DNA of 64,000 bases from Paracyclopina nana (taxonomy: Eukaryota; Arthropoda; Copepoda; Cyclopoida; Cyclopettidae). The stretch lies in NCBI GenBank assembly GCA_019096065.1, contig JAGUCH010000001.1, positions 9,858,001-9,922,000 of the forward strand, in the 5' to 3' direction. The position numbers were made by a program, and so were the translations under genes. Shown piece after piece: positions 1-64,000 of the stretch. Below the pieces are notes generated by a model. It did no database searches and was not told where the DNA came from. It saw nothing but the letters and a program-made list of their open reading frames with translations. Positions within the stretch are counted from its first letter, which is position 1; the number at the start of each line of letters is the position of its first letter.

Positions 1-88
1 CGAGTATTTCCAGAAGTTTTAACACAAACTTTTGATTTCAAAGTGTACAGAAATCTACGGGTCAGACTGTATATGTCGAGCTGGGGAA

Positions 89-194
89 GCCCGGTTCCAA
101 CATGGAATATCAGCATAGTTTGGTAAACCAGTTAAATCAGGTCGAGCTGAACGCGCAAGCTAGCCGTGACCTAACTATGCTGATTTTCCTTCTA
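89..194. mobile_element. Truncated MITE copy (GCCCGGTTCCAACA family)
   Basis: The segment begins GCCCGGTTCCAACATGG and matches the left two thirds of the complete element at 20756-20907, including the GGTCGAGCTGA and GACCTAACTATGCTGATT stretches. The right inverted terminus is missing here, so this is a decayed or truncated copy. The rest of 1-404 shows no coding potential apart from a possible splice acceptor at 404. Confidence 0.7.
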
Positions 195-445
195 TTCCAC
201 CCTTTACACAGGTGAACGCTGGCCTTACCAGCAGTTCTGACCATTCACACTAATATTGATCGGACTTAATATTAAAAGCAAAAAATTGGAGACTTTAATT
301 TGGAGCGTACTTATTCTCGAATGGACCTAAATTAGCGCGGATACGGTGAATGCGCCGGCTCAATGCTAATTAAAATGGGTGACATTGTGTTCCCTTAATT
401 GTAGGCCTGTCCACGTGGGGTCGCAGGGTGGGTCGAAAGTTTGAC

Positions 446-3400
446 ATGCAGGTCAAAGTAAGCGATCCTGAGCGGCTTGAGTACGTCGTCACCCCGCACA
501 GTCCTGCTGACTCGCTCCGATCCCCGATTTGCTCAAGCGTTGATGCAGCAGTGACCCGATGCGATGATGCGTGGTCCTCGTCCTCCCGCGATCCCCCGAC
601 CAACTTGAAGCGACGCGTGAGCCGGGTGGAATCCCTCAGGAATTTGTTCTTCAACAGAGGCCACGGGGAGGCCAGACGGTTTCTGCTGAAGCAGCGAACG
701 CGTTCGGAGGAGAAGCAGAAGGTGGACAAAGCCACGGGGACCGATATGGGCGATTTTCACGCCGACTTCGCCGACTTCCTTGCCATCAGCGCCTCCCGTC
801 TCGACGACATCTACGACCTCGACTCCGTCAGCCAAATCAGCGCGATGGACTCGGCCTCCCAGATCGGCTCCTCCGTCATCGCCGAGTCGGCCACGCAGAC
901 ACGGCCTCGGCCCATCTTTAGCTCGGATTCCAACATTCATCGGTCGGTGGCCGAGACGAGGCCGCATCCGCCACCGAGAGGCCAATTCCCATACGCGTAC
1001 ATCCGATCGAGGCTGGCCGTGTTGCCGGAGGAAGGCCAGGTATCGCGTCGCGAGAGCATGAACGCCCACGATGGCTACGCGATGCACCAGCAGCCTCCGT
1101 CGACGGCCAAGTCGGAATGCGGTTATTTTGAGGCCGAGGCCGTGCCGCAATCGGGCAGCGTCTACACCAGCCTCCGCGCGCGAAAAAATGCCCTGCGGCG
1201 CAAGCGCTCCTTGTCAGTGGCCGATTTGCCCGTCCGGGGCCAGTCGAAGCCGACTAATTCGCTGAAGGCCGAGGAATCGGGTTACGACTCGGACGCCAAG
1301 AGTTCGCCCAGGGGATCAGTGAAGAACTGTGACAGCAGCAAAGACTCCTCGAGCAAAGACACGGAAGACTCGTTATCCTCGGGCTCCGAGGACTCGGGAG
1401 CCCAACTCAAACAACAAGCATGCGCGCAACCTCAGCCAGCAACGACCATCAAGAAGCCTCCGCGAAAGAGCAAGTTGCCCGAGCCCGTGGCAAATTTGCT
1501 CGCCGCCCCGCACCCTGCCAACCGGAGGTTCATCAAAAACGGCGATGCGTCTGAGGCCGAGCCCAACCACTTATTGCCTAGCTTGTCGAGCAAACGCTTC
1601 AAAATGTTCAGGTTGACCAAAGACCTGAGCGGGGAGCTCGGCATCATCATCAGCAAGAAGAGGCACCCCCGCAAAGGCACCACTGGCTACGTTATCGCTC
1701 ACATCGAGCCGGGCGGACTTGTAGAAAGGTATGGCTCGTTTAAATACAGATAACTCCTGCAAGCCATGAAGTCGCTTTTGGCCAGGCCTATTGAAGTGAT
1801 GAAAAAAAACCCGCTATGCCTTTATCAACTTTTTAGTTTCATGGATAGTTGCAAAGTTGTATATAGGAAAGCTCAAAATCACAGTTTCCAATTATATTCC
1901 GCTTTCAAAACTTGTATAACAGTTCGAATCCCATGCAGTATGCCTTAACTTTTTTCTGATTTCATCATCTGGCTTTAATAATGTAATGTAATATAATAAA
2001 TTACATGAAGTTTCCAAATCTCAGTGGATAGAGAATTGGACTATTACTCCTACTATCTGAGATTCGATCTAGGTTGTCCCTTCCCTTTTTTCTAACTTCT
2101 TCGGAATTGGTATTACATGGAATATGAGGGAATTACTCAATATGCCTCAAATTTGTTTCCTGGGCCATGAAGTATATAACATCCCCCAAAATGCTTAGAA
2201 AGAACTGTGTTATAAAAGAGCTGAGTCGGATCGGTAAACTGAATTATAACATCGTGAAATCGTATTGCAGTTTATAAAAGGCTTTATATGGATTTTAAGT
2301 TCATCCTTGTTCGACAGTGAATTCACTAGAAAAAATCCGGATTGTTTTTCATTTATAACAATTGATTAGCTGAAGTATCATCATGTTTGTACTGCATGGG
2401 GAGTTATTTCTGACACTTTCCTTGCTGCTTTAGCTACATGGCTTTCGTCATCTTTCCTTATCCTTTGTTTCAAGGCTATTAAGAGTTCATACAAAGTGAA
2501 ATTGTTTGGCAATGAAACTTATTTGTTGCGTACTTTCCAATCTACTGCTATAGTATTTTTGAATGTTCTGGAGGGTTGACTTTTAAATGCTAATAAGAAA
2601 TATTCAAATCAATCCGGATCTTTTCGGCACTGAGTTTTTAATTTCTTTGGATACGTAGTGACGGCAGGTTCCGTTTGGGTGATGAGATCATCAACGTGAA
2701 TGGCAAGTCCTTGCGTGGACTCACGATGGAGGAGGCGAAAGCCCTGCTCCGAACGTGCGGCCCCGAAGTGGACATCATCCTCGCCAGAGATGATGGCGGC
2801 GACTGCATACAGGAGCCCGTCGTCGTCGGTCCTGTGGAGAGGCGAAGGCGTCGGAAGCTGCCGCTGATTGAGCGTCCTCGTTCCGCTCCGCTCCATGTGC
2901 AGCATCCTGACTCTACCGGCGGCTTGAGGACGGTCATCAAGATTGGCAGCAACAGCCAAAGCATCGAGCACCATCATCACCACATTCACCACCACTTGGG
3001 CCGCGGTGCATGCGTGGATAACACGCCTTTCATGACCCCCGCGCACTCTGTAGAAAACTTCTACGCCCTCGAGGAGGAGGACGTGGGAGACGAGGTCTCC
3101 GTCGCTGGTACCGAATACAGCGAGACGACGAGCGTTGCCAGGTCCTACACTATCAGCCATCAGGTAAGACTCATTGATCACCATCATAATCGTGCAACGC
3201 TACAGCTTGCGTGCTTCCAGAAATACCGCGGCCTCTACAGCATGCCGACCACGCCTACCCCATGCATGGACAACAAGAAGCGGGAACCACGGCAAAGTGG
3301 CCACCAGCTCAAGGCATCGATGATCCCACGCATAAGGCCAAGGTCTCTGTCCGTGTCCGTTCACACGGTGGAATTCGAAAAAGGCCACGGGAAGAAGGGA

Positions 3401-3822
3401 CTCGGATTTTCTGTGGTTGGCGGAATCGACAGCCCTAAAGGCTCCATCGGGATCTTCGTGAAAACCGTCTTTTCTGTCGGTCAGGCCGTGGAGCAAGGGA
3501 CCATTAAAGAAGGTATGCAGTGGTCTGGCCAAGTCGCATCATCTCATTTTCTATTCGCAGGAGACGAAATCCTTGCAGTCAATGGGCTCGCTCTTCAAGG
3601 CATGTCCCACGCCGAGGCCATTTCAGCCTTCAAAAATATCCGCTCGGGAAAGGTCGTTCTGCATGTCGCTCGCCGGGATGCTACTATCAGAAGGTAGCCT
3701 ATACCCATGCTCATTTGTCTTTGCGCTCACTGCGCATAATGGCCAAATGTTTCTCTCTTCGCAGGAAGTACAGGACGTCCTCATGCGACGATTTGGACGC
3801 CTACGAGGAAGAAACCAATTAG
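446..3822 (+). CDS. Two-PDZ scaffold protein (IL16/PDZD2/big bang-like), 3' part
   Basis: Five exons read in phase: 446-1728, 2659-3163, 3221-3512, 3561-3693 and 3765-3822 (756 codons from the ATG at 446). The first ~400 residues are Ser/Arg/Asp-rich and look disordered. PDZ1 starts near residue 395 (FRLTKDLSGELGI), is split by the 930-nt intron 1729-2658 and ends at VDIILARD. A His-rich linker follows. PDZ2 runs from VEFEKGHGKKGLGF to VVLHVARRD. The carboxylate-binding loops read ELGI and LGFS. Family members are cytoplasmic scaffolds that bind C-terminal peptides; spacing and sequence resemble the C-terminal PDZ pair of IL16/PDZD2 and Drosophila big bang. A strong acceptor ends at 404 and the frame stays open upstream of 446, so the true start may lie outside the window. 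Introns 3164-3220 (57 nt) and 3513-3560 (48 nt) are multiples of three without stops and could be retained in frame. Confidence 0.82.
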
Positions 3823-3935
3823 CTAGTCCCAGAATCAATGCTAAACGCAGAATTGCTCATCAAATTTGACTTGTATTCTTTACCTTATTATTTTTGTGAA
3901 ATACAAATACCTTTACGTATCAATAGTGTTCTTGA

Positions 3936-4110
3936 TATTCCTCCGCGACTTCGTTTTACTACGTTATAGGGTAACGCGTAGAGGCATCAGCTGACCCCAT
4001 TTTGTTCAGTTCATGGGGATTTCTATGTAGTGAATTGAACAAAATGAGTACAGCTGATTTTCTCTACGGTTCACCCTATTACGTAGTAAAACGAAGTCGC
4101 GGAGGAATAT
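3936..4110. mobile_element. Hairpin MITE
   Basis: The segment is almost one continuous palindrome: TATTCCTCCGCGACTTCG at the left returns as its reverse complement at the right, and most of the interior pairs as well. Weaker mirrored similarity (ACGTATCAA) continues a few bases outside. It carries no coding capacity and lies about 110 bp downstream of the PDZ gene stop. Confidence 0.8.
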
Positions 4111-4737
4111 CTAGAACCCTACGTATCAAGAGTCAGGACCAGCAGATTTCACTTCCAAAAATTTCCATAACCTGCCTTAAATTATCAGAAAGTGCCCAAA
4201 TTGCATACTTTTTTTAAAAAAAGACAGAACTTATCTAGGAGCTCTGTTGAAGACGCGTGAGATTAGCCCGCTTGCTTCCATGACTGACACGTCGCTTGAG
4301 CTCACACGCTATGTAGTAAGAACTACTAGCGCCACCTAGGCTAAGACAAACAGATTTGGTGATTTTAGCATGCAAAACTTGCGTCAAGAACTCACTTACG
4401 AGACCCCCCTGGACTAGCATTGCTTTTCGCTGAATCACTCAACTGAATGCTGCTTCTAGCTTACCAAACAAGAAAAGCAAGGTGATTAGAAATTTTGAGC
4501 AGTAGGGAACAAAAGACAAGCATAATGCAATAGATGGTGCTGAATTTTTTTTGGCGTGCATGCATTCATGCGTCGCAATTGCCAAAAAATAGCACATTTG
4601 GAAAAACAGAAACAAAACTGTTTTTGATACTTTAGTTACCCAAATAGCAGATAAAGTGAAAGGGGTTGGATGTGTCCGGGCCTGAGGCCTAGATACGTTC
4701 TCTGCACTCAGGGTGGACTCAACGCTTCCTTTTAGAC
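4111..4737. other. Non-coding stretch, no gene seen
   Basis: Only short AT-rich ORFs without splice context are present. A motif near 4390-4418 (AACTCACTTACGA followed by CCCCCCTG-like sequence) recurs near 18426-18450, suggesting two scraps of a dispersed repeat. Confidence 0.5.
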
Positions 4738-4779
4738 GAGGGGCCTCTACCACTCTAGTCTACGCGCGGTCTCCTCATG

Positions 4780-5047
4780 TGGTCCAGGATGTTGACCAAG
4801 GAGATCACCTCGACGAGAGTGGTGACAAGATGATCCTCGAAGCGTGGACTCGATCCTGGAGAGGCAAGGGAGATCCTCGACGTCAATGACAAGAATCTCT
4901 TGAATGCCAAAGTAACAGAGAATAAAAGATGCTTTTGAGATCTTTATTCTTAGACATGAAACGTAATACTGCGCAAAAAAAGGTGATGCGCACGCAGGCG
5001 CAACAATACAATCATATCACGCAACTTCCCCGCACCATCCTGCTCCA
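4780..5047 (-). repeat. 3' LTR of the BEL/Pao element
   Basis: 268 bp, TGGTCCAGG...CCTGCTCCA on the plus strand, apparently identical to 16388-16655. It is the 3' LTR because the polypurine tract adjoins its inner edge at 5048. Confidence 0.95.
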
Positions 5048-5068
5048 GTTTCTCTCCCCCCCTTGGAA
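5048..5068 (-). promoter_or_regulatory. Polypurine tract
   Basis: On the minus strand AAGGGGGGGAGAGAAAC directly abuts the 3' LTR. This is the expected primer for plus-strand DNA synthesis. Confidence 0.85.
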
Positions 5069-5076
5069 GATTCAGC

Positions 5077-8000
5077 CTATTCGCGCAGGCTTAGAGGCAT
5101 AGCTTCCAAGCTTAGGTTTTTCCCGGAGACGTGGAGTTTACTGCCCAGGTCGTTTGAGGTGACCGAGACTACTAAGTCAGCCAAAATTTGGATGCCTTGG
5201 CAGTGCAATAAGCAGGCAAACAGGTGTTCATTCTTTAAAATGAAGTAGGGCACCTCATGATCTGCGGAGACATGGCCGACTGCTTGACAAGTGGTGCACC
5301 TGGCAATGACGTGAGGGCATACGGCGATGGTGTGCTCTTCTTTCTTCTGACATCTAGGGTAAATGCACTTCACTTTCTTTTGAGCGCAGTGCTCTTTGGC
5401 GATGTGCTCCACGCTTCCACATCTGGGGCACTGATGCACTCCATACTTGCCAGATGCGAAGATCCTGTTGACAGCATCTTGGAGGTTGACATATTCCAAT
5501 GGTTTGGCAAAAACCTCTTCCAATGCGGACTTGAACTGAGGGCATATTGCGTCAGGATCAAGAGCATGGAACTTTCCAAGCTGGCCAAACTTGGTCAAGA
5601 GCAATGCGCCCGAATTGGTGAAGCAGGAAGGTTGTGCCAAATGGAACTTGGTCCATTCTGGAGGAGAGCCCACATCGGGAAGAAGAGGTGACGCTGATCC
5701 AAAAGGCAAGGCGTTGAAGCCCACACTTCGCAATTGCTCACCAAATCTTGGTTGATCTTCAACCAATGCCAACAAATGGTGGATCAGTGGTAGCACATCA
5801 GCTTGAGGTCCCAAGTTGCAGGACTGGGCCGCTGCCACAGCCATGGCCACCACGAGAATGATCCCCGAATAGTGGACTAACTTGATGTATTCAATCATGT
5901 GCCTGGGCCAATCTTCCACTGGTGCTGCGAAGTCATCCACAAGATGATTCATTTCTACGTCAGCGTAGTCTGGTTTTTTGGGCTTGCCGGTAGATTCAAT
6001 GTTTTTCAGTGCACAAGGAACATGTGGCAGTCTGAGGCGGTGAGCGACATAGGACACATTATTCAAAATGGATCCAGGCTGCACTCCTGGCTGCGGAAAC
6101 GCAAGGACTGCCACATTGGTGAGATCGACTACATTTTGCATGACTACTCCAAGACTTTCCAGGCGACGGTCAGCCGCTAAGCCGAATTGGCACTTCACTA
6201 CTTCTTTAGAGGTCAGCATGTCTACAATTTCCTCTGGCAATTGCAACTTTTCTGGCTGTTGGTTAACTCCCGGGAGGTTGACACAAATGACCGCGATTTT
6301 ACCCGTCAGTGAGGCCAGCGTGACTGTGGTGACGCCATTCGTTGGAGTTTTTCCTGCTTGTTTGAGGATGGCCGTTTGGACTCGGTTCCAAGGGGTGTTG
6401 TAGACCGAGCAGAAGTTGTATTTATACACATCTTCCATGAACGCGGCGAAATCTTCTTCAACGACGACTGGAGGCGTGGCATCATCCAAGACAAGCATGT
6501 TGACCGGACCATTCTTCCTACAATCAAATCGGCCTTCTTTCCCTGCCACATCAATGGCAGCCTCCCTCAATGAGTATTGTCCCAACACCTTTTCAATCTT
6601 GTCCAGGATTCTTTTGTCCTTTTTCTTTACATAAGAGCTGGACAATTTGCACCTAACGTCAGTGCACTTGACGGTACCTTTGAGGGCGATGTCAAAGGCT
6701 TCTTGGTTGTCCCGCATTGGGTGAAGCTTTGGGCAGCAGAATTCCCTGATGTAGGCATCTTTGGGGAATGGTGGATAAGCTTGTGGAGCTTCATCTGCTG
6801 CCAATGCGGCCCTGATCCGGAATTGGGAAGCTTCAGGTTGAGGGAATGCCGCTTTTTGTTCCGCCATGACTGCTTGCTCTGGGCTGAGCTTTACGAGGTC
6901 CCTGAATCTGGTGAGGACTTCTGGAGTCGGGTTTTCAGGGAGTTCGGCCTTGGCTAAAGCTCCAATAAGGCCTTCCATGATGTCATCCTGTTCTTCATCC
7001 ATTGCCTGGGCTGCTTCCATGCCTTCCAGCCTGACTTTTCTCAAACATCTGGCTATCATTTTCCAGTGCTCTTTGGCCCTGGCCCTCTCAGCTTGGGGAA
7101 GAGCTGGCAGGTAGACTGGAGTGCGGTTTAGCTGCATCCAGTAAGTTGTTCTGGCCGAGATGAGTGGATACAATTCAGGGTAGGTGAGGCTGATGACTTG
7201 AAGTGGGGCCATTCCATTCTGGAGGCTGACGAGCCTAAACATCTCCTTATTGAGTGCCTGCAGTGGTCTGACGAGTCGTTCTCCTTCAGATCTCGTGTCT
7301 GAGATCAGCTTTTCGCCGTAATCTTCCATAGGTCCCATGATGTGCGTGGTTGGGCTTCTCAGCTTCTCAGCCATCTTGTCCGGATCCATGGCCAGCAATT
7401 CGTTGACATAGTAGACTGTGGCCTTAAATTTGTCTTCCATGGCGAACCTTTCCAATTCCCAGTCTGCCACCCTGGAGTCAGATGCGCCCGCAGGAGATCC
7501 GACAGCGATTTTAAACTCTGAAAGCAACGCAATTTTTTGTTTTGACCAAGGAATAATAGATTTTTTATCGTTTTGGGTTGGCGCATTGCTATTTCCTTGC
7601 GAGGCAACATATGGTTCCATGACGGCCACGGATTCTCCTCTTGCCGCAGCAGCAGCCACCCTGTCTTCTGCTTCGTATGGCATAGGTTGGTCTTGGCCTG
7701 TCGGTTCTAGCAGTACATCGTCATCCTCTACTGTCACCACCCGTCTGCCTTCGTGGACGATAGTAACATCATTGTTGTCCCCATCCTCCTCCAGGCCTCC
7801 ATCCGATGACTCGCTGAGTTCGACAACTTCTCGCTCAGGCTCAAATTCAACCGTGACTATTCTTCTTGTTGATGATTTTCGACGCGCAGGTATGTCTTTT
7901 GGCGCTCGTCTTGGTTGGGCTCTCGGTGGGGGATCTATCAATTCGTCAGGGCTGGATGTTCGTCTTTGAACTCGTCTACTCAGCTTTGACTTGCTCCTCT

Positions 8001-8283
8001 TGTGGTTATCCTTTTCTGAGACTGTGGAGCTAAGCGAAGACGCAGAGAGCATTCCTTCATCTTCCTTGCTCTGACCTCCCCCCGTTCCTTCTTCGGCTTC
8101 TTTTGCGTTCAGCAAGGGCTCGTGTTTAGGTTTAGCAATGCGCCTCCCCTTAACAATTGAATTAGCAATACGCTTATTACCTGAAGAATGGTTCGTCGAT
8201 GGTCCTGCTTGTGGCTCGAAATCATCCGATGATGAAAACCCGCCTTGGGTCGAGTAATTTTCTCTTGGGTTAGAATTAGCCAT
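5077..8283 (-). CDS. Retrotransposon ORF3: exonuclease-like domain plus zinc knuckles
   Basis: The frame is open from 8412, but the first ATG is at 8283, giving 1,068 aa. It lies between pol and the polypurine tract, where an env would be. The N-terminal ~290 residues are Ser/Glu/Arg-rich and low complexity, then a mostly helical segment. Roughly 5833-6504 encodes a region that aligns by eye with RNase D/WRN/EXD2-type 3'-5' exonucleases: GKIAVICVNLPG, then LPEEIVDMLTSKEVVKCQFG, AADRRLESLG and VVDLTNVA, then a terminal EYIKLVHYSGIIL helix. The motif I D-x-E position reads Y-N-T and the motif III Asp position reads Val, while the motif II Asp in AADRR remains, so the fold is probably catalytically dead. 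The C-terminus has Cys/His knuckles (CPRCG...C, CTTCQAVGH...H). No signal peptide or convincing envelope TM is seen. A spliced or subgenomic RNA would be needed for expression. The exonuclease assignment is inference. Confidence 0.75.
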   Translation of the reverse strand: MANSNPRENYSTQGGFSSSDDFEPQAGPSTNHSSGNKRIANSIVKGRRIAKPKHEPLLNAKEAEEGTGGGQSKEDEGMLSASSLSSTVSEKDNHKRSKSKLSRRVQRRTSSPDELIDPPPRAQPRRAPKDIPARRKSSTRRIVTVEFEPEREVVELSESSDGGLEEDGDNNDVTIVHEGRRVVTVEDDDVLLEPTGQDQPMPYEAEDRVAAAAARGESVAVMEPYVASQGNSNAPTQNDKKSIIPWSKQKIALLSEFKIAVGSPAGASDSRVADWELERFAMEDKFKATVYYVNELLAMDPDKMAEKLRSPTTHIMGPMEDYGEKLISDTRSEGERLVRPLQALNKEMFRLVSLQNGMAPLQVISLTYPELYPLISARTTYWMQLNRTPVYLPALPQAERARAKEHWKMIARCLRKVRLEGMEAAQAMDEEQDDIMEGLIGALAKAELPENPTPEVLTRFRDLVKLSPEQAVMAEQKAAFPQPEASQFRIRAALAADEAPQAYPPFPKDAYIREFCCPKLHPMRDNQEAFDIALKGTVKCTDVRCKLSSSYVKKKDKRILDKIEKVLGQYSLREAAIDVAGKEGRFDCRKNGPVNMLVLDDATPPVVVEEDFAAFMEDVYKYNFCSVYNTPWNRVQTAILKQAGKTPTNGVTTVTLASLTGKIAVICVNLPGVNQQPEKLQLPEEIVDMLTSKEVVKCQFGLAADRRLESLGVVMQNVVDLTNVAVLAFPQPGVQPGSILNNVSYVAHRLRLPHVPCALKNIESTGKPKKPDYADVEMNHLVDDFAAPVEDWPRHMIEYIKLVHYSGIILVVAMAVAAAQSCNLGPQADVLPLIHHLLALVEDQPRFGEQLRSVGFNALPFGSASPLLPDVGSPPEWTKFHLAQPSCFTNSGALLLTKFGQLGKFHALDPDAICPQFKSALEEVFAKPLEYVNLQDAVNRIFASGKYGVHQCPRCGSVEHIAKEHCAQKKVKCIYPRCQKKEEHTIAVCPHVIARCTTCQAVGHVSADHEVPYFILKNEHLFACLLHCQGIQILADLVVSVTSNDLGSKLHVSGKNLSLEAMPLSLRE

Positions 8284-8679
8284 TTTGACGTGTTGACACG
8301 TTGAGTATTCGTACTTGAATGACGAAATGACAACAAAACGCCGGGTGGTCGCTTCGTCGTGCAGAGTTGCCAGGTGTTGTTGGCTATTTTTGTATTTACT
8401 GACTTTTACCAATCTCGTCGCCGTATTGGCAACAAAAGGTTTCTTAAGGCAATATTTGTTTTAAAAGCTTCGAAATGTTTTACTTTTATTGTATCTCATC
8501 CGAATGCAAAATTGTAACTGCTAAAAATTCCGCGCGATGAGCAACTCAGTGGCGAGGCGCATTGCTGAAATCTCAGCTGCCAATCTGGTAACTCTCCTAT
8601 CGCGTGTGCGCGGAACGATATAGCGGGTTCTCGCGCAACCTAGTGAATAACAACAAGATTACATACAATCAAAACTCGC

Positions 8680-11600
8680 TCAACAAAGATCTGGAGTGGG
8701 TTGATTTTTCCTTTTTCTTGTCCTCGACGATATTGGTCCCTGAAACTCCTCTTCATCCAGCATGTTTGTGATCGGGATTGGTTCCACGTCCTCCCATTCG
8801 TCTGATCCTTCACCCTCCTCCGCATTCGCGTCCTCCACATTTCTTCCCTGTTCTTCCTGGTCGAGATCTTCCGGGCCTGGGAGTGGTATGAGGAAGTGGA
8901 TGGGTCTTTCCATATATTTGTACACCACTCTGCTCACTCCATTTTTGTCCTCTTCAGTGACAGCGTACTTTACTACCACTCTCCTGACTCTTCCATCCGC
9001 ATTGACGTATACTTTGTCAACTATGCCAAGCTTCCAGGAGCTTCTCTTCGAGTGCGCTCTGGGATCTACCACGACTACTGGGTCTCTTTCTTTGATGTTT
9101 TTTACGAAGGTGGTCCACTTTTTTAATTTGTGGAGTCTTGCCAAATAACCTTGAACCCAGTACGTCCACACCTCTTGCATGCATCTTTCCAATGTGGCGT
9201 ACTTCTTTGGAAGGGTGTCTATCTCTTCTGGATCTATTGTGGGCAGTATCTCTCCCCCCGGTGAGCGTGTTAAAAAGTGGTGTGGCGTGATAATGTGGCC
9301 CGAGAGAATTGCAATCGGCCTACTGTTTACCATGCTCTCCGCCCTTTTGGCTACCGTTATGAATTGGTCGTAAGTGAGGAGTGTTTCGCCAACCACTTTG
9401 TACAAGGCTCGCTTCCAATTTTTTATAGCTGATTCAGCTGCTCCATTGCAGTTTGGCGCATATGGGGGCGAAAATGTCCAAGTTTGGACTCCAATTTCAT
9501 TTGCTGATTGGCGGATGGTGAGCCAGTCCAATTGGTTTAGTTTAGCGATGAGCTCTTGGTGACGTGGATTGTACATAATCTCTATTCTTGCCCTTTTCAG
9601 ATTTGCACCTTGATCACTCCTGATTGACATTGGCACTCCTGTCCTCGATATCATGCGATCCAAGGCATTTCTTAGCGAGTACGCTGTCAAGTCGAGAGTG
9701 ATTTCGACATGGATGGCCCTCGTGTCATTGCATATTGCTAGAAGCACATACACCTTTTTTCCAGCCTTGCCATACTTGATGTAGAACGGGCCTGCAAAGT
9801 CTATTGATATTTTCCGGAATGGGAACACTTCTGATGCTGGCAGCAGTTGTTTAGGCAGCGGTGCCATTAATTGTTGCATTGTTTTTCCTCTTGCCACTAT
9901 GCACATCGCACATGTTGAGGATATCGCCGAGAAGATCTTCGAGGCCGCCTTGACATAGTACAGTTTCTGGAGCTCAGCCTGGAGTGTGATATTGCCATAA
10001 CCATGGCCCATTGCATCATGTATGAACCAACATACTTTTTCAGCGTATTGCTTTGGGATGACCAATCTTGATTTTCCTATCCATGTTGGCTCTCCAGTAT
10101 ATGTTCTGCCTTTCATGCGTATTTCTCCGTATTGGCCAATGAAAATATTGAGCGATGCAAGTTGTGTTTTTTGTGGCCAAGTTTTGTGCTTGTAAAAATA
10201 GGAGAGCTCTTCGTCGTATTGATGCGCTTGTGCAATCCCTATGATTTTTGCTTCTGCTCTTAACTTAGTTGTTATATCAGGTTCAATAAGTGGCAGTTGC
10301 GGTGGATCAAGTTCTTCTCTTGGTTTGTTGGACCATTGTAGCATAAATGCCACTCTTCTCACTAATTGCCGATAATTTAACGTCTCTGGCTTGTTGACTA
10401 TGTTAGTGATCGAGGCCGTTTTCCAGAGTTGCCATGCGTCATCTTGCTTTTCATTTTTTATGAGATGTTTAGGAATTTCTCTTGTGCCAGCTCGCAGTGC
10501 GTTAAGTTCCAGAAGTGCAGTGGAAATCTTTGCAATGTGGTCAGTGGCTTTGCCCTTGATTGACGTTTGAAGCACTGCTTTTTCGTCGTCATTGATCTCT
10601 ATTTTCTCATCTGGATATTCTTCTGGAGGTCCAGTGATCCAATGTGGGCCATGCATCCAAAGCTGATTTTCCACCAATTTGGCCGTGGTCAAGCCTCTTG
10701 TCGCGAGGTCAGCAGAATTGTCCTTTCCTTTGACATGTCTCCACCTATATTTGTTCGTGATTTCGAAGATTTCGGCAACTCTGCTACCGACAAACTGCTT
10801 CCATGTTCTACCTGGTTTGCACAGCCAAATGAGTACACACTTGGAATCCGTCCACAAGTGTACTTGATCATATGGATCCATGGTGTTTTCTAGCAGTCTC
10901 AGCATATATGCGCCCATGAGCGTGCCCAGCAGCTCCTTTTCAGGGATGTTTCGTTCTGACGATAACGAGCAGAGTCTCATTTTTGACATGATGAGTGTTG
11001 AAGTCACTTCATTGGACGCATAATGCACTACTTCATAAGCACACGCAGCATAAGCCATATTGCTTGCGTCAGTGAATATGTGAAGTATTCTCCGGATTGG
11101 GTTGCTTTTGCGCAGTGCTCTTGGGAACTGAATGATTCCTACGTTTTTTACATCCTGCACATAAAGTTTCCACTGCTTACAGATTTCCTGTGCTAGAGGT
11201 GAGTCAATCAACTCCAAGTTTGTGTCCCACGCGACAGGTGTAACAGCTCTCATGACGCACGTTGCTTGGATGAGGGCTTTGGGCTTCAGTAGGAGGGGTG
11301 ATAGCAGCCCAAGCAGATCAAACAACCTAGGAGTGTATTGCGTCATGATGCGGAGTGTGAGTGGTTTTCCTTCAAATGGGGTGTATGATGGTGGTTCAAA
11401 GTAAATTGCGTCTTTTGTCAAGTCAATGAACATGCCAAGAGCCTTTGTTTGTAGGTGGTCCGAGTCTTTTACATGGCATTTTGTGGCTTTCCAGTCGTCC
11501 GGCAAGTGGGCAAGCACATCCGGATTGGAGCACGTCCATTTTCTCATAGGAAGGCCCGCTTTTTCCATGATCATTATAATGTGATCAACTGCCAATGCGG

Positions 11601-13002
11601 CCTCTTTTTCGTCCTCTACTGAGCAAATTAAGTCATCTACATATAGTGATCTTGCTAAGAGGTTGTGAGCTAGCGGATTGCTATCTTTGAATTGAGCGAT
11701 GTGCTTGTTGACACAGTATAGCGCCATACATGGAGCAGACGTGGTGCCGAAAGGTACTGATGAGAATTCGTATGCTTCTCCTTGCCAAATGAACCTGTGA
11801 AATTTGCGGTCTTCAGGGAATAACTTGAATCTTAGATACATTTTGCTAATGTCTGCCGTTATGCACACAGGTTTTTGTCTGGCCCTGAGCACTACTTCTA
11901 GGCATTCATTTTGTAGCTTTGGCCCAGGTAGGAGCGCATCATTCAATGACTTTCCATCTCTTGATCTTCTTGCTCCATCAAATACCACCCTGACAGGCAT
12001 GCTCGGTTTGTCATAGCGTTTGACCAGAAGCCAGTTCAAAAACCTCCCCTCCCTGACGATGTCTCCAGGACCCAGCTTCCTGACAAAGTCTAACTTGAGC
12101 CACTCGTTCACTTCTGTGCAGGACTTGTCATATGCCTCCAAGCTATATTGTTTGAGGCGTCGTTCTAACCTGTTTGTATCTTCAAGGACCTCCTCATAAT
12201 TGCAGGCTAATTTCGGCTCGTTTTTCTTCCATAAAGCTGGCACCGCCATTTGACCATTTGCTAGCACCATCGTTTTGGCAAGAATATCTCTAGCACGCTT
12301 TTCATTAAATGACATCAGCGGCGGAGTCTCTCTGATGAAATTGTCCAGATCGTACAGCAGCCTCAGTGATGCATAGGGAGGTTCCAGCGAGCAACAGTGG
12401 CTCGGCTCTTGCAGCTTTAGTGAGGAGACCACTGCCGCATTGGCATCTGGGACAGTTAATTGTTGTTCTGCGTAAGCTACAGTTGGACCCAATCTTGTCG
12501 TGATGAGCACTGGGTCTGATTCCTGAGTGCCTCGAAGGATGGACAGTGGGCTTATGAGCTCAAAGTCGCACTGGCCAATCAACAACTGCGGTGCGTGTGG
12601 AGCAAAGGGTGGAAAGGTGGCCTGAGCCAAATGTGGAAAAGCTTCTTGCAATGCTTTAATTGGTGGCAGTTTCATTGTTGGTTGTAGGTGTGGCAGGGAG
12701 TCTACAGTCAACATGTACGTTTCTTTAGAGGACATTGATCTTATAGTTATTTTTGCATTAACACTTAGGAATTCAGCTTGAGTTCCTACAAATGCTAGGG
12801 TTTTTGACGAAGGATTACCCTGGATGGAGAGTTTGTCCAGCAGTTGCGCTGTGGCTAGAGTTAGTTCGCTGCCATTATCCAGAAATGCATTGACCAGAAC
12901 CTCCACTTCTGGAAACTCCGGATTAGAAGCTAATACAGGGACTACTGGGAACACTACTCTTTGTGATTTATGTAGAATGGGTCGAGTGGTGAGTGCTGCC
13001 AT
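8680..13002 (-). CDS. pol: BEL/Pao pol: protease, RT, RNase H, integrase
   Basis: 1,440 aa from the ATG at 13002, in the same frame as gag. In order: retropepsin-like protease with LDNGSE (Asp ~42; Asn replaces the usual Thr/Ser of DTG/DSG); RT with Asp384 in ITADIS and YVDD at ~454-457; RNase H with FTDAS (~643-647), a PEKE acidic site and WTDSK (~717-721); integrase with an HHCC-like zinc site (HDAMGH...CAMC, ~995-1034) and the triad D1068 (SIDFAG), D1130 (RSDQG) and E1190 (NGAAE). No internal stop or frameshift is seen and all catalytic residues appear present. The C-terminal ~90 residues are acidic. Pol probably starts as a Gag-Pol readthrough product rather than at its own ATG. Confidence 0.95.
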   Translation of the reverse strand: MAALTTRPILHKSQRVVFPVVPVLASNPEFPEVEVLVNAFLDNGSELTLATAQLLDKLSIQGNPSSKTLAFVGTQAEFLSVNAKITIRSMSSKETYMLTVDSLPHLQPTMKLPPIKALQEAFPHLAQATFPPFAPHAPQLLIGQCDFELISPLSILRGTQESDPVLITTRLGPTVAYAEQQLTVPDANAAVVSSLKLQEPSHCCSLEPPYASLRLLYDLDNFIRETPPLMSFNEKRARDILAKTMVLANGQMAVPALWKKNEPKLACNYEEVLEDTNRLERRLKQYSLEAYDKSCTEVNEWLKLDFVRKLGPGDIVREGRFLNWLLVKRYDKPSMPVRVVFDGARRSRDGKSLNDALLPGPKLQNECLEVVLRARQKPVCITADISKMYLRFKLFPEDRKFHRFIWQGEAYEFSSVPFGTTSAPCMALYCVNKHIAQFKDSNPLAHNLLARSLYVDDLICSVEDEKEAALAVDHIIMIMEKAGLPMRKWTCSNPDVLAHLPDDWKATKCHVKDSDHLQTKALGMFIDLTKDAIYFEPPSYTPFEGKPLTLRIMTQYTPRLFDLLGLLSPLLLKPKALIQATCVMRAVTPVAWDTNLELIDSPLAQEICKQWKLYVQDVKNVGIIQFPRALRKSNPIRRILHIFTDASNMAYAACAYEVVHYASNEVTSTLIMSKMRLCSLSSERNIPEKELLGTLMGAYMLRLLENTMDPYDQVHLWTDSKCVLIWLCKPGRTWKQFVGSRVAEIFEITNKYRWRHVKGKDNSADLATRGLTTAKLVENQLWMHGPHWITGPPEEYPDEKIEINDDEKAVLQTSIKGKATDHIAKISTALLELNALRAGTREIPKHLIKNEKQDDAWQLWKTASITNIVNKPETLNYRQLVRRVAFMLQWSNKPREELDPPQLPLIEPDITTKLRAEAKIIGIAQAHQYDEELSYFYKHKTWPQKTQLASLNIFIGQYGEIRMKGRTYTGEPTWIGKSRLVIPKQYAEKVCWFIHDAMGHGYGNITLQAELQKLYYVKAASKIFSAISSTCAMCIVARGKTMQQLMAPLPKQLLPASEVFPFRKISIDFAGPFYIKYGKAGKKVYVLLAICNDTRAIHVEITLDLTAYSLRNALDRMISRTGVPMSIRSDQGANLKRARIEIMYNPRHQELIAKLNQLDWLTIRQSANEIGVQTWTFSPPYAPNCNGAAESAIKNWKRALYKVVGETLLTYDQFITVAKRAESMVNSRPIAILSGHIITPHHFLTRSPGGEILPTIDPEEIDTLPKKYATLERCMQEVWTYWVQGYLARLHKLKKWTTFVKNIKERDPVVVVDPRAHSKRSSWKLGIVDKVYVNADGRVRRVVVKYAVTEEDKNGVSRVVYKYMERPIHFLIPLPGPEDLDQEEQGRNVEDANAEEGEGSDEWEDVEPIPITNMLDEEEFQGPISSRTRKRKNQPTPDLC

Positions 13003-13044
13003 GACAATGTTCCCTGTTGAGTCAGGGCAGCCTGTATTTTGTCA
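13003..13044 (-). promoter_or_regulatory. Candidate gag-pol stop-readthrough site
   Basis: Gag and pol share a frame and are separated only by UGA at 13044-13042. The context is CAA-UGA-CAA; a C after UGA is a known leaky context, and CAA-stop-CAA echoes the tobamovirus type. Thirteen sense codons link the stop to the first pol ATG. Recoding is inferred. Confidence 0.5.
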
Positions 13045-16000
13045 TTGGCTTTCCTTTTTGACCATGGTTTCCACCAAAGATGCAACCATGGCAGTGAGCT
13101 TGTCGATACTCTCTTGTTGTTTTGCCAATGTGGCTGTGACCGGTGATGCTTCAGTCTTCTTTTCGTCCTTCTCTGAGTGATCCTGTTTTCGCTTTCCAGC
13201 TTTAGCTGCCAATGCTTCAAAAGATTCATGCAGCAGAGCATGATGCTGGCTACTGCCGCAGTTCCCACAGGTTGCAGTGGAGGTGCATGATTTCCAGTGG
13301 TGGGCCCCGTTGAGGCATTTGAAACAGGCTTTTGAATTTCTGGCTTGGAAGAACCGCTTAGGATGCTCCATGGCCAAGAACTCCGGACACATGGAAATCT
13401 TGTGTTCTTCTTTGCAGAAGGGGCAATGCGCAAACGTGAAGTGAGCATCTTGCTTGATACTCAAGACCAGCGATGTGCTGTCTGCGTATTGCTCCCAGTC
13501 TTCATCCTCTAATTCTTTGATTGAAAAGGTGACCTTTCCAGGAACGTATGGCTTTGAAAAGAAAGGTTTTCTGTCTTCAAACTTTCTGGTGGGGAAGACA
13601 GGTTTTTGCTCCGTATTGGGCTTTTCCACTAGTGGCTTGTCTGGCAGCTCTCCATAGGTGAGTCTGACTTGTGTGGAGGCCCATTCGTGGAATAAGTCTA
13701 GTGTCATCGAGACTGCTCCTTTGGTGGTGAGGAAGGTGTTAATGTGGTCACGAGTCCCTGGGGCCAGTTTGATATTTTGTATAGCCAGTGTGGCGAAGGC
13801 TGACTGGCTCGTCTTGTCCATGACTCCTTTTGTGCACGCTTTTAGCTGGGCCAGGAAATCTAGGATGTGCTGTCGGGCAATCCTTACCGTGTCACGTTTT
13901 TGCATGTCTACTACTGGCAGAAGCTGCAACTGATGGGTGGCATAGGCGAGCAGCCTCTCCAGGTTGTAGTACTCCTCATCCAAGTCTCGTAGGGCTTGCT
14001 TGTACCCCGTTTTGGTCCTTGGTTGGTTCTTCACAAAGTGATGGGCTGGTCCTCCTCGCGTAGCATTCTTCAGCCTGATGTATTTCTCTTGGTATGACAG
14101 ACCAGCCTCTCGGTGGATGAATTCCCTGAAATCCAGCCTGAATTCGTGGTAGGCATACCGATCGGTTCCATCAAAGGTTGGAGCTTTGAGGTTGTCAAAC
14201 TTGATTGGTCTGTGCTGCTTCTTGTGTCTCACCACTGCGTAGCTGGAGCTAGAAGATGCTGAGGACGAAGAGCTGGAGGAGCCATGTCTTTTAGAGAACA
14301 GCTTTTTCTTTTCTCTTTTTGCTTTCTTCTCTCTCTCTTCGTCTGTGTCCACCGTGGCATCCGTGGCCCAGAAGTCATTTTCATCCTCCTCGGAGCTTGC
14401 CCTTTTCTTCGACTTTTTCGACTTTTTCTTCCCCTCATCGTCTTTCTTGGAACTCCTTGAGCTTTTTGAGGTTCTAGAAGACTTGCTCTCGTTGTCCGAA
14501 TTGGGTTCTTCTTTGACTCTGACATCTCTTTCATATGAGTCCGTGAATGGGTTGTAGAAAAGCTTGGAGCCCTTGGGAGTTCTAGGCTCTTTGGATTCCT
14601 TGATGGCTTTTGCCTTTTTTGCATGCTTGTGTTGGTCTACCCATTTGTAGGCAGTCTCAAGAAGGATGTCATATTTGGTGTCTACGCCGTCGGCCTTTTT
14701 GGCCTTTTCCTCATCCATGGACAGCAAGTCATTCCAGTATTTGATCCAGAGCTCCAGGCAAACTTCCAACTCCTTGATCCTATACGTGGCTTTTTTGACG
14801 TCTTCCCTGGAGTAGTCAGAGTATTTGATGGTGTCGACCATGTTGCGCGCTGCCTGCTCTACATAGAGTCTGGCCTGCTCCACTGCGTGTTCCTTATTGG
14901 CAACCTGCTTTTCACGCTTCTCTTCCTGTCCGTATTGGAGGTTCGATTTTGCAGCCTTGTGCAATTTGCCCAGCAAATTGGCATTTGGAGGTTTGAGCCT
15001 TCTTTCTTCGGCTGCCAATTCCGCTGCCAGACTTTTTGGGTCCACGTCTCCTGAATCCGTCACATATAAAGGTGATGCCGAAGGCTTTTCTTTGGTTGGT
15101 AAACCTTGAGGGATTTCTTCAGTGGGTGAGCTTCGTTTAGACGAGAACTGTGTTGGATTCTTTGCCAGAGCGTGCTTTGCTCCTTCCACCGGCCTCTTGG
15201 CTGGGCCCATGGGCCTGTTAGCTGGCTTCGGCGGAGGAGTTCTCCCCGCATCCAAGTTGGCTTGCATCTGATGGTAAACCCTTGCGGAGAAGGCTTCCTT
15301 GAAGGCCCCAAGTTCATGGTTTGTTTCGTCGATATCCTTGATTAATTCTTCTTCCTGAGCTGCTAGTTGGGCCTCTCTAAGTTCCGCGGCTTCAGCCGAC
15401 TCGCTGAGGATTGAGGTGGCAATCTTAATGGCCGAGTAGGAGCCTGCGACTGTGCTTAGCAGGTTTTCAGATACATCCAAGCTGAGGGCCTTGTGCACGT
15501 CCTTGTATTCCTGCTCGATGTTGATTAAATCAATTCTTTCCATATCCATGTTTTCCATCATCATTCTGATGCTGGACGCAGCGGTGTCCTCGGACCTGAC
15601 CGCATGACGGTAATCTTTGGTCATGGCATTGATGTCCTTGACCTTCTTATTGAGAGCATTCCTCAATGTGGTAGCCCTATTTTGAAGCTCCATGCGCCGA
15701 GCGTTTCTTTTCAGCCTTTCTTCTTTATCCTTGTCCTTTTCGGATGGAGTGCTGCTTTTGGCTTTGGTTTTGGAGTTTTTAGGCTGGCCACCCTTGTTGC
15801 TTGGATTTTGGCCAATCCCAGAGGTACCCGCCTTAGGGCTTTCCTCCACTAAGGTAGGATCCGTGGGCGATATGGACGTGTCATCGCTTCCTTGGTGGCT
15901 CGATGGTCCCGCCTTGGACCTTGTTCCAGACCTGGTATCTGGCATGGCTGGTGACAGGTTGAGGAATCCTCTGACCTCTTCGAGAGACTCTACCCTGTGC

Positions 16001-16119
16001 CCCTGGAGCGACCGTTCAGAAAAGAAGGGCGACGACCGAATTGGTGAAGGCGATCTTCCAAAGAGGGTTTTTCTCGCCGATGGAGGATGAGGCAACTTTG
16101 GCGTGGAATGATCGCTCAT
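13042..16119 (-). CDS. gag: BEL/Pao gag with zinc knuckles
   Basis: 1,025 aa from the ATG at 16119 (the open frame begins at 16128 with TTG). Residues ~80-620 are rich in Lys, Glu and Ser with predicted coiled-coil character. A DUF1759-type capsid region follows (FDGTDRYAYHEFRLDFREF ... YYNLERLLAYATHQL). Three Cys/His clusters near the C-terminus (CPFCKEEH..MC, CFKCLNGAHHWKSC, CGNCGSSQHH) match Pao-type nucleocapsid. The ORF ends at TGA 13044-13042, followed in the same frame, 13 codons later, by the first pol ATG. Gag would form the particle and bind element RNA. Confidence 0.92.
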   Translation of the reverse strand: MSDHSTPKLPHPPSARKTLFGRSPSPIRSSPFFSERSLQGHRVESLEEVRGFLNLSPAMPDTRSGTRSKAGPSSHQGSDDTSISPTDPTLVEESPKAGTSGIGQNPSNKGGQPKNSKTKAKSSTPSEKDKDKEERLKRNARRMELQNRATTLRNALNKKVKDINAMTKDYRHAVRSEDTAASSIRMMMENMDMERIDLINIEQEYKDVHKALSLDVSENLLSTVAGSYSAIKIATSILSESAEAAELREAQLAAQEEELIKDIDETNHELGAFKEAFSARVYHQMQANLDAGRTPPPKPANRPMGPAKRPVEGAKHALAKNPTQFSSKRSSPTEEIPQGLPTKEKPSASPLYVTDSGDVDPKSLAAELAAEERRLKPPNANLLGKLHKAAKSNLQYGQEEKREKQVANKEHAVEQARLYVEQAARNMVDTIKYSDYSREDVKKATYRIKELEVCLELWIKYWNDLLSMDEEKAKKADGVDTKYDILLETAYKWVDQHKHAKKAKAIKESKEPRTPKGSKLFYNPFTDSYERDVRVKEEPNSDNESKSSRTSKSSRSSKKDDEGKKKSKKSKKRASSEEDENDFWATDATVDTDEEREKKAKREKKKLFSKRHGSSSSSSSASSSSSYAVVRHKKQHRPIKFDNLKAPTFDGTDRYAYHEFRLDFREFIHREAGLSYQEKYIRLKNATRGGPAHHFVKNQPRTKTGYKQALRDLDEEYYNLERLLAYATHQLQLLPVVDMQKRDTVRIARQHILDFLAQLKACTKGVMDKTSQSAFATLAIQNIKLAPGTRDHINTFLTTKGAVSMTLDLFHEWASTQVRLTYGELPDKPLVEKPNTEQKPVFPTRKFEDRKPFFSKPYVPGKVTFSIKELEDEDWEQYADSTSLVLSIKQDAHFTFAHCPFCKEEHKISMCPEFLAMEHPKRFFQARNSKACFKCLNGAHHWKSCTSTATCGNCGSSQHHALLHESFEALAAKAGKRKQDHSEKDEKKTEASPVTATLAKQQESIDKLTAMVASLVETMVKKESQ

Positions 16120-16364
16120 AAGTTGCAATCGACAATGACTCGGTAGCTATGTGCTTACCGCATGCAATACGCATTTCATTTAGTTTAGAAAGGTTTATTT
16201 GTCATGAGCAATGCGCAAAATGACAGAAGACTACAAAATTACTCATTTACTAAGTGACTTCGTCTCTTCCTTCAGGTGTGTGGTGATGTACAGCGTCGGC
16301 GACTAGTCAACTCCGTAGATCCACCAGTGATGGGGCGGCTTCCTCCCTTCAGGTTGAAGTTCGT

Positions 16365-16382
16365 GCCCCACGTTGGGCGCCA
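16365..16382 (-). promoter_or_regulatory. tRNA primer-binding site
   Basis: On the minus strand TGGCGCCCAACGTGGGGC lies 5 nt inside the 5' LTR. It has the TGGCGCCC start usual for tRNA-primed elements. The 5' leader from LTR to gag is about 270 bp and shows no ORF. Confidence 0.8.
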
Positions 16383-16387
16383 GTTTT

Positions 16388-16655
16388 TGGTCCAGGATGT
16401 TGACCAAGGAGATCACCTCGACGAGAGTGGTGACAAGATGATCCTCGAAGCGTGGACTCGATCCTGGAGAGGCAAGGGAGATCCTCGACGTCAATGACAA
16501 GAATCTCTTGAATGCCAAAGTAACAGAGAATAAAAGATGCTTTTGAGATCTTTATTCTTAGACATGAAACGTAATACTGCGCAAAAAAAGGTGATGCGCA
16601 CGCAGGCGCAACAATACAATCATATCACGCAACTTCCCCGCACCATCCTGCTCCA
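16388..16655 (-). repeat. 5' LTR of the BEL/Pao element
   Basis: 268 bp, apparently identical to 4780-5047. It should hold the promoter of the element; an AATAAA (16529-16534 on the plus strand) is also present but its use is unknown. Confidence 0.93.
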
Positions 16656-17054
16656 TCATGGACTGGCATGTACGACAGTCCTGGTTGGCCCCGGGGGCTC
16701 TGTAGTGTCTATGCACTCCCAAATCCAGAGACGAAACTCTTGAGCAGCGAGCTTTCCCACACCGTAGGATCACTACCGAAATGAGAGGCCTCTGGGTGAA
16801 CTGAGGCTTCAAATCAGCGCAAGGTGAACAACTCGGGTTGAAAGGCTACGTTTCTAGATTAAGTTCGTTCACTAACACCCAGAGGCCTCTCATTTCGGTA
16901 GTGATCCTACGGTGTGGGAAAGCTCGCTGCTCAAGAGTTTTGTCTCTGGATTTGGGAGTGCATAGACACTACAGAGCCCCCAGGGCCAACCAGGACTGTC
17001 GTACTTGCCAGTCCATGAGGAGACCGCGCGTAGACTAGGGTGGTAGAGGCCCCT

Positions 17055-18810
17055 CATACATGCTTCATATCAGAGATGATCTTGAGCATCGCGCTCATTT
17101 TGAAGCGGCAGTTTCTTCCCAGCAGCTTGCACTAAGTAGAATAGTTGGATCGAAAATGACCTCGAACTGGGATTTTTGGAGCCCACTTAAAAGACATTTT
17201 GGTAAATTCCGTCGAAGTCATTGCTCTATTTGAAAAATAAATGAAACAAAACACATAAGATTCAAGCTTCTGGGTCAGAAAACATTGAAAAAACGCCATT
17301 TGGCACTAAAGAACAACTTTTGAGCTCGAACTTGCTCTTAAAATCGCCCAAACTTTTGTATGGAAGTTCTCGATTTGATCAGTGCTACTAAATGATTCTG
17401 TTGATTAATTCATAAAAGTGCCAGTTTGAGAGCTAATTCAAAATACCACATCTGGATCCTATGTTAAGCTCCGCCCTCCTAATGTTTGCGCAAAAATGTT
17501 GCCGTGAGTTTGCCCGAGGGTTGATACGCCCTCTATTTAGCATTTTGGGTAACTTTTAGCGGAAAATGAAGCCGTTCGTAATTCAGCTTCAATTATGAGC
17601 GCCGTAACATCGATCGCAATAACTAGCATGACATGTGTCACCTGGTAATTTTACTGCGCTTAATTATTACTTGTTTAATATTGTGCTTTTTTGCCATAAT
17701 TCTTTCGATCTTGCAATTTAGCCAGCATTGTATGCGCCATCATAATTATGGAAAAAAACTTTTCTTTCGTTAAAAGTCATCAAAATAGCTAAAATCAGTT
17801 GTAGAGGTTTAGTGAATTGCAATTTAAAAGTTGCTGTGCTGATAATTCGACTTGTTTTACCGTAAGCAGATGATCAATTATAATGCACCCCTTAATAACA
17901 AATTGAAGCTGATGTAACGCTGATATATTGCATGAAATACGGGCATATGATCCATGCCAAAATGTGTCTCAAAAGTAGCCCATAGTGCACATTGGGATAA
18001 AATGGAAAAATCACAACCCCCTTACTGAAAGTGAGGCAAATCAGTTAAGCAAAGGAGAAAAATCAGCCATCTCCATAGAGACCTCCGATCCGGACGAAAT
18101 TTTGCATGTACATTTTTCGTTATGCTCTAATATGAATGCTTCAAAATTTTATTCCAATCGGCTCAATACTTACGAAGTTATGAGCTTCCAAAGTGCCTTG
18201 CTTTGCTTACCGCCTCCCTTACTGAGTTCTATGAGAACAAGCTATTTATCAGCAAAAAGGGCACATTGCGGCATGGTGGATATAAAGAGATAAAGCGTTA
18301 AATCGAGAAAACAAGTACCATTCGCGCTTAGGTGTGAGATTTTGCGTTTAATTTTTGCGGTCAATTTCAAGAAAGCGTTAGCTGACTTGTTTAAAATGTA
18401 ACTTGAGCCTACGCTCAATACAAAAACTCACTTACGACACCCCCCTGAATTGGATGAAAAAACGGAAAATACAAGTGTCCAAAAAATTCCAAGTTTTTTT
18501 CCAATATTCAGACTATTTAAGAAAAACTTAAATACGCAAAAGAAAAGCACATGGTTTATTTCTCGAGAGGTCATGCAAGACAAAGAAAGCGGTTGGCGCA
18601 TCATCATCCAGAGTTTGTGGTCAAGTCGAGTCTTCGCGAAAATTGGATGCTTTGCCCAAGTCCGCAAGGGAAGCTAGAGATAGGGAACGCTCTAGAATTT
18701 CGCCTGCAAAGGATAGAGGAATGAAGTCAACGATACTACCGAAAGGAATTGCCTGATTGAATAATTATTTAGAAGATTTTATGCGTGGCTCTGGCGGCCA
18801 CTAGCTAATT
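17055..18810. other. AT-rich intergenic stretch, no gene seen
   Basis: Only short ORFs (longest ~100 codons, 17985-18293 on plus) without recognisable motifs or splice logic. Several A/T homopolymers. The CTCACTTACGA motif near 18426 is shared with ~4390. Confidence 0.5.
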
Positions 18811-21800
18811 TCAGTTGAATACCAATAAGCTTACACATACATATATACTTGGGCTGAGTAATTTATTGAACGCACGTTGCGTTTCATTATTACCCCAGAG
18901 CTGTTCTCTAAACTCCTCATTGGCGTAGTGCGGCAGTCTCGTCGTTGAGGATGCCTTTCCGGTCAAAGGGTAGATGAATTTGCCCTCCGATCCTGTGCGA
19001 CAGAGCTCATGGAACTCAGGAACCCTCGTATGCGATTTGGAATCAACCTGGTCGTGCAGGTCTGGTAGCACAAACATCGGATGAATTTGCTCAAATAAGG
19101 CCCCTAGGCCACCAGACTTGTGGCTTTGAACTTCGTGTGAAGAGCAACAGCCCTCGGGTGGCCTTCTGCAAAAAATCTGAAAGCAGATTGACCTGGTAGA
19201 GTTCTTTACCCAAACTCTCTCAACCACCCAAAAGTTATACATATTCTGAAAGCTTACTTCATGGAGACTCGCATGGTGTTAATTTTAAAATCCTGGCCTA
19301 TGACTTCCCATAACATAAAATGAAAAACTTTTAGCTCAGTACCACTTCGTTTTAATGGTATCATGTATTTCAATAACCCCCGCCAAAATTGAGAGATCTA
19401 ACTTTTTAAATTTCATAAGCAAGTTGATAGGATGAACAGGAAAAGAGATACAGAGGTACAATTTTTCAAGTAGCAAAACATTTGTAACAATTTAATATAA
19501 AGTATAGTATGTCACTCTATATATCCTTTCCTGACCATTTGCATTCTAGTGATTTGCTCATGAAAAAAGAAAAAAGTTATCCCTTTTGATTTCATGAGGG
19601 GTATTTGAAGCTAGCTAGCTCTACTTGCCGAAAAAAGCACACCGAAGGGAGCTAGAGATTTTTTAAAATTTGATGCTATGAGAAGCTTCAGGCCAGGATT
19701 TTATAAGTACCGTTAAGCAAACCCTTGGGAAATAAGCTTTCAGAAAATATATAGGTTTAGAGGTGGTTGACGAAGTCTAGGTTAGGTTCTCAAGTCAATA
19801 CGCTGTTCTCATATTGCCGGAAAAAGTTAAGCTAAGGAAAAGATAGCTAAGCAAACGCTCAACATTTCAAGCAAATCAGCTGCTTTTTGTGAATGTTGAG
19901 CAACATAACTGGTTTTCATTGCATAATTTCGCTCAACATTCACAAAAAGCAGCTGCTTTGCTTGGAATGTTGAGCATCCCAACGAGAATTACGGAGCAAA
20001 CCTCAATAAGAAATCATTTGATCCTCGATCACTTAGAGTATTTGGAAATGTCTTTTAAGTGCAGTTGTCACTGAATAGTTCATGAAGTATGAAAAAATAA
20101 TCATTCTTGAAAAGTTATTGATAGGGCGTTCTCATATTGGACTTTAGCTTACCAAAACCTGATTTTGGTTAACCAAAAACCTGTTTTCGGTAGGTAGGCA
20201 CTACATAGCGCTTGACTAAAACCAGTTTTTGGTTAACCAAAATCAGGTTTTGTTAAGCTAAAGTCCAATATGAGAACGCCCTGACATGAACATTCCTGAA
20301 TAGTAATTGAATATTCAAATTTTATTCATTATTGAAAAGCTACTGAACATGAGCTCTTGCATAGTTATTGAATTGTCAAGAAGGTTTTGTTGTTGAAAAG
20401 TTGCTGAAATCAACATTACTGAATAGTTCTTGAAAACTTAAGCCTAATTTATTGTTGAAAAGTTGATGATTGAAAGTTATTGAACAGTTATTGAATTATC
20501 AAAAAGTATTCATTATTGATAAGTTGTTGAATTGAACATCACTGAATAGTTCTTGAATAGTCAAGAAGTATTCATTGTTGAAAAGTTGCTGAAATCAACT
20601 CCCAATTAATCGAAAAATAATCTATAATGAAAGTTAGTTGAAAAATATAATCAAGAATATTGAATGAAATACGTTATCGATACTCAATGGATTATTAATC
20701 GATTTGCTTTTCATCACACGCACCATAATGAAGCGTAGAGAAAAAAAAAATATTAGCCCGGTTCCAACACGGGATATCAGCATAGTGCAGTGCGGTAAAC
20801 CAGTTAAGTCAGGTCGAGCTGAGCGCGCGAGCTAGCTGTGACCTGACTATGCTAAAAAGTCAAGTTACGTCTCCTGACTATGCTGATTTACCATGTTGGA
20901 ACCGGGCTATCGTTAACATTGAAAATTCTAATGACCAAGTCAATTAAAAATCATGATTCATGATTTATCGAGCATTCGATAAAAAATCAATTATTGAATA
21001 TTAATCGAATAAAATTTTTGAGAGAGTCGAGAAGTATTCGTCATCGAATCGAGAATCAAAGTTCTCGTTGGGATTTGCTTAGCTATTTTTACCTTTGCTT
21101 AGCTTTTTCCGGCAATATGAACAATAATGTTGAACACACTCACTTCTTGCAAAACATATGCCTTGGCGGTGCTCGCAAATCGTGGGCTGAAATAGCAGAA
21201 TACGAAAGGTGTCCATAGCACATAGGTCATGCCTGTGAAAGTGATGCAGAAATCCAAGGCAGATGGCAGCTGTAAGAGGATGATGCATGACGCTCACTTT
21301 TTTCGAATTACTCCATGCTTACGGAAGCGCCGGTGCACGATACCACGATCTCTTTCAGAGTCCACGGTGTGACGACAATGATGAATGTCAGCGAAATCGC
21401 TGCCATGGACCTGGCCATATTGTATTGATGGCGTCTATCAGCAGCCAAAATGGGTCGAGTTGCGAAGGCAGCTTGACGCTACAATGCCTCGATCACTATT
21501 TAGATTATCTTTAAAAAATGTACGCATTACCCACCTTCAAGTGCAGGATGCTCATGTGCTTGTGTGGGTTGGCCAATGCGCTCTCGAGCAAGAGCTGAGC
21601 TGTCGTGTGCGTCTCCTCGAGGACAGCTGAGTTGGAGGCCGAGCTGTCAGTGCCACGGTCACCGCTGTCACGCTTGAGGCCGGCTAAAAGCATCACCTCT
21701 GCATTAGTTGAAATTAAGGTATTCCTCTCGCGAGCGACTTACGGTCAATGCATGAATGAGCAATTTGGCTGCCTCTCATCTCATGCATTAGCTGCGAGTG

Positions 21801-22711
21801 GAACATGGATCCGTAGTAATGCATCAGGACCAGAGTTGGCACGAAAAAGAAAAGGCAATAGCTCAAAGTTTTCACGTTATTCGATCCATAGAACGGCTCG
21901 CACATCTGCAGCATAATGGGCTTTCGTGAAACAAGCAATTGGAGAAGTCGGCAAACCTTACGCGAACTCCGCCGGATGAGCTGAAGGCGAAGCTGTTTGG
22001 AGGCAACATGGCTAGCAAATACGTAGACGACACCGCCAACCACGACAAACCGATGAAAGCTCCTATGAACTATAAAGGATCGATAGACTCATACGTTTGC
22101 TTACGAATGTTAATGACGGCATACCTTGCCGGTGAAGATTTTGGAGTAGGTAAGGGGCGCAGTAAGGCAGTAATATCTGTCAATGCTCATGGCCATGATT
22201 AGAACGCAAAAATGTTGGTTGAGGGCTCCAAAAAGAACGGCCTAGGAAAAGCTAGCGTATCGATGCGCAAATCTTCAAGTGGCGCATATTACCTGCAACT
22301 GGCAAACAATCTCCCCAAAAGGCCAGCAGTCGACCACGCTGGGATACACGGAGAACACCAAGAGGCAACACCCATTTAAAATGCAGTTGAGAGACATGGC
22401 AGTGAGGAAATAGCGCGGCTGAAACAGATCTCGTTGCAGACAAGAAAAGCGGCGTGCTCAAATCCAACCTGAACATGGAGCGACCGATGGCACTTGGTGC
22501 TCCGGAGAACCAATAAAAATATCAAGTTGGCAACGATTGTGGATGCGGAGAAAGCGAGCAGAAGGGATGATTTGACCAAGTCTTGAAGCGATATTTGGCT
22601 TCGCTTAAGCTCCCACACGTCTTCGTTGAAGCAGGATACATTGGCGATCGGAGTTGGAGCGGCATCAGACTCTTTGCTCCCAATCGACAGACGATCCTCG
22701 GCGCAAAACAT
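18811..22711 (-). CDS. Rhodopsin-like (class A) orphan GPCR
   Basis: Nine exons: 22711-22469, 22418-22293, 22241-22125, 22069-21962, 21905-21743, 21698-21535, about 21434-21323, 21269-21144 and 19176-18811, roughly 507 aa. The N-terminus is extracellular with an NVS glycosylation site. TM1 ends in ANLIFLLVLRS. The TM2/loop exon has a WPF and the TM3 Cys. TM3 ends in SIDRYYCL (DRY motif). TM4 has its Trp (LSWLAV). An extracellular-loop Cys (MCEP) precedes TM5. TM6 has TPW, TM7 ends TPFVFCYFSPRF (variant NPxxY), and the tail has CRR..CC possible palmitoylation sites. The receptor would sit in the plasma membrane and couple to G proteins; the ligand is unknown. Every junction is in phase except entry into the TM6 exon, where the obvious GT-AG pair is two nucleotides out. 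The last intron (~1.97 kb) is filled with MITEs. Confidence 0.85.
19857..19975. mobile_element. Perfect-arm hairpin element
   Basis: GCTCAACATTTCAAGCAAA...CAGCTGCTTTTTGTGAATGTTGAGC is mirrored by its reverse complement across a ~30-nt loop. There is no coding capacity. Confidence 0.7.
20123..20282. mobile_element. Hairpin MITE (AGGGCGTTCTCATATTGG)
   Basis: A near-perfect palindrome bounded by AGGGCGTTCTCATATTGG and its reverse complement, with a small unpaired centre near 20190-20215. Typical of a short non-autonomous DNA transposon. Confidence 0.85.
20283..20640. repeat. AT-rich degenerate tandem repeat
   Basis: Approximate repeats of a ~55-65 nt unit around GAATAGTTATTGAA...GTATTCATTGTTGAAAAGTTG(C/T)TGAA. 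Confidence 0.6.
20756..20907. mobile_element. Complete MITE with TA target duplication
   Basis: Begins GCCCGGTTCCAACACGG and ends in the inverted CCATGTTGGAACCGGGC, flanked by TA on each side. TA duplication suggests Tc1/mariner-type mobilisation. A truncated relative sits at 89-194. Confidence 0.82.
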
Positions 22712-23884
22712 TGGTGCATGCCCATCACCTGTCAAATAGCAAGAAATGGCGTGGCGACACGGTGTTTGTTCAAAAAATTTTGGACTTGGCTTTTACATCA
22801 GGACTATGCTGATACTTCCGGACTTGGCTGATATACATATTAGGTCATGGCTGAAACTTCTCGACTGAAACTTCAAGTTTTGGCTTAAAACTTCAGGACT
22901 AGCCTTAAAAAGTACTTGAATCAAACTGAAGGACTTGACTCAAGCTTCATGAATTGCCTATGACTTAAAGACTTTTATGATACCTCAGTGCTTGGCTGAC
23001 TTCAAAACTTGTGCGAGACATCTAGACTTGTTTGGATGCTTCTGGACTTAGATGCTGCGCGATAACAACCGTTACCATGCTACGATAAAAGACGCAGAAG
23101 ATAATGAGCCTAAATCTTAAGGGCAATTTTGAACTTTTTGTGAAGGGAATTCCGGAAAATATTACATCATGCCAAGAAATTCGTCATTCGTCTACTCCCT
23201 AAGGATATATTAAGTGGCTGAACAATTGTCTATATGCATTTATGAGTGTGTGAATGACGACCTTTCTTAAGGCAATTTGAGCCCATATTCTAGAAAGCAA
23301 TCAAACCTCGTTTAAGTGAAAGTAAAAGTTGCTAGCCACATCCCATAATTACAATATGATTTCCTTTTCAGAGGTGAAAAAAACGAAGATGTAACTTTTA
23401 GTTCTTGCAAGATTCGCCAATTTCTCAAAAAACATAAAACTTTTACTATACTTTTGCTGCCCACACAACGAATGACCGTAATAAATTTATTAATAGTCTA
23501 TTTTAGTTATTGTGAAATTTGATTAATTAATCTCAAGTTGGAGTGTGCTTATAAGTATGGATGCTCACCCGAGGATCGATGGCGAAAGGATGCGTGCGAG
23601 TTGGATCGTGATCCAGCGCTGAATGAACTTTCTCAACGCCCGTCGGTTGGGTGAGCGAGAGGCGGCGAAGGTTGCGCTAGCTTGCTCGTTTCCCGTAGAG
23701 CTCTGCAACTGCGGCAAAAGACTGGACTTTGGATGGCGCTCAAAGCAGCGGCCGCAAGCAATGATCGATAAGAGGAGGTAGGCCCGGCTAGGACAAATAC
23801 GAGGCTGGATTTGCATTGATGCAGTCCGCTCTTGATGGATGAAGCTGTTTAGCCTGCGACGACGTAGCTGTTTCTCTTTTCGTG
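22712..23884. other. Intergenic stretch, degenerate repeats only
   Basis: 22780-23060 contains many imperfect copies of CTTCAGGACTTGGCTGA-like words. The remainder is AT-rich without credible exons. A GPCR promoter and the promoter of the 23885 gene should lie here, but I see no decisive element. Confidence 0.45.
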
Positions 23885-24253
23885 ATGTCATCGCTGCCAT
23901 CGACAGTGGCCTCCGCCGATCTGAAAGAGCGCTGCGCCACACTGCAAAGGCGACTCGACCTCGTCGAGAGGGAGAGGATGGTGGTGCGCGGCCAAAACGA
24001 GCGACTGGAGCGCGAGAACGCGGCACTGGCGCGCCAGCTCGAGGACGACCACGGCCTCCTCGGGCAGCTGGCCCGCGAGGTGGAGCGCGTCAGGGCCGGC
24101 CTCCTCGCCCAGCAGCGCCTCGTCAAGCAGCTTCTGGCCAGGCCTTCGGGCGGCAGCCTCGCCCGGGTGTGCCCCATGTGCGAGGCGAGCTGCGCGGAGA
24201 TGAGTGGCGAGGCCTTCGTCGGCCACGTCAACAGCCATTTCGACGAGGAGTGA
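23885..24253 (+). CDS. Small coiled-coil protein with C-terminal TAX1BP1/CALCOCO-type zinc finger
   Basis: 122 aa from the ATG at 23885, intronless and GC-rich. Residues ~10-85 are a heptad-like Leu/Arg/Glu coiled coil. The last ~30 residues read VCPMCE...FVGHVNSHFDEE, a CxxC...HxxxH finger like the terminal ubiquitin-binding fingers of TAX1BP1 and CALCOCO1. Those proteins are autophagy receptors, but this one lacks SKICH and LIR regions and would be only a minimal version; any ubiquitin binding is inference. It converges with the CPAP1 gene ending at 24300. An upstream exon cannot be excluded. Confidence 0.65.
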   Translation: MSSLPSTVASADLKERCATLQRRLDLVERERMVVRGQNERLERENAALARQLEDDHGLLGQLAREVERVRAGLLAQQRLVKQLLARPSGGSLARVCPMCEASCAEMSGEAFVGHVNSHFDEE

Positions 24254-24299
24254 TCATATTTATTGCTACGCATGAAAGGACACAACAACGACAGCAAGG

Positions 24300-25884
24300 C
24301 TACAGCCTTCGCCTCTTCACCACCTTGCGGCCGGCCCTCCGTCGCCCGCCCCGTTGCTCCCTCCTCGAGGCCGGCGGCGGGGCGCCGTAGAGCGTGGACG
24401 GCTCCGTCGTGGACGCCGGACGCACGGGCAGGGTCACCTCTGGCACTGGGTAGTCGTACCCGGTGGTGGACGTCGGTGGCCTCGGTGTCGTGACGACGGC
24501 GGCTGAGGCCTGCGAACCTGCAAACAAATGATGAAACTCGCGAACTAGCCACATCCGTACGTGCACCTACTTTGGGCTGGGCCGTCGAGGCAAGTGTTGG
24601 CGCAGCCGTCGAAGCAGCAGAGGCCAAAGTTGGGGCAGTCCGTGTCCGGTTGGCCCGGCGACCAGCAGTTGGACGCCGCGGGCCCGCAGTCGCTCTGGGG
24701 GCTCACGCTCGGGCACTGCCCACCCTCGCTGCTGCTTCCGAATGCCCCCTCGGCGAGGCCGTAGAGGCCTTCGGCCGCGGCGCAGTCCACGTTGTACCTG
24801 CAACGAGAAACAGTGGATGTCCGTCGAGGAAGTGCCACCAAGGCTTGACAATTTCCGTTCTCACCACCAATCGCAGTTGAAGATTTGCTGCTGAAACAGG
24901 GTTCCGTTGGGACAGAGGAACGAGGCTGGGTACATGGAGCCACCCAGGGGGTCCAGCAGGCAAACGTGGTAGGCTTGGCAGCCCAGCTCAGGGTCCGCGT
25001 AATAGCCTGCAATAAATCATTGGAGGCAACGGTCATCGCGGAAATGTTTTTGCAAAGACATCATTTTGGCATCGTGCGCCAAGGCCACGCCGCTCATCAT
25101 GGCTAATTGAATCGTCTCGGAAACCCGGCATCAGTTTTGATGCTTTAAAAGGACAATATCCTCTTGAAGCGTTGCGATGCTCGCGAGTCCTTGAACTTTG
25201 GGGTTAATTGATGCAAAGCCACGACGACGAGCGAGGTTTGAACGACGAAGATGAGCGCTGTTGTTGGTTCACGGTCATGCACTTACCCCCGAACACTTTT
25301 CCTGCGCAGGAGAAGGCGGTTTCCTCGACGGCGCTGAAAATGGGGTAATCGAGTCCGGGTTCGCCGGGGATGCTATCTCTCAGCCACTGCAACGGGTCGT
25401 CCCCATCCTTTTCCACTGCCCTCGCCACGGAGCTCAGCCCTAGGAAACATTCCTCGATATTATCAACTCATCATGCTCGTTGAGAATAATTGAGCTCAGC
25501 CAGCATTCCATCAACGGTGTCCGACTGGCGCCCGGGGCAACGTTGGCCTCGTAAATTCATGCATTGCTCATAATTCAGCCTTGCCCATCGACAACAACTT
25601 CGAGTTATCAAGAAGACTGGGAAATCAAGAGCTAGGCCATCATCGGACCAAGCCCTTTCGCAGTGGCATACGGTTAAAATTCCACGCAAAGCGTCAAGGC
25701 CGCACGAGAAAGAATCGCGTTCATTTCAGCTCTGCCGACATCGAACAGCATGATTTTCTGCCAAGATTCTAGCTTACGAAAGCTCGTGAAATCGACCCTT
25801 CCCTTAGACAGCCGTTATTTATCTGAGGTTTTCAAAAGGCATCGATGAAACGTTCTTACCCAGAAGCAGCAACGCGCGAAGCAT
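24300..25884 (-). CDS. CPAP1-type cuticular chitin-binding protein
   Basis: Five exons: 25884-25860, 25439-25287, 25006-24865, 24797-24571 and 24517-24300, all phase-consistent, 254 aa. The first exon encodes only MLRALLLLG, completing a signal peptide with LSSVARA from exon 2. A GEPGLDYPIF motif precedes one chitin-binding type 2 (peritrophin-A) domain with CAGKVFGG, YYADPELGCQAYHVC, FLCPNGTLF and CDWWYNVDC, the arrangement of arthropod CPAP1 proteins. The protein would be secreted and bind chitin in cuticle. After the domain comes a second Cys-rich block (CWSPGQ...CPNFGLCCFDGCANTC), then a Thr/Pro-rich tail and a basic RRRAGRK end. Bestrophin ends about 200 bp upstream on the same strand. 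Confidence 0.88.
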
Positions 25885-26078
25885 ATCTGATAGAGCACAA
25901 TTTTCGTTTTTGCCACGGGAGGAAGGTTTATCCGAGTCCGATGGTTGCTCGTCACCTATACGCACTGAATGAAGATGCGCTAGCTCGTTCTTCAGGCGGT
26001 TGCGCGAGCGCGGGCCGCGCCTCGTCCTTTGCCTACACTTGGGCTTTGGCGTGCACATGCAAAATGCTTATACATGTA

Positions 26079-26084
26079 TTTATT
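26079..26084 (-). promoter_or_regulatory. Polyadenylation signal of bestrophin
   Basis: AATAAA on the minus strand, 36 nt past the bestrophin stop codon. Confidence 0.7.
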
Positions 26085-26119
26085 CGTTTTGGTGGGCCAT
26101 CAAGTGGTATTTCAATTCC

Positions 26120-29100
26120 TCAATGCGCGTTGCTTTGGGCTCCCGACGCCAAATCGATCTCATTGTCTTCGTCAACCGTGTCCAAATTCGACGCCTTGTT
26201 CTGCCTTCCGGCCGCAGCGCTGGCGAAGAAGTCACTTCCAATCGTAGGCGCGCTTTCATTGGGGGCTTCCTGAAATCACGACATGCTTTCAAACGCCCAA
26301 TCTCTGCAGCGTGAGAAAGGTGTCTTGAAAATTGTGGGCTCCTACCCTTGGATCGTCAATCTACGACGAACCGGACTTGGATCGACTATGAGAACACGCA
26401 GTCCCTAGATGGACCAATACCGACTGTATTTGGTTAGACAAAAAAATGAACATTACCTGGAGAAACATGGTGTCTTTGGGGGTACTTGCCTAACTATGAT
26501 ATAGCAGCCATGAGGAGACCTGATTCACCTGCATTTATGTATACCCAAGACTAAATAAAGCCACGTTCCTAGTACAAAGTCAGAAGAATTTTTTTCTTGA
26601 TATGAATTCATCAATAACGGTAAGGCAAATCCTTATCTTTTTAAAAGTACTGGGAGACTGAGATAAAAACTTAGATTAGGCGATGATACTTAAAAGCTGA
26701 TTTTTTAATTCCTGATAGAGTGAAATGAAGTGGGTGAACTTTTTATGTTAGAAAGTCAAGTTACTTTAGGTTGGACGTCTATGTTTCTAATATCATTACT
26801 TTATAATGGTCTCAGGACTTTTGCCCTTGGCCGTTTGCCCTTGGTCTATTTGCCCTTGGCCGTTTGCCCGTAGAGACTTTTGCCCATGAGACTTTTGCCC
26901 CTGGGAACTTTTGCCTGTAGGATATTTGCCCTTGAGACATTTGCCCTTGGGGACGTTTGCCTTTGGGGACCTTTGCCCTTGGGGACCTTTGCCCTTGGGG
27001 ACTTTTGCCCTTGGAGACTTTTGCCCTTGGGGACTTTTGCCCTTAGGGACTTTTGCCCTTGGGGACTTTTGCCCTTGGGGACTTTTGCCCCTGGGGACTT
27101 TTGCCCCTGGGGACTTTTGCCCTTGGGGACTTTTGCCCTTGCCTTGGAGACTTTTGCCCTGGCCTTGGAGACTTTTGCCCTAGGGGACATTTGCCCTTGG
27201 GGACTTTAGCCCTTGAGACTTCTGCCCTTGAGAACTTTTGCCCTCCTAAACTTTTGCCCTTTGTGACATTGGCCTTTTGAGACTTTTGGCTGTGGGTCTT
27301 TTGGTTGTGGGGACTTTTGCCTATGAGGACTTTCTATTGGTTGCTTTTACTATGTCCAGTAGATCAATTGGCCTTGTACACGCACACGGACAAAATTCAG
27401 ATTTAATTTTCATTATTCTCTAATTGTAGGTTAAAAGCAAACTATCAGAACTTCAAAAAAGTCCGAAAAGGGCAAAGGTCCCCAAGGGCAAATGTCCCCG
27501 AGGGCAAAAGTCCCCAAGGGCAAAAGTCCCCAAGAACTTCAAAAAAGTCCGAAAAGGGCAAAGGTCCCCAAGGGCAAATGTCCCCAAGGGCAAAAGTCCC
27601 CAAGGGCAACAGTCCCCGAGGGCAAAAGTCCCCAAGGGCAAAAGTCCCTAGGGGCAAAAGTCCCTAAGGGCAAAAGTCCTTGGGGGCAAAAGTCCCCAAG
27701 GGCAAAAGTCCCCAAGGGCAAAAGTCCCCAAGGGCAAAAGTCCCCAAGGGCAAAAGTCCCCAAGGGCAAAAGTCCCCAAGGGCAAAAGTCCCCAAGGGCA
27801 AAAGTCCCCAAGGGCAAAAGTCCCCAAGGGCAAAAGTCTCAAGGGCAATAGTCCTCAAGGGCAAAAGTCCTAAGGGCAAAAGTATCTAAGGGCAAAAGTG
27901 TCCATGGGCAAAAGTTTCAAGGGCAAAAGTCTCCATGGGCAAAAGTTCAATGGGCAAAAGTACCAAGGGCAAACGGCCAAGGGCAAACAGCCAAGGGCAA
28001 AAGGGACGCAGCCCTTTATAATACGTCTATGTTTCTAATATCATTACTTTATAATAATGTGCCTACGAACGAAAATGCAAAATAACGAAACTGCGATTAA
28101 TAGTGAAAACGCCCCCCATTTTGCCGTCAGCTATGAGAGTGCTCAGGCAACGCGCAAAGTTACTATATGAATTCCGTCGATGATTAGATGGCCCTTGCGT
28201 GTCCTAGCTATCATTTTTCGGGAGACGAAGCGTGTGTGCAACGTACCTTTACGGCACTCTCTTCACTACCCACAGAGAATTGGTCCGAATCTTTCCTCGA
28301 CCTGCTGGTGCCGCCTCCTACAAAGAAATCCAGCTTCGATCTGATTCTATCTTTTTTCTCGATCTTGGTGTCAGAGCTCTCGGATGACGTCCGACAAGGT
28401 CGATGAGACTCATTCATGACGGCAATCGAGTACTGCCTGTGCCTCACTTTGTTGCCACTCACGCTGAAGCTTCTTCGGGCAGCTTGAGAGACTGCGGGCA
28501 AGTCCGAGTTGAACAAGCTGTTCGAGGACGGGGAGACGAAGAAGTTGCTGACTTGCTCGTACAAATTGTGGACGCCGTCGCGGAGGGGACTCTGGAAGCA
28601 GGAGATGGCCAAGCATGACAAGTAGATGAAGCTGGGGCAGTACCTGGGGTTTGTCGTTCCATTCAGAGGCGTAGACGGCTTGCTGCTCCTCCAGGGGCAC
28701 GTTGATGGCCAACGCCGCAGATGATGGCACGCTCCCCCGGAAGGGCAACGAGGCGACGGTGTAAGGGAGCTCGGAAGGAATGCCCATGTCCCAATACATA
28801 TCCCGAGTTGGCTGGGGGGGAAATTGGCCCACCTCGTCAATCATCATGTAGCTCACCTGACGATGACAAAATTGAGCGCGCACCGCGCCGCAAAGTGGAC
28901 GACGAGGCTACCTGAACATGCCGGTCGATCATCCAGTTCATGTCGAAATCGTCGTCGTCTTCGCCGTACGGGTTCATCAAAGCTTCAGCAACCTTCAGCC
29001 ACCCAACGTAAAAGAAGAACTGGAGCGCGGTGAAGACCGGGAAGTAGTAGTCCACTTTGAGATCATAGCCGTCGATCGTTTTATTGGGATCCAGCCACTG

Positions 29101-30193
29101 GCGTCCCATGAGCGCAAACCCGAAGTAGGAATACACTGCCAGAGAGACGACCTGCAATCAGAACAGATCCGCGGCCACGTTTGCACTATATACAAGCAGT
29201 CACGCACTTGGGTGTAAACAATGGGCAGGTTGATCCAGTCGTAGCCCAGGGTAGCGCCCAGGTTGCTCTTGATTTGCAGGATCTCATTTTCGATTTCGCG
29301 CACGAAGCCCTCGTCTTTGATGTAGCCCTTGAGTTGATGAATTCAGTGATTCTTCAATTCATAACAGCGACTGAAAACAAACCTGCTCATAGGCATTGAT
29401 CACCAACGAACTGGCCCACGAGAGCGGTATCCAATGCACAAACTGGAGGTATTCTGACCGAGCATTCACCTTTTTTAAATTCAACATCTCTTTTTCTGTC
29501 AGCAGACCAGCGTCCACCAAATGATCCAGCGTCGGAAACCTCTTATACACTTTGCTGCTCACATACCGAAAGGTCATGGTGATGGCCAAAACAGTGTATC
29601 TTACAACGTTTCGCCGGATCAATCGAGCTTGTTCATCCTTGAAAAAAGAAAAAGAAAACCTTGCACGAACATGCCATATTCACGTACAACTCCTCTGCAG
29701 TAGGAGTTGACTTTGAAAGCCACATTGTCTGGCCAAGCCAACTTATTCCACTGATCCCACCATCGAGAAACCACTGAACCAACATAAAAAGCCAGAACGA
29801 AGCTGAGTGGAATGAGGTTGCTGTGTTTTTCACAAAACATGCTGGCTTGCTCAAACTGCCTGAAATAGCAAAGACTGGTCGGTCGGATTAGGCTTCCCAG
29901 CCATCATGGACCTACGTTCGCTGTTCGGGATTGAGGAGATTTCGATAGATGGCGCTGATAGCGAAGTAAATGAGCAAATATATCAGCAACCCAGGCATGG
30001 CTAACTTGTAAACACTTCCTTGCCATCTGAAACCCAAAAACCATTAGCTAATGACATATACTGATAGTGAATTGTTTTGCTGGCACTTGATGTGTTCAAA
30101 GTTTTCCTTCTTATTTTCTTACATGAGTAAGACTTTCCCAAATGCTCCAAAGGTGGTTGCAGTGCCAACATTTGATGTGTAGGAAACCGTCAT
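26120..30193 (-). CDS. Best: Bestrophin anion channel
   Basis: Nine exons, all phase-consistent: 30193-30123, 30026-29916, 29859-29688, 29637-29383, 29327-29208, 29151-28912, 28856-28644, 28591-28247 and 26269-26120, totalling 558 aa. The N-terminus MTVSYTSNV...WQGSVYKL is the conserved bestrophin start, and exon 4 carries [11 protein letters not shown] and [10 protein letters not shown]. Exon 6 encodes the [24 protein letters not shown] block, including the Ca2+-clasp acidic cluster. Exon 7 has the VGQFPPQP-type segment. Bestrophins are pentameric Ca2+-activated Cl- channels in plasma or ER membrane. The C-tail is Ser-rich. The intron 29687-29638 is only 50 nt. The final 1,977-nt intron contains a foldback element; exon 9 ([11 protein letters not shown]...) is assigned by phase, a good acceptor and a downstream AATAAA. 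If unspliced, exon 8 would stop at 28211 instead (520 aa). Confidence 0.93.
26338..26580. repeat. Copy of the TTGGATCGAC-rich dispersed repeat
   Basis: CCTACCCTTGGATCG...CTTGGATCGACTATGAGAACAC resembles sequence in 42400-42700 and 41150-41300. It lies in the bestrophin intron. Confidence 0.5.
26808..28013. mobile_element. Foldback element with minisatellite arms (FB1)
   Basis: Left arm 26808-27330 is a ~16-nt array of GGGGACTTTTGCCCTT; right arm ~27465-28013 is the same array inverted (AAGGGCAAAAGTCCCC). A unique ~130-bp centre separates them. A 9-bp direct repeat CTTTATAAT flanks it (26799-26807 and 28014-28022), as expected for Drosophila FB or Mutator-like insertion. The host carries a 33-bp sequence twice (26775-26807 and 28023-28055), so the insertion lies at the junction of a tandem duplication. 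The long ORFs in both arms are by-products of the repeat period. Confidence 0.85.
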
Positions 30194-30750
30194 TTTTCAC
30201 CGCAGATCAGACTTTCGCCACCTCAACGGTTTGGCTCGGAATAAAATCTTGACGTGAACTGTCGTAGAAAATTAACCCAGATTTAGGAGTCAATCCGTTT
30301 GAACACTGATCAACTCTAACGTTTGCAGGTGTGAAGAGTTGTAGGGAGCATTTGAAATTTATTTCCTTATTATGGAGTAGCACGTCTGTAAGAACAAACT
30401 ATGATTGTCATGCCAAAGCATTAATAAAGAATGCTATCTACTATTAACGAGTACGGCCTGCCCTCCACATTTCACTGTGACCTACGATGCTCCCCTGTTT
30501 GACACCTGGAAATGGGACTAAGATGTCGACAAGGAAATAAATTATTTCACAGAAAAATAATAGTTCCCTACCTCGCACATTTTTCATTCCCTCGCTACGC
30601 TCGGATGAAAAATAGTAGCTCGGTTCTCAAATCTTCCCAAGCTCTCAGGGATTCGTCTTGGGGCCTAACTTTTGCTGACTGCTACTCTCAGCTAAGTAAA
30701 CGTCTTACCGAGATGAGATTATGAATTGAGGTAGCTGCAAATTAAGGAGA
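30194..30750. other. Upstream region of bestrophin, no gene seen
   Basis: AT-rich. 30465-30490 (CCTCCACATTTCACTGTGACCTACGATG) resembles 40045-40065, so at least part is a dispersed repeat. No clear TATA box or initiator can be assigned. Confidence 0.45.
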
Positions 30751-30761
30751 TTTAAGGCTGG

Positions 30762-31395
30762 AAAGGGGATGACTCGCGAGTGCGAGCACGGAGCGAAAAA
30801 AGTACCACATATACATACGGACTAAAACGGCCGTAACTTTGCCGTTACATAACATATCCGCGATTCAAGCACATATTTGGAATCGGGTCAGCGCGCCCTT
30901 TTATTTGAGCCCAAAAAAGTCGTCAAAATGCGGCGTATAAGAAAGTTGCAATTTTCTCCGTCGTCCTTGGGCCTAGAGCAAAACCAAAGACAGTTTTGGA
31001 AATCCCAGCCCGAGCTCTACAAATGTTATTTTATGAACATTTTCAAAAAAATCCATTCTAGTGCCTCAAAATCGCCATTTTCGTGTTTATTAGAGAACAG
31101 CTCCATTAATTGAGGTCAAATTAGTAAATTATTCATAGCTCAATGTAGGAACATCAATAAAATGTAATTTTTGCACCATTGCAACCACCTCAACATGCCA
31201 TTTAATTTGAGCCCAAAAAAGTCGTCAAAATGCAGTGTACAAGAAAGTTGCTTGTATCTCAGTTGTCCTTTGGCTTTAAGCAAAACCAAAGACAGTTTTG
31301 GAAATCCCAGCCCGAGCTCTACAAATGTTATTTTATGAACTTTTTCAAAAAAGTCCATTCTAGTGCCTCAAAATCACCATTTTCGTGTTGATTAG
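30762..31395. repeat. Left arm of the composite element
   Basis: About 620 bp, inverted relative to 36625-37264; contains the duplicated internal unit at ~30905-31095 and ~31205-31395. Confidence 0.82.
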
Positions 31396-31922
31396 GGGCA
31401 TACAAGTCTCAGCAGTCTATTAAGAAAACATGCTAGCTCCAGCGCTGAGCCCTAAGTAGCCTGAGGTGAAAAATCTTGTCATATCCTGAAACTGCATATA
31501 AAACTGAGCCACTTTGTGCTTTAGAGCCAACTCAGCATTCTGACTCTAGACAGGAGAAAAAACCAGCGCAAACTTGGACTGAGCTCAAATTGTAATGCCA
31601 ATATCTCAGCGCTGAACTGTCAGATTTGAAAACAATTTACTGTTTTGGAATAAGGATGAGATTAGCTAACTTTCATTACTTCATAGTAATTTTGCTAGCT
31701 CAGCATTTTGTTTCCCCTGTCTCAGCAGTCTATTAAGTAAACATGCTAGCTCCGGTGCTGAGCCCTGAGCAGCCTGAGGTGAAAAATCTTGTCATATCCT
31801 GAAACTGCATATAAAACTGAGCCACTTTGCAATTTTGCTAGCTCAGTTATTTAATTCACAGTCCATTAAGTAAACATGCTAGCTCCAGTGCTGAGCCCTG
31901 AGCAGCCTGAGGTGAAAATTCT
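31396..31922 (-). repeat. 313-bp satellite, inverted block (~1.7 copies)
   Basis: Words such as CATGCTAGCTCC..GCTGAGCCCTGAGCAGCCTGAGG are the reverse complement of the array at 34180-36624. Confidence 0.8.
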
Positions 31923-32095
31923 GGTCACTTTTGCCCATTGAGACTTTTGCCCTTGAGACTTTTGCCCATGGACACTTTTGCTCTAAGATACATTTGCCCT
32001 TAGGAAGTTTGTCCTTGAGGACTTTTGACCCTCAGACTTTTTCCCTTCAGACTTTTGCCCTTGAGGAATTTTGCCCTTGGAGAATTTTGCGGGTG

Positions 32096-33229
32096 AGCAC
32101 AATAACGTCGACTTTAGAGTTGTTTTTACGTCGAATGAATTAGTAGTATTAGCGTCAACATCGGGCATTCACTTATGACGACACTTTTGTCATAGTTGTT
32201 TTAATATCGACACCCGGGTTTACAATTAAGTCGACAGATTTGCTTATGTTCTTTTAATGTCGACACCAGGCGTTTTAGCGTCGACAAAAGATATTTCAAT
32301 GTAGACACAAGATGTTTTTATGTCGACACACACCAGCTACCGCGTATTTGCCTCTCGAGAAGTAGTTCGAAGTAAGGACCAAATCAAATAAATGTTCTCA
32401 TTTTTTTAAAGGATTACTTGATGAGGGTTAAATTGAGTGGTTTTAAATCTAGAATAAACATAAGACACTTAGGGCCTAACCTAAAATTATAACACAAAAC
32501 GACAGCTTAAAAAAGTTAAAAATTAAATGGTTTTATCATGAATTGCCTAATAAGGCCGATTGTGGCTATACAAAAATGGAACAATAGTGGCTTAGTCTTT
32601 CGCAAGTTTTGCATAGTCACGCTATTTAAATAGCTCATAGCATAAAATGTATTTAAATAGCCTCGGGATGTATTAAAATAGCTGCTATTTAAATACGTTT
32701 TATGTTATGAGCTATTTAAATAGCGTGACTATGCAAAACTTGCAAAAGACTAAGCCAGTGTAAAAATGCGTAAATTGGCCAATTTTTAGTAATATTTGGC
32801 CGTAATATTGCCAATAATTAACTGACCAGGTGAACAGGGCCTTATTATCAAGATGTTAGAGTCATGTACTACACATAAGAAAAAAACCAAAAAACATGAT
32901 TTTAGTTTATTACATTTTAAAATACCTAAGCTAGCCCTTGATCAAGCCAAGGTGAACACTAAAAATGGCAGCAAATTCTGTCTACGCAAAAGCATTATTT
33001 GTTGACATAAAAACATCAAGCGTCGACATAAAAACATGAGGTGTCGACATTAAAGCATGATGTGTCTACGCTAATGTTATATTGATGTGTCGACACAAAA
33101 GCAACTCTTGCAAAAGTGTCGACGTAAAGATATCATGGAGCCAAAAAAAATTTGACAATAAAATACCTCTCGCAAAAGTGTCGACACAACTGCAACTCTC
33201 GCACAAGTGTCGTCGTTATTGATGGCGCC
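32096..33229. mobile_element. GTCGACA-rich foldback nested in FB2
   Basis: Imperfect repeats of a GTCGACA..AAAACAT-like unit at ~32107-32336 and inverted at ~32996-33225 bracket an AT-rich centre containing a hairpin MITE. Confidence 0.55.
32588..32757. mobile_element. Hairpin MITE (TGGCTTAGTCTTTCGCAAG)
   Basis: Arms of ~75 bp: TGGCTTAGTC..GCATAGTCACGCTATTTAAATAG at the left and the inverse at the right, non-coding. Confidence 0.8.
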
Positions 33230-34179
33230 CAATTTTGCCCTTGGTGTCTTTTGCCCTTGGGGTCTTTCTCCCTTCGGGACATTTACCCTTAGGGACATTT
33301 GCCCTTGGTGACATTTGCCCTTGGGGACATTTGCCCTTGGGGACTTTTGTCCCTTAGGACTTATGCCCTTGAAGGCTTTTGGCTTTGGGGACTTGTGTCC
33401 TTGTGGACATTTTCATTTGGGGACAATTGCCCTTGGGGACCTTTGCTCTTTTATGACTTTTTTGAAGTTCTGATAGTTTGCTTTTAACCTTTGATTAGTT
33501 AAATGAAAGATAAATCTGAATTTTGTCTGGTGTACGTGTACAAGGCCCTTTGATCAACAGGACATAGTAAAAGCAACCATAAGAAGAGTTCCTATGGGCA
33601 TCAGTCCCCTTGGGCAGTAGTCCCCACAGCCATAAGTCCCCAAAGCCAAAAGTCCTAAAGGGCAAATCTCTCAAAGTTTGCGGGGGCAAAAGTTTCCTAG
33701 GGCAGAAGTCTAAAGGGCTAAAGTCCCCAAGGGGAAATGTCCCCAAGGGCAAAAGTCCCCAAGGGCAAAAGTCTGAAGGGAAAAAGTCCCCAAGGGCAAA
33801 AGCCTGAAGGGAAAAAGTCCCCAGGGGCAAAGGGCACCAAGGGCAAAAAAGTCCCCAAAGGCAAAAGTCCCTAAGGGCAAAAGTCCCCATGGGCAAGAGT
33901 CTCTAGGGTAAAAGTCCCCATGGGCAAAGGTCTCTAGAGCAAATATCCCGCATGCATAAGTTCCCATGGGCTAAAGTCTCATGGCAAATGACTCCATGGG
34001 CAAACGATCAAGGGCAAAAAGACCAAGGGCTAACAGCAAAGGGCAAAAGTCCTGAGATCATTATTGTACGACTATTAATTGTCTACAAATTGTCTATACA
34101 TGCCAACATGATCTGCTTAGATCTGCTGAGTCAGGCAAAGTGGCAATAGACTGCTGTGAGAAGGAAAGCAAATATCTTA

Positions 34180-36624
34180 ATCACTATTTTTTACCTCAGA
34201 CTGCTCAAAGCTCAGCACTGGGCTTTCTTGTTTACTTAATTGGCTGCTGAAACATAGGAAACAAATTGCTGAGCCAGCAAAATTGCTTTAAAGCAATGAA
34301 AATTAGCTGAGTTGGATATGAAGTACATAGTGGCTCAGTTTAATATGCAGTTTCAGGATATGACCAGATTTTTTACCTCAGGCTGCTCAGGGCTCAGCAC
34401 TGCACTGGAGGTAGCATGTTTACTTAAAAGACGCTGAGACAGGGGAAACTAATCAATGAGCTAGCAAAATGGCTATGAAACAATGAAAGTTAGCTAATCT
34501 TACGCCATTTCCAAAACAGTAAATTGTTTTCAAATCTGACAACTCAGCGCTGAGATATTGGCGTTACAATTTGAGCTCAGTCCAAGTTTGCACTGGTTTT
34601 TCTCCTGCCTAGAGTCAGAATGCTGAGTTGGCTCTGAAGCACAAAGTGGCTCAGTTTTATGTGTGGTTTCAGGATATGACCAGATTTTTTACCTCAGGCT
34701 GCTCAGGGCTTAGCACTGGAGGTAGCATGTTTACTTAATAGACTGCTGAGACAGGGGAAACTTATCACTGAGCTATCAAAATGGCTATTAAGTAATGAAA
34801 GTTAGCTAATCTCATCCTTATTCCAAAACAGTAAAATGTTTTCAAATCGGTCAACTCAGCGCTGAGATATTGGCGTTACAATTTGAGCTCAGTCCAAGTT
34901 TGTACTGGTTTTTTCTCCTGTCTAGAGTCAGAATGCTGAGTTGGCTATCAAGCACAAAGTGGCTCAGTTTTATGTGTAGTTTCAGGATATGACCGGATTT
35001 TTCACCTCAGGCTGCTCAGGGCTCAGCGTCGGAGCTAGAATGTTTACTTTATAGACTGCTGAGACAGGGGAAACTTATCACTGAGCTAGCAAAATTGCTA
35101 TGAAGCAATGAAAGTTAGCTAATCTTACGCCATTTCCAAAACAGTAAATTGTTTTCAAATCTGACAACTCAGCGCTGGCGTTACAATTTGAGCTCAGTCC
35201 AAGTTTGCACTGGTTTTTCTCCTGCCTAGAGTCAGAATGCTGAGTTGGCTCTGAAGCACAAAGTAGCTCAGTTTTTCATGTAGTTTCAGGATAAGACAAG
35301 AATTTTCACCTCAGGCTGCTCAGGGCTCAGCAATGGAGCTAGCATGATTACTTAATAGACTGCTGAGACAGGGGAAACTTATCACTGAGCTAGCAAAATG
35401 GCTATGAAGTAATAAAAGTTAGCTAATCTTATGCCATTTCCAAAACAGTAAATTGTTTTCAAATCGGACAATTCAGCGCTGAGATATTGGCGTTACAATT
35501 TGAGCTCAGTCCAAGTTTGCACTGGTTTTTCTCCTGCCTAGAGTCAGAATGCTGAGTTGGCTCTGAAGCACAAAGTGGCTCAGTTTTTCATGTAGTTTCA
35601 GGGTATGACCTGATTTTTTACCTCAGGCTGCTCAGGGCTCAGCACCGGAGCTGGCATGTTTACTTAATAGGCTGCTGAGACAGGGTAAGCTAATCACTGA
35701 GCTAGCAAAATGACTATGAAGTAATGAAAGTTAGCTAGTCTCATGCCATTTCCAAAACAGTAAATTGTTTTCAAATCGGTCAACTCAGCGCTGAGATATT
35801 GGCGTTACAATTTGAGCCTGGTCAGAGTTTGCCATGGTTTTTTCACCTGCCTAGTGCCAGAATACTGAGTTGGCTCTAAAGCACAAAGTGGCTCAGTTTT
35901 ATGTGTAGTTTCAGGATATGACCTGATTTTTCACCCCAGGCTGCTCAGAGCTCAGCACCGGAGCTGGCATGTTTACTTAATAGGCTGCTGAGACAGGGTA
36001 AGCTAATCACTGAGCTAGCAAAATGACTATGAAGTAATGAAAGTTAGCTAGTCTCATGCCATTTCCAAAACAGTAAATTGTTTTCAAATCGGTCAACTCA
36101 GCGCTGAGATATTGGCGTTACAATTTGAGCCTGGTCAGAGTTTGCCATGGTTTTTTCACCTGCCTAGTGCCAGAATACTGAGTTGGCTCTGAAGCACAAA
36201 GTGGCTCAGTTTTTCATGTAGTTTCAGGATATGACCTGATTTTTTACCTCAGGCTGCTCAGAGCTCAGCACCGCAGCTGGCATGTTTACTTAATAGGCTG
36301 CTGAGACAGGGTAAGCTAATCACTGAGCTAGCAAAATGGCTATGAAGTAATGAAAGTTAGCTAGTCTCATGCCATTTCCAAAACAGTAAACTGTTTTCAA
36401 ATCAGACAACTCAGCGCTGAGAAATCTCAGTTACAATTTGAGCCTGGTCAGAGTTTGCGCTGGTTTTTTCACCTGCCTAGTGCCAGAATACTGAGTTGGC
36501 TCTGAAGCACAAAGTGGCTCAGTTTTTCATGTAGTTTCAGGATATGACCTGATTTTTTACCTCAGGCTGCTCAGGGCTCAGCACCGGAGCTGGCATGTTT
36601 ACTTTATAGACTGCTGAGACAGGG
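34180..36624 (+). repeat. 313-bp satellite array (~8 copies)
   Basis: The landmark ACCTCAGGCTGCTCAG recurs at about 34375, 34691, 35004, 35308, 35620, 35933, 36246 and 36559, a period of 312-316 bp except one 304-bp unit lacking ~10 bp. The region 35600-36500 contains the most similar units. Words like CTCAGCGCTGAG make each monomer locally palindromic. Confidence 0.9.
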
Positions 36625-37264
36625 GAAACCAAAATAAACACGAAAATGGCAATTTTGAGGCATAATACTGGAATTTTTTGAAAAAGTTGATAAAATAACA
36701 TTTGTAGAGCTCGGGCTGGGATTTCCAAAACTGTCTTTGGTTTTGCTTAAAACCAAAGGACAACTGAGATAAAGGCAACTTTCTTGTACGCTGCATTTTG
36801 ACGACTTTTTTGGGCTCAAATTAAATGGCATGTTGAGGCAGTTGCAATGGTGCCAATATTACATTTTATTAAGGTTCCTACAATGAGCTATGGCTAATTC
36901 AACAATTGGACCTCAATTACTGGGGCTGCTCCCTAATAAACACGAAAATGGCGATTTTGAGGCACTAGAATGGATTTTTTTGAAAATGTTCATAAAATAA
37001 CATTTGTAGAGCTCGGGCTGGGATTTCCAAAACTGTCTTTGGTTTTGCTCTAGGCCCAAGGACGACGGAGAAAATTGCAACTTTCTTATGCGCCGCATTT
37101 TGACGACTTTTTTGGGCTCAAATTAAAGGGCGCGCTGCCCCGATCCCAAATATGCGCTTACATCGCGGAAAAGTTACGTAACGGCAAAGTTACCGCCATT
37201 TTAGTCCGTATGTATATGTGGTACTTTTTTCGCTCCGTGCTCGCACTCACGAGTCATCCCCTTT
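36625..37264. repeat. Right arm of the composite element
   Basis: Inverse of 30762-31395 with the same two internal units (~36625-36830 and ~36935-37130). Confidence 0.82.
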
Positions 37265-37533
37265 AGCCCGGTAAAGACTATACAATTGAGGCTGTTCGAG
37301 ACTACAAATTGAGACTGCTCAAAAGGGCTAACTTTTTTCATTTCATAAGCAAATCGCTAGAATGGCCAGGAATGGAGTTATAGGGAACCGTAAATCGTAC
37401 CATATTTATCCAACCGGCAAGCTCATAAGATTTCAGACGGCTGATTGCTGACTTCGTAGCGCCGTCTGAATGAGCAAAATGCCTTATTTTCTTGATTATT
37501 TTTCGTAAGGTATAATTTTTACAAGCTTAATGC

Positions 37534-37678
37534 TCTGTTCATCTACAAACTCCTTAAGGAATCGGCACGCGAAATTCATTTGCGCAAAGGAGTTCTCAGT
37601 ACATAAACTAGCTGCGTAGAGTTGTCATTATGCATGGATTTGTCATAATGCATTCCTTAAGGAACGGTAGATGAACAG
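37534..37678. mobile_element. Short inverted-repeat element (CTGTTCATCTAC)
   Basis: CTGTTCATCTACaaaCTCCTTAAGGAAT at the left pairs with ATTCCTTAAGGAACgGTAGATGAACAG at the right. About 145 bp, non-coding. Confidence 0.6.
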
Positions 37679-37984
37679 TATATAAGTAGTGTCTTATCGT
37701 AGTGTTATAAAACTAAAACTGCAAATTGCGAAAAGCTTGTCTTGAGCTTAGATTAATGCTACAAAGTCGGTTCAGATGGCGCTAGTTGCATACTGAAATA
37801 ACTCTGTTTGTGGGCTTTTTTCGGAATCAAACGGCCCATTGCGATTTTATTCGCGCCCAAATTATGACGTCATTTTGATCTGAAGTGCCCTCTGGCCTCT
37901 GTGTACGAGTGCAACGCCATCTAGATATGATTTGGCATTAATCAAAGCTTGAGCAAGCTTTTCCCAATTGATGCTGAACAAGAC

Positions 37985-38305
37985 CAAGACTGCAATTTGT
38001 GGCTGTTCAAGATGGAAAATGAGGCTGCTCAAGACAACAAATTGAGCCTGCTCAAGACTACAAATTGAGCCTGCTCAAGACTACAAATTGAGGCCACTCA
38101 AGACTACAATTTGAGGCTGTCCAAGCCCACAAATTGAGGCTGCCCAAGACTACAAATTGAGGCCGCTCAAGGCTGCAATTTGAAGCTGTTCAAGATGCAA
38201 ATTGAGGCTGCTCAAGACTTAAGATTGAGGCTGCTTAAGACTGCAAATTGTGGCAGCTCTAGACTATAAATTGAGGCTGCTCAACACTACAAGTTGAAGT
38301 CTCTA
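37985..38305 (+). repeat. Minisatellite, ~22-25 nt unit
   Basis: About 12 imperfect copies of GCTCAAGACTACAAATTGAGGCT; related units also at 37280-37325. Confidence 0.8.
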
Positions 38306-38340
38306 CAGCACAGGCAGACTCTACAGCTGATCCCCAATCT

Positions 38341-38525
38341 TGACAATAAGCTACCAAAAAAGCTCTGGGAAAAAAATTCCCCTGGTTATTTTTTTCCCAA
38401 TGTTTTTGTTTACATTTGGTTTTTCCTTATTATATGCTTGTCTTGGTAGAGAAATAAACTGAGAACTATTTGGAAATTGACACCTAACCAGGGATTTTCG
38501 TTTACCGGTAGAGAAAGCTGAAAGA
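38341..38525 (+). repeat. Dispersed repeat copy 1 (TTGGTAGAGAAATAAACTGAG)
   Basis: Closely similar, in the same orientation, to 62752-62945; a shorter relative lies at 43702-43790. The shared core is TGGTAGAGAAATAAACTGAG followed by GGGATTTTCG.TTACCGG. The element borders are undefined. Confidence 0.7.
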
Positions 38526-39284
38526 TATGTCGAGGTCGGGAGATGGGCGGCGGGAATATTCAAGAAGAGTAGCGAGATATTTCAGACAGTTATGACCGAT
38601 GCCCCTCCATAGCATGATCAGGGCCATCCACTATGACAATTCCAGGTGGAAGTATGCAAATTGATTCACCACACTTATTTTAGTTCTTGCGTCATTTATG
38701 CGTTAGCGCTTATGTTACTCACTTCAATGAAAAAGCGGCAAATTTAGATTTTAGCGCCAATTTTTTAGTGCCTGAGTATGAGGAGCCTGTTAATCAGCTT
38801 TACCAGACTAGGAAATTTTACTTCAAAAATTGCATAAATAAGACATTTTCTATCATCTAACAGCTTTTTCATGAAGCTCACAATTCATAGTACTTTTTTC
38901 GTAAGGAGCCCTCCCATAGCATAGTCAGATGAAGCGTAGAAGTACAGCTGTTATAAAGGCGTCACCTAACATTCTAGATCATCTTGAGCATGTTAAGCTA
39001 ATTTCAGCTGATAGTCCACCTTACATTCTAGGTCATATTGTGACAAACAATGTTTGGTCATGATAAGCATCATTTTAATCACCAAAACTCAGCAGAAATT
39101 GTTAAAACAACCAAAGATTATAGTTGCGATGGTTGGCCTACGCAATCAGATTCGTCTAGGGAGTCTGTCTCCACTTGACTAGTTGAGGGAGACTTGACAG
39201 AGTTTCCGATCTTTAAACTCTCATCCAAGAAGCGATCTTGATCCTCTGTGGCTAAAGATAAGGAGACGTCAGTCTCATCGTTTG
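38526..39284. other. No gene seen
   Basis: AT-rich. A 77-codon minus ORF (39118-39351) is Ser/Asp/Glu-rich but its start overlaps the shared repeat flank; I do not call it a gene. Confidence 0.4.
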
Positions 39285-39945
39285 GCCGCGACTGCATAGC
39301 CAGGTGACAAATGCAAGCAAAACTTAGAAATAAACAATGACAATTTCTCACAAATGAAAGAGTTAAGCATGTACATTGAGTACAGCGTGTGCATTGTGTT
39401 CAGCGTGTACAGCGTGTACATCATGTACATTGTGTACAGAGTGTACATTGTGTACATAGTGTACATCATGTGCATCGTGTACATTGTGAAAATCGTGTAC
39501 AGCGTGTGCAGCGTGTACATCGTGTGCATTTTGTACATTGTGATAATCGTGTACAGCGTGTGCAGCGTGTACATTGTGTACATTGTGATCATTACGTACA
39601 GTGTGTACATTGTGTACATCATGTACATTGTGTACATTGTGTACATCGTGTACATCGTGTACATCGTGTACATCGTGTACAGTTTGTACAGCGTGTACAT
39701 TGTGTACATCGTGTACATCATGTACAGCGTGTACAGCGTGTACAGCGTGTACAGCGTGTACAGCGTGTACAGCATGTACAGCGTGTACAGCGTGTACAGC
39801 GTGTACAGCGTGTACAGCGTGTACAGCGTGTACAGCGTGTACAGCGTGTACAGCGTGTACAGCGTGTACAGCGTGTACAGCGTGTACAGCGTGTACAGCG
39901 TGTACAGCGTGTACAGCGTGTACAGCGTGTACAGCGTTTGGTAGC
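39285..39945 (+). repeat. Minisatellite of 9-nt unit TGTACAGCG, with shared flank
   Basis: 39285-39340 is a ~52-bp flank (GGCCGCGACTGCATAGCCAG...AACTTAGAAATAAAC) that recurs inverted at 59885-59940. It is followed by more than 50 copies of a 9-nt unit: degenerate (TGTACATTG/TGTACATCG) to ~39720, then nearly uniform TGTACAGCG to 39936. Because 9 is a multiple of 3 and the unit has no stop in any frame, several frames are open on both strands. Confidence 0.9.
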
Positions 39946-39995
39946 ATAAAATTACCTAAGACTACTAAGTTTTAGAAAATACTAGCCATTTGGAT

Positions 39996-40640
39996 CTATG
40001 AAAGAATTCTTAGTTGGGGGGTGGGCCGAAGGCCCGCCCCCCACATTTCGCTGTGACCTATGTCAGAATCCAATTTCCAGACAGGAAACTGTACCAGGAA
40101 ACTGTACCAGGAAACTGTACCAGGATATCGGCCAGGAAGTAAATTGTGGTCCAGAAAAATGGAAAAATTTCTCTGACCCCTGCGGGATTCGAACCTGGTA
40201 CAGTCTGTTTTGCAGCCAGACACTCTACCAGTGAGCCACCTGAGACACATACTTTATCCTCAATTTTATCTGCTACTTACTTAATTGAACACTTTAGAGC
40301 AGGCCGTAGGCCTGCTACGGCCTGCCAATTAACATGAAGCTTCAATAGTATGCTGTAGGTTTGCCATTACATAGTAATTGTGGAGTGAGCCGAAGGCCCA
40401 CCCTCCACATTTAGCGGAATCAAATTATTTGCTACTTAATTTAACACTTTAGGGCAGGTCGTAGGCTTGCCATTACATAGTAATTAGGGAGTGGGCCGAA
40501 GGCCCACCCTTCGCATTTAGCGGAATCTAATTATCTTCTACTTAATTGAACACTTTAGGGCAGGGCATAGGCTTGCCATTACATAGTAATTAGGGAGTGG
40601 GCGGAAGGCCCACCCTCCACATTTAGCAGAATCAAATGAA
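39996..40640 (+). repeat. GC-rich dispersed/tandem repeat
   Basis: GGGTGGGCCGAAGGCCCACCCTCCACATTTAGC-like units at ~40016, ~40385, ~40496 and ~40596 (the last three ~100-115 nt apart, with GTAGGCTTGCCATTACATAGTAATT). A short AGGAAACTGTACC triplication is at 40083-40121. Confidence 0.7.
40170..40245 (-). tRNA. tRNA-Cys(GCA)-like sequence, probably a pseudogene or SINE head
   Basis: On the minus strand a 76-nt segment folds roughly as a tRNA: acceptor TCTCAGG with TCAGAGA (one mismatch), D-arm GCTC..GGTA..GAGT, anticodon loop CTGCAAA (anticodon GCA) and T-loop TTCGAAT. The T-stem has two mismatches, and the copy sits inside repeats, so a tRNA-derived repeat is more likely than a working gene. 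Confidence 0.45.
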
Positions 40641-42118
40641 AAGGAGATGTCCACATTGGAACTAGTATGATTATTTGTAAGCCCTGTGCATATACTGAGC
40701 AGGCAACCTGAAATTTGGCAAGTGCATTCCTCTCCCAATCGTGCATGATCTTTATTTGGGCCATTTTTTTCCCCACCAAATGAAAGACTTCTATTTTTCT
40801 CTGCTCTCAAGAAACAAAAAGAGTTGAATTTTTGTGTGTGGCTCCCATTTTGCCAGGGCTACATTTTGTATTAATGACTTTTTTTTATTCGGACCCCCAA
40901 GGGTACTTGTTTATAAGCGTTTTTAGTATATTTGCAATATCTCCAGATGAAGTGAATTTTTGCATGGAGCCCTAATTTTGCATTCCCCATAACTTTATAA
41001 GTATCATTTTTACCCTTAAGTGATTCTTCAAAATTGTAGGCCCATGGCATGTTTTTGTTATGATACTGTTCTCTATCACCCTTGGATAGACTAGAATAAC
41101 ATAGTATCTTTGGGGGTGGCAAATCATGTTCATCCTTCTAGCCCATCCATAGAGTGTATGTTTTAACTGTCAATCCAAGGACTCTTCTACATCAGAGCAG
41201 TCGATCCAAGGACAGTTCTGTTTTGTCAATCCAAGGACTAAGTTTTTATGGTCAATCTTTGGACTATCTGTTGTAGTCTATCCAGAGACACTATTGTATG
41301 TTCTAGGCAATACAAGTATGGCCACCCATTATCAGTGTTCATCCAGATCAGCTACTCAGTATATTTAATGTGTACAGTGTAATCTTAAGAGGCTAGATGA
41401 AGTAAGAGCGGCATGACATTTTCTTGGTGCAAAAGTACAAGCCGCCATAACACTGAGCTTTTCAATATGTTCATCAATAAACCAATCGTTTTGTAGGCTT
41501 AAAATGTTGCTTCATAATCTTCTTCGCGGAAAATGTCTCACAAGATGAAGCAGTGATTTTGTTTTGCAAAATATCATAAACTTTATGCTTAACATGACCC
41601 TTAAAAAAATTGTCTCGTTTCGCAAGAACAGAAAACGACAACAAAATACTTACTTCTGATTGGTCATTGCAAATTTGCACCTGATTTTGATTGGTCCAAT
41701 AATGTCATGCAGCTCTTACATCATCCAGCGTCTTAAGTGTAATCAGAAAGACTAGCATAGTCAGTGTTGTCACAGTGATCAGCTTGTTTGGCTAAGGCCT
41801 GCTGGAGATATTGCAAATATACTAAGAATGCTTATAAAGAAGTACCCTTGGGGATCAGAATCGGGAAAAAAAAATGCAAATACAAATTGTAGCCCTGGCA
41901 AAATAAGAGCCACAATCAAAAAATTCAGCTCATTTTGTTAATTGGGAGCAGAGAAAAATGAAAGTCTGTCATTTGGCGGAAAATCAAGAACTGGCGCCAA
42001 TAATGATCATGCACGATGAGGTGAGGAATGCACTTGCCAAATTTCAGGTTGCCTGCTGAAAGTATACACATAGGGCTCCCAAATAATTTACTAGTTCCAA
42101 TGTGGACAGCTACTTTTC
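40638..42118. mobile_element. Inverted-repeat element with ~325-bp arms
   Basis: Left arm 40638-40965 (GAAAAGGAGATGTCCACATTGG...) and right arm ~41795-42118 are inverse copies, sharing ACTAGT, TGCATGATC, GGCTCCCATTTTGCCAGGGCTACA and GCAATATCTCCAG. The ~830-bp centre contains TTGGATCGAC-like words but no significant ORF. Presumably a non-autonomous DNA transposon. Confidence 0.72.
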
Positions 42119-44089
42119 AATTATGACTGAGAGGGTTAATCAGAAACAATTCATTTATTGATTATTCATCAAACTGCAGAAATTTTTTGGAATAAGCTAT
42201 TTGCGAGGTTCTCTAATTATTACTGACCTATCAGGGATTTGTCACGGGGTCTAACTTTTGTTGAGGGTGATAGGGATTCATTTTTCTCTAACAATCACCA
42301 AAAATCCCAGGTTGAAATTCAAAGATGGACTTGACCTACTATTTTGATCCATCATAAAGTGATCCAAGTCAACACATGCTCACTTGGCGGGTCTGTGGCT
42401 TCTATGGACTCCTACCCTTGGATCAACAATGGATCATCTGTGGATAGACTACGACAAACTGGCCTTGTATTGACAAAACATGTCATCCATGGATCAACTA
42501 CTGCTATGGTCAGCCCCCAGATTGACGAGACAGATCATCCTTGGATCGACTGTTATAACACATAGTCCTTGGATAGACCAGGACTGACATGAATTTTGTT
42601 AGATAAGAAAAATGAACTGTACTTGGATCGACAAGACAAACCATTCTTGGATCAACTATGAGAACATATAGTCCTTAGATCGACCAACCTTGGATAGAAA
42701 AAAGAAAAAGTTGCTAGATTCGCAGCGCCATCTAGCCAGGAAACTTGAGCAAGTAAATTTGACATGGCTGCACTACATTGCACACAGGGCCAATAAGACT
42801 TTTTTTTGTACGTTATGAATTTTTCCGTCAAATTGTAGCTTCTATGGCGGAGCTTTCTAAACATGGCAAATTTCGACTTTTTGACTTCTTCAAACAGATA
42901 AAGTCGCCAAAAAATGCAATCAGTTCCACTTTAATCCTTGGTCATGAGACTTTTGCTCCACTTTGAACTTGATTTTATTGAAAACCACTCATGATCCCAC
43001 AACTAAGGCTTATTTTTGTTATTCTATTTTTTCGGAAATTGGGATGTTCATTTTGGGTGTAATTGTGGTCCTTCTAAAGAACTAAAACATAAGCTCAAAA
43101 GCATAAATGGGAAGAATTAACTTCAAAAAAGAGTTATTTAAAAAAAACATTGATCTTTTTTGCCTAAAAGTGGACTTTTGAGCCAATTTTTTTGCTTTTG
43201 ATTTTTTATTGAGGTTTTTAACAAACTTGACCGGGTCACTTCTCGACCCGCTTGTTTCTACGGTATGATACCGCTACCGCAAATAAAGTATTAATTTGGG
43301 TCTGTTGGAGCATAAAACTGCTAGTATTGAGCCAAAAAAGTTAAAATGACGAAGTTTGATTTGGCTGAAACGTACAAAATAAAGTTTTTTTGGCCCAGTG
43401 TGCATTGGCAATCACAAATGGGCTACTTTTTGGCTTTTGGTGCCCTAATTCTTAAAACTTTATTAATATGACATAATCTACAGATAAAATGGCACCCTTT
43501 CAAGCCATAAAACCATATGCAACTCATACAAATTTCCAAGCTTTTCATTGCTGAAACCGATTTTTTCTTGCCTGGCTCCGCTGATGAGCCAATCAAATTG
43601 CCGCTCCTGATCTCGTGACAAGTTTTGCGTGCGGCAGTTTTTCCAAATATACTAGCCCAAAAGCGCCATCTAGCGAAAAAGTTTGTCCCTCTAATGGCTT
43701 ATTATGTGGTAGCCTTGGAAGAGAAATAAACTGAGAACTATTTTGAAATCGAAACCTTATCAGGGATTTTCAGTTGCCGATAGAGAAAAATAATTAACAG
43801 TTATGATGGTACAAAATTAGTACAAACTTTTGCTCAAAACCGTAGGCCCGCCCCCCGCTGTCCATTTATGGACGCCTTTACCTAGTTAAAAATTTCCAGA
43901 AATCGTGGAAATAGTACTATTTAGCAAAGTAGCAAAACGTATTTTGATAATGATCTATAAAATTACTTTTTTTTAAATGTCGCGGCTGACATAAGCTACT
44001 TAAGTTAAACAGTACAATAAATGATGATTCCTGTGACGATACCGCGTATGCTCAGAGGGTACTTACATAGGGTATATACAAAATGACAG
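42119..44089. other. No gene seen; fragments of dispersed repeats
   Basis: 42400-42700 carries repeated TTGGATCGACT-type words; 43702-43790 is the third copy of the TTGGTAGAGAAATAAACTGAG repeat. Other sequence is AT-rich and without exon-like ORFs. Confidence 0.5.
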
Positions 44090-44729
44090 GATACAGCAAA
44101 TTCATTGAAGTAGAAGCAGTTGCAAATAAATCAGCCATTATTTAGACTGAGTCTCAGTTAAGTAATTAACTGACTCAGCAACTCTAAATGTTGAGCTAGA
44201 GAGCTCCAAAAAGGGCAAGTGTCCCAAAAGCAGAGCAAAGGACTAGAGAGAGTGGACTTTTCATTTTCACCCATCGGGAATTGCTCAGCGATTAGCCCAT
44301 TACCCTACCGCACCAACTGCAACCTACCGATATCAGCACAGTCAGCTGATTTCAAAACTACTGAGTCACTTCCTCAGCACGCTGTATCTCAGAAACGGTG
44401 AGAGATATCCAAAAACTTATTTTGTAAAAGTTGCTCAGCACCCCTAAATACCCTTGTAAACCAAATCTCAGCATCTCAGCTAAGTGACTCAGCAATCCAA
44501 AATGAGCAGATACATCAAAGTCATTGAAGCAAAAGTTGTTGCAAATAAATCAAACATCATTTTGACCAAGTCTCATCAAAGTAATCAACTGACACAACAA
44601 CACAAATGACAAGATACAGCAAAGTTGTTGAATCAAAAGTTGCTGCAAATAAATCAGATATCATTTTGACTGAGTCTCAGCATTGTCAACTACTGACTCA
44701 GCTACTCTTAATGTTGAGCTAGAGAGCTG
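44090..44729 (+). repeat. Degenerate tandem repeat beside the giant transposon
   Basis: A ~120-nt motif (GATACAGCAAA..TCATTGAAG..AAGTTGCTGCAAATAAATCAG...TGACTCAGC.ACTC.TAATGTTGAGCTAGAGAGCT) is seen at ~44093-44210, ~44505-44600 and ~44608-44728. The transposon begins directly after the last copy. Confidence 0.6.
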
Positions 44730-45015
44730 AAAGGGGCTGGCAAATGGGTCACTATGATTTGACACAAATGAGGCATTGCTTTTTTTGACTATAGGCCTAC
44801 CCAATTTTTTTTGCTCAGCTCTTCAGGGGCCCCATTGGGACTCCAAAACACCAAGGATTTTTTCTCTGCGTAACCGGGAAGTGTCTCAAATTGAGGATTT
44901 TTTTCAGCCTTGCCATCCGCCATTTCACGAATTTTTTTTATTTACATTTTCAAATATTTTCCGTCAAATTGCCGCGCATTAGTTACGTAGCGCTCCCTGT
45001 AGTGACGTCATCATC
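44730..45015. repeat. Left terminal inverted repeat of the giant transposon
   Basis: Matches the reverse complement of 57380-57666 with only scattered differences, for example CCATTGGGACTCC against CCATGGGGACTCC; divergence rises in the innermost ~70 bp. Confidence 0.9.
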
Positions 45016-45104
45016 ATTCACAGTTGGTGAAAAACAAGAACAGCAACAGGCCAACAGCTGATTTTCTCAGAAAAAAGAGGAAGCAAAAAAGGTGGATGAA
45101 ACAA

Positions 45105-45440
45105 GGCATTCACAGCCAAAAAGCCTCGAATTCGGCCGTCAAAAAGCCTCGAATTCGGCCGTCAAAAAGCCTCGGATTCGGCCGTAAAAAAGCCTCGGAT
45201 TCGGCCGTCAAAAAGCCTCGGATTCGGCCGTCAAAAAACCTCGGATTCGGCTATAAAAAAGCCACGGATTCGGCCGCAAAAAGGCCACGGATTCGGCCAT
45301 CAATCAGCCTCAACATTCACAGTCAATAAGCCTCGGATTCGGCCGTAAAAAGCCTCGGATTCGGCCGTAAAAAAGCCTAGAATTCGGCCATAAAGCAGCC
45401 TCAACATTCACAGTTAAAAAGCCTAGGATTCAGCCGTCAA
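45105..45440 (+). repeat. Left subterminal minisatellite (AAGCCTCGGATTCGGCCGTCA)
   Basis: About 14 units of ~22 nt; inverted counterpart at 56570-57130. Such arrays often contain transposase-binding sites (inference). Confidence 0.85.
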
Positions 45441-45441
45441 T

Positions 45442-47165
45442 ATGATACGAGTGAGGGGCCGAGTTGTGGCTGCTAATCCATGTACCAGTTCACCAGACCT
45501 CAGCCAACATTGTGGAGGCGAAGGATATTTGATGGGCCACGCCTACGGCCTCACAAGCACCCCTCACCTCGGCTGCCTGTACTATGGAGTACAGTGGAAA
45601 CGAAAGACCCTCAAAAGAAAAGAGGGTGTGTTGGGGGAGTGACTGCAAACCCATGGACTAGTTCACCAGACCTCAGCCAAAATTCTGATGGCCAAGGATT
45701 TTTGATGGGCCACGCCTACGGCCCCACAAGCACCCCTCACCTCGGCTGCCTGTACTATGGAGTACAGTGGAAACGCAAGACCTTCAATATGACACGAGGG
45801 AGGGGCCGAGGCGTGGCTGCAAACCCATGGACTAGTTCACCAGACCTCAGCCAAAATTCTGATGGCCAAGGATTTTTGATGGGCCACGCCTACGGCCCCA
45901 CAAGCACCCCTCACCTCGGCTGCCTGTACTATGGAGTACAGTGGAAACGAAAGACCCTCAAAAGAAAAGAGGGTGTGTTGGGGGAGTGACTGCAAACCCA
46001 TGGACTAGTTCACCAGACCTCAGCCAAAATTCTGATGGCCAAGGATTTTTGATGGGCCACGCCTACGGCCCCACAAGCACCCCTCACCTCGGCTGCCTGT
46101 ACTATGGAGTACAGTGGAAACGAAAGACCTTCAATATGACACGAGGGAGGGGCCGAGGCGTGGCTGCAAACCCATGGACTAGTTCACCAGACCTCAGCCA
46201 ACATTGTGGAGGCGAAGGATATTTGATGGGCCACGCCTATGGCCTCACAAGCACCCCTCACCTCGGCTGGCTGTACTATGGAGTACAGTGGAAACGCAAG
46301 ACCTTCAATATGACACGAGGGAGGGGCCGAGGCGTGGCTGCAAACCCATGGACTAGTTCACCAGACCTCAGCCAAAATTCTGATGGCCAAGGATTTTTGA
46401 TGGGCCACGCCTACGGCCCCACAAGCACCCCTCACCTCGGCTGCCTGTACTATGGAGTACAGTGGAAACGCAAGACCTTCAATATGACACGAGGGAGGGG
46501 CCAAGGCGTGGCTGCAAACCCATGGACTAGTTCACCAGACCTCAGCCAAAATTCTGATGGCCAAGGATTTTTGATGGGCCACGCCTACGGCCCCACAAGC
46601 ACCCCTCACCTCGGCTGCCTGTACTATGGAGTACAGTGGAAACGAAAGACCCTCAAAAGAAAAGAGGGTGTGTTGGGGGAGTGACTGCAAACCCATGGAC
46701 TAGTTCACCAGACCTCAGCCAAAATTCTGATGGCCAAGGATTTTTGATGGGCCACGCCTACGGCCCCACAAGCACCCCTCACCTCGGCTGCCTGTACTAT
46801 GGAGTACAGTGGAAACGCAAGACCTTCAATATGACACGAGGGAGGGGCCGAGGCGTGGCTGCAAACCCATGGACTAGTTCACCAGACCTCAGCCAAAATT
46901 CTGATGGCCAAGGATTTTTGATGGGCCACGCCTACGGCCCCACAAGCACCCCTCACCTCGGCTGCCTGTACTATGGAGTACAGTGGAAACGAAAGACCCT
47001 CAAAAGAAAAGAGGGTGTGTTGGGGGAGTGACTGCAAACCCATGGACTAGTTCACCAGACCTCAGCCAAAATTCTGATGGCCAAGGATTTTTGATGAGCC
47101 ACGCCTACGGCCTCACAAGCACCCCTCACCTCAGCTGGCTGCTCTGTGATACCTTGGTCCTCTAT
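45442..47165 (+). repeat. 174-bp tandem repeat (~10 units) with open frame
   Basis: GACTAGTTCACCAGACCTCAGCC recurs about every 174 bp (58 codons). Two unit endings alternate: TTCAATATGACACGAGGGAGG keeps the frame open, and CTCAAAAGAAAAGAGGGTGTG ends in an in-frame TGA. The repeated peptide contains WTSSPDLSQ..., GHAYGPTSTPHLG and YYGVQWKRKT. No splice or start logic makes it a gene. A single diverged inverted relative lies at ~56320-56515. Confidence 0.85.
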
Positions 47166-47251
47166 TAAACTGAATTTTAAAAAAGCTGCTTTACTAGAAT
47201 CTTAAAACTTTTAAGAAATCTTAAATGATGCTAATAAATATATTATGTTTA

Positions 47252-50200
47252 TCACTGTTTTTTATACAAAAACACTTGGCATTTTGAAACTCCAGCAGAC
47301 ATCTTTATGGGATGGCCTCCATCCACCTCAAAAAATGAGCTGTCATCAAGAACATGAGCAGTGTAGTGCCCTGAATCCAGAGAGCCTTTGTGCTCAATAG
47401 CTGACACCAGCTGGTAGCTAGCAGACTCCCCCATTGTTGGTATGGCTAGAATTCCTCCAATGTCAACAGGGGCCTCCACTTTTTGACTTTGGCCATTACT
47501 CCACAAGATCCTATTGATGGAAACTACAAGGATTGGTGTGGGATTGTTGAAGACCTTCTTCAGCTTCTCAGTGTAGGCTTGACCACAACTGCTGCATTTT
47601 CCCTGTCTTTGGTGGGAGAATGAGTCTTGTATTGCCTCCTGTAGAGTACTCATTGGGAATTCCATTGAGTAAACACCAACCACAGTAGGTTGAGAACACT
47701 GTGTGAATGATTTGCATCCACAACCTGACTTTGTGGTGACCTCTACAATTTCAGGCTGAGCAACTTCAGCCAAAAGACATCCTGGGCTTACATCATCTGG
47801 CAGCAAGGCAAAGAAGAAGTCCTCAGCTGCTTTGTACTCAGCCAAGTAGGAGTGGTCTCTTTTGAGCTCTTCAACAAAGAGTTTCAAAAGAGGCTTGTCT
47901 TCAACTGTCACACTAGTGGCAACTTGTATCCATTTTGTCATGGCAGCATTAAAGCCATCTCTTGGCTGAGGCAGATCACTCCACCTAGTTGTCTCTGCTG
48001 CCAAGCCTGACTGTCTAATTGCCCAGAGCAAACTAACCACACCAGAGGCCAGCCAACAAGAGGTGCTGGAGCTGTTCTTGATCTGCACAAGCCTCAAGTT
48101 GCCAACAGCATGAACTGTAATATAAATATACTGTCAAAATCAATCCTTAGAGTGACACTTGTAAAAGGCTACTCACTTTGAGCCTGATAATTGAAGCTGT
48201 CCAGGGGCTCCTCATCAACCTCCATAGCTTCATCTGGTTGCTCTTCTTCAGATATATCTGCTATGGATGGCTCATCATCTAGGACCAAGTGGGATGACTC
48301 TGGAGGGTCATTGACAAGGTCAAGATCATCTAGTTGAGTAGTGTCAAGGCCTTCAATAACAGATTCTTGATCATCGTAATCTTCGAATCCTCCAACCATT
48401 GGATCATCATCCTCATCAGAGTCTTCAGCATCTCCATGGCCATCAGGGAAAACCTTCATTCAAAGAGCAGGCCTTAATGCATTATGATATTATTTTTAAA
48501 AAGTTATTTGCACCTTATTGAAAGGATGCTTTGGTTGCAGGTGGTCTGGCTTCCTAGTGTCAGTCAAGGGCATTGGGCACACAATTGGACTCTCCCACCA
48601 AGGACACAAAAGCAGTAACAGAAATGCCAAAGGATGAGCTCCTAAGCCCATCATTCTGCTGCATACATCAGGGACTCTTGCCTGGAAAGCAGTTAAGTAA
48701 GATTCAAAGAAACAATGAGTGCAATCAAGTACCTTGTTGGAGCATCTCCAGCCAAAGAGGGACTGTAGCCCAGACTTGAGGTCCAGTTTTGTGTTGGGCT
48801 GGTTGGCAAAGGCAATCATGACCTCTTTTCTGTACTGCTTTGCCTTGGAACTCCTATTGGCAGATGGAAACCTTGTGTACAATATCAACAGTCCATCTTT
48901 TGGAAACTCTCCAAACTCCTCTATGTCCCAATCATCTGGGCATTCCTCCAAGAGCCTGGCCTTGATCTCTAATTTTTGAGGTCTCTTCCTACAAGCTGCA
49001 ATAAATTCTTCATGGCTTTTAAAGTCACCAAGGCAGTCCTCCAGCTCAGCCCTTCTTGCCAAAGTAGTATAAAAGCCAGCTCTTTTCCAGCGATAATTGC
49101 CCATGGCTTAAGAAAAAATATTATTTTTTTCAAAAGACAATTTGTAGCACATTTGATCCTACCTAAGTCCATTATTGCAGACTTATCTTTCTCTTCTAGC
49201 ACTGGAATTTTGATAGGAAAGTGATCTCTCATGGCATCAAGGTCACTCAAGGGAAAAGTGGTCCAGTTCTTGTCATTTTTCCTTGGGAAGCCATCTAAAA
49301 CAAGCATTTTATGTGAGATCAGTACATGTATTGTTTAACTCACCAATCTTAAATGGAAACTTCACTTTGGACTCAAAAGGATTGATGAGATTGAGCCTCT
49401 TGTCAATCAAATTAGCCAACTCTTCTTGCTCCTCCTCATTGGCAAATTTCACATGAAACTTGGCATGGCTCTGGTTGTATGCTCCTATACTGCATCCATA
49501 GAGGATCTGGAGCTTAGATATGGTAGCATACTCCTGGTTCAGCCTAGGAAAATAATTGTTGAAGTCTGACTGGTTCTTTTGGAGCTTATGCTCTTACCCA
49601 AGCTTTTTGGCCATTGGATAACCAATTGGTTCAAGAAAGTGGTATTGGAGAGGAGTTGTCCATATTTTGTCCTGTTTTATGGCAGCATGAGCCATTTCAA
49701 CTCCTTATTAAGAAAGAAAAGAAACATTAAGTTACAGATGTTGAAAATCTAGTTGATTCACCTTTTCTCAAAGTGCCAACCAAACACTTGTGGTTTAAGA
49801 TCTTGCTCTCAAGGCCATCCAGCCCTTTGGTGCTGACTGGTTCAATCTTTTTGGTTGCACCTGAGAAAAATAAAAAAAATGACATACATGCCATAAGAAG
49901 ATGCAAAAAGTAACTCACTGTTAAACTGCATTATTTCTTCAGGGTCAGGGCCAAGAGGAGCAATAAAGACAGCACCAGACTTGAGGCAGTAATCCTTCAA
50001 AGTTACTAGATTGCTCATATCAAGGTTGTGGGGCACAAAATCATAGCCCTTGTCCACAATGACAAGTGCAAAATGCTTTTCAGTACCCTTGAGGATGTTG
50101 ATCATGCCCAAGTCCAATTTGCAGCCAGCCTGTTGAGCCTTGATCTCATCACTGATTATTTTGCCCATTATAACAGTGTCACCATGTGCAGGTGAGATGC

Positions 50201-52540
50201 TAGCACTGGTCATACTGAAAGCAACTACATGACCTTCAGCTGTTGTGACATTGGTGATAGTACCACAGTGGCCTGAAATAAAAGCATCAAGTTTACTTCT
50301 AAAATCACATTTGAGCAACATATGGTCTTACATGCATTTTTGGCACTGTAGGTACTCTTCTGAAACTCCATATCAGAACTCTTTTGAAAAGGTATCTTGG
50401 TGGAGTCAATGATGACCAGGTAAGGAGTCCTGTCTTTGCCAAGAGGATCAGCAAACTTAGAGGTAATGGACTTCATTTGAACACTCTGCCGTTTGATCAT
50501 CTGCTCAAAGGCAATGTCTTTTTCTGAGTCTGTCAAGTCAAGCCTTGACCAGAATCCAAACTCATCGACAAGGGTGGAATAGTGCACCAAAGCACAGTTC
50601 CAAAATGTGTTAGAGACACCTTGCTTGGTCAGTTGGAAGAGGATTGACAACAGATCATTGGAAAGGTTGTGTCGTAGCTTGAGCCTGAACAGAACCACTG
50701 TAGCAGGGATTGACAGAGAGGTGTGCTTTTTGGAAAGCCCATTTGAAGCCAAGGTCTCAACCAGAGTCCAAAACTCCTTGGCATTCATGCCAACACATTT
50801 TTGGAGTTCCATCTCAGTCAGATATGAAGGATTCATAAACTTGTTCCTCCAAGCTGTCTCAGCATTGGGATAAGCATGTGGTTTATGCCTCCCATCCTGG
50901 AGATGCTTCTTGTATTCAGAAAGCCCAAGCTCATGAACAAGGCTATCAAGCTCACTTCTTCCCTTCAGATGGCTATCAATTTGAGGAGGATTCAGCAAAG
51001 ATACCTTCCAAAAGTTGTCATCAATGTCAATGATTTTGAAGCACTTGCTGCGTGGACTCAGCACTTCTTCAGAAAGCCTAAAAACCTCCTTTCTACCGTC
51101 ATCAACAACTTTGATGTTTTTGGGCACCTTGATAGCATTTTCTCTGCCTGACTTGCACTTTTCAGCCAGCACTTTCTTGTAGAAGCTCCTAGACTTTGTG
51201 GTACCATATGCCTCAAAGTTAAGTGCTCTATCCTGGAGGGAGGGACTGATGGCAGGAAAAATGCCTGGGATTGACACTTTCTCCTCTGATAGGAGCTCAA
51301 ACAGTTGCAATGGAGTGAACTGATGCAACAATTCCACAAGCTTTGAATTTGGACTTTTCTGACTGTAGGTTTGGAACTCTGCTGAGGACTTGGAAGCTCT
51401 GAAGCAGTAGTGGCTGTCCAAATTGTAGCTTCGAGAGAAAGTTTTTCCACAGGTCTGACATTGGACACTCTTTTTGGGCTCATGGATTCCACGTGTGTGT
51501 CGGAAAAAGTTCTTCCTTGAACAGTCTGTCTCAAGCAGATGAAATGACCTATCATCATTGCACTTATGGCAAAAGCCATAGTGAATTGGAGCAGGCAGCT
51601 GAAATTGAAAAATTGAATCAATTAAGTAAGCTCAAATGGGGATGAAACATAAAAAATCATGACAATTATTGTACTATACTTTGATGCGCAATATCTCGGC
51701 AACGGAGCGTCAGAGCTGACTCCTTTTTGCACCCATGAATTCACGTTGAGCACCTCTACAACTTTTATTACTAGTGCAAACCTCTAAGATCACTACCGCA
51801 ACGGCGGCCTCTACCGCAACGGCGGCCTCTACCGCAACGGCGGCCTCTACCGCAACGGCGGCCTCTACCGCAACGGCGGCCTCTACCGCAACGGCGGCCT
51901 CTACCGCAACGGCGGCCTCTACCGCAACGGCGGCCTCTACCGCAACGGCGGCCTCCACTCCACAGCCTCTATTGCACCTTGGGCACTTCAAGACCAGAAA
52001 AGGAGCTGAACAGAGTAGTCCTAACAACTAGCCATTTTTTCTTACCTTGGATGGAATGTCCCTATCAGGTCCTGAGCAGCGGAAAAATGTTATTGATGTG
52101 TCACACTTGACCAACTTTTGGAGCAACTTTTGGACATCAATAGAGCTAAGGTTTTCAGCACTTTTTTTCCCAACGGTCAAAAGTTTATCTCCAGCCAATA
52201 TTGTCAACTCAAAGATATCACTTAAGAAATGCTGATTATCATCTGTTCTGAGCCTGTCTAGCAAATCTTCTTGCAAATTGAAGAGAACCTTAACATGAAG
52301 ATTTGACTTCATTGTTGTGCAGTTGTATCCAGACTGAATTAGATTGCATTTATTCATCAGTGAAAGGAGCATGCATTTAAAAGCCTCAAATATCAACATG
52401 CTCAACAGGGTGCAAATAATGAACTCTTCACTCATGCACTGGAAGATATCAAGTCTCAGGAAACAATGCAAGAGTATTAAAAGGGTTTCAAGTGTGTGAT
52501 TGCCCTTAATTAATGAATTAATGGAGCTATTTAGAGACAT
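47252..52540 (-). CDS. DDE transposase fused to a USP-like cysteine protease
   Basis: Eleven exons in continuous phase: 52540-52046, 51598-50332, 50272-49919, 49860-49762, 49703-49598, 49543-49344, 49294-49163, 49106-48733, 48681-48514, 48453-48177 and 48114-47252; 1,444 aa. Residues ~170-230: two C2H2/C2HC-type fingers. ~440-490: a helix-turn-helix (LRHNLSNDLLSILFQLTKQG) like those preceding DDE_4 domains. ~560-735: DDE core with D564 (IIDSTKIP), D661 (VIVDKGYD) and E723 (GLESKI) as likely catalytic residues. ~740-1050: unrecognised, with WKRAGFYTTLARR and a Leu-rich patch. ~1065-1155: very acidic linker. ~1158-1444: USP/C19-like protease with C1177 (SSSTSCWLAS), zinc-site Cys pairs, H1407 (SGHYTAHV) and D1422. 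It could cut and paste the element while removing ubiquitin or a related modifier. The USP call rests on Cys and His boxes. Confidence 0.82.
51786..51959. repeat. 18-bp minisatellite in the first intron of the transposase gene
   Basis: About nine near-identical copies of GCGGCCTCTACCGCAACG inside the intron 52045-51599. The unit is open in several frames and far more GC-rich than its surroundings. Confidence 0.88.
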
Positions 52541-52583
52541 TTCAGCTCAAAATCTCAATAAATCTGGGATTCAATTCAATTGA

Positions 52584-54031
52584 CTAATTGTTCAATACTG
52601 CTAGCTCTTGAATGATTTCCTCTCTATTGATGACATTAGGCAAGTCATGATTCTTGAGATCAATTTGGCCAGATCTCCTGGCTAGAAACCAAGCAACCAA
52701 TCCAGACACAATTGGGAGGATCAGTTCCAGGATCTCCACTGGCACTGAATTGAGGACATCATTAATCCAAGGAATATTAGGTACAGTCTTTCTGGCATTT
52801 CCCCACTTGAACTCCAGTCTTTCCTCATCTGTGTGGGCACTTTTTGGCAACAGGACATGAATATTAAGCAGGTTTTTCTTCCTGGAGTAGGACCTTATTA
52901 CAGGAATGACTCTGAAAGAATATCCAATTAATAAATGCAAATCAATATTATCACAACTGTTGTTACCCTGGCTTAAAGGCATCTGCAGCTTTGAGATCAA
53001 TGTATTCCTTTCTTGGGTAGAGCTCTTGATTTTTTTGACCCACAATTCTCTCTAATTCATCAAGTCTTATCATATCTTGGGACAAACTTTGCTGGTTGGG
53101 ATTCATTAGATCTGAAAACATACCATTGTCACATCCTTGCTCTATTTATAAAAGAACATAATATTTACCTAATGTTAGATCTAATGACACATCACACAGC
53201 CAATTAGTCTGATCAGAAAGTTGGCTAAGCTGATCATCTATGAACATGAATGATGCCAGCAGAGTTATCTTGTCATCCTGCTCCGACATTTTCAGGGCTC
53301 CTTTGTCAAACTGAGGCCTTGAGAAATCCTCAATTATGGCCTTGGTCAAGTCCAAAATGTTTCCCTCAAGGACTAACTCTCCATATCTATACATAAATAA
53401 TCCAATGTATGCTATTGAGCAATATAATTAAAAAGTGTATGTACCTGGCTACACTGTCAAAAAAGCCTTCAACAAAGGCTTCCAAATTATGATGGTCCTC
53501 TTTATTGACAGACCAGCTGTCATTGACCTCCACAAAATCACCATCTTCCATGCTTTTGGTCTTCACATCGATGGCTGTACCTTTAAGGGCCTCATACTTT
53601 GAAAAGCACCTTGCAGCCCGTTTCTCCAGACTTCTAAGTCTCCTGAGAGCTTTTCCCCTTATAATCACATCTGCTGATGCAATAGCTGCACGCCATTCGG
53701 CTCTTGGATGCAATCCATCCATCTGAAATTAGAAATTAGCTATAAGATTTGCATTCACAATTTGTACTTTCTTACTTTTGGCTCCCTTGGGATGAAGAAA
53801 CTGCCATTTATAAGGGTTTCAATTCGAAAATGAATTTCCTCTTGGTGGAAAGAGAACTCATTCTCTATTTTGGTCAAGTCTAATCTGAGATTGATTGGTG
53901 CAAAAGTATCAACCTTTTACAAAATATAGTGTTTAGAATCATCACAACAATAAAATGGAGTAAATAAAGCTTACCTCCTCTTGTCCTTTACACAAGACAA
54001 ATATAAGGATCAGTGTGGTAGAAAAAAGCAT
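52584..54031 (-). CDS. Predicted type I membrane protein carried by the transposon
   Basis: Six exons in phase: 54031-53975, 53913-53776, 53722-53445, 53386-53169, 53111-52967 and 52911-52584; 387 aa. Residues 1-~16 form a hydrophobic signal peptide (MLFSTTLILIFVLCKG). A luminal region of ~320 residues follows with NGS and NDS glycosylation sites, few cysteines and a basic helix (RRLRSLEKRAARC). One hydrophobic segment (~336-356, ending GLVAWFLA) is followed by RR and a ~30-residue tail. The stop lies just 43 bp from the start of the neighbouring transposase gene on the same strand. I do not recognise the family; signal peptide, ectodomain and C-terminal anchor are generic and could be a captured receptor or an envelope-like protein. 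The exon 1/2 junction has a weak polypyrimidine tract. Confidence 0.62.
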
Positions 54032-55596
54032 TGTTGAAAAGCACTTTTAAAAGTATTACAATCTAGGGATTTCCTTGCAACTATCTTCAATCAAATTCAG
54101 CTTGTGAATGAAGCAGTCTTCCCATGGGAGGATTGTGTTGCACAAAGAAAATTCATGCTATAGCTTCAACCGCCACTTACTGCAGGCAGTATTAGGTGAT
54201 TTGAACAACAGGGCTTTGTTGGCAGCATTTTTGCCAAATCAATGCTGTGATTCCTTGATGTAGGCCAAATCTTGTAGCCAGCCACAAATTGTAGATTTTA
54301 TCAGCCTTTACCAGTAGATTTTGCGACGTACATTTTACCAGCCTCAAAACAGAGATTTTGCGAATCGCGTAACTTAGATTTTGGCAGATTCCTTGATGCA
54401 TTTGCAACACTCATTTTTGAGCAAATGTACTAAAATGCGAGACATACGTGATACAGGCAATACACACGACAACCTACACGAGACACATGACACCTAAAAT
54501 ACGCGACTTTCAACTCTCAGCTATGCGCTTAAAGCCTGTAAGCATTAACAACATATTAGGTATTTTAGCATTATAATAAGCCAAGCGCCTAGCCAAAAAA
54601 GCCTACAAGTCCTAGCTTTGTCGAATTCAGCACCACTAAAACTCTTAATCCATTTTTTAGCTTGTTGCAATCAAGGTAGGCTTTTTCCATTCTTTCAGCA
54701 TTTAAAAAAGTGCTAATAAAAGCTCTTTGCATTTTTAAAGAACAGTTGGGCATTTTAGGCCTCCTGGTGGTGAGCTTTGTCCCATTGAACTGATGTAGCT
54801 TTCTAAAAATAAGCTTATTTTCACACAGCATTGCTTGGTGAGATTTTGACCAATGAAAAAATATTAAGGGCCTGTCACCTGCTCTTTATGGCTGATATTT
54901 TGGCAAAATATTGGAGAGAAATGCTGAGGAACAAAGAATTATTAAATTGGTGTAGGTAGAGCTCTAGATTCCCATTATATCTATTTATATATGTAAACAA
55001 TTTGTAAAACAAGTTAACAAAATATCATGGTCTCTGGTCAAACAGAGGAGCCACACACCTTATAAAATACTTTATAACGTAAGTCACTTGATGAAGTAAG
55101 ACACCAGAGTTTTTATAAATGTGTAGTTGAATAAACAGAAACGAATTGGTAAACTAAATTATACATGCGAAAAATGCTTTCCATCTTATAAAAGATTTTA
55201 CAATTACCGGACAGGGATTTTGAACCACTATGTACTAGCTTTTTTGAAAAAATATTAGAATGCATTATTTTATATTCTAAATAAATCTCGTCAAACTGTT
55301 GTGTGTTAAAACCTAAAGGAAGCGATCCCCATATTCTTTTCATAAAATGCCAATAATGCGACAATTTTTTGTCCTTTTTTTGGCCATACCAATGGCCAAT
55401 CCTTTGGTCTGTATTGAGAAAAAGGGTCCAGCATTTGTGGAAACCACTACTACAGACGGGTTGTGCTACTTTAAAGTAAGTATTGACAAAAGATTTTGCA
55501 TCACCTAAAAACAGCACTCAACAATTCTCTAAGCTAATGGCTGGTTTAGTGTAGTTAAATTATATTATCTTTTTAAAAGGTGTATTTTTGTTCCAG
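54032..55596. other. Transposon interior without a confident gene
   Basis: Two minus-strand ORFs (54831-54589, 80 codons; 55517-55113, 134 codons) have protein-like composition but no recognised motif or splice connection. On plus, ATG 55356 opens a hydrophobic leader-like stretch ending at a good donor (55475), but its phase does not fit the exon at 55597. Confidence 0.4.
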
Positions 55597-56020
55597 TGTG
55601 AAAATGGAAAGCTGACTAAGGCAGGCGTGACCATGAGCTCTTTGCATGCCAATATTTTTAAATATGACACCTGCAAAGTTGATCGGTGAGTGATTTGTCT
55701 ACAACTTGGGACTCTTTGAATGTTGGAATAAGCTCTAACTCAACTCATCTCTAGGTGCAACTTGGACCCTTGCCATCCTGAAGGCTCCAATAATGCCCAC
55801 ATTTATGGTTGGGCATTTGGGGCTGTTAGCTGCTTTGCTGCAGCAGCTGGCTGTTGGGCCATAGCCTTCTACAAAAGAAGGTGATTTAGGTCTGGTTCAC
55901 TGCCTATAATTAGCCTCACAATTTGTATTTCTTAGGTGCTCTAAAAATGTGGATGGCCCAACTTTGAACGCTACAGAGCTGACTTTCCTGCCAACCTCAA
56001 CTTCTTCTTTTGGACCCTAA
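55597..56020 (+). CDS. Small Cys-rich single-TM protein, 5' exon not found
   Basis: Three exons in phase: 55597-55685, 55755-55880 and 55936-56020, each with good GT-AG borders, ending in TAA. They encode ~99 residues: a Cys-containing ectodomain (CENGKL, YDTCKVDRCNLDPCHPEG), one TM segment rich in Gly/Ala/Cys ending in YKRR, and a short tail with a potential NAT glycosylation site. The only plus-strand gene of the element, it faces the other genes. The initiating exon is missing from my model; the nearby leader-like ORF at 55356 is out of phase. Function unknown. Confidence 0.5.
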
Positions 56021-56319
56021 AAATCATCATCTCTTAACAAGACATCAAAATTCAGATTTCAACAACAATTAGTAGAAAATCAAAATTCACTTTTCAACTG
56101 CAATCAATTGGACATCAAAATTATTTCTGATATTTTATCCCTATTTTTGGCTATTCAGAAAAAAAATCAAATTCACATCTTGAAAAACAAAAAGTTCTTA
56201 TTTGTGGAGTGTTTATTCACTGACTGGACTTATTGAGAGAACTGCTATAATATTTCTTTTTTTTTTCAGTGTCAAAATGGAAGGCAGCCTCTGGAGTTGA
56301 TCCAGGACATTTACATCAC

Positions 56320-56515
56320 AATTCAAAGGAGTGGTGAATGGGTCTCTTCTAGCAGCTGAAGGACCAAGTCGAAGTGGAAAGCAACACCGGCAGCAAAGTG
56401 GCGGTCTTGAGCCCAATAATGGAAGCAATCCAAATGCGTGGTCTGAAGCATTTGGCAGGGCTGGCGGCTGATGTCTGGAGAACTTGTCCATGAGTTTTCA
56501 GCCATGACCTGCCTT
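56320..56515 (-). repeat. Diverged inverted copy of the 174-bp unit
   Basis: On the minus strand it reads NSWTSSPDISRQ and later HYWAQDRHF, resembling NPWTSSPDLSQ and the YYGVQWKRK part of the left array. It supports the mirror symmetry of the two transposon ends. Confidence 0.5.
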
Positions 56516-56569
56516 GCCTTCTAATGCTAATTGAAGGTCTCTTTTTTCAAGGCTTCCAATGCGTTTCCA

Positions 56570-57130
56570 AGGCATTTTGACAATGAATATTGAGGCTGCT
56601 TTGACGGCCGAATCTAAGGCTTTTTGGCAATGAATATTGAGGCTGCTTTGACGGCCAAATCCAAGGCTTTTGACGATGAATATTGAGGCTGCTTCGACGG
56701 CCGAATCCAAGGCTTTTTGGCAATGAATATTGAGGCTGCTTTGACAGCCAAATCCAAGGCTTTTTTACGATGAATATTGAGGCTGCTTTGACGGCCGAAT
56801 CCAAGGCTTTTTGGCAATGAATATTGAGGCTGCTTTGACAGCCAAATCCAAGGCTTTTTTACGATGAATATTGAGGCTGCTTTGACGGCCGAATCCAAGG
56901 CTTTTTGGCAATGAATATTGAGGCTGCTTTGACAGCCAAATCCAAGGCTTTTTTACAATGAATATTGAGGCTGCTTTGACGGCCGAATCCAAGGCTTTTT
57001 GACGATGAATATTGAGGCTGCTTTGACGGCCGAATCCAAGGCTTTTTTAGTGATGAATATTGAGGCTGCTTCGACGGCCGAATCCATTTTTGAATGTTTG
57101 GGCTTCTTTGATGGCCGAATCCAAGGCTAT
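56570..57130 (-). repeat. Right subterminal minisatellite
   Basis: TTTGACGGCCGAATCCAAGGCTTTTT-type units, partly arranged in ~45- and ~95-nt higher-order repeats, with ATGAATATTGAGGCTGC spacers; inverse of 45105-45440. The several long ORFs here follow from the repeat. Confidence 0.85.
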
Positions 57131-57379
57131 TTGACGCCAAATTCCGTAATGGAAGGTCAGGCATTTTCGCTTTGCTCAACAGAGCTATCACCCAAGGTGG
57201 GTCCAGTGACCGAATATTCAGCTCGTATGCTTTTTCTTCCTTTATTTCGGCTTGTTTTTCACGGGAATTCTAGGCTCTTTTTTCACTCTTTGGCTGAAAA
57301 CCACAGAGCTCGAATTCTGTTTCGCGCCGCGCACATTGTAGCTGTTTTTGTTTTTTTCCAGCTAAGTGCTGACTGCTGA

Positions 57380-57666
57380 GTGACGTCACACAGTACAGTG
57401 GGAGCGCTACGCAATTAACGAACGGCAATTTGACGGAAAAATTAAAACTCCGTGATTAAAAAAATTCGCGTAATGGCGGATGGCAAGGCTGAAAAAAATC
57501 CTCAATTTGAGACACTTCCCGGTTACGCAGAGAAAAAATCCTTGGTGTTTTGGAGTCCCCATGGGGCCCCTGAAGAGCTGAGCAAAAAAAATTGGGTAGG
57601 CCTATAGTCAAAAAAAGCAATGCCTCATTTGTGTCAAATCATAGTGACCCATTTGCCAGCCCCTTT
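57380..57666. repeat. Right terminal inverted repeat of the giant transposon
   Basis: Reverse complement of 44730-45015; ends CCATTTGCCAGCCCCTTT. Confidence 0.9.
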
Positions 57667-59371
57667 AATATGTAAGTAGCCCTTGATGTCCCCATAATTT
57701 CTTATTTCATAAAATTTTCTGTGAGACCGCTCCTTCTGGGGCCCGTTTTCCATACTTTGACCCCCAATATCACAGCAAAGGATCGTCTGAACTCCTCTTC
57801 AAGTTGGTACTTCATAGTCAAGGGCATAAAATGACTTGGGAAAAAGTCGAGTTTTCCCAAGGGGGGCCTTAGAAAAAGTTGCCGATTTTCCAAAGTGCTC
57901 GGATTGAGCTGAAACTTGGTACGATTGTTCTCCATCAGATTCTGAGCAGATAATCTCAAGTAAACATTGTGCGCAGTGTCGCTGCAAGAATACTAAAGTC
58001 CTTGAGAGAACTGCGGATGACTGTGAAATAGTTTTCAACGCTTTAATGAAACTTGGAAGTTTTCAATAAATAGATGTGATGATGATGAATGCTGGAACGT
58101 AACTGAGGTTCTATTTCAGCTGTTGACTACGAGGGGAGGGAAACATGAAAAGGAGCGGGAATATTTAAATATACATAACGAGAAAGAAACTTCAAACAAA
58201 CATATGCCCAAAAACGCTCAGCAGCTGAGTTATTCAGCCTCCCATTTGACCCCATTTTCAGGTTTCTGCTTAATAACTCAGCAGAGTGCTGAGATATATG
58301 AAATGTCTTTACTGATAAATGATCACTGTCTTATGGGCTATAAGAAAGTGTTATCAGTTTTTATCACAGCTCAGCTGGTTCTCAAGGTTTTATGCTGAGC
58401 ATATCTGGCTAAATAACTCCGCTGATGAGCTGTTGAGCACCAAATCCTTTGGTGTGCTGAGTCATGGCATCTAGTAGATCATTTGTGCCAAGTCTATGAG
58501 CTCAAAGTGACTGAAGTTGTCTAAAAATTGCCATAAGCATTGTATGGAGGTCATATATGATGAATCTGAGGCTGCTTGGGTCATTTTGGCCTCCACATGT
58601 TTTGGCTGGCTTCAACTTGGGCAAATGGTCGAGTTAGCTTGACAGTTCTACCTCCTGCTAGTGGGACAAAATTCTTGCGCTCCCCTTACTAATGGGACAA
58701 AAAGGGTCGGCCCCTCACTGATGGGACCACCACCTCAAGACAGTGTAAGGTTGAAAACGCTCTGCACTGCATTAAAATAAGCCTAACTAACTTGGCTCAA
58801 AGTCATGGAACATGAGACAATCTTGTTTTCTACATGTTTCTAGCCTCTGCTAGGCTACAAGAACCAGTTCTTGCTAATTTTGAGATAACAGCCTCAGCCT
58901 CTGAGGTTAGGCAGCCTCAGGCTGCTACCAGCATATGCACCAAAGGCAAGTCCAAAGGTCTTTGAGCTCAAAGCATATTGTCTCATAGCACATTGTCACA
59001 TAGCAAAATGTCACATAGCATATTGGCTTATAACAGATCGTCTCATATCAAATTGTCTCATAGGCATATGTCACATAGCAAATTGTCTCGTAGGATATAA
59101 TGCTATGTGACATTATGGTATGTGCCAATATGCTATGGGACATTATGGTATGTGACAATATGCTATGAGAAAAGGTCCTTTTTTCAAATCAGTAAATATG
59201 ATATAACCTTGTAGCCTTATTGGCAATGGAACATTTTGTTATGTTCCAAGAATATAAAACTAAAAATTTGCAATTTTTTGTAAAGCTGGACACAAGCGCG
59301 TAGCCCAAAATTTGATCTAACACATCTTTTAGCTTCAAAAAGTGCCAAATTCAAAACGCACACTTTTTAAG
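57667..59371. other. No gene seen
   Basis: AT-rich with short ORFs only (58123-58398 has 91 codons, unrecognised). 58972-59172 is a patch of ~16-18 nt repeats around CACATAGCA.ATTGTCTCATA, partly inverted on itself (TGCTATGTGACATTATGGTATGTG). Confidence 0.5.
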
Positions 59372-59940
59372 TTATTCATTAACACTTTCAGCAACTCTTG
59401 CATTACTGAGTGCCTGTACACGCTGTACACGGTATACACGCTGTACACGCTGTACACGCTGTACACGCTGTACACGCTGTACACGCTGTACACGCTGTAC
59501 ACGCTGTACACGCTGTACACGCTGTACACGCTGTACACTATAATCACAATGTACACGCTGTACATAATGATCACAATGTACACGCTGTACACGATGATCA
59601 CAATGTACACGCTGCACACGCTGTACACGATGATCACATTGATCACAATGTACACGCTGTACATAATGATCACAATGTACACGCTGTACACAATGTACAC
59701 GATGATCACAATGATCACAATGTACACGCTGTACATAATGATCACAATGTACACGCTGTACACACTGCACACACTGTACATGATGTACACACTGTACACG
59801 ATGTACACTCTGTACACAATGTAAATGATTTTCACAATGTTCACAATGTACATGATGTTTGCAATGTACATGATGTTCACAAAGTTTATTTCTAAGTTTT
59901 GCTTGCATATGTCACCTGGCTATGCAGTCGCGGCCCATCG
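59372..59940 (-). repeat. Second 9-nt minisatellite (CGCTGTACA), inverted relative to 39285-39945
   Basis: A uniform array at 59415-59540 grades into TGATCACAATGTACACGCTG-type variants up to ~59870, then the 52-bp flank shared with 39285-39340 in inverse orientation (AGTTTTGCTTGCATATGTCACCTGGC...). Confidence 0.88.
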
Positions 59941-60251
59941 TTTGCCTTATCAGCGTCCTCAATCGCTACTGCTTCACTTTTAGAGTCGCCTTTGGAATTG
60001 GCCATAGAGATAGTTTCCAGTATTAATTCGTCAATGAGGTTGCTCGCGAATGCCTTCACGTTGCGAGAAGCCTGTAATGAGTAGATTGCTAGCTGATCAA
60101 AAACCGCCGTCGAACGTGCACAATTTTCAATTTGCTTTTCCGCAATAGATGAACGACTAATAAGCATTCAAAAGCGTGTAAGACAACTGGGTCAACTCGG
60201 CTGATCGACCTGCCACTTATCACGTGTTGCCCTTACGCTTAAGCTTGGACA

Positions 60252-61828
60252 TTAGAGAGAATTGATCACCTGTGTCGAGTTTTTGGTGTCGCACTTGGTT
60301 TTGCCAGCGTTCACCAATCCAGGCAAAGTCTGAGGCCGCGGCGACCTCGACCTCTGAGGCTGCTGCCGTTTTTCCGCCATCCGCCCCGAATGTTGAGGCC
60401 TGAGGCCTTCCGACTCCTCCGGACTGGAGTCAGGAGGCTTAGCAAAATGGACGAGTTGTGCTCCTGGGTTGGGTGGCATCTGCTCGTTTCGTGGCGTGGC
60501 AGCGGCGACTTCCGTTTGTGCGAGGCAGTCACAGGACTTGGACATGGCTAATCCCTCGAGGCAGCCATGCGGAGGCGGGTAACAGACGACAGGCAAAGAC
60601 ATTGGCCCAACCGACTGAGTGAGCGGTTGGAAGTAATTGAAAGAGAAGGTATCAGCTGAGGAGTTCTCTGAGTCTTGGCTGGCTCCATGAAGAGAGGTCA
60701 TAAGCTGCATCATGGCCCCAATGCTGGACTGCAATTGCTCCACTTGTCCTTGTAGGTTGGAGCAAGTCTGACTTAGCGTTTCCACTGCAACGTGGCTGCC
60801 ATCGTTCAACTGACCCTCCAGTATGGTGGGGGGCATGGACTGAGCCATGGGCGCTGGAGTGACTGATTGGAGCGTCTCCATGAGTTTTGCAATGGAATGC
60901 TCGCTGGATCGGGACGATATCTTGCTGCCGCCCCGGCCGGAGGGCCGAATGCAGTCCGGATCCACGTTAGCCTCATCCATGAGCTGCACCTCCTTCCAAA
61001 GCACTTTGATGGCATCCATTTGCAGCACGCGCAGCTTTCTTTCTCGCTCGAGAGCCTGCTTCGCACAGGCAAGCTCCTTGCTCAAGCGTTTGATGTGCTC
61101 CTCAGTCCTCAGGCTTCGTATTTCCTCCTGGAGCAAGAGGTGAGCATCATACTATCATGGACATCACTTCCGGCTACTCACCTTCAAATGATTCACGCGC
61201 TCAGCATCCTTTTCCTTGGCAGCGTGACCACGCCAGTTTTTTTGGATGGTCGTCGAGGCTGCGGCCTTAGGGGGAGCCGCCTTTCTAGGCGTAGTACAAG
61301 ACGACGAATCCACCGTCCTAGCTCTTTGTCTTGGCGTTGTTGAGGCGGAGGCCGGTCGCTGGTTTCGAGCCTCGTCGGAATACTTGTCGGGAGCATATTT
61401 GCGACCATCGCGAGACATCGAGTTGGCTCTTGCTCTACGCGTTTTGCGAATCCTGTATTTTTGATCGACCCCAGAAGCCTCGCTGTGAGAGCTTTCATCC
61501 TCGTCCGTTCGGTTCCTGGACAGACGCGTAGTGTCTGAAGCCTTCATCAATTTACGGTCGACCTCAGGGGATGCCCTAGTAGCAGATAAGTTATATCAGC
61601 ACCTCAAAGCATTTCATCAAGCTAACCACCTTTTGCCAAGCCGGCTTTGCTGCTTCACGCCCTTTGTCACGGCCGGTCTTTGCCCCAAGATTTTGGTAGG
61701 GGCTGGCTTAGGCTTGAAAGGCCACCTCAACTCTGAGCTCTGTGCTTTGTCCACCTTGTTTTGCGTGCCATTACCTCCTCCGAGACGGGACTGTTCGTCG
61801 CTAGAAGTGCTAGCAATTGAAATTGTAT
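60252..61828 (-). CDS. CEP97: CEP97-like centriolar protein, C-terminal part
   Basis: Three consecutive exons in phase: 61828-61630, 61575-61182 and 61127-60270, reading on to a stop at 60252 if the donor at 60269 is not used. Exon 2 contains an IQ motif (TTIQKNWRGHAAKEKD). Exon 3 opens with EEIRSLRTEEHIKRLSKEL and a coiled coil ending VLWKEVQ, matching the post-IQ coiled coil of CEP97 (EIRLRR.QEHI..L ... LW.QV). CEP97 partners CP110 at the distal centriole and restrains ciliogenesis. The N-terminal leucine-rich repeats are not in the window; the acceptor at 61829 (CCTCCTTGTCAACTCAG) shows that upstream exons exist. A downstream ORF (60167-59892) could be a last exon, but its phase does not fit either good donor. 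Confidence 0.7.
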
Positions 61829-64000
61829 CTGAGTTGACAAGGAGGAAAATTGGTGTATACGCTAAGCTTTGCCTTTGCCTTAAAGACTGTCTTGCGGGCA
61901 CCCGTTAATCCGTATGTAATGCAGGGAAATGCAACAACGGCACAGTGAATCAAAAAGCCAATATGACGCGCACGAGAAATTGCGTCAAATCAGATTTCTG
62001 ATTTTGGCACCAATTTTTGGTTTCTAATTCGGATGACTTCTAGGCTGTCTAAAGAGCACAAATTAATGAAAATTGACAGATATATCGATATATATTTTGG
62101 GCAAAAGTTTATTTTGGCGAATTCAGTAGAACAGTAATTTTTAAAAGCATAAATTGAACAAAACTTGAATTGGCTGCGGTCACCTGCTCTCCCGAAACCG
62201 TACTTAGACCTACGTTTTAGCATCTACAGGGTGTTAATGTTTTACAATCTACAACCATATTTTTAAGATCTAAGGCGGAGTACCTGGAGACAATTTTGTA
62301 CATGCGTTTTAAAGTCTATTGGTTTTAGGATCTATTATGATCGGTTTTAAAGCCCTGTTTATCTACAATGACTATTTCAGTCTTAAGAGTCTTAAAGAGG
62401 GCTAACAAACCTTCAAACCTTTCTTTGCTTTGGTTTAGTCTGTCCTTACGTAAGAAATTGAATTGGGTCTTAGCAACCTTACATATATTTCCTCACTTTT
62501 TGTTTGTAAGCCACTCAATTAGTAGACGTTATTATTCCAAAAAATCATTCAATCTTTGGAAATACCTGAGACTTTGACAAGAGGCCTTTTTAATGCATAT
62601 CTACATGCGTGCTCAAAATCAGCTGAAGCTAGATTAAAACCAAGTTAATACAAGTAATACACATGTTGATCAAAGTATTCAGGTAAAAATGTTACCAAAA
62701 ACCACAACATAGACCTCGCGCTGGCAAATCCCCGATCTCAGCATCGAGCTATCAAAAAAGCTGTGGGAAATACCAGGGGATATTATTTCCCGTGAAAAAA
62801 ATTCCACTGGTTAATTTTTTCCCCAATGTTTTTGTTTATATTTCGTTTTTCCCTATTATATGCTAGTCTTGGTAGAGAAATAAACTGAGAGCTATTTGGA
62901 AATTGAAGCCTAACTAGGGATTTTCGGTTACCGGCAGAGAAAATCCAAAGTATGTAGAAAGTACTAAGAAAGCTGACTTATTGTTAGCGTTTTGGGAGAA
63001 TATTCTTAATTTTAACATAAACTAATAGAGCTAGTACTTTTCTCAGGTTGCGCAGGAAGGAAAATACTTGCCATAATTGCATAGAGGGCGCAGCGATTGA
63101 TTTTCCCTTATTGTCATTCTCTATCCTACTGCTATAACACTTCCCTTGACCATATCTGTCCAAACGGATTTTTTTCTAAGTTTTGGATGTCTTTTTTTGC
63201 TGGCTGGGGACATCCAAAACGGTTTTCTGCTAGTATCTAAATTGTTGACTTGCTGGTGCATCAGGAACCATAGTGAGCCCCAAACTTAACACATTTTAAG
63301 TCAATTTTATTTAGTAGTACCCATATTGCAAATGCTTGCATCATACCAAGTTTCCTAATTTTGTTGGAACTATCTTGAAAAAAAGATGATAAGTGCGCTT
63401 GCTTTTCTTGCCAGTACGAGAACTGTAGCATGGGCAACATAATTTCCAGAAAGCATGTTTTCCATCAATTTTTTGATAGACTGGCTTTTCTGAATTAGAA
63501 GTGCACAGTGGACAAAAAAGCCGTTTTCGCGCTCACTAGAAATTCTGTCAAATCGCCAAATTCTCATTTCAAGACCAATTTTCAGCTTCTTACTTGAATG
63601 ACTTCTAGGTTATCAAAAGTGTCAAAATTAGCAAGGATATTGACAAATTAAGATGAAAGTTTGCATTTAAAATCATTTTTTCTTGGATTAAGTCCATTTT
63701 TGGAAAAATAGCAGAGGAGCCATTTTTGGCTATTTTCAGGCAGCTATAACTTTTGTTTGGAATCGAATGTAATCAAGATACTGTGACAAATAAATAACCA
63801 AGACACCATTTTAGGATAATCAATTGAAATTGGGTGCGGAAATTCGCGGAATAAGGAGCTATAATAGCCTGTTTTTAGCTTACGGCTATAAGAAAAAGAT
63901 GCTACGTCAATTTCGCGACTTTTTCCGGATGAGCGTGAAAGCGGCATTTTTAACCCCTGTGAAGTGGCTATTTTTTAATGGTTTATTCTGAAGTAGCATT
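61829..64000. other. No gene seen; dispersed repeats
   Basis: It should lie within or upstream of the CEP97-like gene, but I find no leucine-rich exon. 61950-62080 and 63505-63650 are diverged direct copies of one repeat (AAAAGCC.....CGCGC.C..GAAATT..GTCAAATC, later GATGACTTCTAGG). 62752-62945 is a copy of the 38341 repeat. Confidence 0.5.
62752..62945 (+). repeat. Dispersed repeat copy 2 (TTGGTAGAGAAATAAACTGAG)
   Basis: Direct-orientation relative of 38341-38525, with AGCTATCAAAAAAGCTGTGGGAAA at its start and GGGATTTTCGGTTACCGGCAG near its end; a ~20-nt insertion distinguishes the two. Confidence 0.7.

What the first reader, a model, noticed from the sequence alone, without database searches (positions are those of the whole stretch)
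44730..57666. Giant DNA transposon that carries membrane-protein genes as well as its transposase
Seen: ~285-bp TIRs, mirrored subterminal repeats, a transposase gene and two other intron-containing genes between them, two of the products with a TM segment and one also with a signal peptide. Known: PIF/Harbinger and ISL2EU elements normally carry one or two intracellular proteins. Inference: this may be an undescribed cargo-bearing or virus-like lineage of large DNA transposon.
Basis: partly seen in the sequence, partly recalled or inferred. Interest (0 to 1): 0.92.

Follow-up and report, generated by a model that had tools for sequence, protein, structure and literature searches.

The report
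Jumping gene carrying two membrane-protein genes
A large cut-and-paste DNA transposon carries, beside its own transposase, genes for two membrane proteins that recur and stay under selection in distant relatives of the element, which raises the question of why a jumping gene needs proteins outside the nucleus.

Summary
The element is real: 44730-57666, TIRs of about 265-285 bp, in an unnamed 92-Mb eukaryote. Gene B encodes a zinc-finger/DDE transposase fused to a ubiquitin-specific-protease (USP) domain, gene A a single-pass membrane protein, gene C a six-cysteine membrane protein. Of 14 TIR-paired copies, all 4 over 12 kb hold A, B and C. Two other TIR-bounded families in the genome (B roughly 30-50% identical, exon by exon) also hold B, A and C. 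All three genes show purifying selection. Gene A was found only in DNA that also holds element sequence.

There is no target duplication: four paralogous empty sites for three elements show insertion between AAA and TTT, the signature of Spy transposons (PHIS superfamily), not of PIF/Harbinger or ISL2EU. Other eukaryotic genomes could not be searched and no Spy tree could be made.

So 'cargo-bearing' is supported in a stronger form: the membrane genes look like old, integral parts. 'Virus-like' is not shown: no capsid or polymerase was recognised, and A and C match no known family. Their function is inferred. Three transposase/USP loci gave no gene A hit.

The parts
44730..44732 (.). AAA, left half of the AAATTT target site
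   Evidence: junction aligned with empty sites
44733..44997 (+). left terminal inverted repeat (tip GGGGCTGGCAAATG)
45071..45460 (+). left subterminal array of ~23-bp units
   Evidence: D4
45434..47132 (+). array of ~174-bp units inside the left end
   Evidence: D1, D2; also in the other long copies
47252..52540 (-). gene B, 11-exon model, 1444 aa: C2H2 zinc finger, HTH, DDE nuclease (D563, D661, E741 by my reading), acidic stretch, USP domain (C1177, H1407 by my reading). Exon 1 (52540-52046) is the least certain
47252..48114 (-). last exon of B: USP/UCH-type cysteine protease domain
   Evidence: Pfam UCH E 1.4e-9, 38.4 bits, cut-off 23.9; PDB USP8 E 6.5e-4
50332..51598 (-). exon 2 of B: zinc finger, HTH and first catalytic Asp
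51775..51958 (.). 18-bp tandem repeat within the presumed intron 1 of B
   Evidence: (D5)
52584..54031 (-). gene A, six exons (54031-53975, 53913-53776, 53722-53445, 53386-53169, 53111-52967, 52911-52584), 387 aa: signal segment, ectodomain with two sequons, TM near residue 337, short tail
   Evidence: homologues
55347..56020 (+). gene C, four exons (55347-55475, 55597-55685, 55755-55880, 55936-56020), 142 aa: signal segment, six-cysteine domain, TM near residue 93
56481..57137 (-). right subterminal array of ~47-bp units, mirror of the left one
   Evidence: D3, I2-I25
57400..57663 (-). right terminal inverted repeat
57664..57666 (.). TTT, right half of the AAATTT target site

Best explanation
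It is a large cut-and-paste DNA transposon of the Spy mode: it inserts between AAA and TTT without duplicating the target. Shown: this insertion site, the TIRs, recurrence of genes B, A and C in three diverged families of one genome, conserved candidate catalytic residues in B, and purifying selection on all three genes. Inferred: recent mobility (near-identical copies), and that B binds TIR and subterminal repeats through its zinc finger, cuts and joins with the DDE domain, and that its USP domain removes ubiquitin from itself or from repair factors at the cut ends. Inferred and open: A and C enter the secretory route and sit at a membrane, and they are kept because they raise the element's own transmission. 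I judge most likely that they act at the surface of the cell that carries the element (recognition, adhesion, or transfer between cells), with manipulation of the host germ cell as the next choice.
For: Empty sites with AAATTT: C7 98.7% and C2 95.8% for the window element, C9 93.1% for the 16-kb copy, C1 99.7% for the C2 family. B, A and C in the window, C8, C1 and C9 long copies and between the TIRs of families C3 (395 bp, 99%) and C2 (436 bp, 95.6%; gene C there read for two exons). A homology across families: hhalign score 54.2, E 9e-7, against at most 20.8 in 100 column shuffles; C3 gene A finds exons 2-6 of the C2 and C6 copies genome-wide at E 1e-8 to 2.5e-5. Intron phases 0,0,2,1,2 in the A models of window, C2 and C3, and 0,2,2 in C of window and C3 (counted by me from exon lengths; the C3 boundaries were chosen with C2 in view, so they are not fully independent). 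Cysteine spacing of C 18-4-25-5-5 and 17-4-26-5-5. dN/dS: A 0.165 (369 codons, p 6e-10) and 0.166 (65 codons, p 7e-4); C 0.219; B 0.039-0.223. C8 and C1 copies are 97.6-99.3% identical in collinear blocks at two sites.
Against: Three loci with transposase/USP (C6:1.57 Mb, C2:10.62 Mb; C1:10.48 Mb for USP only) gave no gene A hit, so A may not be universal. DDE_Tnp_4 scores 20.0 bits against a cut-off of 24.8. My C2 and C3 gene C models have no N-terminal hydrophobic segment, and the window's gene C did not find them in a genome search; that link rests on cysteine spacing, introns and the TM segment. No transcript, structure or function for A or C. Gene C-like fragments at C3:7.05-7.07 Mb have no TIR or B hit nearby.
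Confidence: 0.8

Rival explanations
1. A and C are captured host genes riding as passengers; they do nothing for the element.
For: Gene capture by DNA transposons is known (Pack-MULEs; PMC6431247, passages); the long copies differ in gene orientation and in number of A copies; three transposase/USP loci gave no A hit.
Against: The same gene set in families whose B is only roughly 30-50% identical exon by exon; selection on A and C in the range of that on B; no copy of A found outside element-like DNA.
Confidence: 0.1
2. A virus-like element: A is a spike or fusogen and C a helper, and the element moves between cells or hosts in a membrane-bound carrier.
For: A has the layout of a type I surface glycoprotein (signal segment, sequons, TM, short tail); nematode Mavericks are reported to code for a putative fusogen and to move cargo between species (PMC10680173, passage).
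Against: No capsid, packaging or polymerase gene recognised; A matches no Pfam family above cut-off, no PDB sequence and no viral contig; no fold available; A has only 1-3 cysteines, signal segment included.
Confidence: 0.15
3. The three genes are unrelated neighbours boxed in by chance between TIR-like repeats, or an assembly chimera.
For: Genes and tandem arrays are interspersed.
Against: Six loci with all three genes (gene C read only in part in one) and a seventh with A and B, sharp ends, empty sites, two near-identical copies at different places.
Confidence: 0.02

Closest known systems
Spy transposons (PHIS superfamily)
   Same: Insertion between AAA and TTT, no target duplication, related DDE transposase (PMC4482050 and PMC11304231, passages)
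   Different: Intact Spy elements are described as encoding transposases of over 500 aa between TIRs; here 13-19 kb, a ~1400-aa transposase with USP domain, two membrane-protein genes, TIRs of about 265-436 bp
PIF/Harbinger and ISL2EU (PHIS)
   Same: DDE_Tnp_4-like nuclease
   Different: Those duplicate TWA or AT and carry a Myb/SANT or YqaJ partner; neither seen here
Ginger1 and Mutator-like transposons with Ulp1/OTU, and a Trichomonas transposase_11 protein with peptidase C19
   Same: Deubiquitinase or SUMO protease joined to a transposase (PMC2836005, passages)
   Different: Other transposase families; no membrane proteins mentioned in the passages read
Polintons/Mavericks with fusogen (nematodes)
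   Same: DNA element that codes for a membrane protein
   Different: Mavericks carry integrase, DNA polymerase and capsid genes (PMC10680173, passage); none recognised here
Teratorn (piggyBac fused to a herpesvirus)
   Same: Transposon with genes beyond its transposase
   Different: 180 kb, derived from a virus (start of abstracts in listings); here 13-19 kb with no viral gene recognised

Membership tests
Spy | Insertion between AAA and TTT without target duplication | tested here: met
   4 empty sites for 3 elements; of 10 window-family copies with both tips resolved, 9 show no flank match of 2 bp or more and 1 a TA match
Spy | PHIS-type DDE transposase | tested here: inconclusive
   DDE_Tnp_4 E 5.5e-4, 20.0 bits, cut-off 24.8; HTH_Tnp_4 E 0.012. 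D563/D661/E741 kept in three families by my alignment
Spy | Transposase groups with the Spy clade | not testable with these tools
   No Spy sequences at hand; the large protein database gave no relative of B residues 420-860
PIF/Harbinger | 3-bp TWA duplication | tested here: not met
PIF/Harbinger | Second gene with Myb/SANT domain | tested here: not met
   no such Pfam match in the A, B, C and D models
ISL2EU | 2-bp AT duplication | tested here: not met
ISL2EU | YqaJ partner protein | tested here: not met
   no such Pfam match
Polinton/Maverick | Family B DNA polymerase, integrase and capsid genes | tested here: not met
   no such Pfam match in the 10 window frames and the models scanned; not every small frame was scanned
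USP (peptidase C19) domain | UCH profile match | tested here: met
   above cut-off in window, C9 copy and C3 family
USP (peptidase C19) domain | Catalytic Cys and His | tested here: inconclusive
   C1177 and H1407 are kept in three families, but the Cys box lies outside the profile match and was assigned by eye; the fold attempt failed
Ly6/uPAR three-finger domain (gene C, considered) | Profile match | tested here: not met
   no such Pfam or PDB match; the CxxDxCN resemblance is recalled

The most novel reading that the evidence does not exclude
A capsid-less, cut-and-paste DNA transposon lineage that codes for its own cell-surface apparatus (a spike-like glycoprotein and a six-cysteine partner) and uses it to pass between cells or hosts: a transposon with an envelope but no virion.
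Probability: 0.15. Interest if true: 0.96.

Novelty: new variant of a known kind. Interest (0 to 1): 0.74.

Why it matters
Cut-and-paste DNA transposons are usually seen as nuclear parasites that need only a transposase and perhaps a DNA-binding partner. Here two membrane-protein genes have stayed with the transposase through deep divergence and are under selection, so they probably pay their way. That makes a testable case for how DNA transposons without capsids might act on or leave their cell, a standing gap in explaining their horizontal spread.

Tried and rejected
Target duplications of TTAA, TAA/TWA or AT were considered from the window ends alone and rejected once other copies and empty sites were seen. 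Signs of viral origin were looked for and not found. The large protein database gave nothing even for the transposase, so it says little about eukaryotic relatives. The fold of the USP exon was worthless (mean pLDDT 32, one sequence); nothing is concluded from it. Below-cut-off matches were taken as chance: R2K_2, Extensin-like_C, Met_gamma_lyase, 2CompART and Tmemb_9 to A and C, Lyx_isomer to a B exon, and the weak coronavirus papain-like protease matches of the USP exon (Pfam E 0.71, PDB E about 0.5), which may reflect the shared USP-type fold. The window-versus-C5 comparison of gene A was saturated at synonymous sites and not used; window-versus-C8 comparisons of B were too similar to inform. 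Literature searches on transposons with membrane proteins or ubiquitin hydrolases (two searches found no paper) showed, in listings and passages only, no cut-and-paste transposon with such membrane genes apart from the virus-derived Teratorn.
Full report
What is there. The window lies in an unnamed eukaryotic genome of 92 Mb in 10 contigs. At 44730-57666 two inverted repeats of about 265-285 bp (212 nt at 98%, then 41 nt at 88%) frame 12.9 kb. Just inside lie mirrored arrays of 23- and 47-bp units that share sequence in inverted orientation, and a 174-bp array inside the left end.

Genes. From the sequence I modelled three genes with GT-AG introns, 15 of 18 introns being 49-62 bp. Gene B (minus, 11 exons, 1444 aa) has a C2H2 zinc finger, HTH_Tnp_4 and DDE_Tnp_4 matches, all below Pfam cut-offs, and a C-terminal UCH/USP domain above its cut-off; the best PDB relatives are USP8, USP15 and USP21 (E 6.5e-4 to 0.018). 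Gene A (minus, six exons, 387 aa) starts with a hydrophobic signal-like segment, has two N-glycosylation sequons and one strong TM window near its C terminus. Gene C (plus, four exons, 142 aa) has a signal-like start, a six-cysteine domain and a TM window. Neither A nor C matches Pfam above cut-off or PDB sequences at a meaningful E-value. Exon 1 of B is the least certain part. There is no transcript evidence.

Copies of the same family. A search with the left 286 bases gave 40 matches (40 of 52 candidates scored, so a lower bound). I pair 28 of the 40 into 14 elements. Four are longer than 12 kb: the window (12.9), C8 (18.7), C1 (18.6) and C9 (16.2 kb). All 4 of 4 hold B, A and C sequence. 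The C5 copy (7.7 kb) keeps a gene A in one 403-aa open frame and the USP end of B. The other 9 (1.75-6.2 kb) gave no A or C hit and no hit to the transposase exon; 7 of them keep DNA of the end of B, an eighth (C8, 2.1 kb) a broken USP fragment seen only at protein level, and one (C9, 4 kb) none: they look like deletion derivatives. The window's transposase exon is 100% identical in protein to that of the C8 copy; the C1 and C9 copies show breaks there. The C8 and C1 copies match each other in collinear blocks of 7463, 6373, 3189 and 2391 bp at 97.6-99.3%, so the 18.6-kb unit seems to have moved as a whole not long ago.

Other families. The transposase exon also finds distant relatives (28-33% identity for the five strongest). 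Two were read in full and have their own TIRs: family C2 (C2:14455208-14471174, TIR 436 bp at 95.6%) and family C3 (C3:10461334-10474685, TIR 395 bp at 99%). Between the TIRs both hold B with zinc finger, DDE and USP parts, a gene A homologue (370 and 361 aa, six exons each) and a gene C homologue, complete in C3 and in C2 read only for its first two exons. A C6 paralogue of C2 has A and B; its gene C was not looked at.

Are the genes homologous across families? For A, profile-profile comparison gives score 54.2, E 9e-7, probability 91; 100 column shuffles reach at most 20.8 and the reversed profile 13.3. The C3 gene A finds exons 2 to 6, not the short signal exon, of the C2 and C6 copies across the whole genome at E 1e-8 to 2.5e-5. 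The A models of window, C2 and C3 all have intron phases 0,0,2,1,2 (counted from exon lengths); the C3 boundaries were chosen with C2 in view, so this is not fully independent. Gene C of the C2 and C3 families is 50% identical over 50 residues (E 6e-17), but the window's gene C did not find them in the genome search; that link rests on cysteine spacings 18-4-25-5-5 and 17-4-26-5-5, the TM segment and intron phases 0,2,2. My C2 and C3 gene C models have no N-terminal hydrophobic segment, unlike the window's.

Selection. Nei-Gojobori counts: A, C5 against the complete A of C8, dN/dS 0.165 over 369 codons (Fisher p 6e-10); A, C2 against C6, one exon of 65 codons, 0.166 (p 7e-4); C, window against C9, 72 codons, 0.219 (p 1e-4); B, window against C9, 0.223 (293 codons), 0.080 (124) and 0.039 (117) in three exons. 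Window against C5 for A was saturated. Synonymous divergence between window and C9 differs tenfold among exons of B (0.09 to 1.0), which points to exchange between copies.

Are they host genes? Searches of the whole genome with three versions of A (all candidates scored) hit only the elements named and fragments at C1:15.498-15.508 Mb, where a USP fragment also lies, so probably a decayed element. Gene C hits the elements, C9:670-673 kb beside a TIR match, and C3:7.05-7.07 Mb, where no TIR or B match was seen; the last is unresolved.

Against the reading: the USP and middle-exon searches find three further loci with B (C6:1.57 Mb, C2:10.62 Mb, and C1:10.48 Mb for USP only) and short USP fragments at C5:6.47 and C6:6.38 Mb in which no gene A was hit. 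A may be absent from some lineages.

Insertion. Resolved tips read AAA|GGG in this family, AAA|GAG in C2 and AAA(A)GGAG in C3. Of 10 copies with both tips resolved, 9 have no flank match of 2 bp or more and 1 has a TA match; 4 of the 14 pairs had a tip that the alignment did not reach. Joined flanks of three elements were searched in the genome: the window element has empty sites at C7 (98.7%) and C2 (95.8%), the C9 copy one at C9 (93.1%), the C2-family element one at C1 (99.7%); in all four the junction is an uninterrupted AAATTT. Published Spy elements insert between AAA and TTT without duplication, while PIF/Harbinger duplicates TWA and ISL2EU AT (PMC4482050 and PMC11304231, passages).

How it probably works. 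The DDE core, insertion site and TIRs make cut-and-paste transposition by B the plain reading. Deubiquitinase or SUMO-protease domains joined to transposases have precedents: Ginger1 with OTU or Ulp1, Mutator with Ulp1, and a Trichomonas transposase_11 protein with peptidase C19; a role in repair after cutting was suggested there (PMC2836005, passages). A and C are routed to the secretory pathway if the signal segments work. What they do is inferred: surface action that helps the element spread, or manipulation of the carrier cell. The nearest DNA element with a membrane protein that I met is the nematode Maverick with its putative fusogen (PMC10680173, a meeting report, passage), whose capsid and polymerase genes were not recognised here.

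Limits.

Noticed in passing
window 5077-16146, minus strand: Three long frames (1127, 1453 and 1034 aa) that look by eye like a BEL/Pao-type retrotransposon; not tested against profiles.
   Followed up: no
window 44580-44729 and 57667-57816: The element sits in a repeat with many relatives (69 candidates, 40 scored), a good part of them within about 45 kb of contig ends: a subtelomere-like repeat family.
   Followed up: partly
L053 3111-3437, L054 7336-7665, L058 1334-1711: A fourth small gene (about 95 aa, 45% identical between families C2 and C3, no Pfam match) shared by these families and not detected in the window family.
   Followed up: partly
L053 4447 and L054 5636: A window-family TIR tip lies inside the C2-family elements, between gene A and gene B, preceded by AAATTT or AAATTC: remnant of a nested insertion or an old end.
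   Followed up: no
L009-L010 and L011-L012 (18-kb copies): They carry a complete gene A in opposite orientation to B plus the end of a second gene A that matches the window at 99% only up to window 53070: exchange of modules between elements.
   Followed up: partly
window B exons against the C9 copy: Synonymous divergence jumps from 0.09 (USP exon) to 1.0 (DDE exon) within one gene: mosaic history.
   Followed up: no
G000:C3:7054064-7069884: Gene C-like fragments 15 kb apart with no TIR or transposase match nearby.
   Followed up: no
L056 413-724: The C2-family element sits at the edge of an open frame of a multi-copy sequence; an uninterrupted copy of the site lies at C1:1067948-1068253.
   Followed up: partly
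window 51775-51958: 18-bp GC-rich tandem repeat inside the presumed first intron of B, longer in the C8 copy.
   Followed up: no
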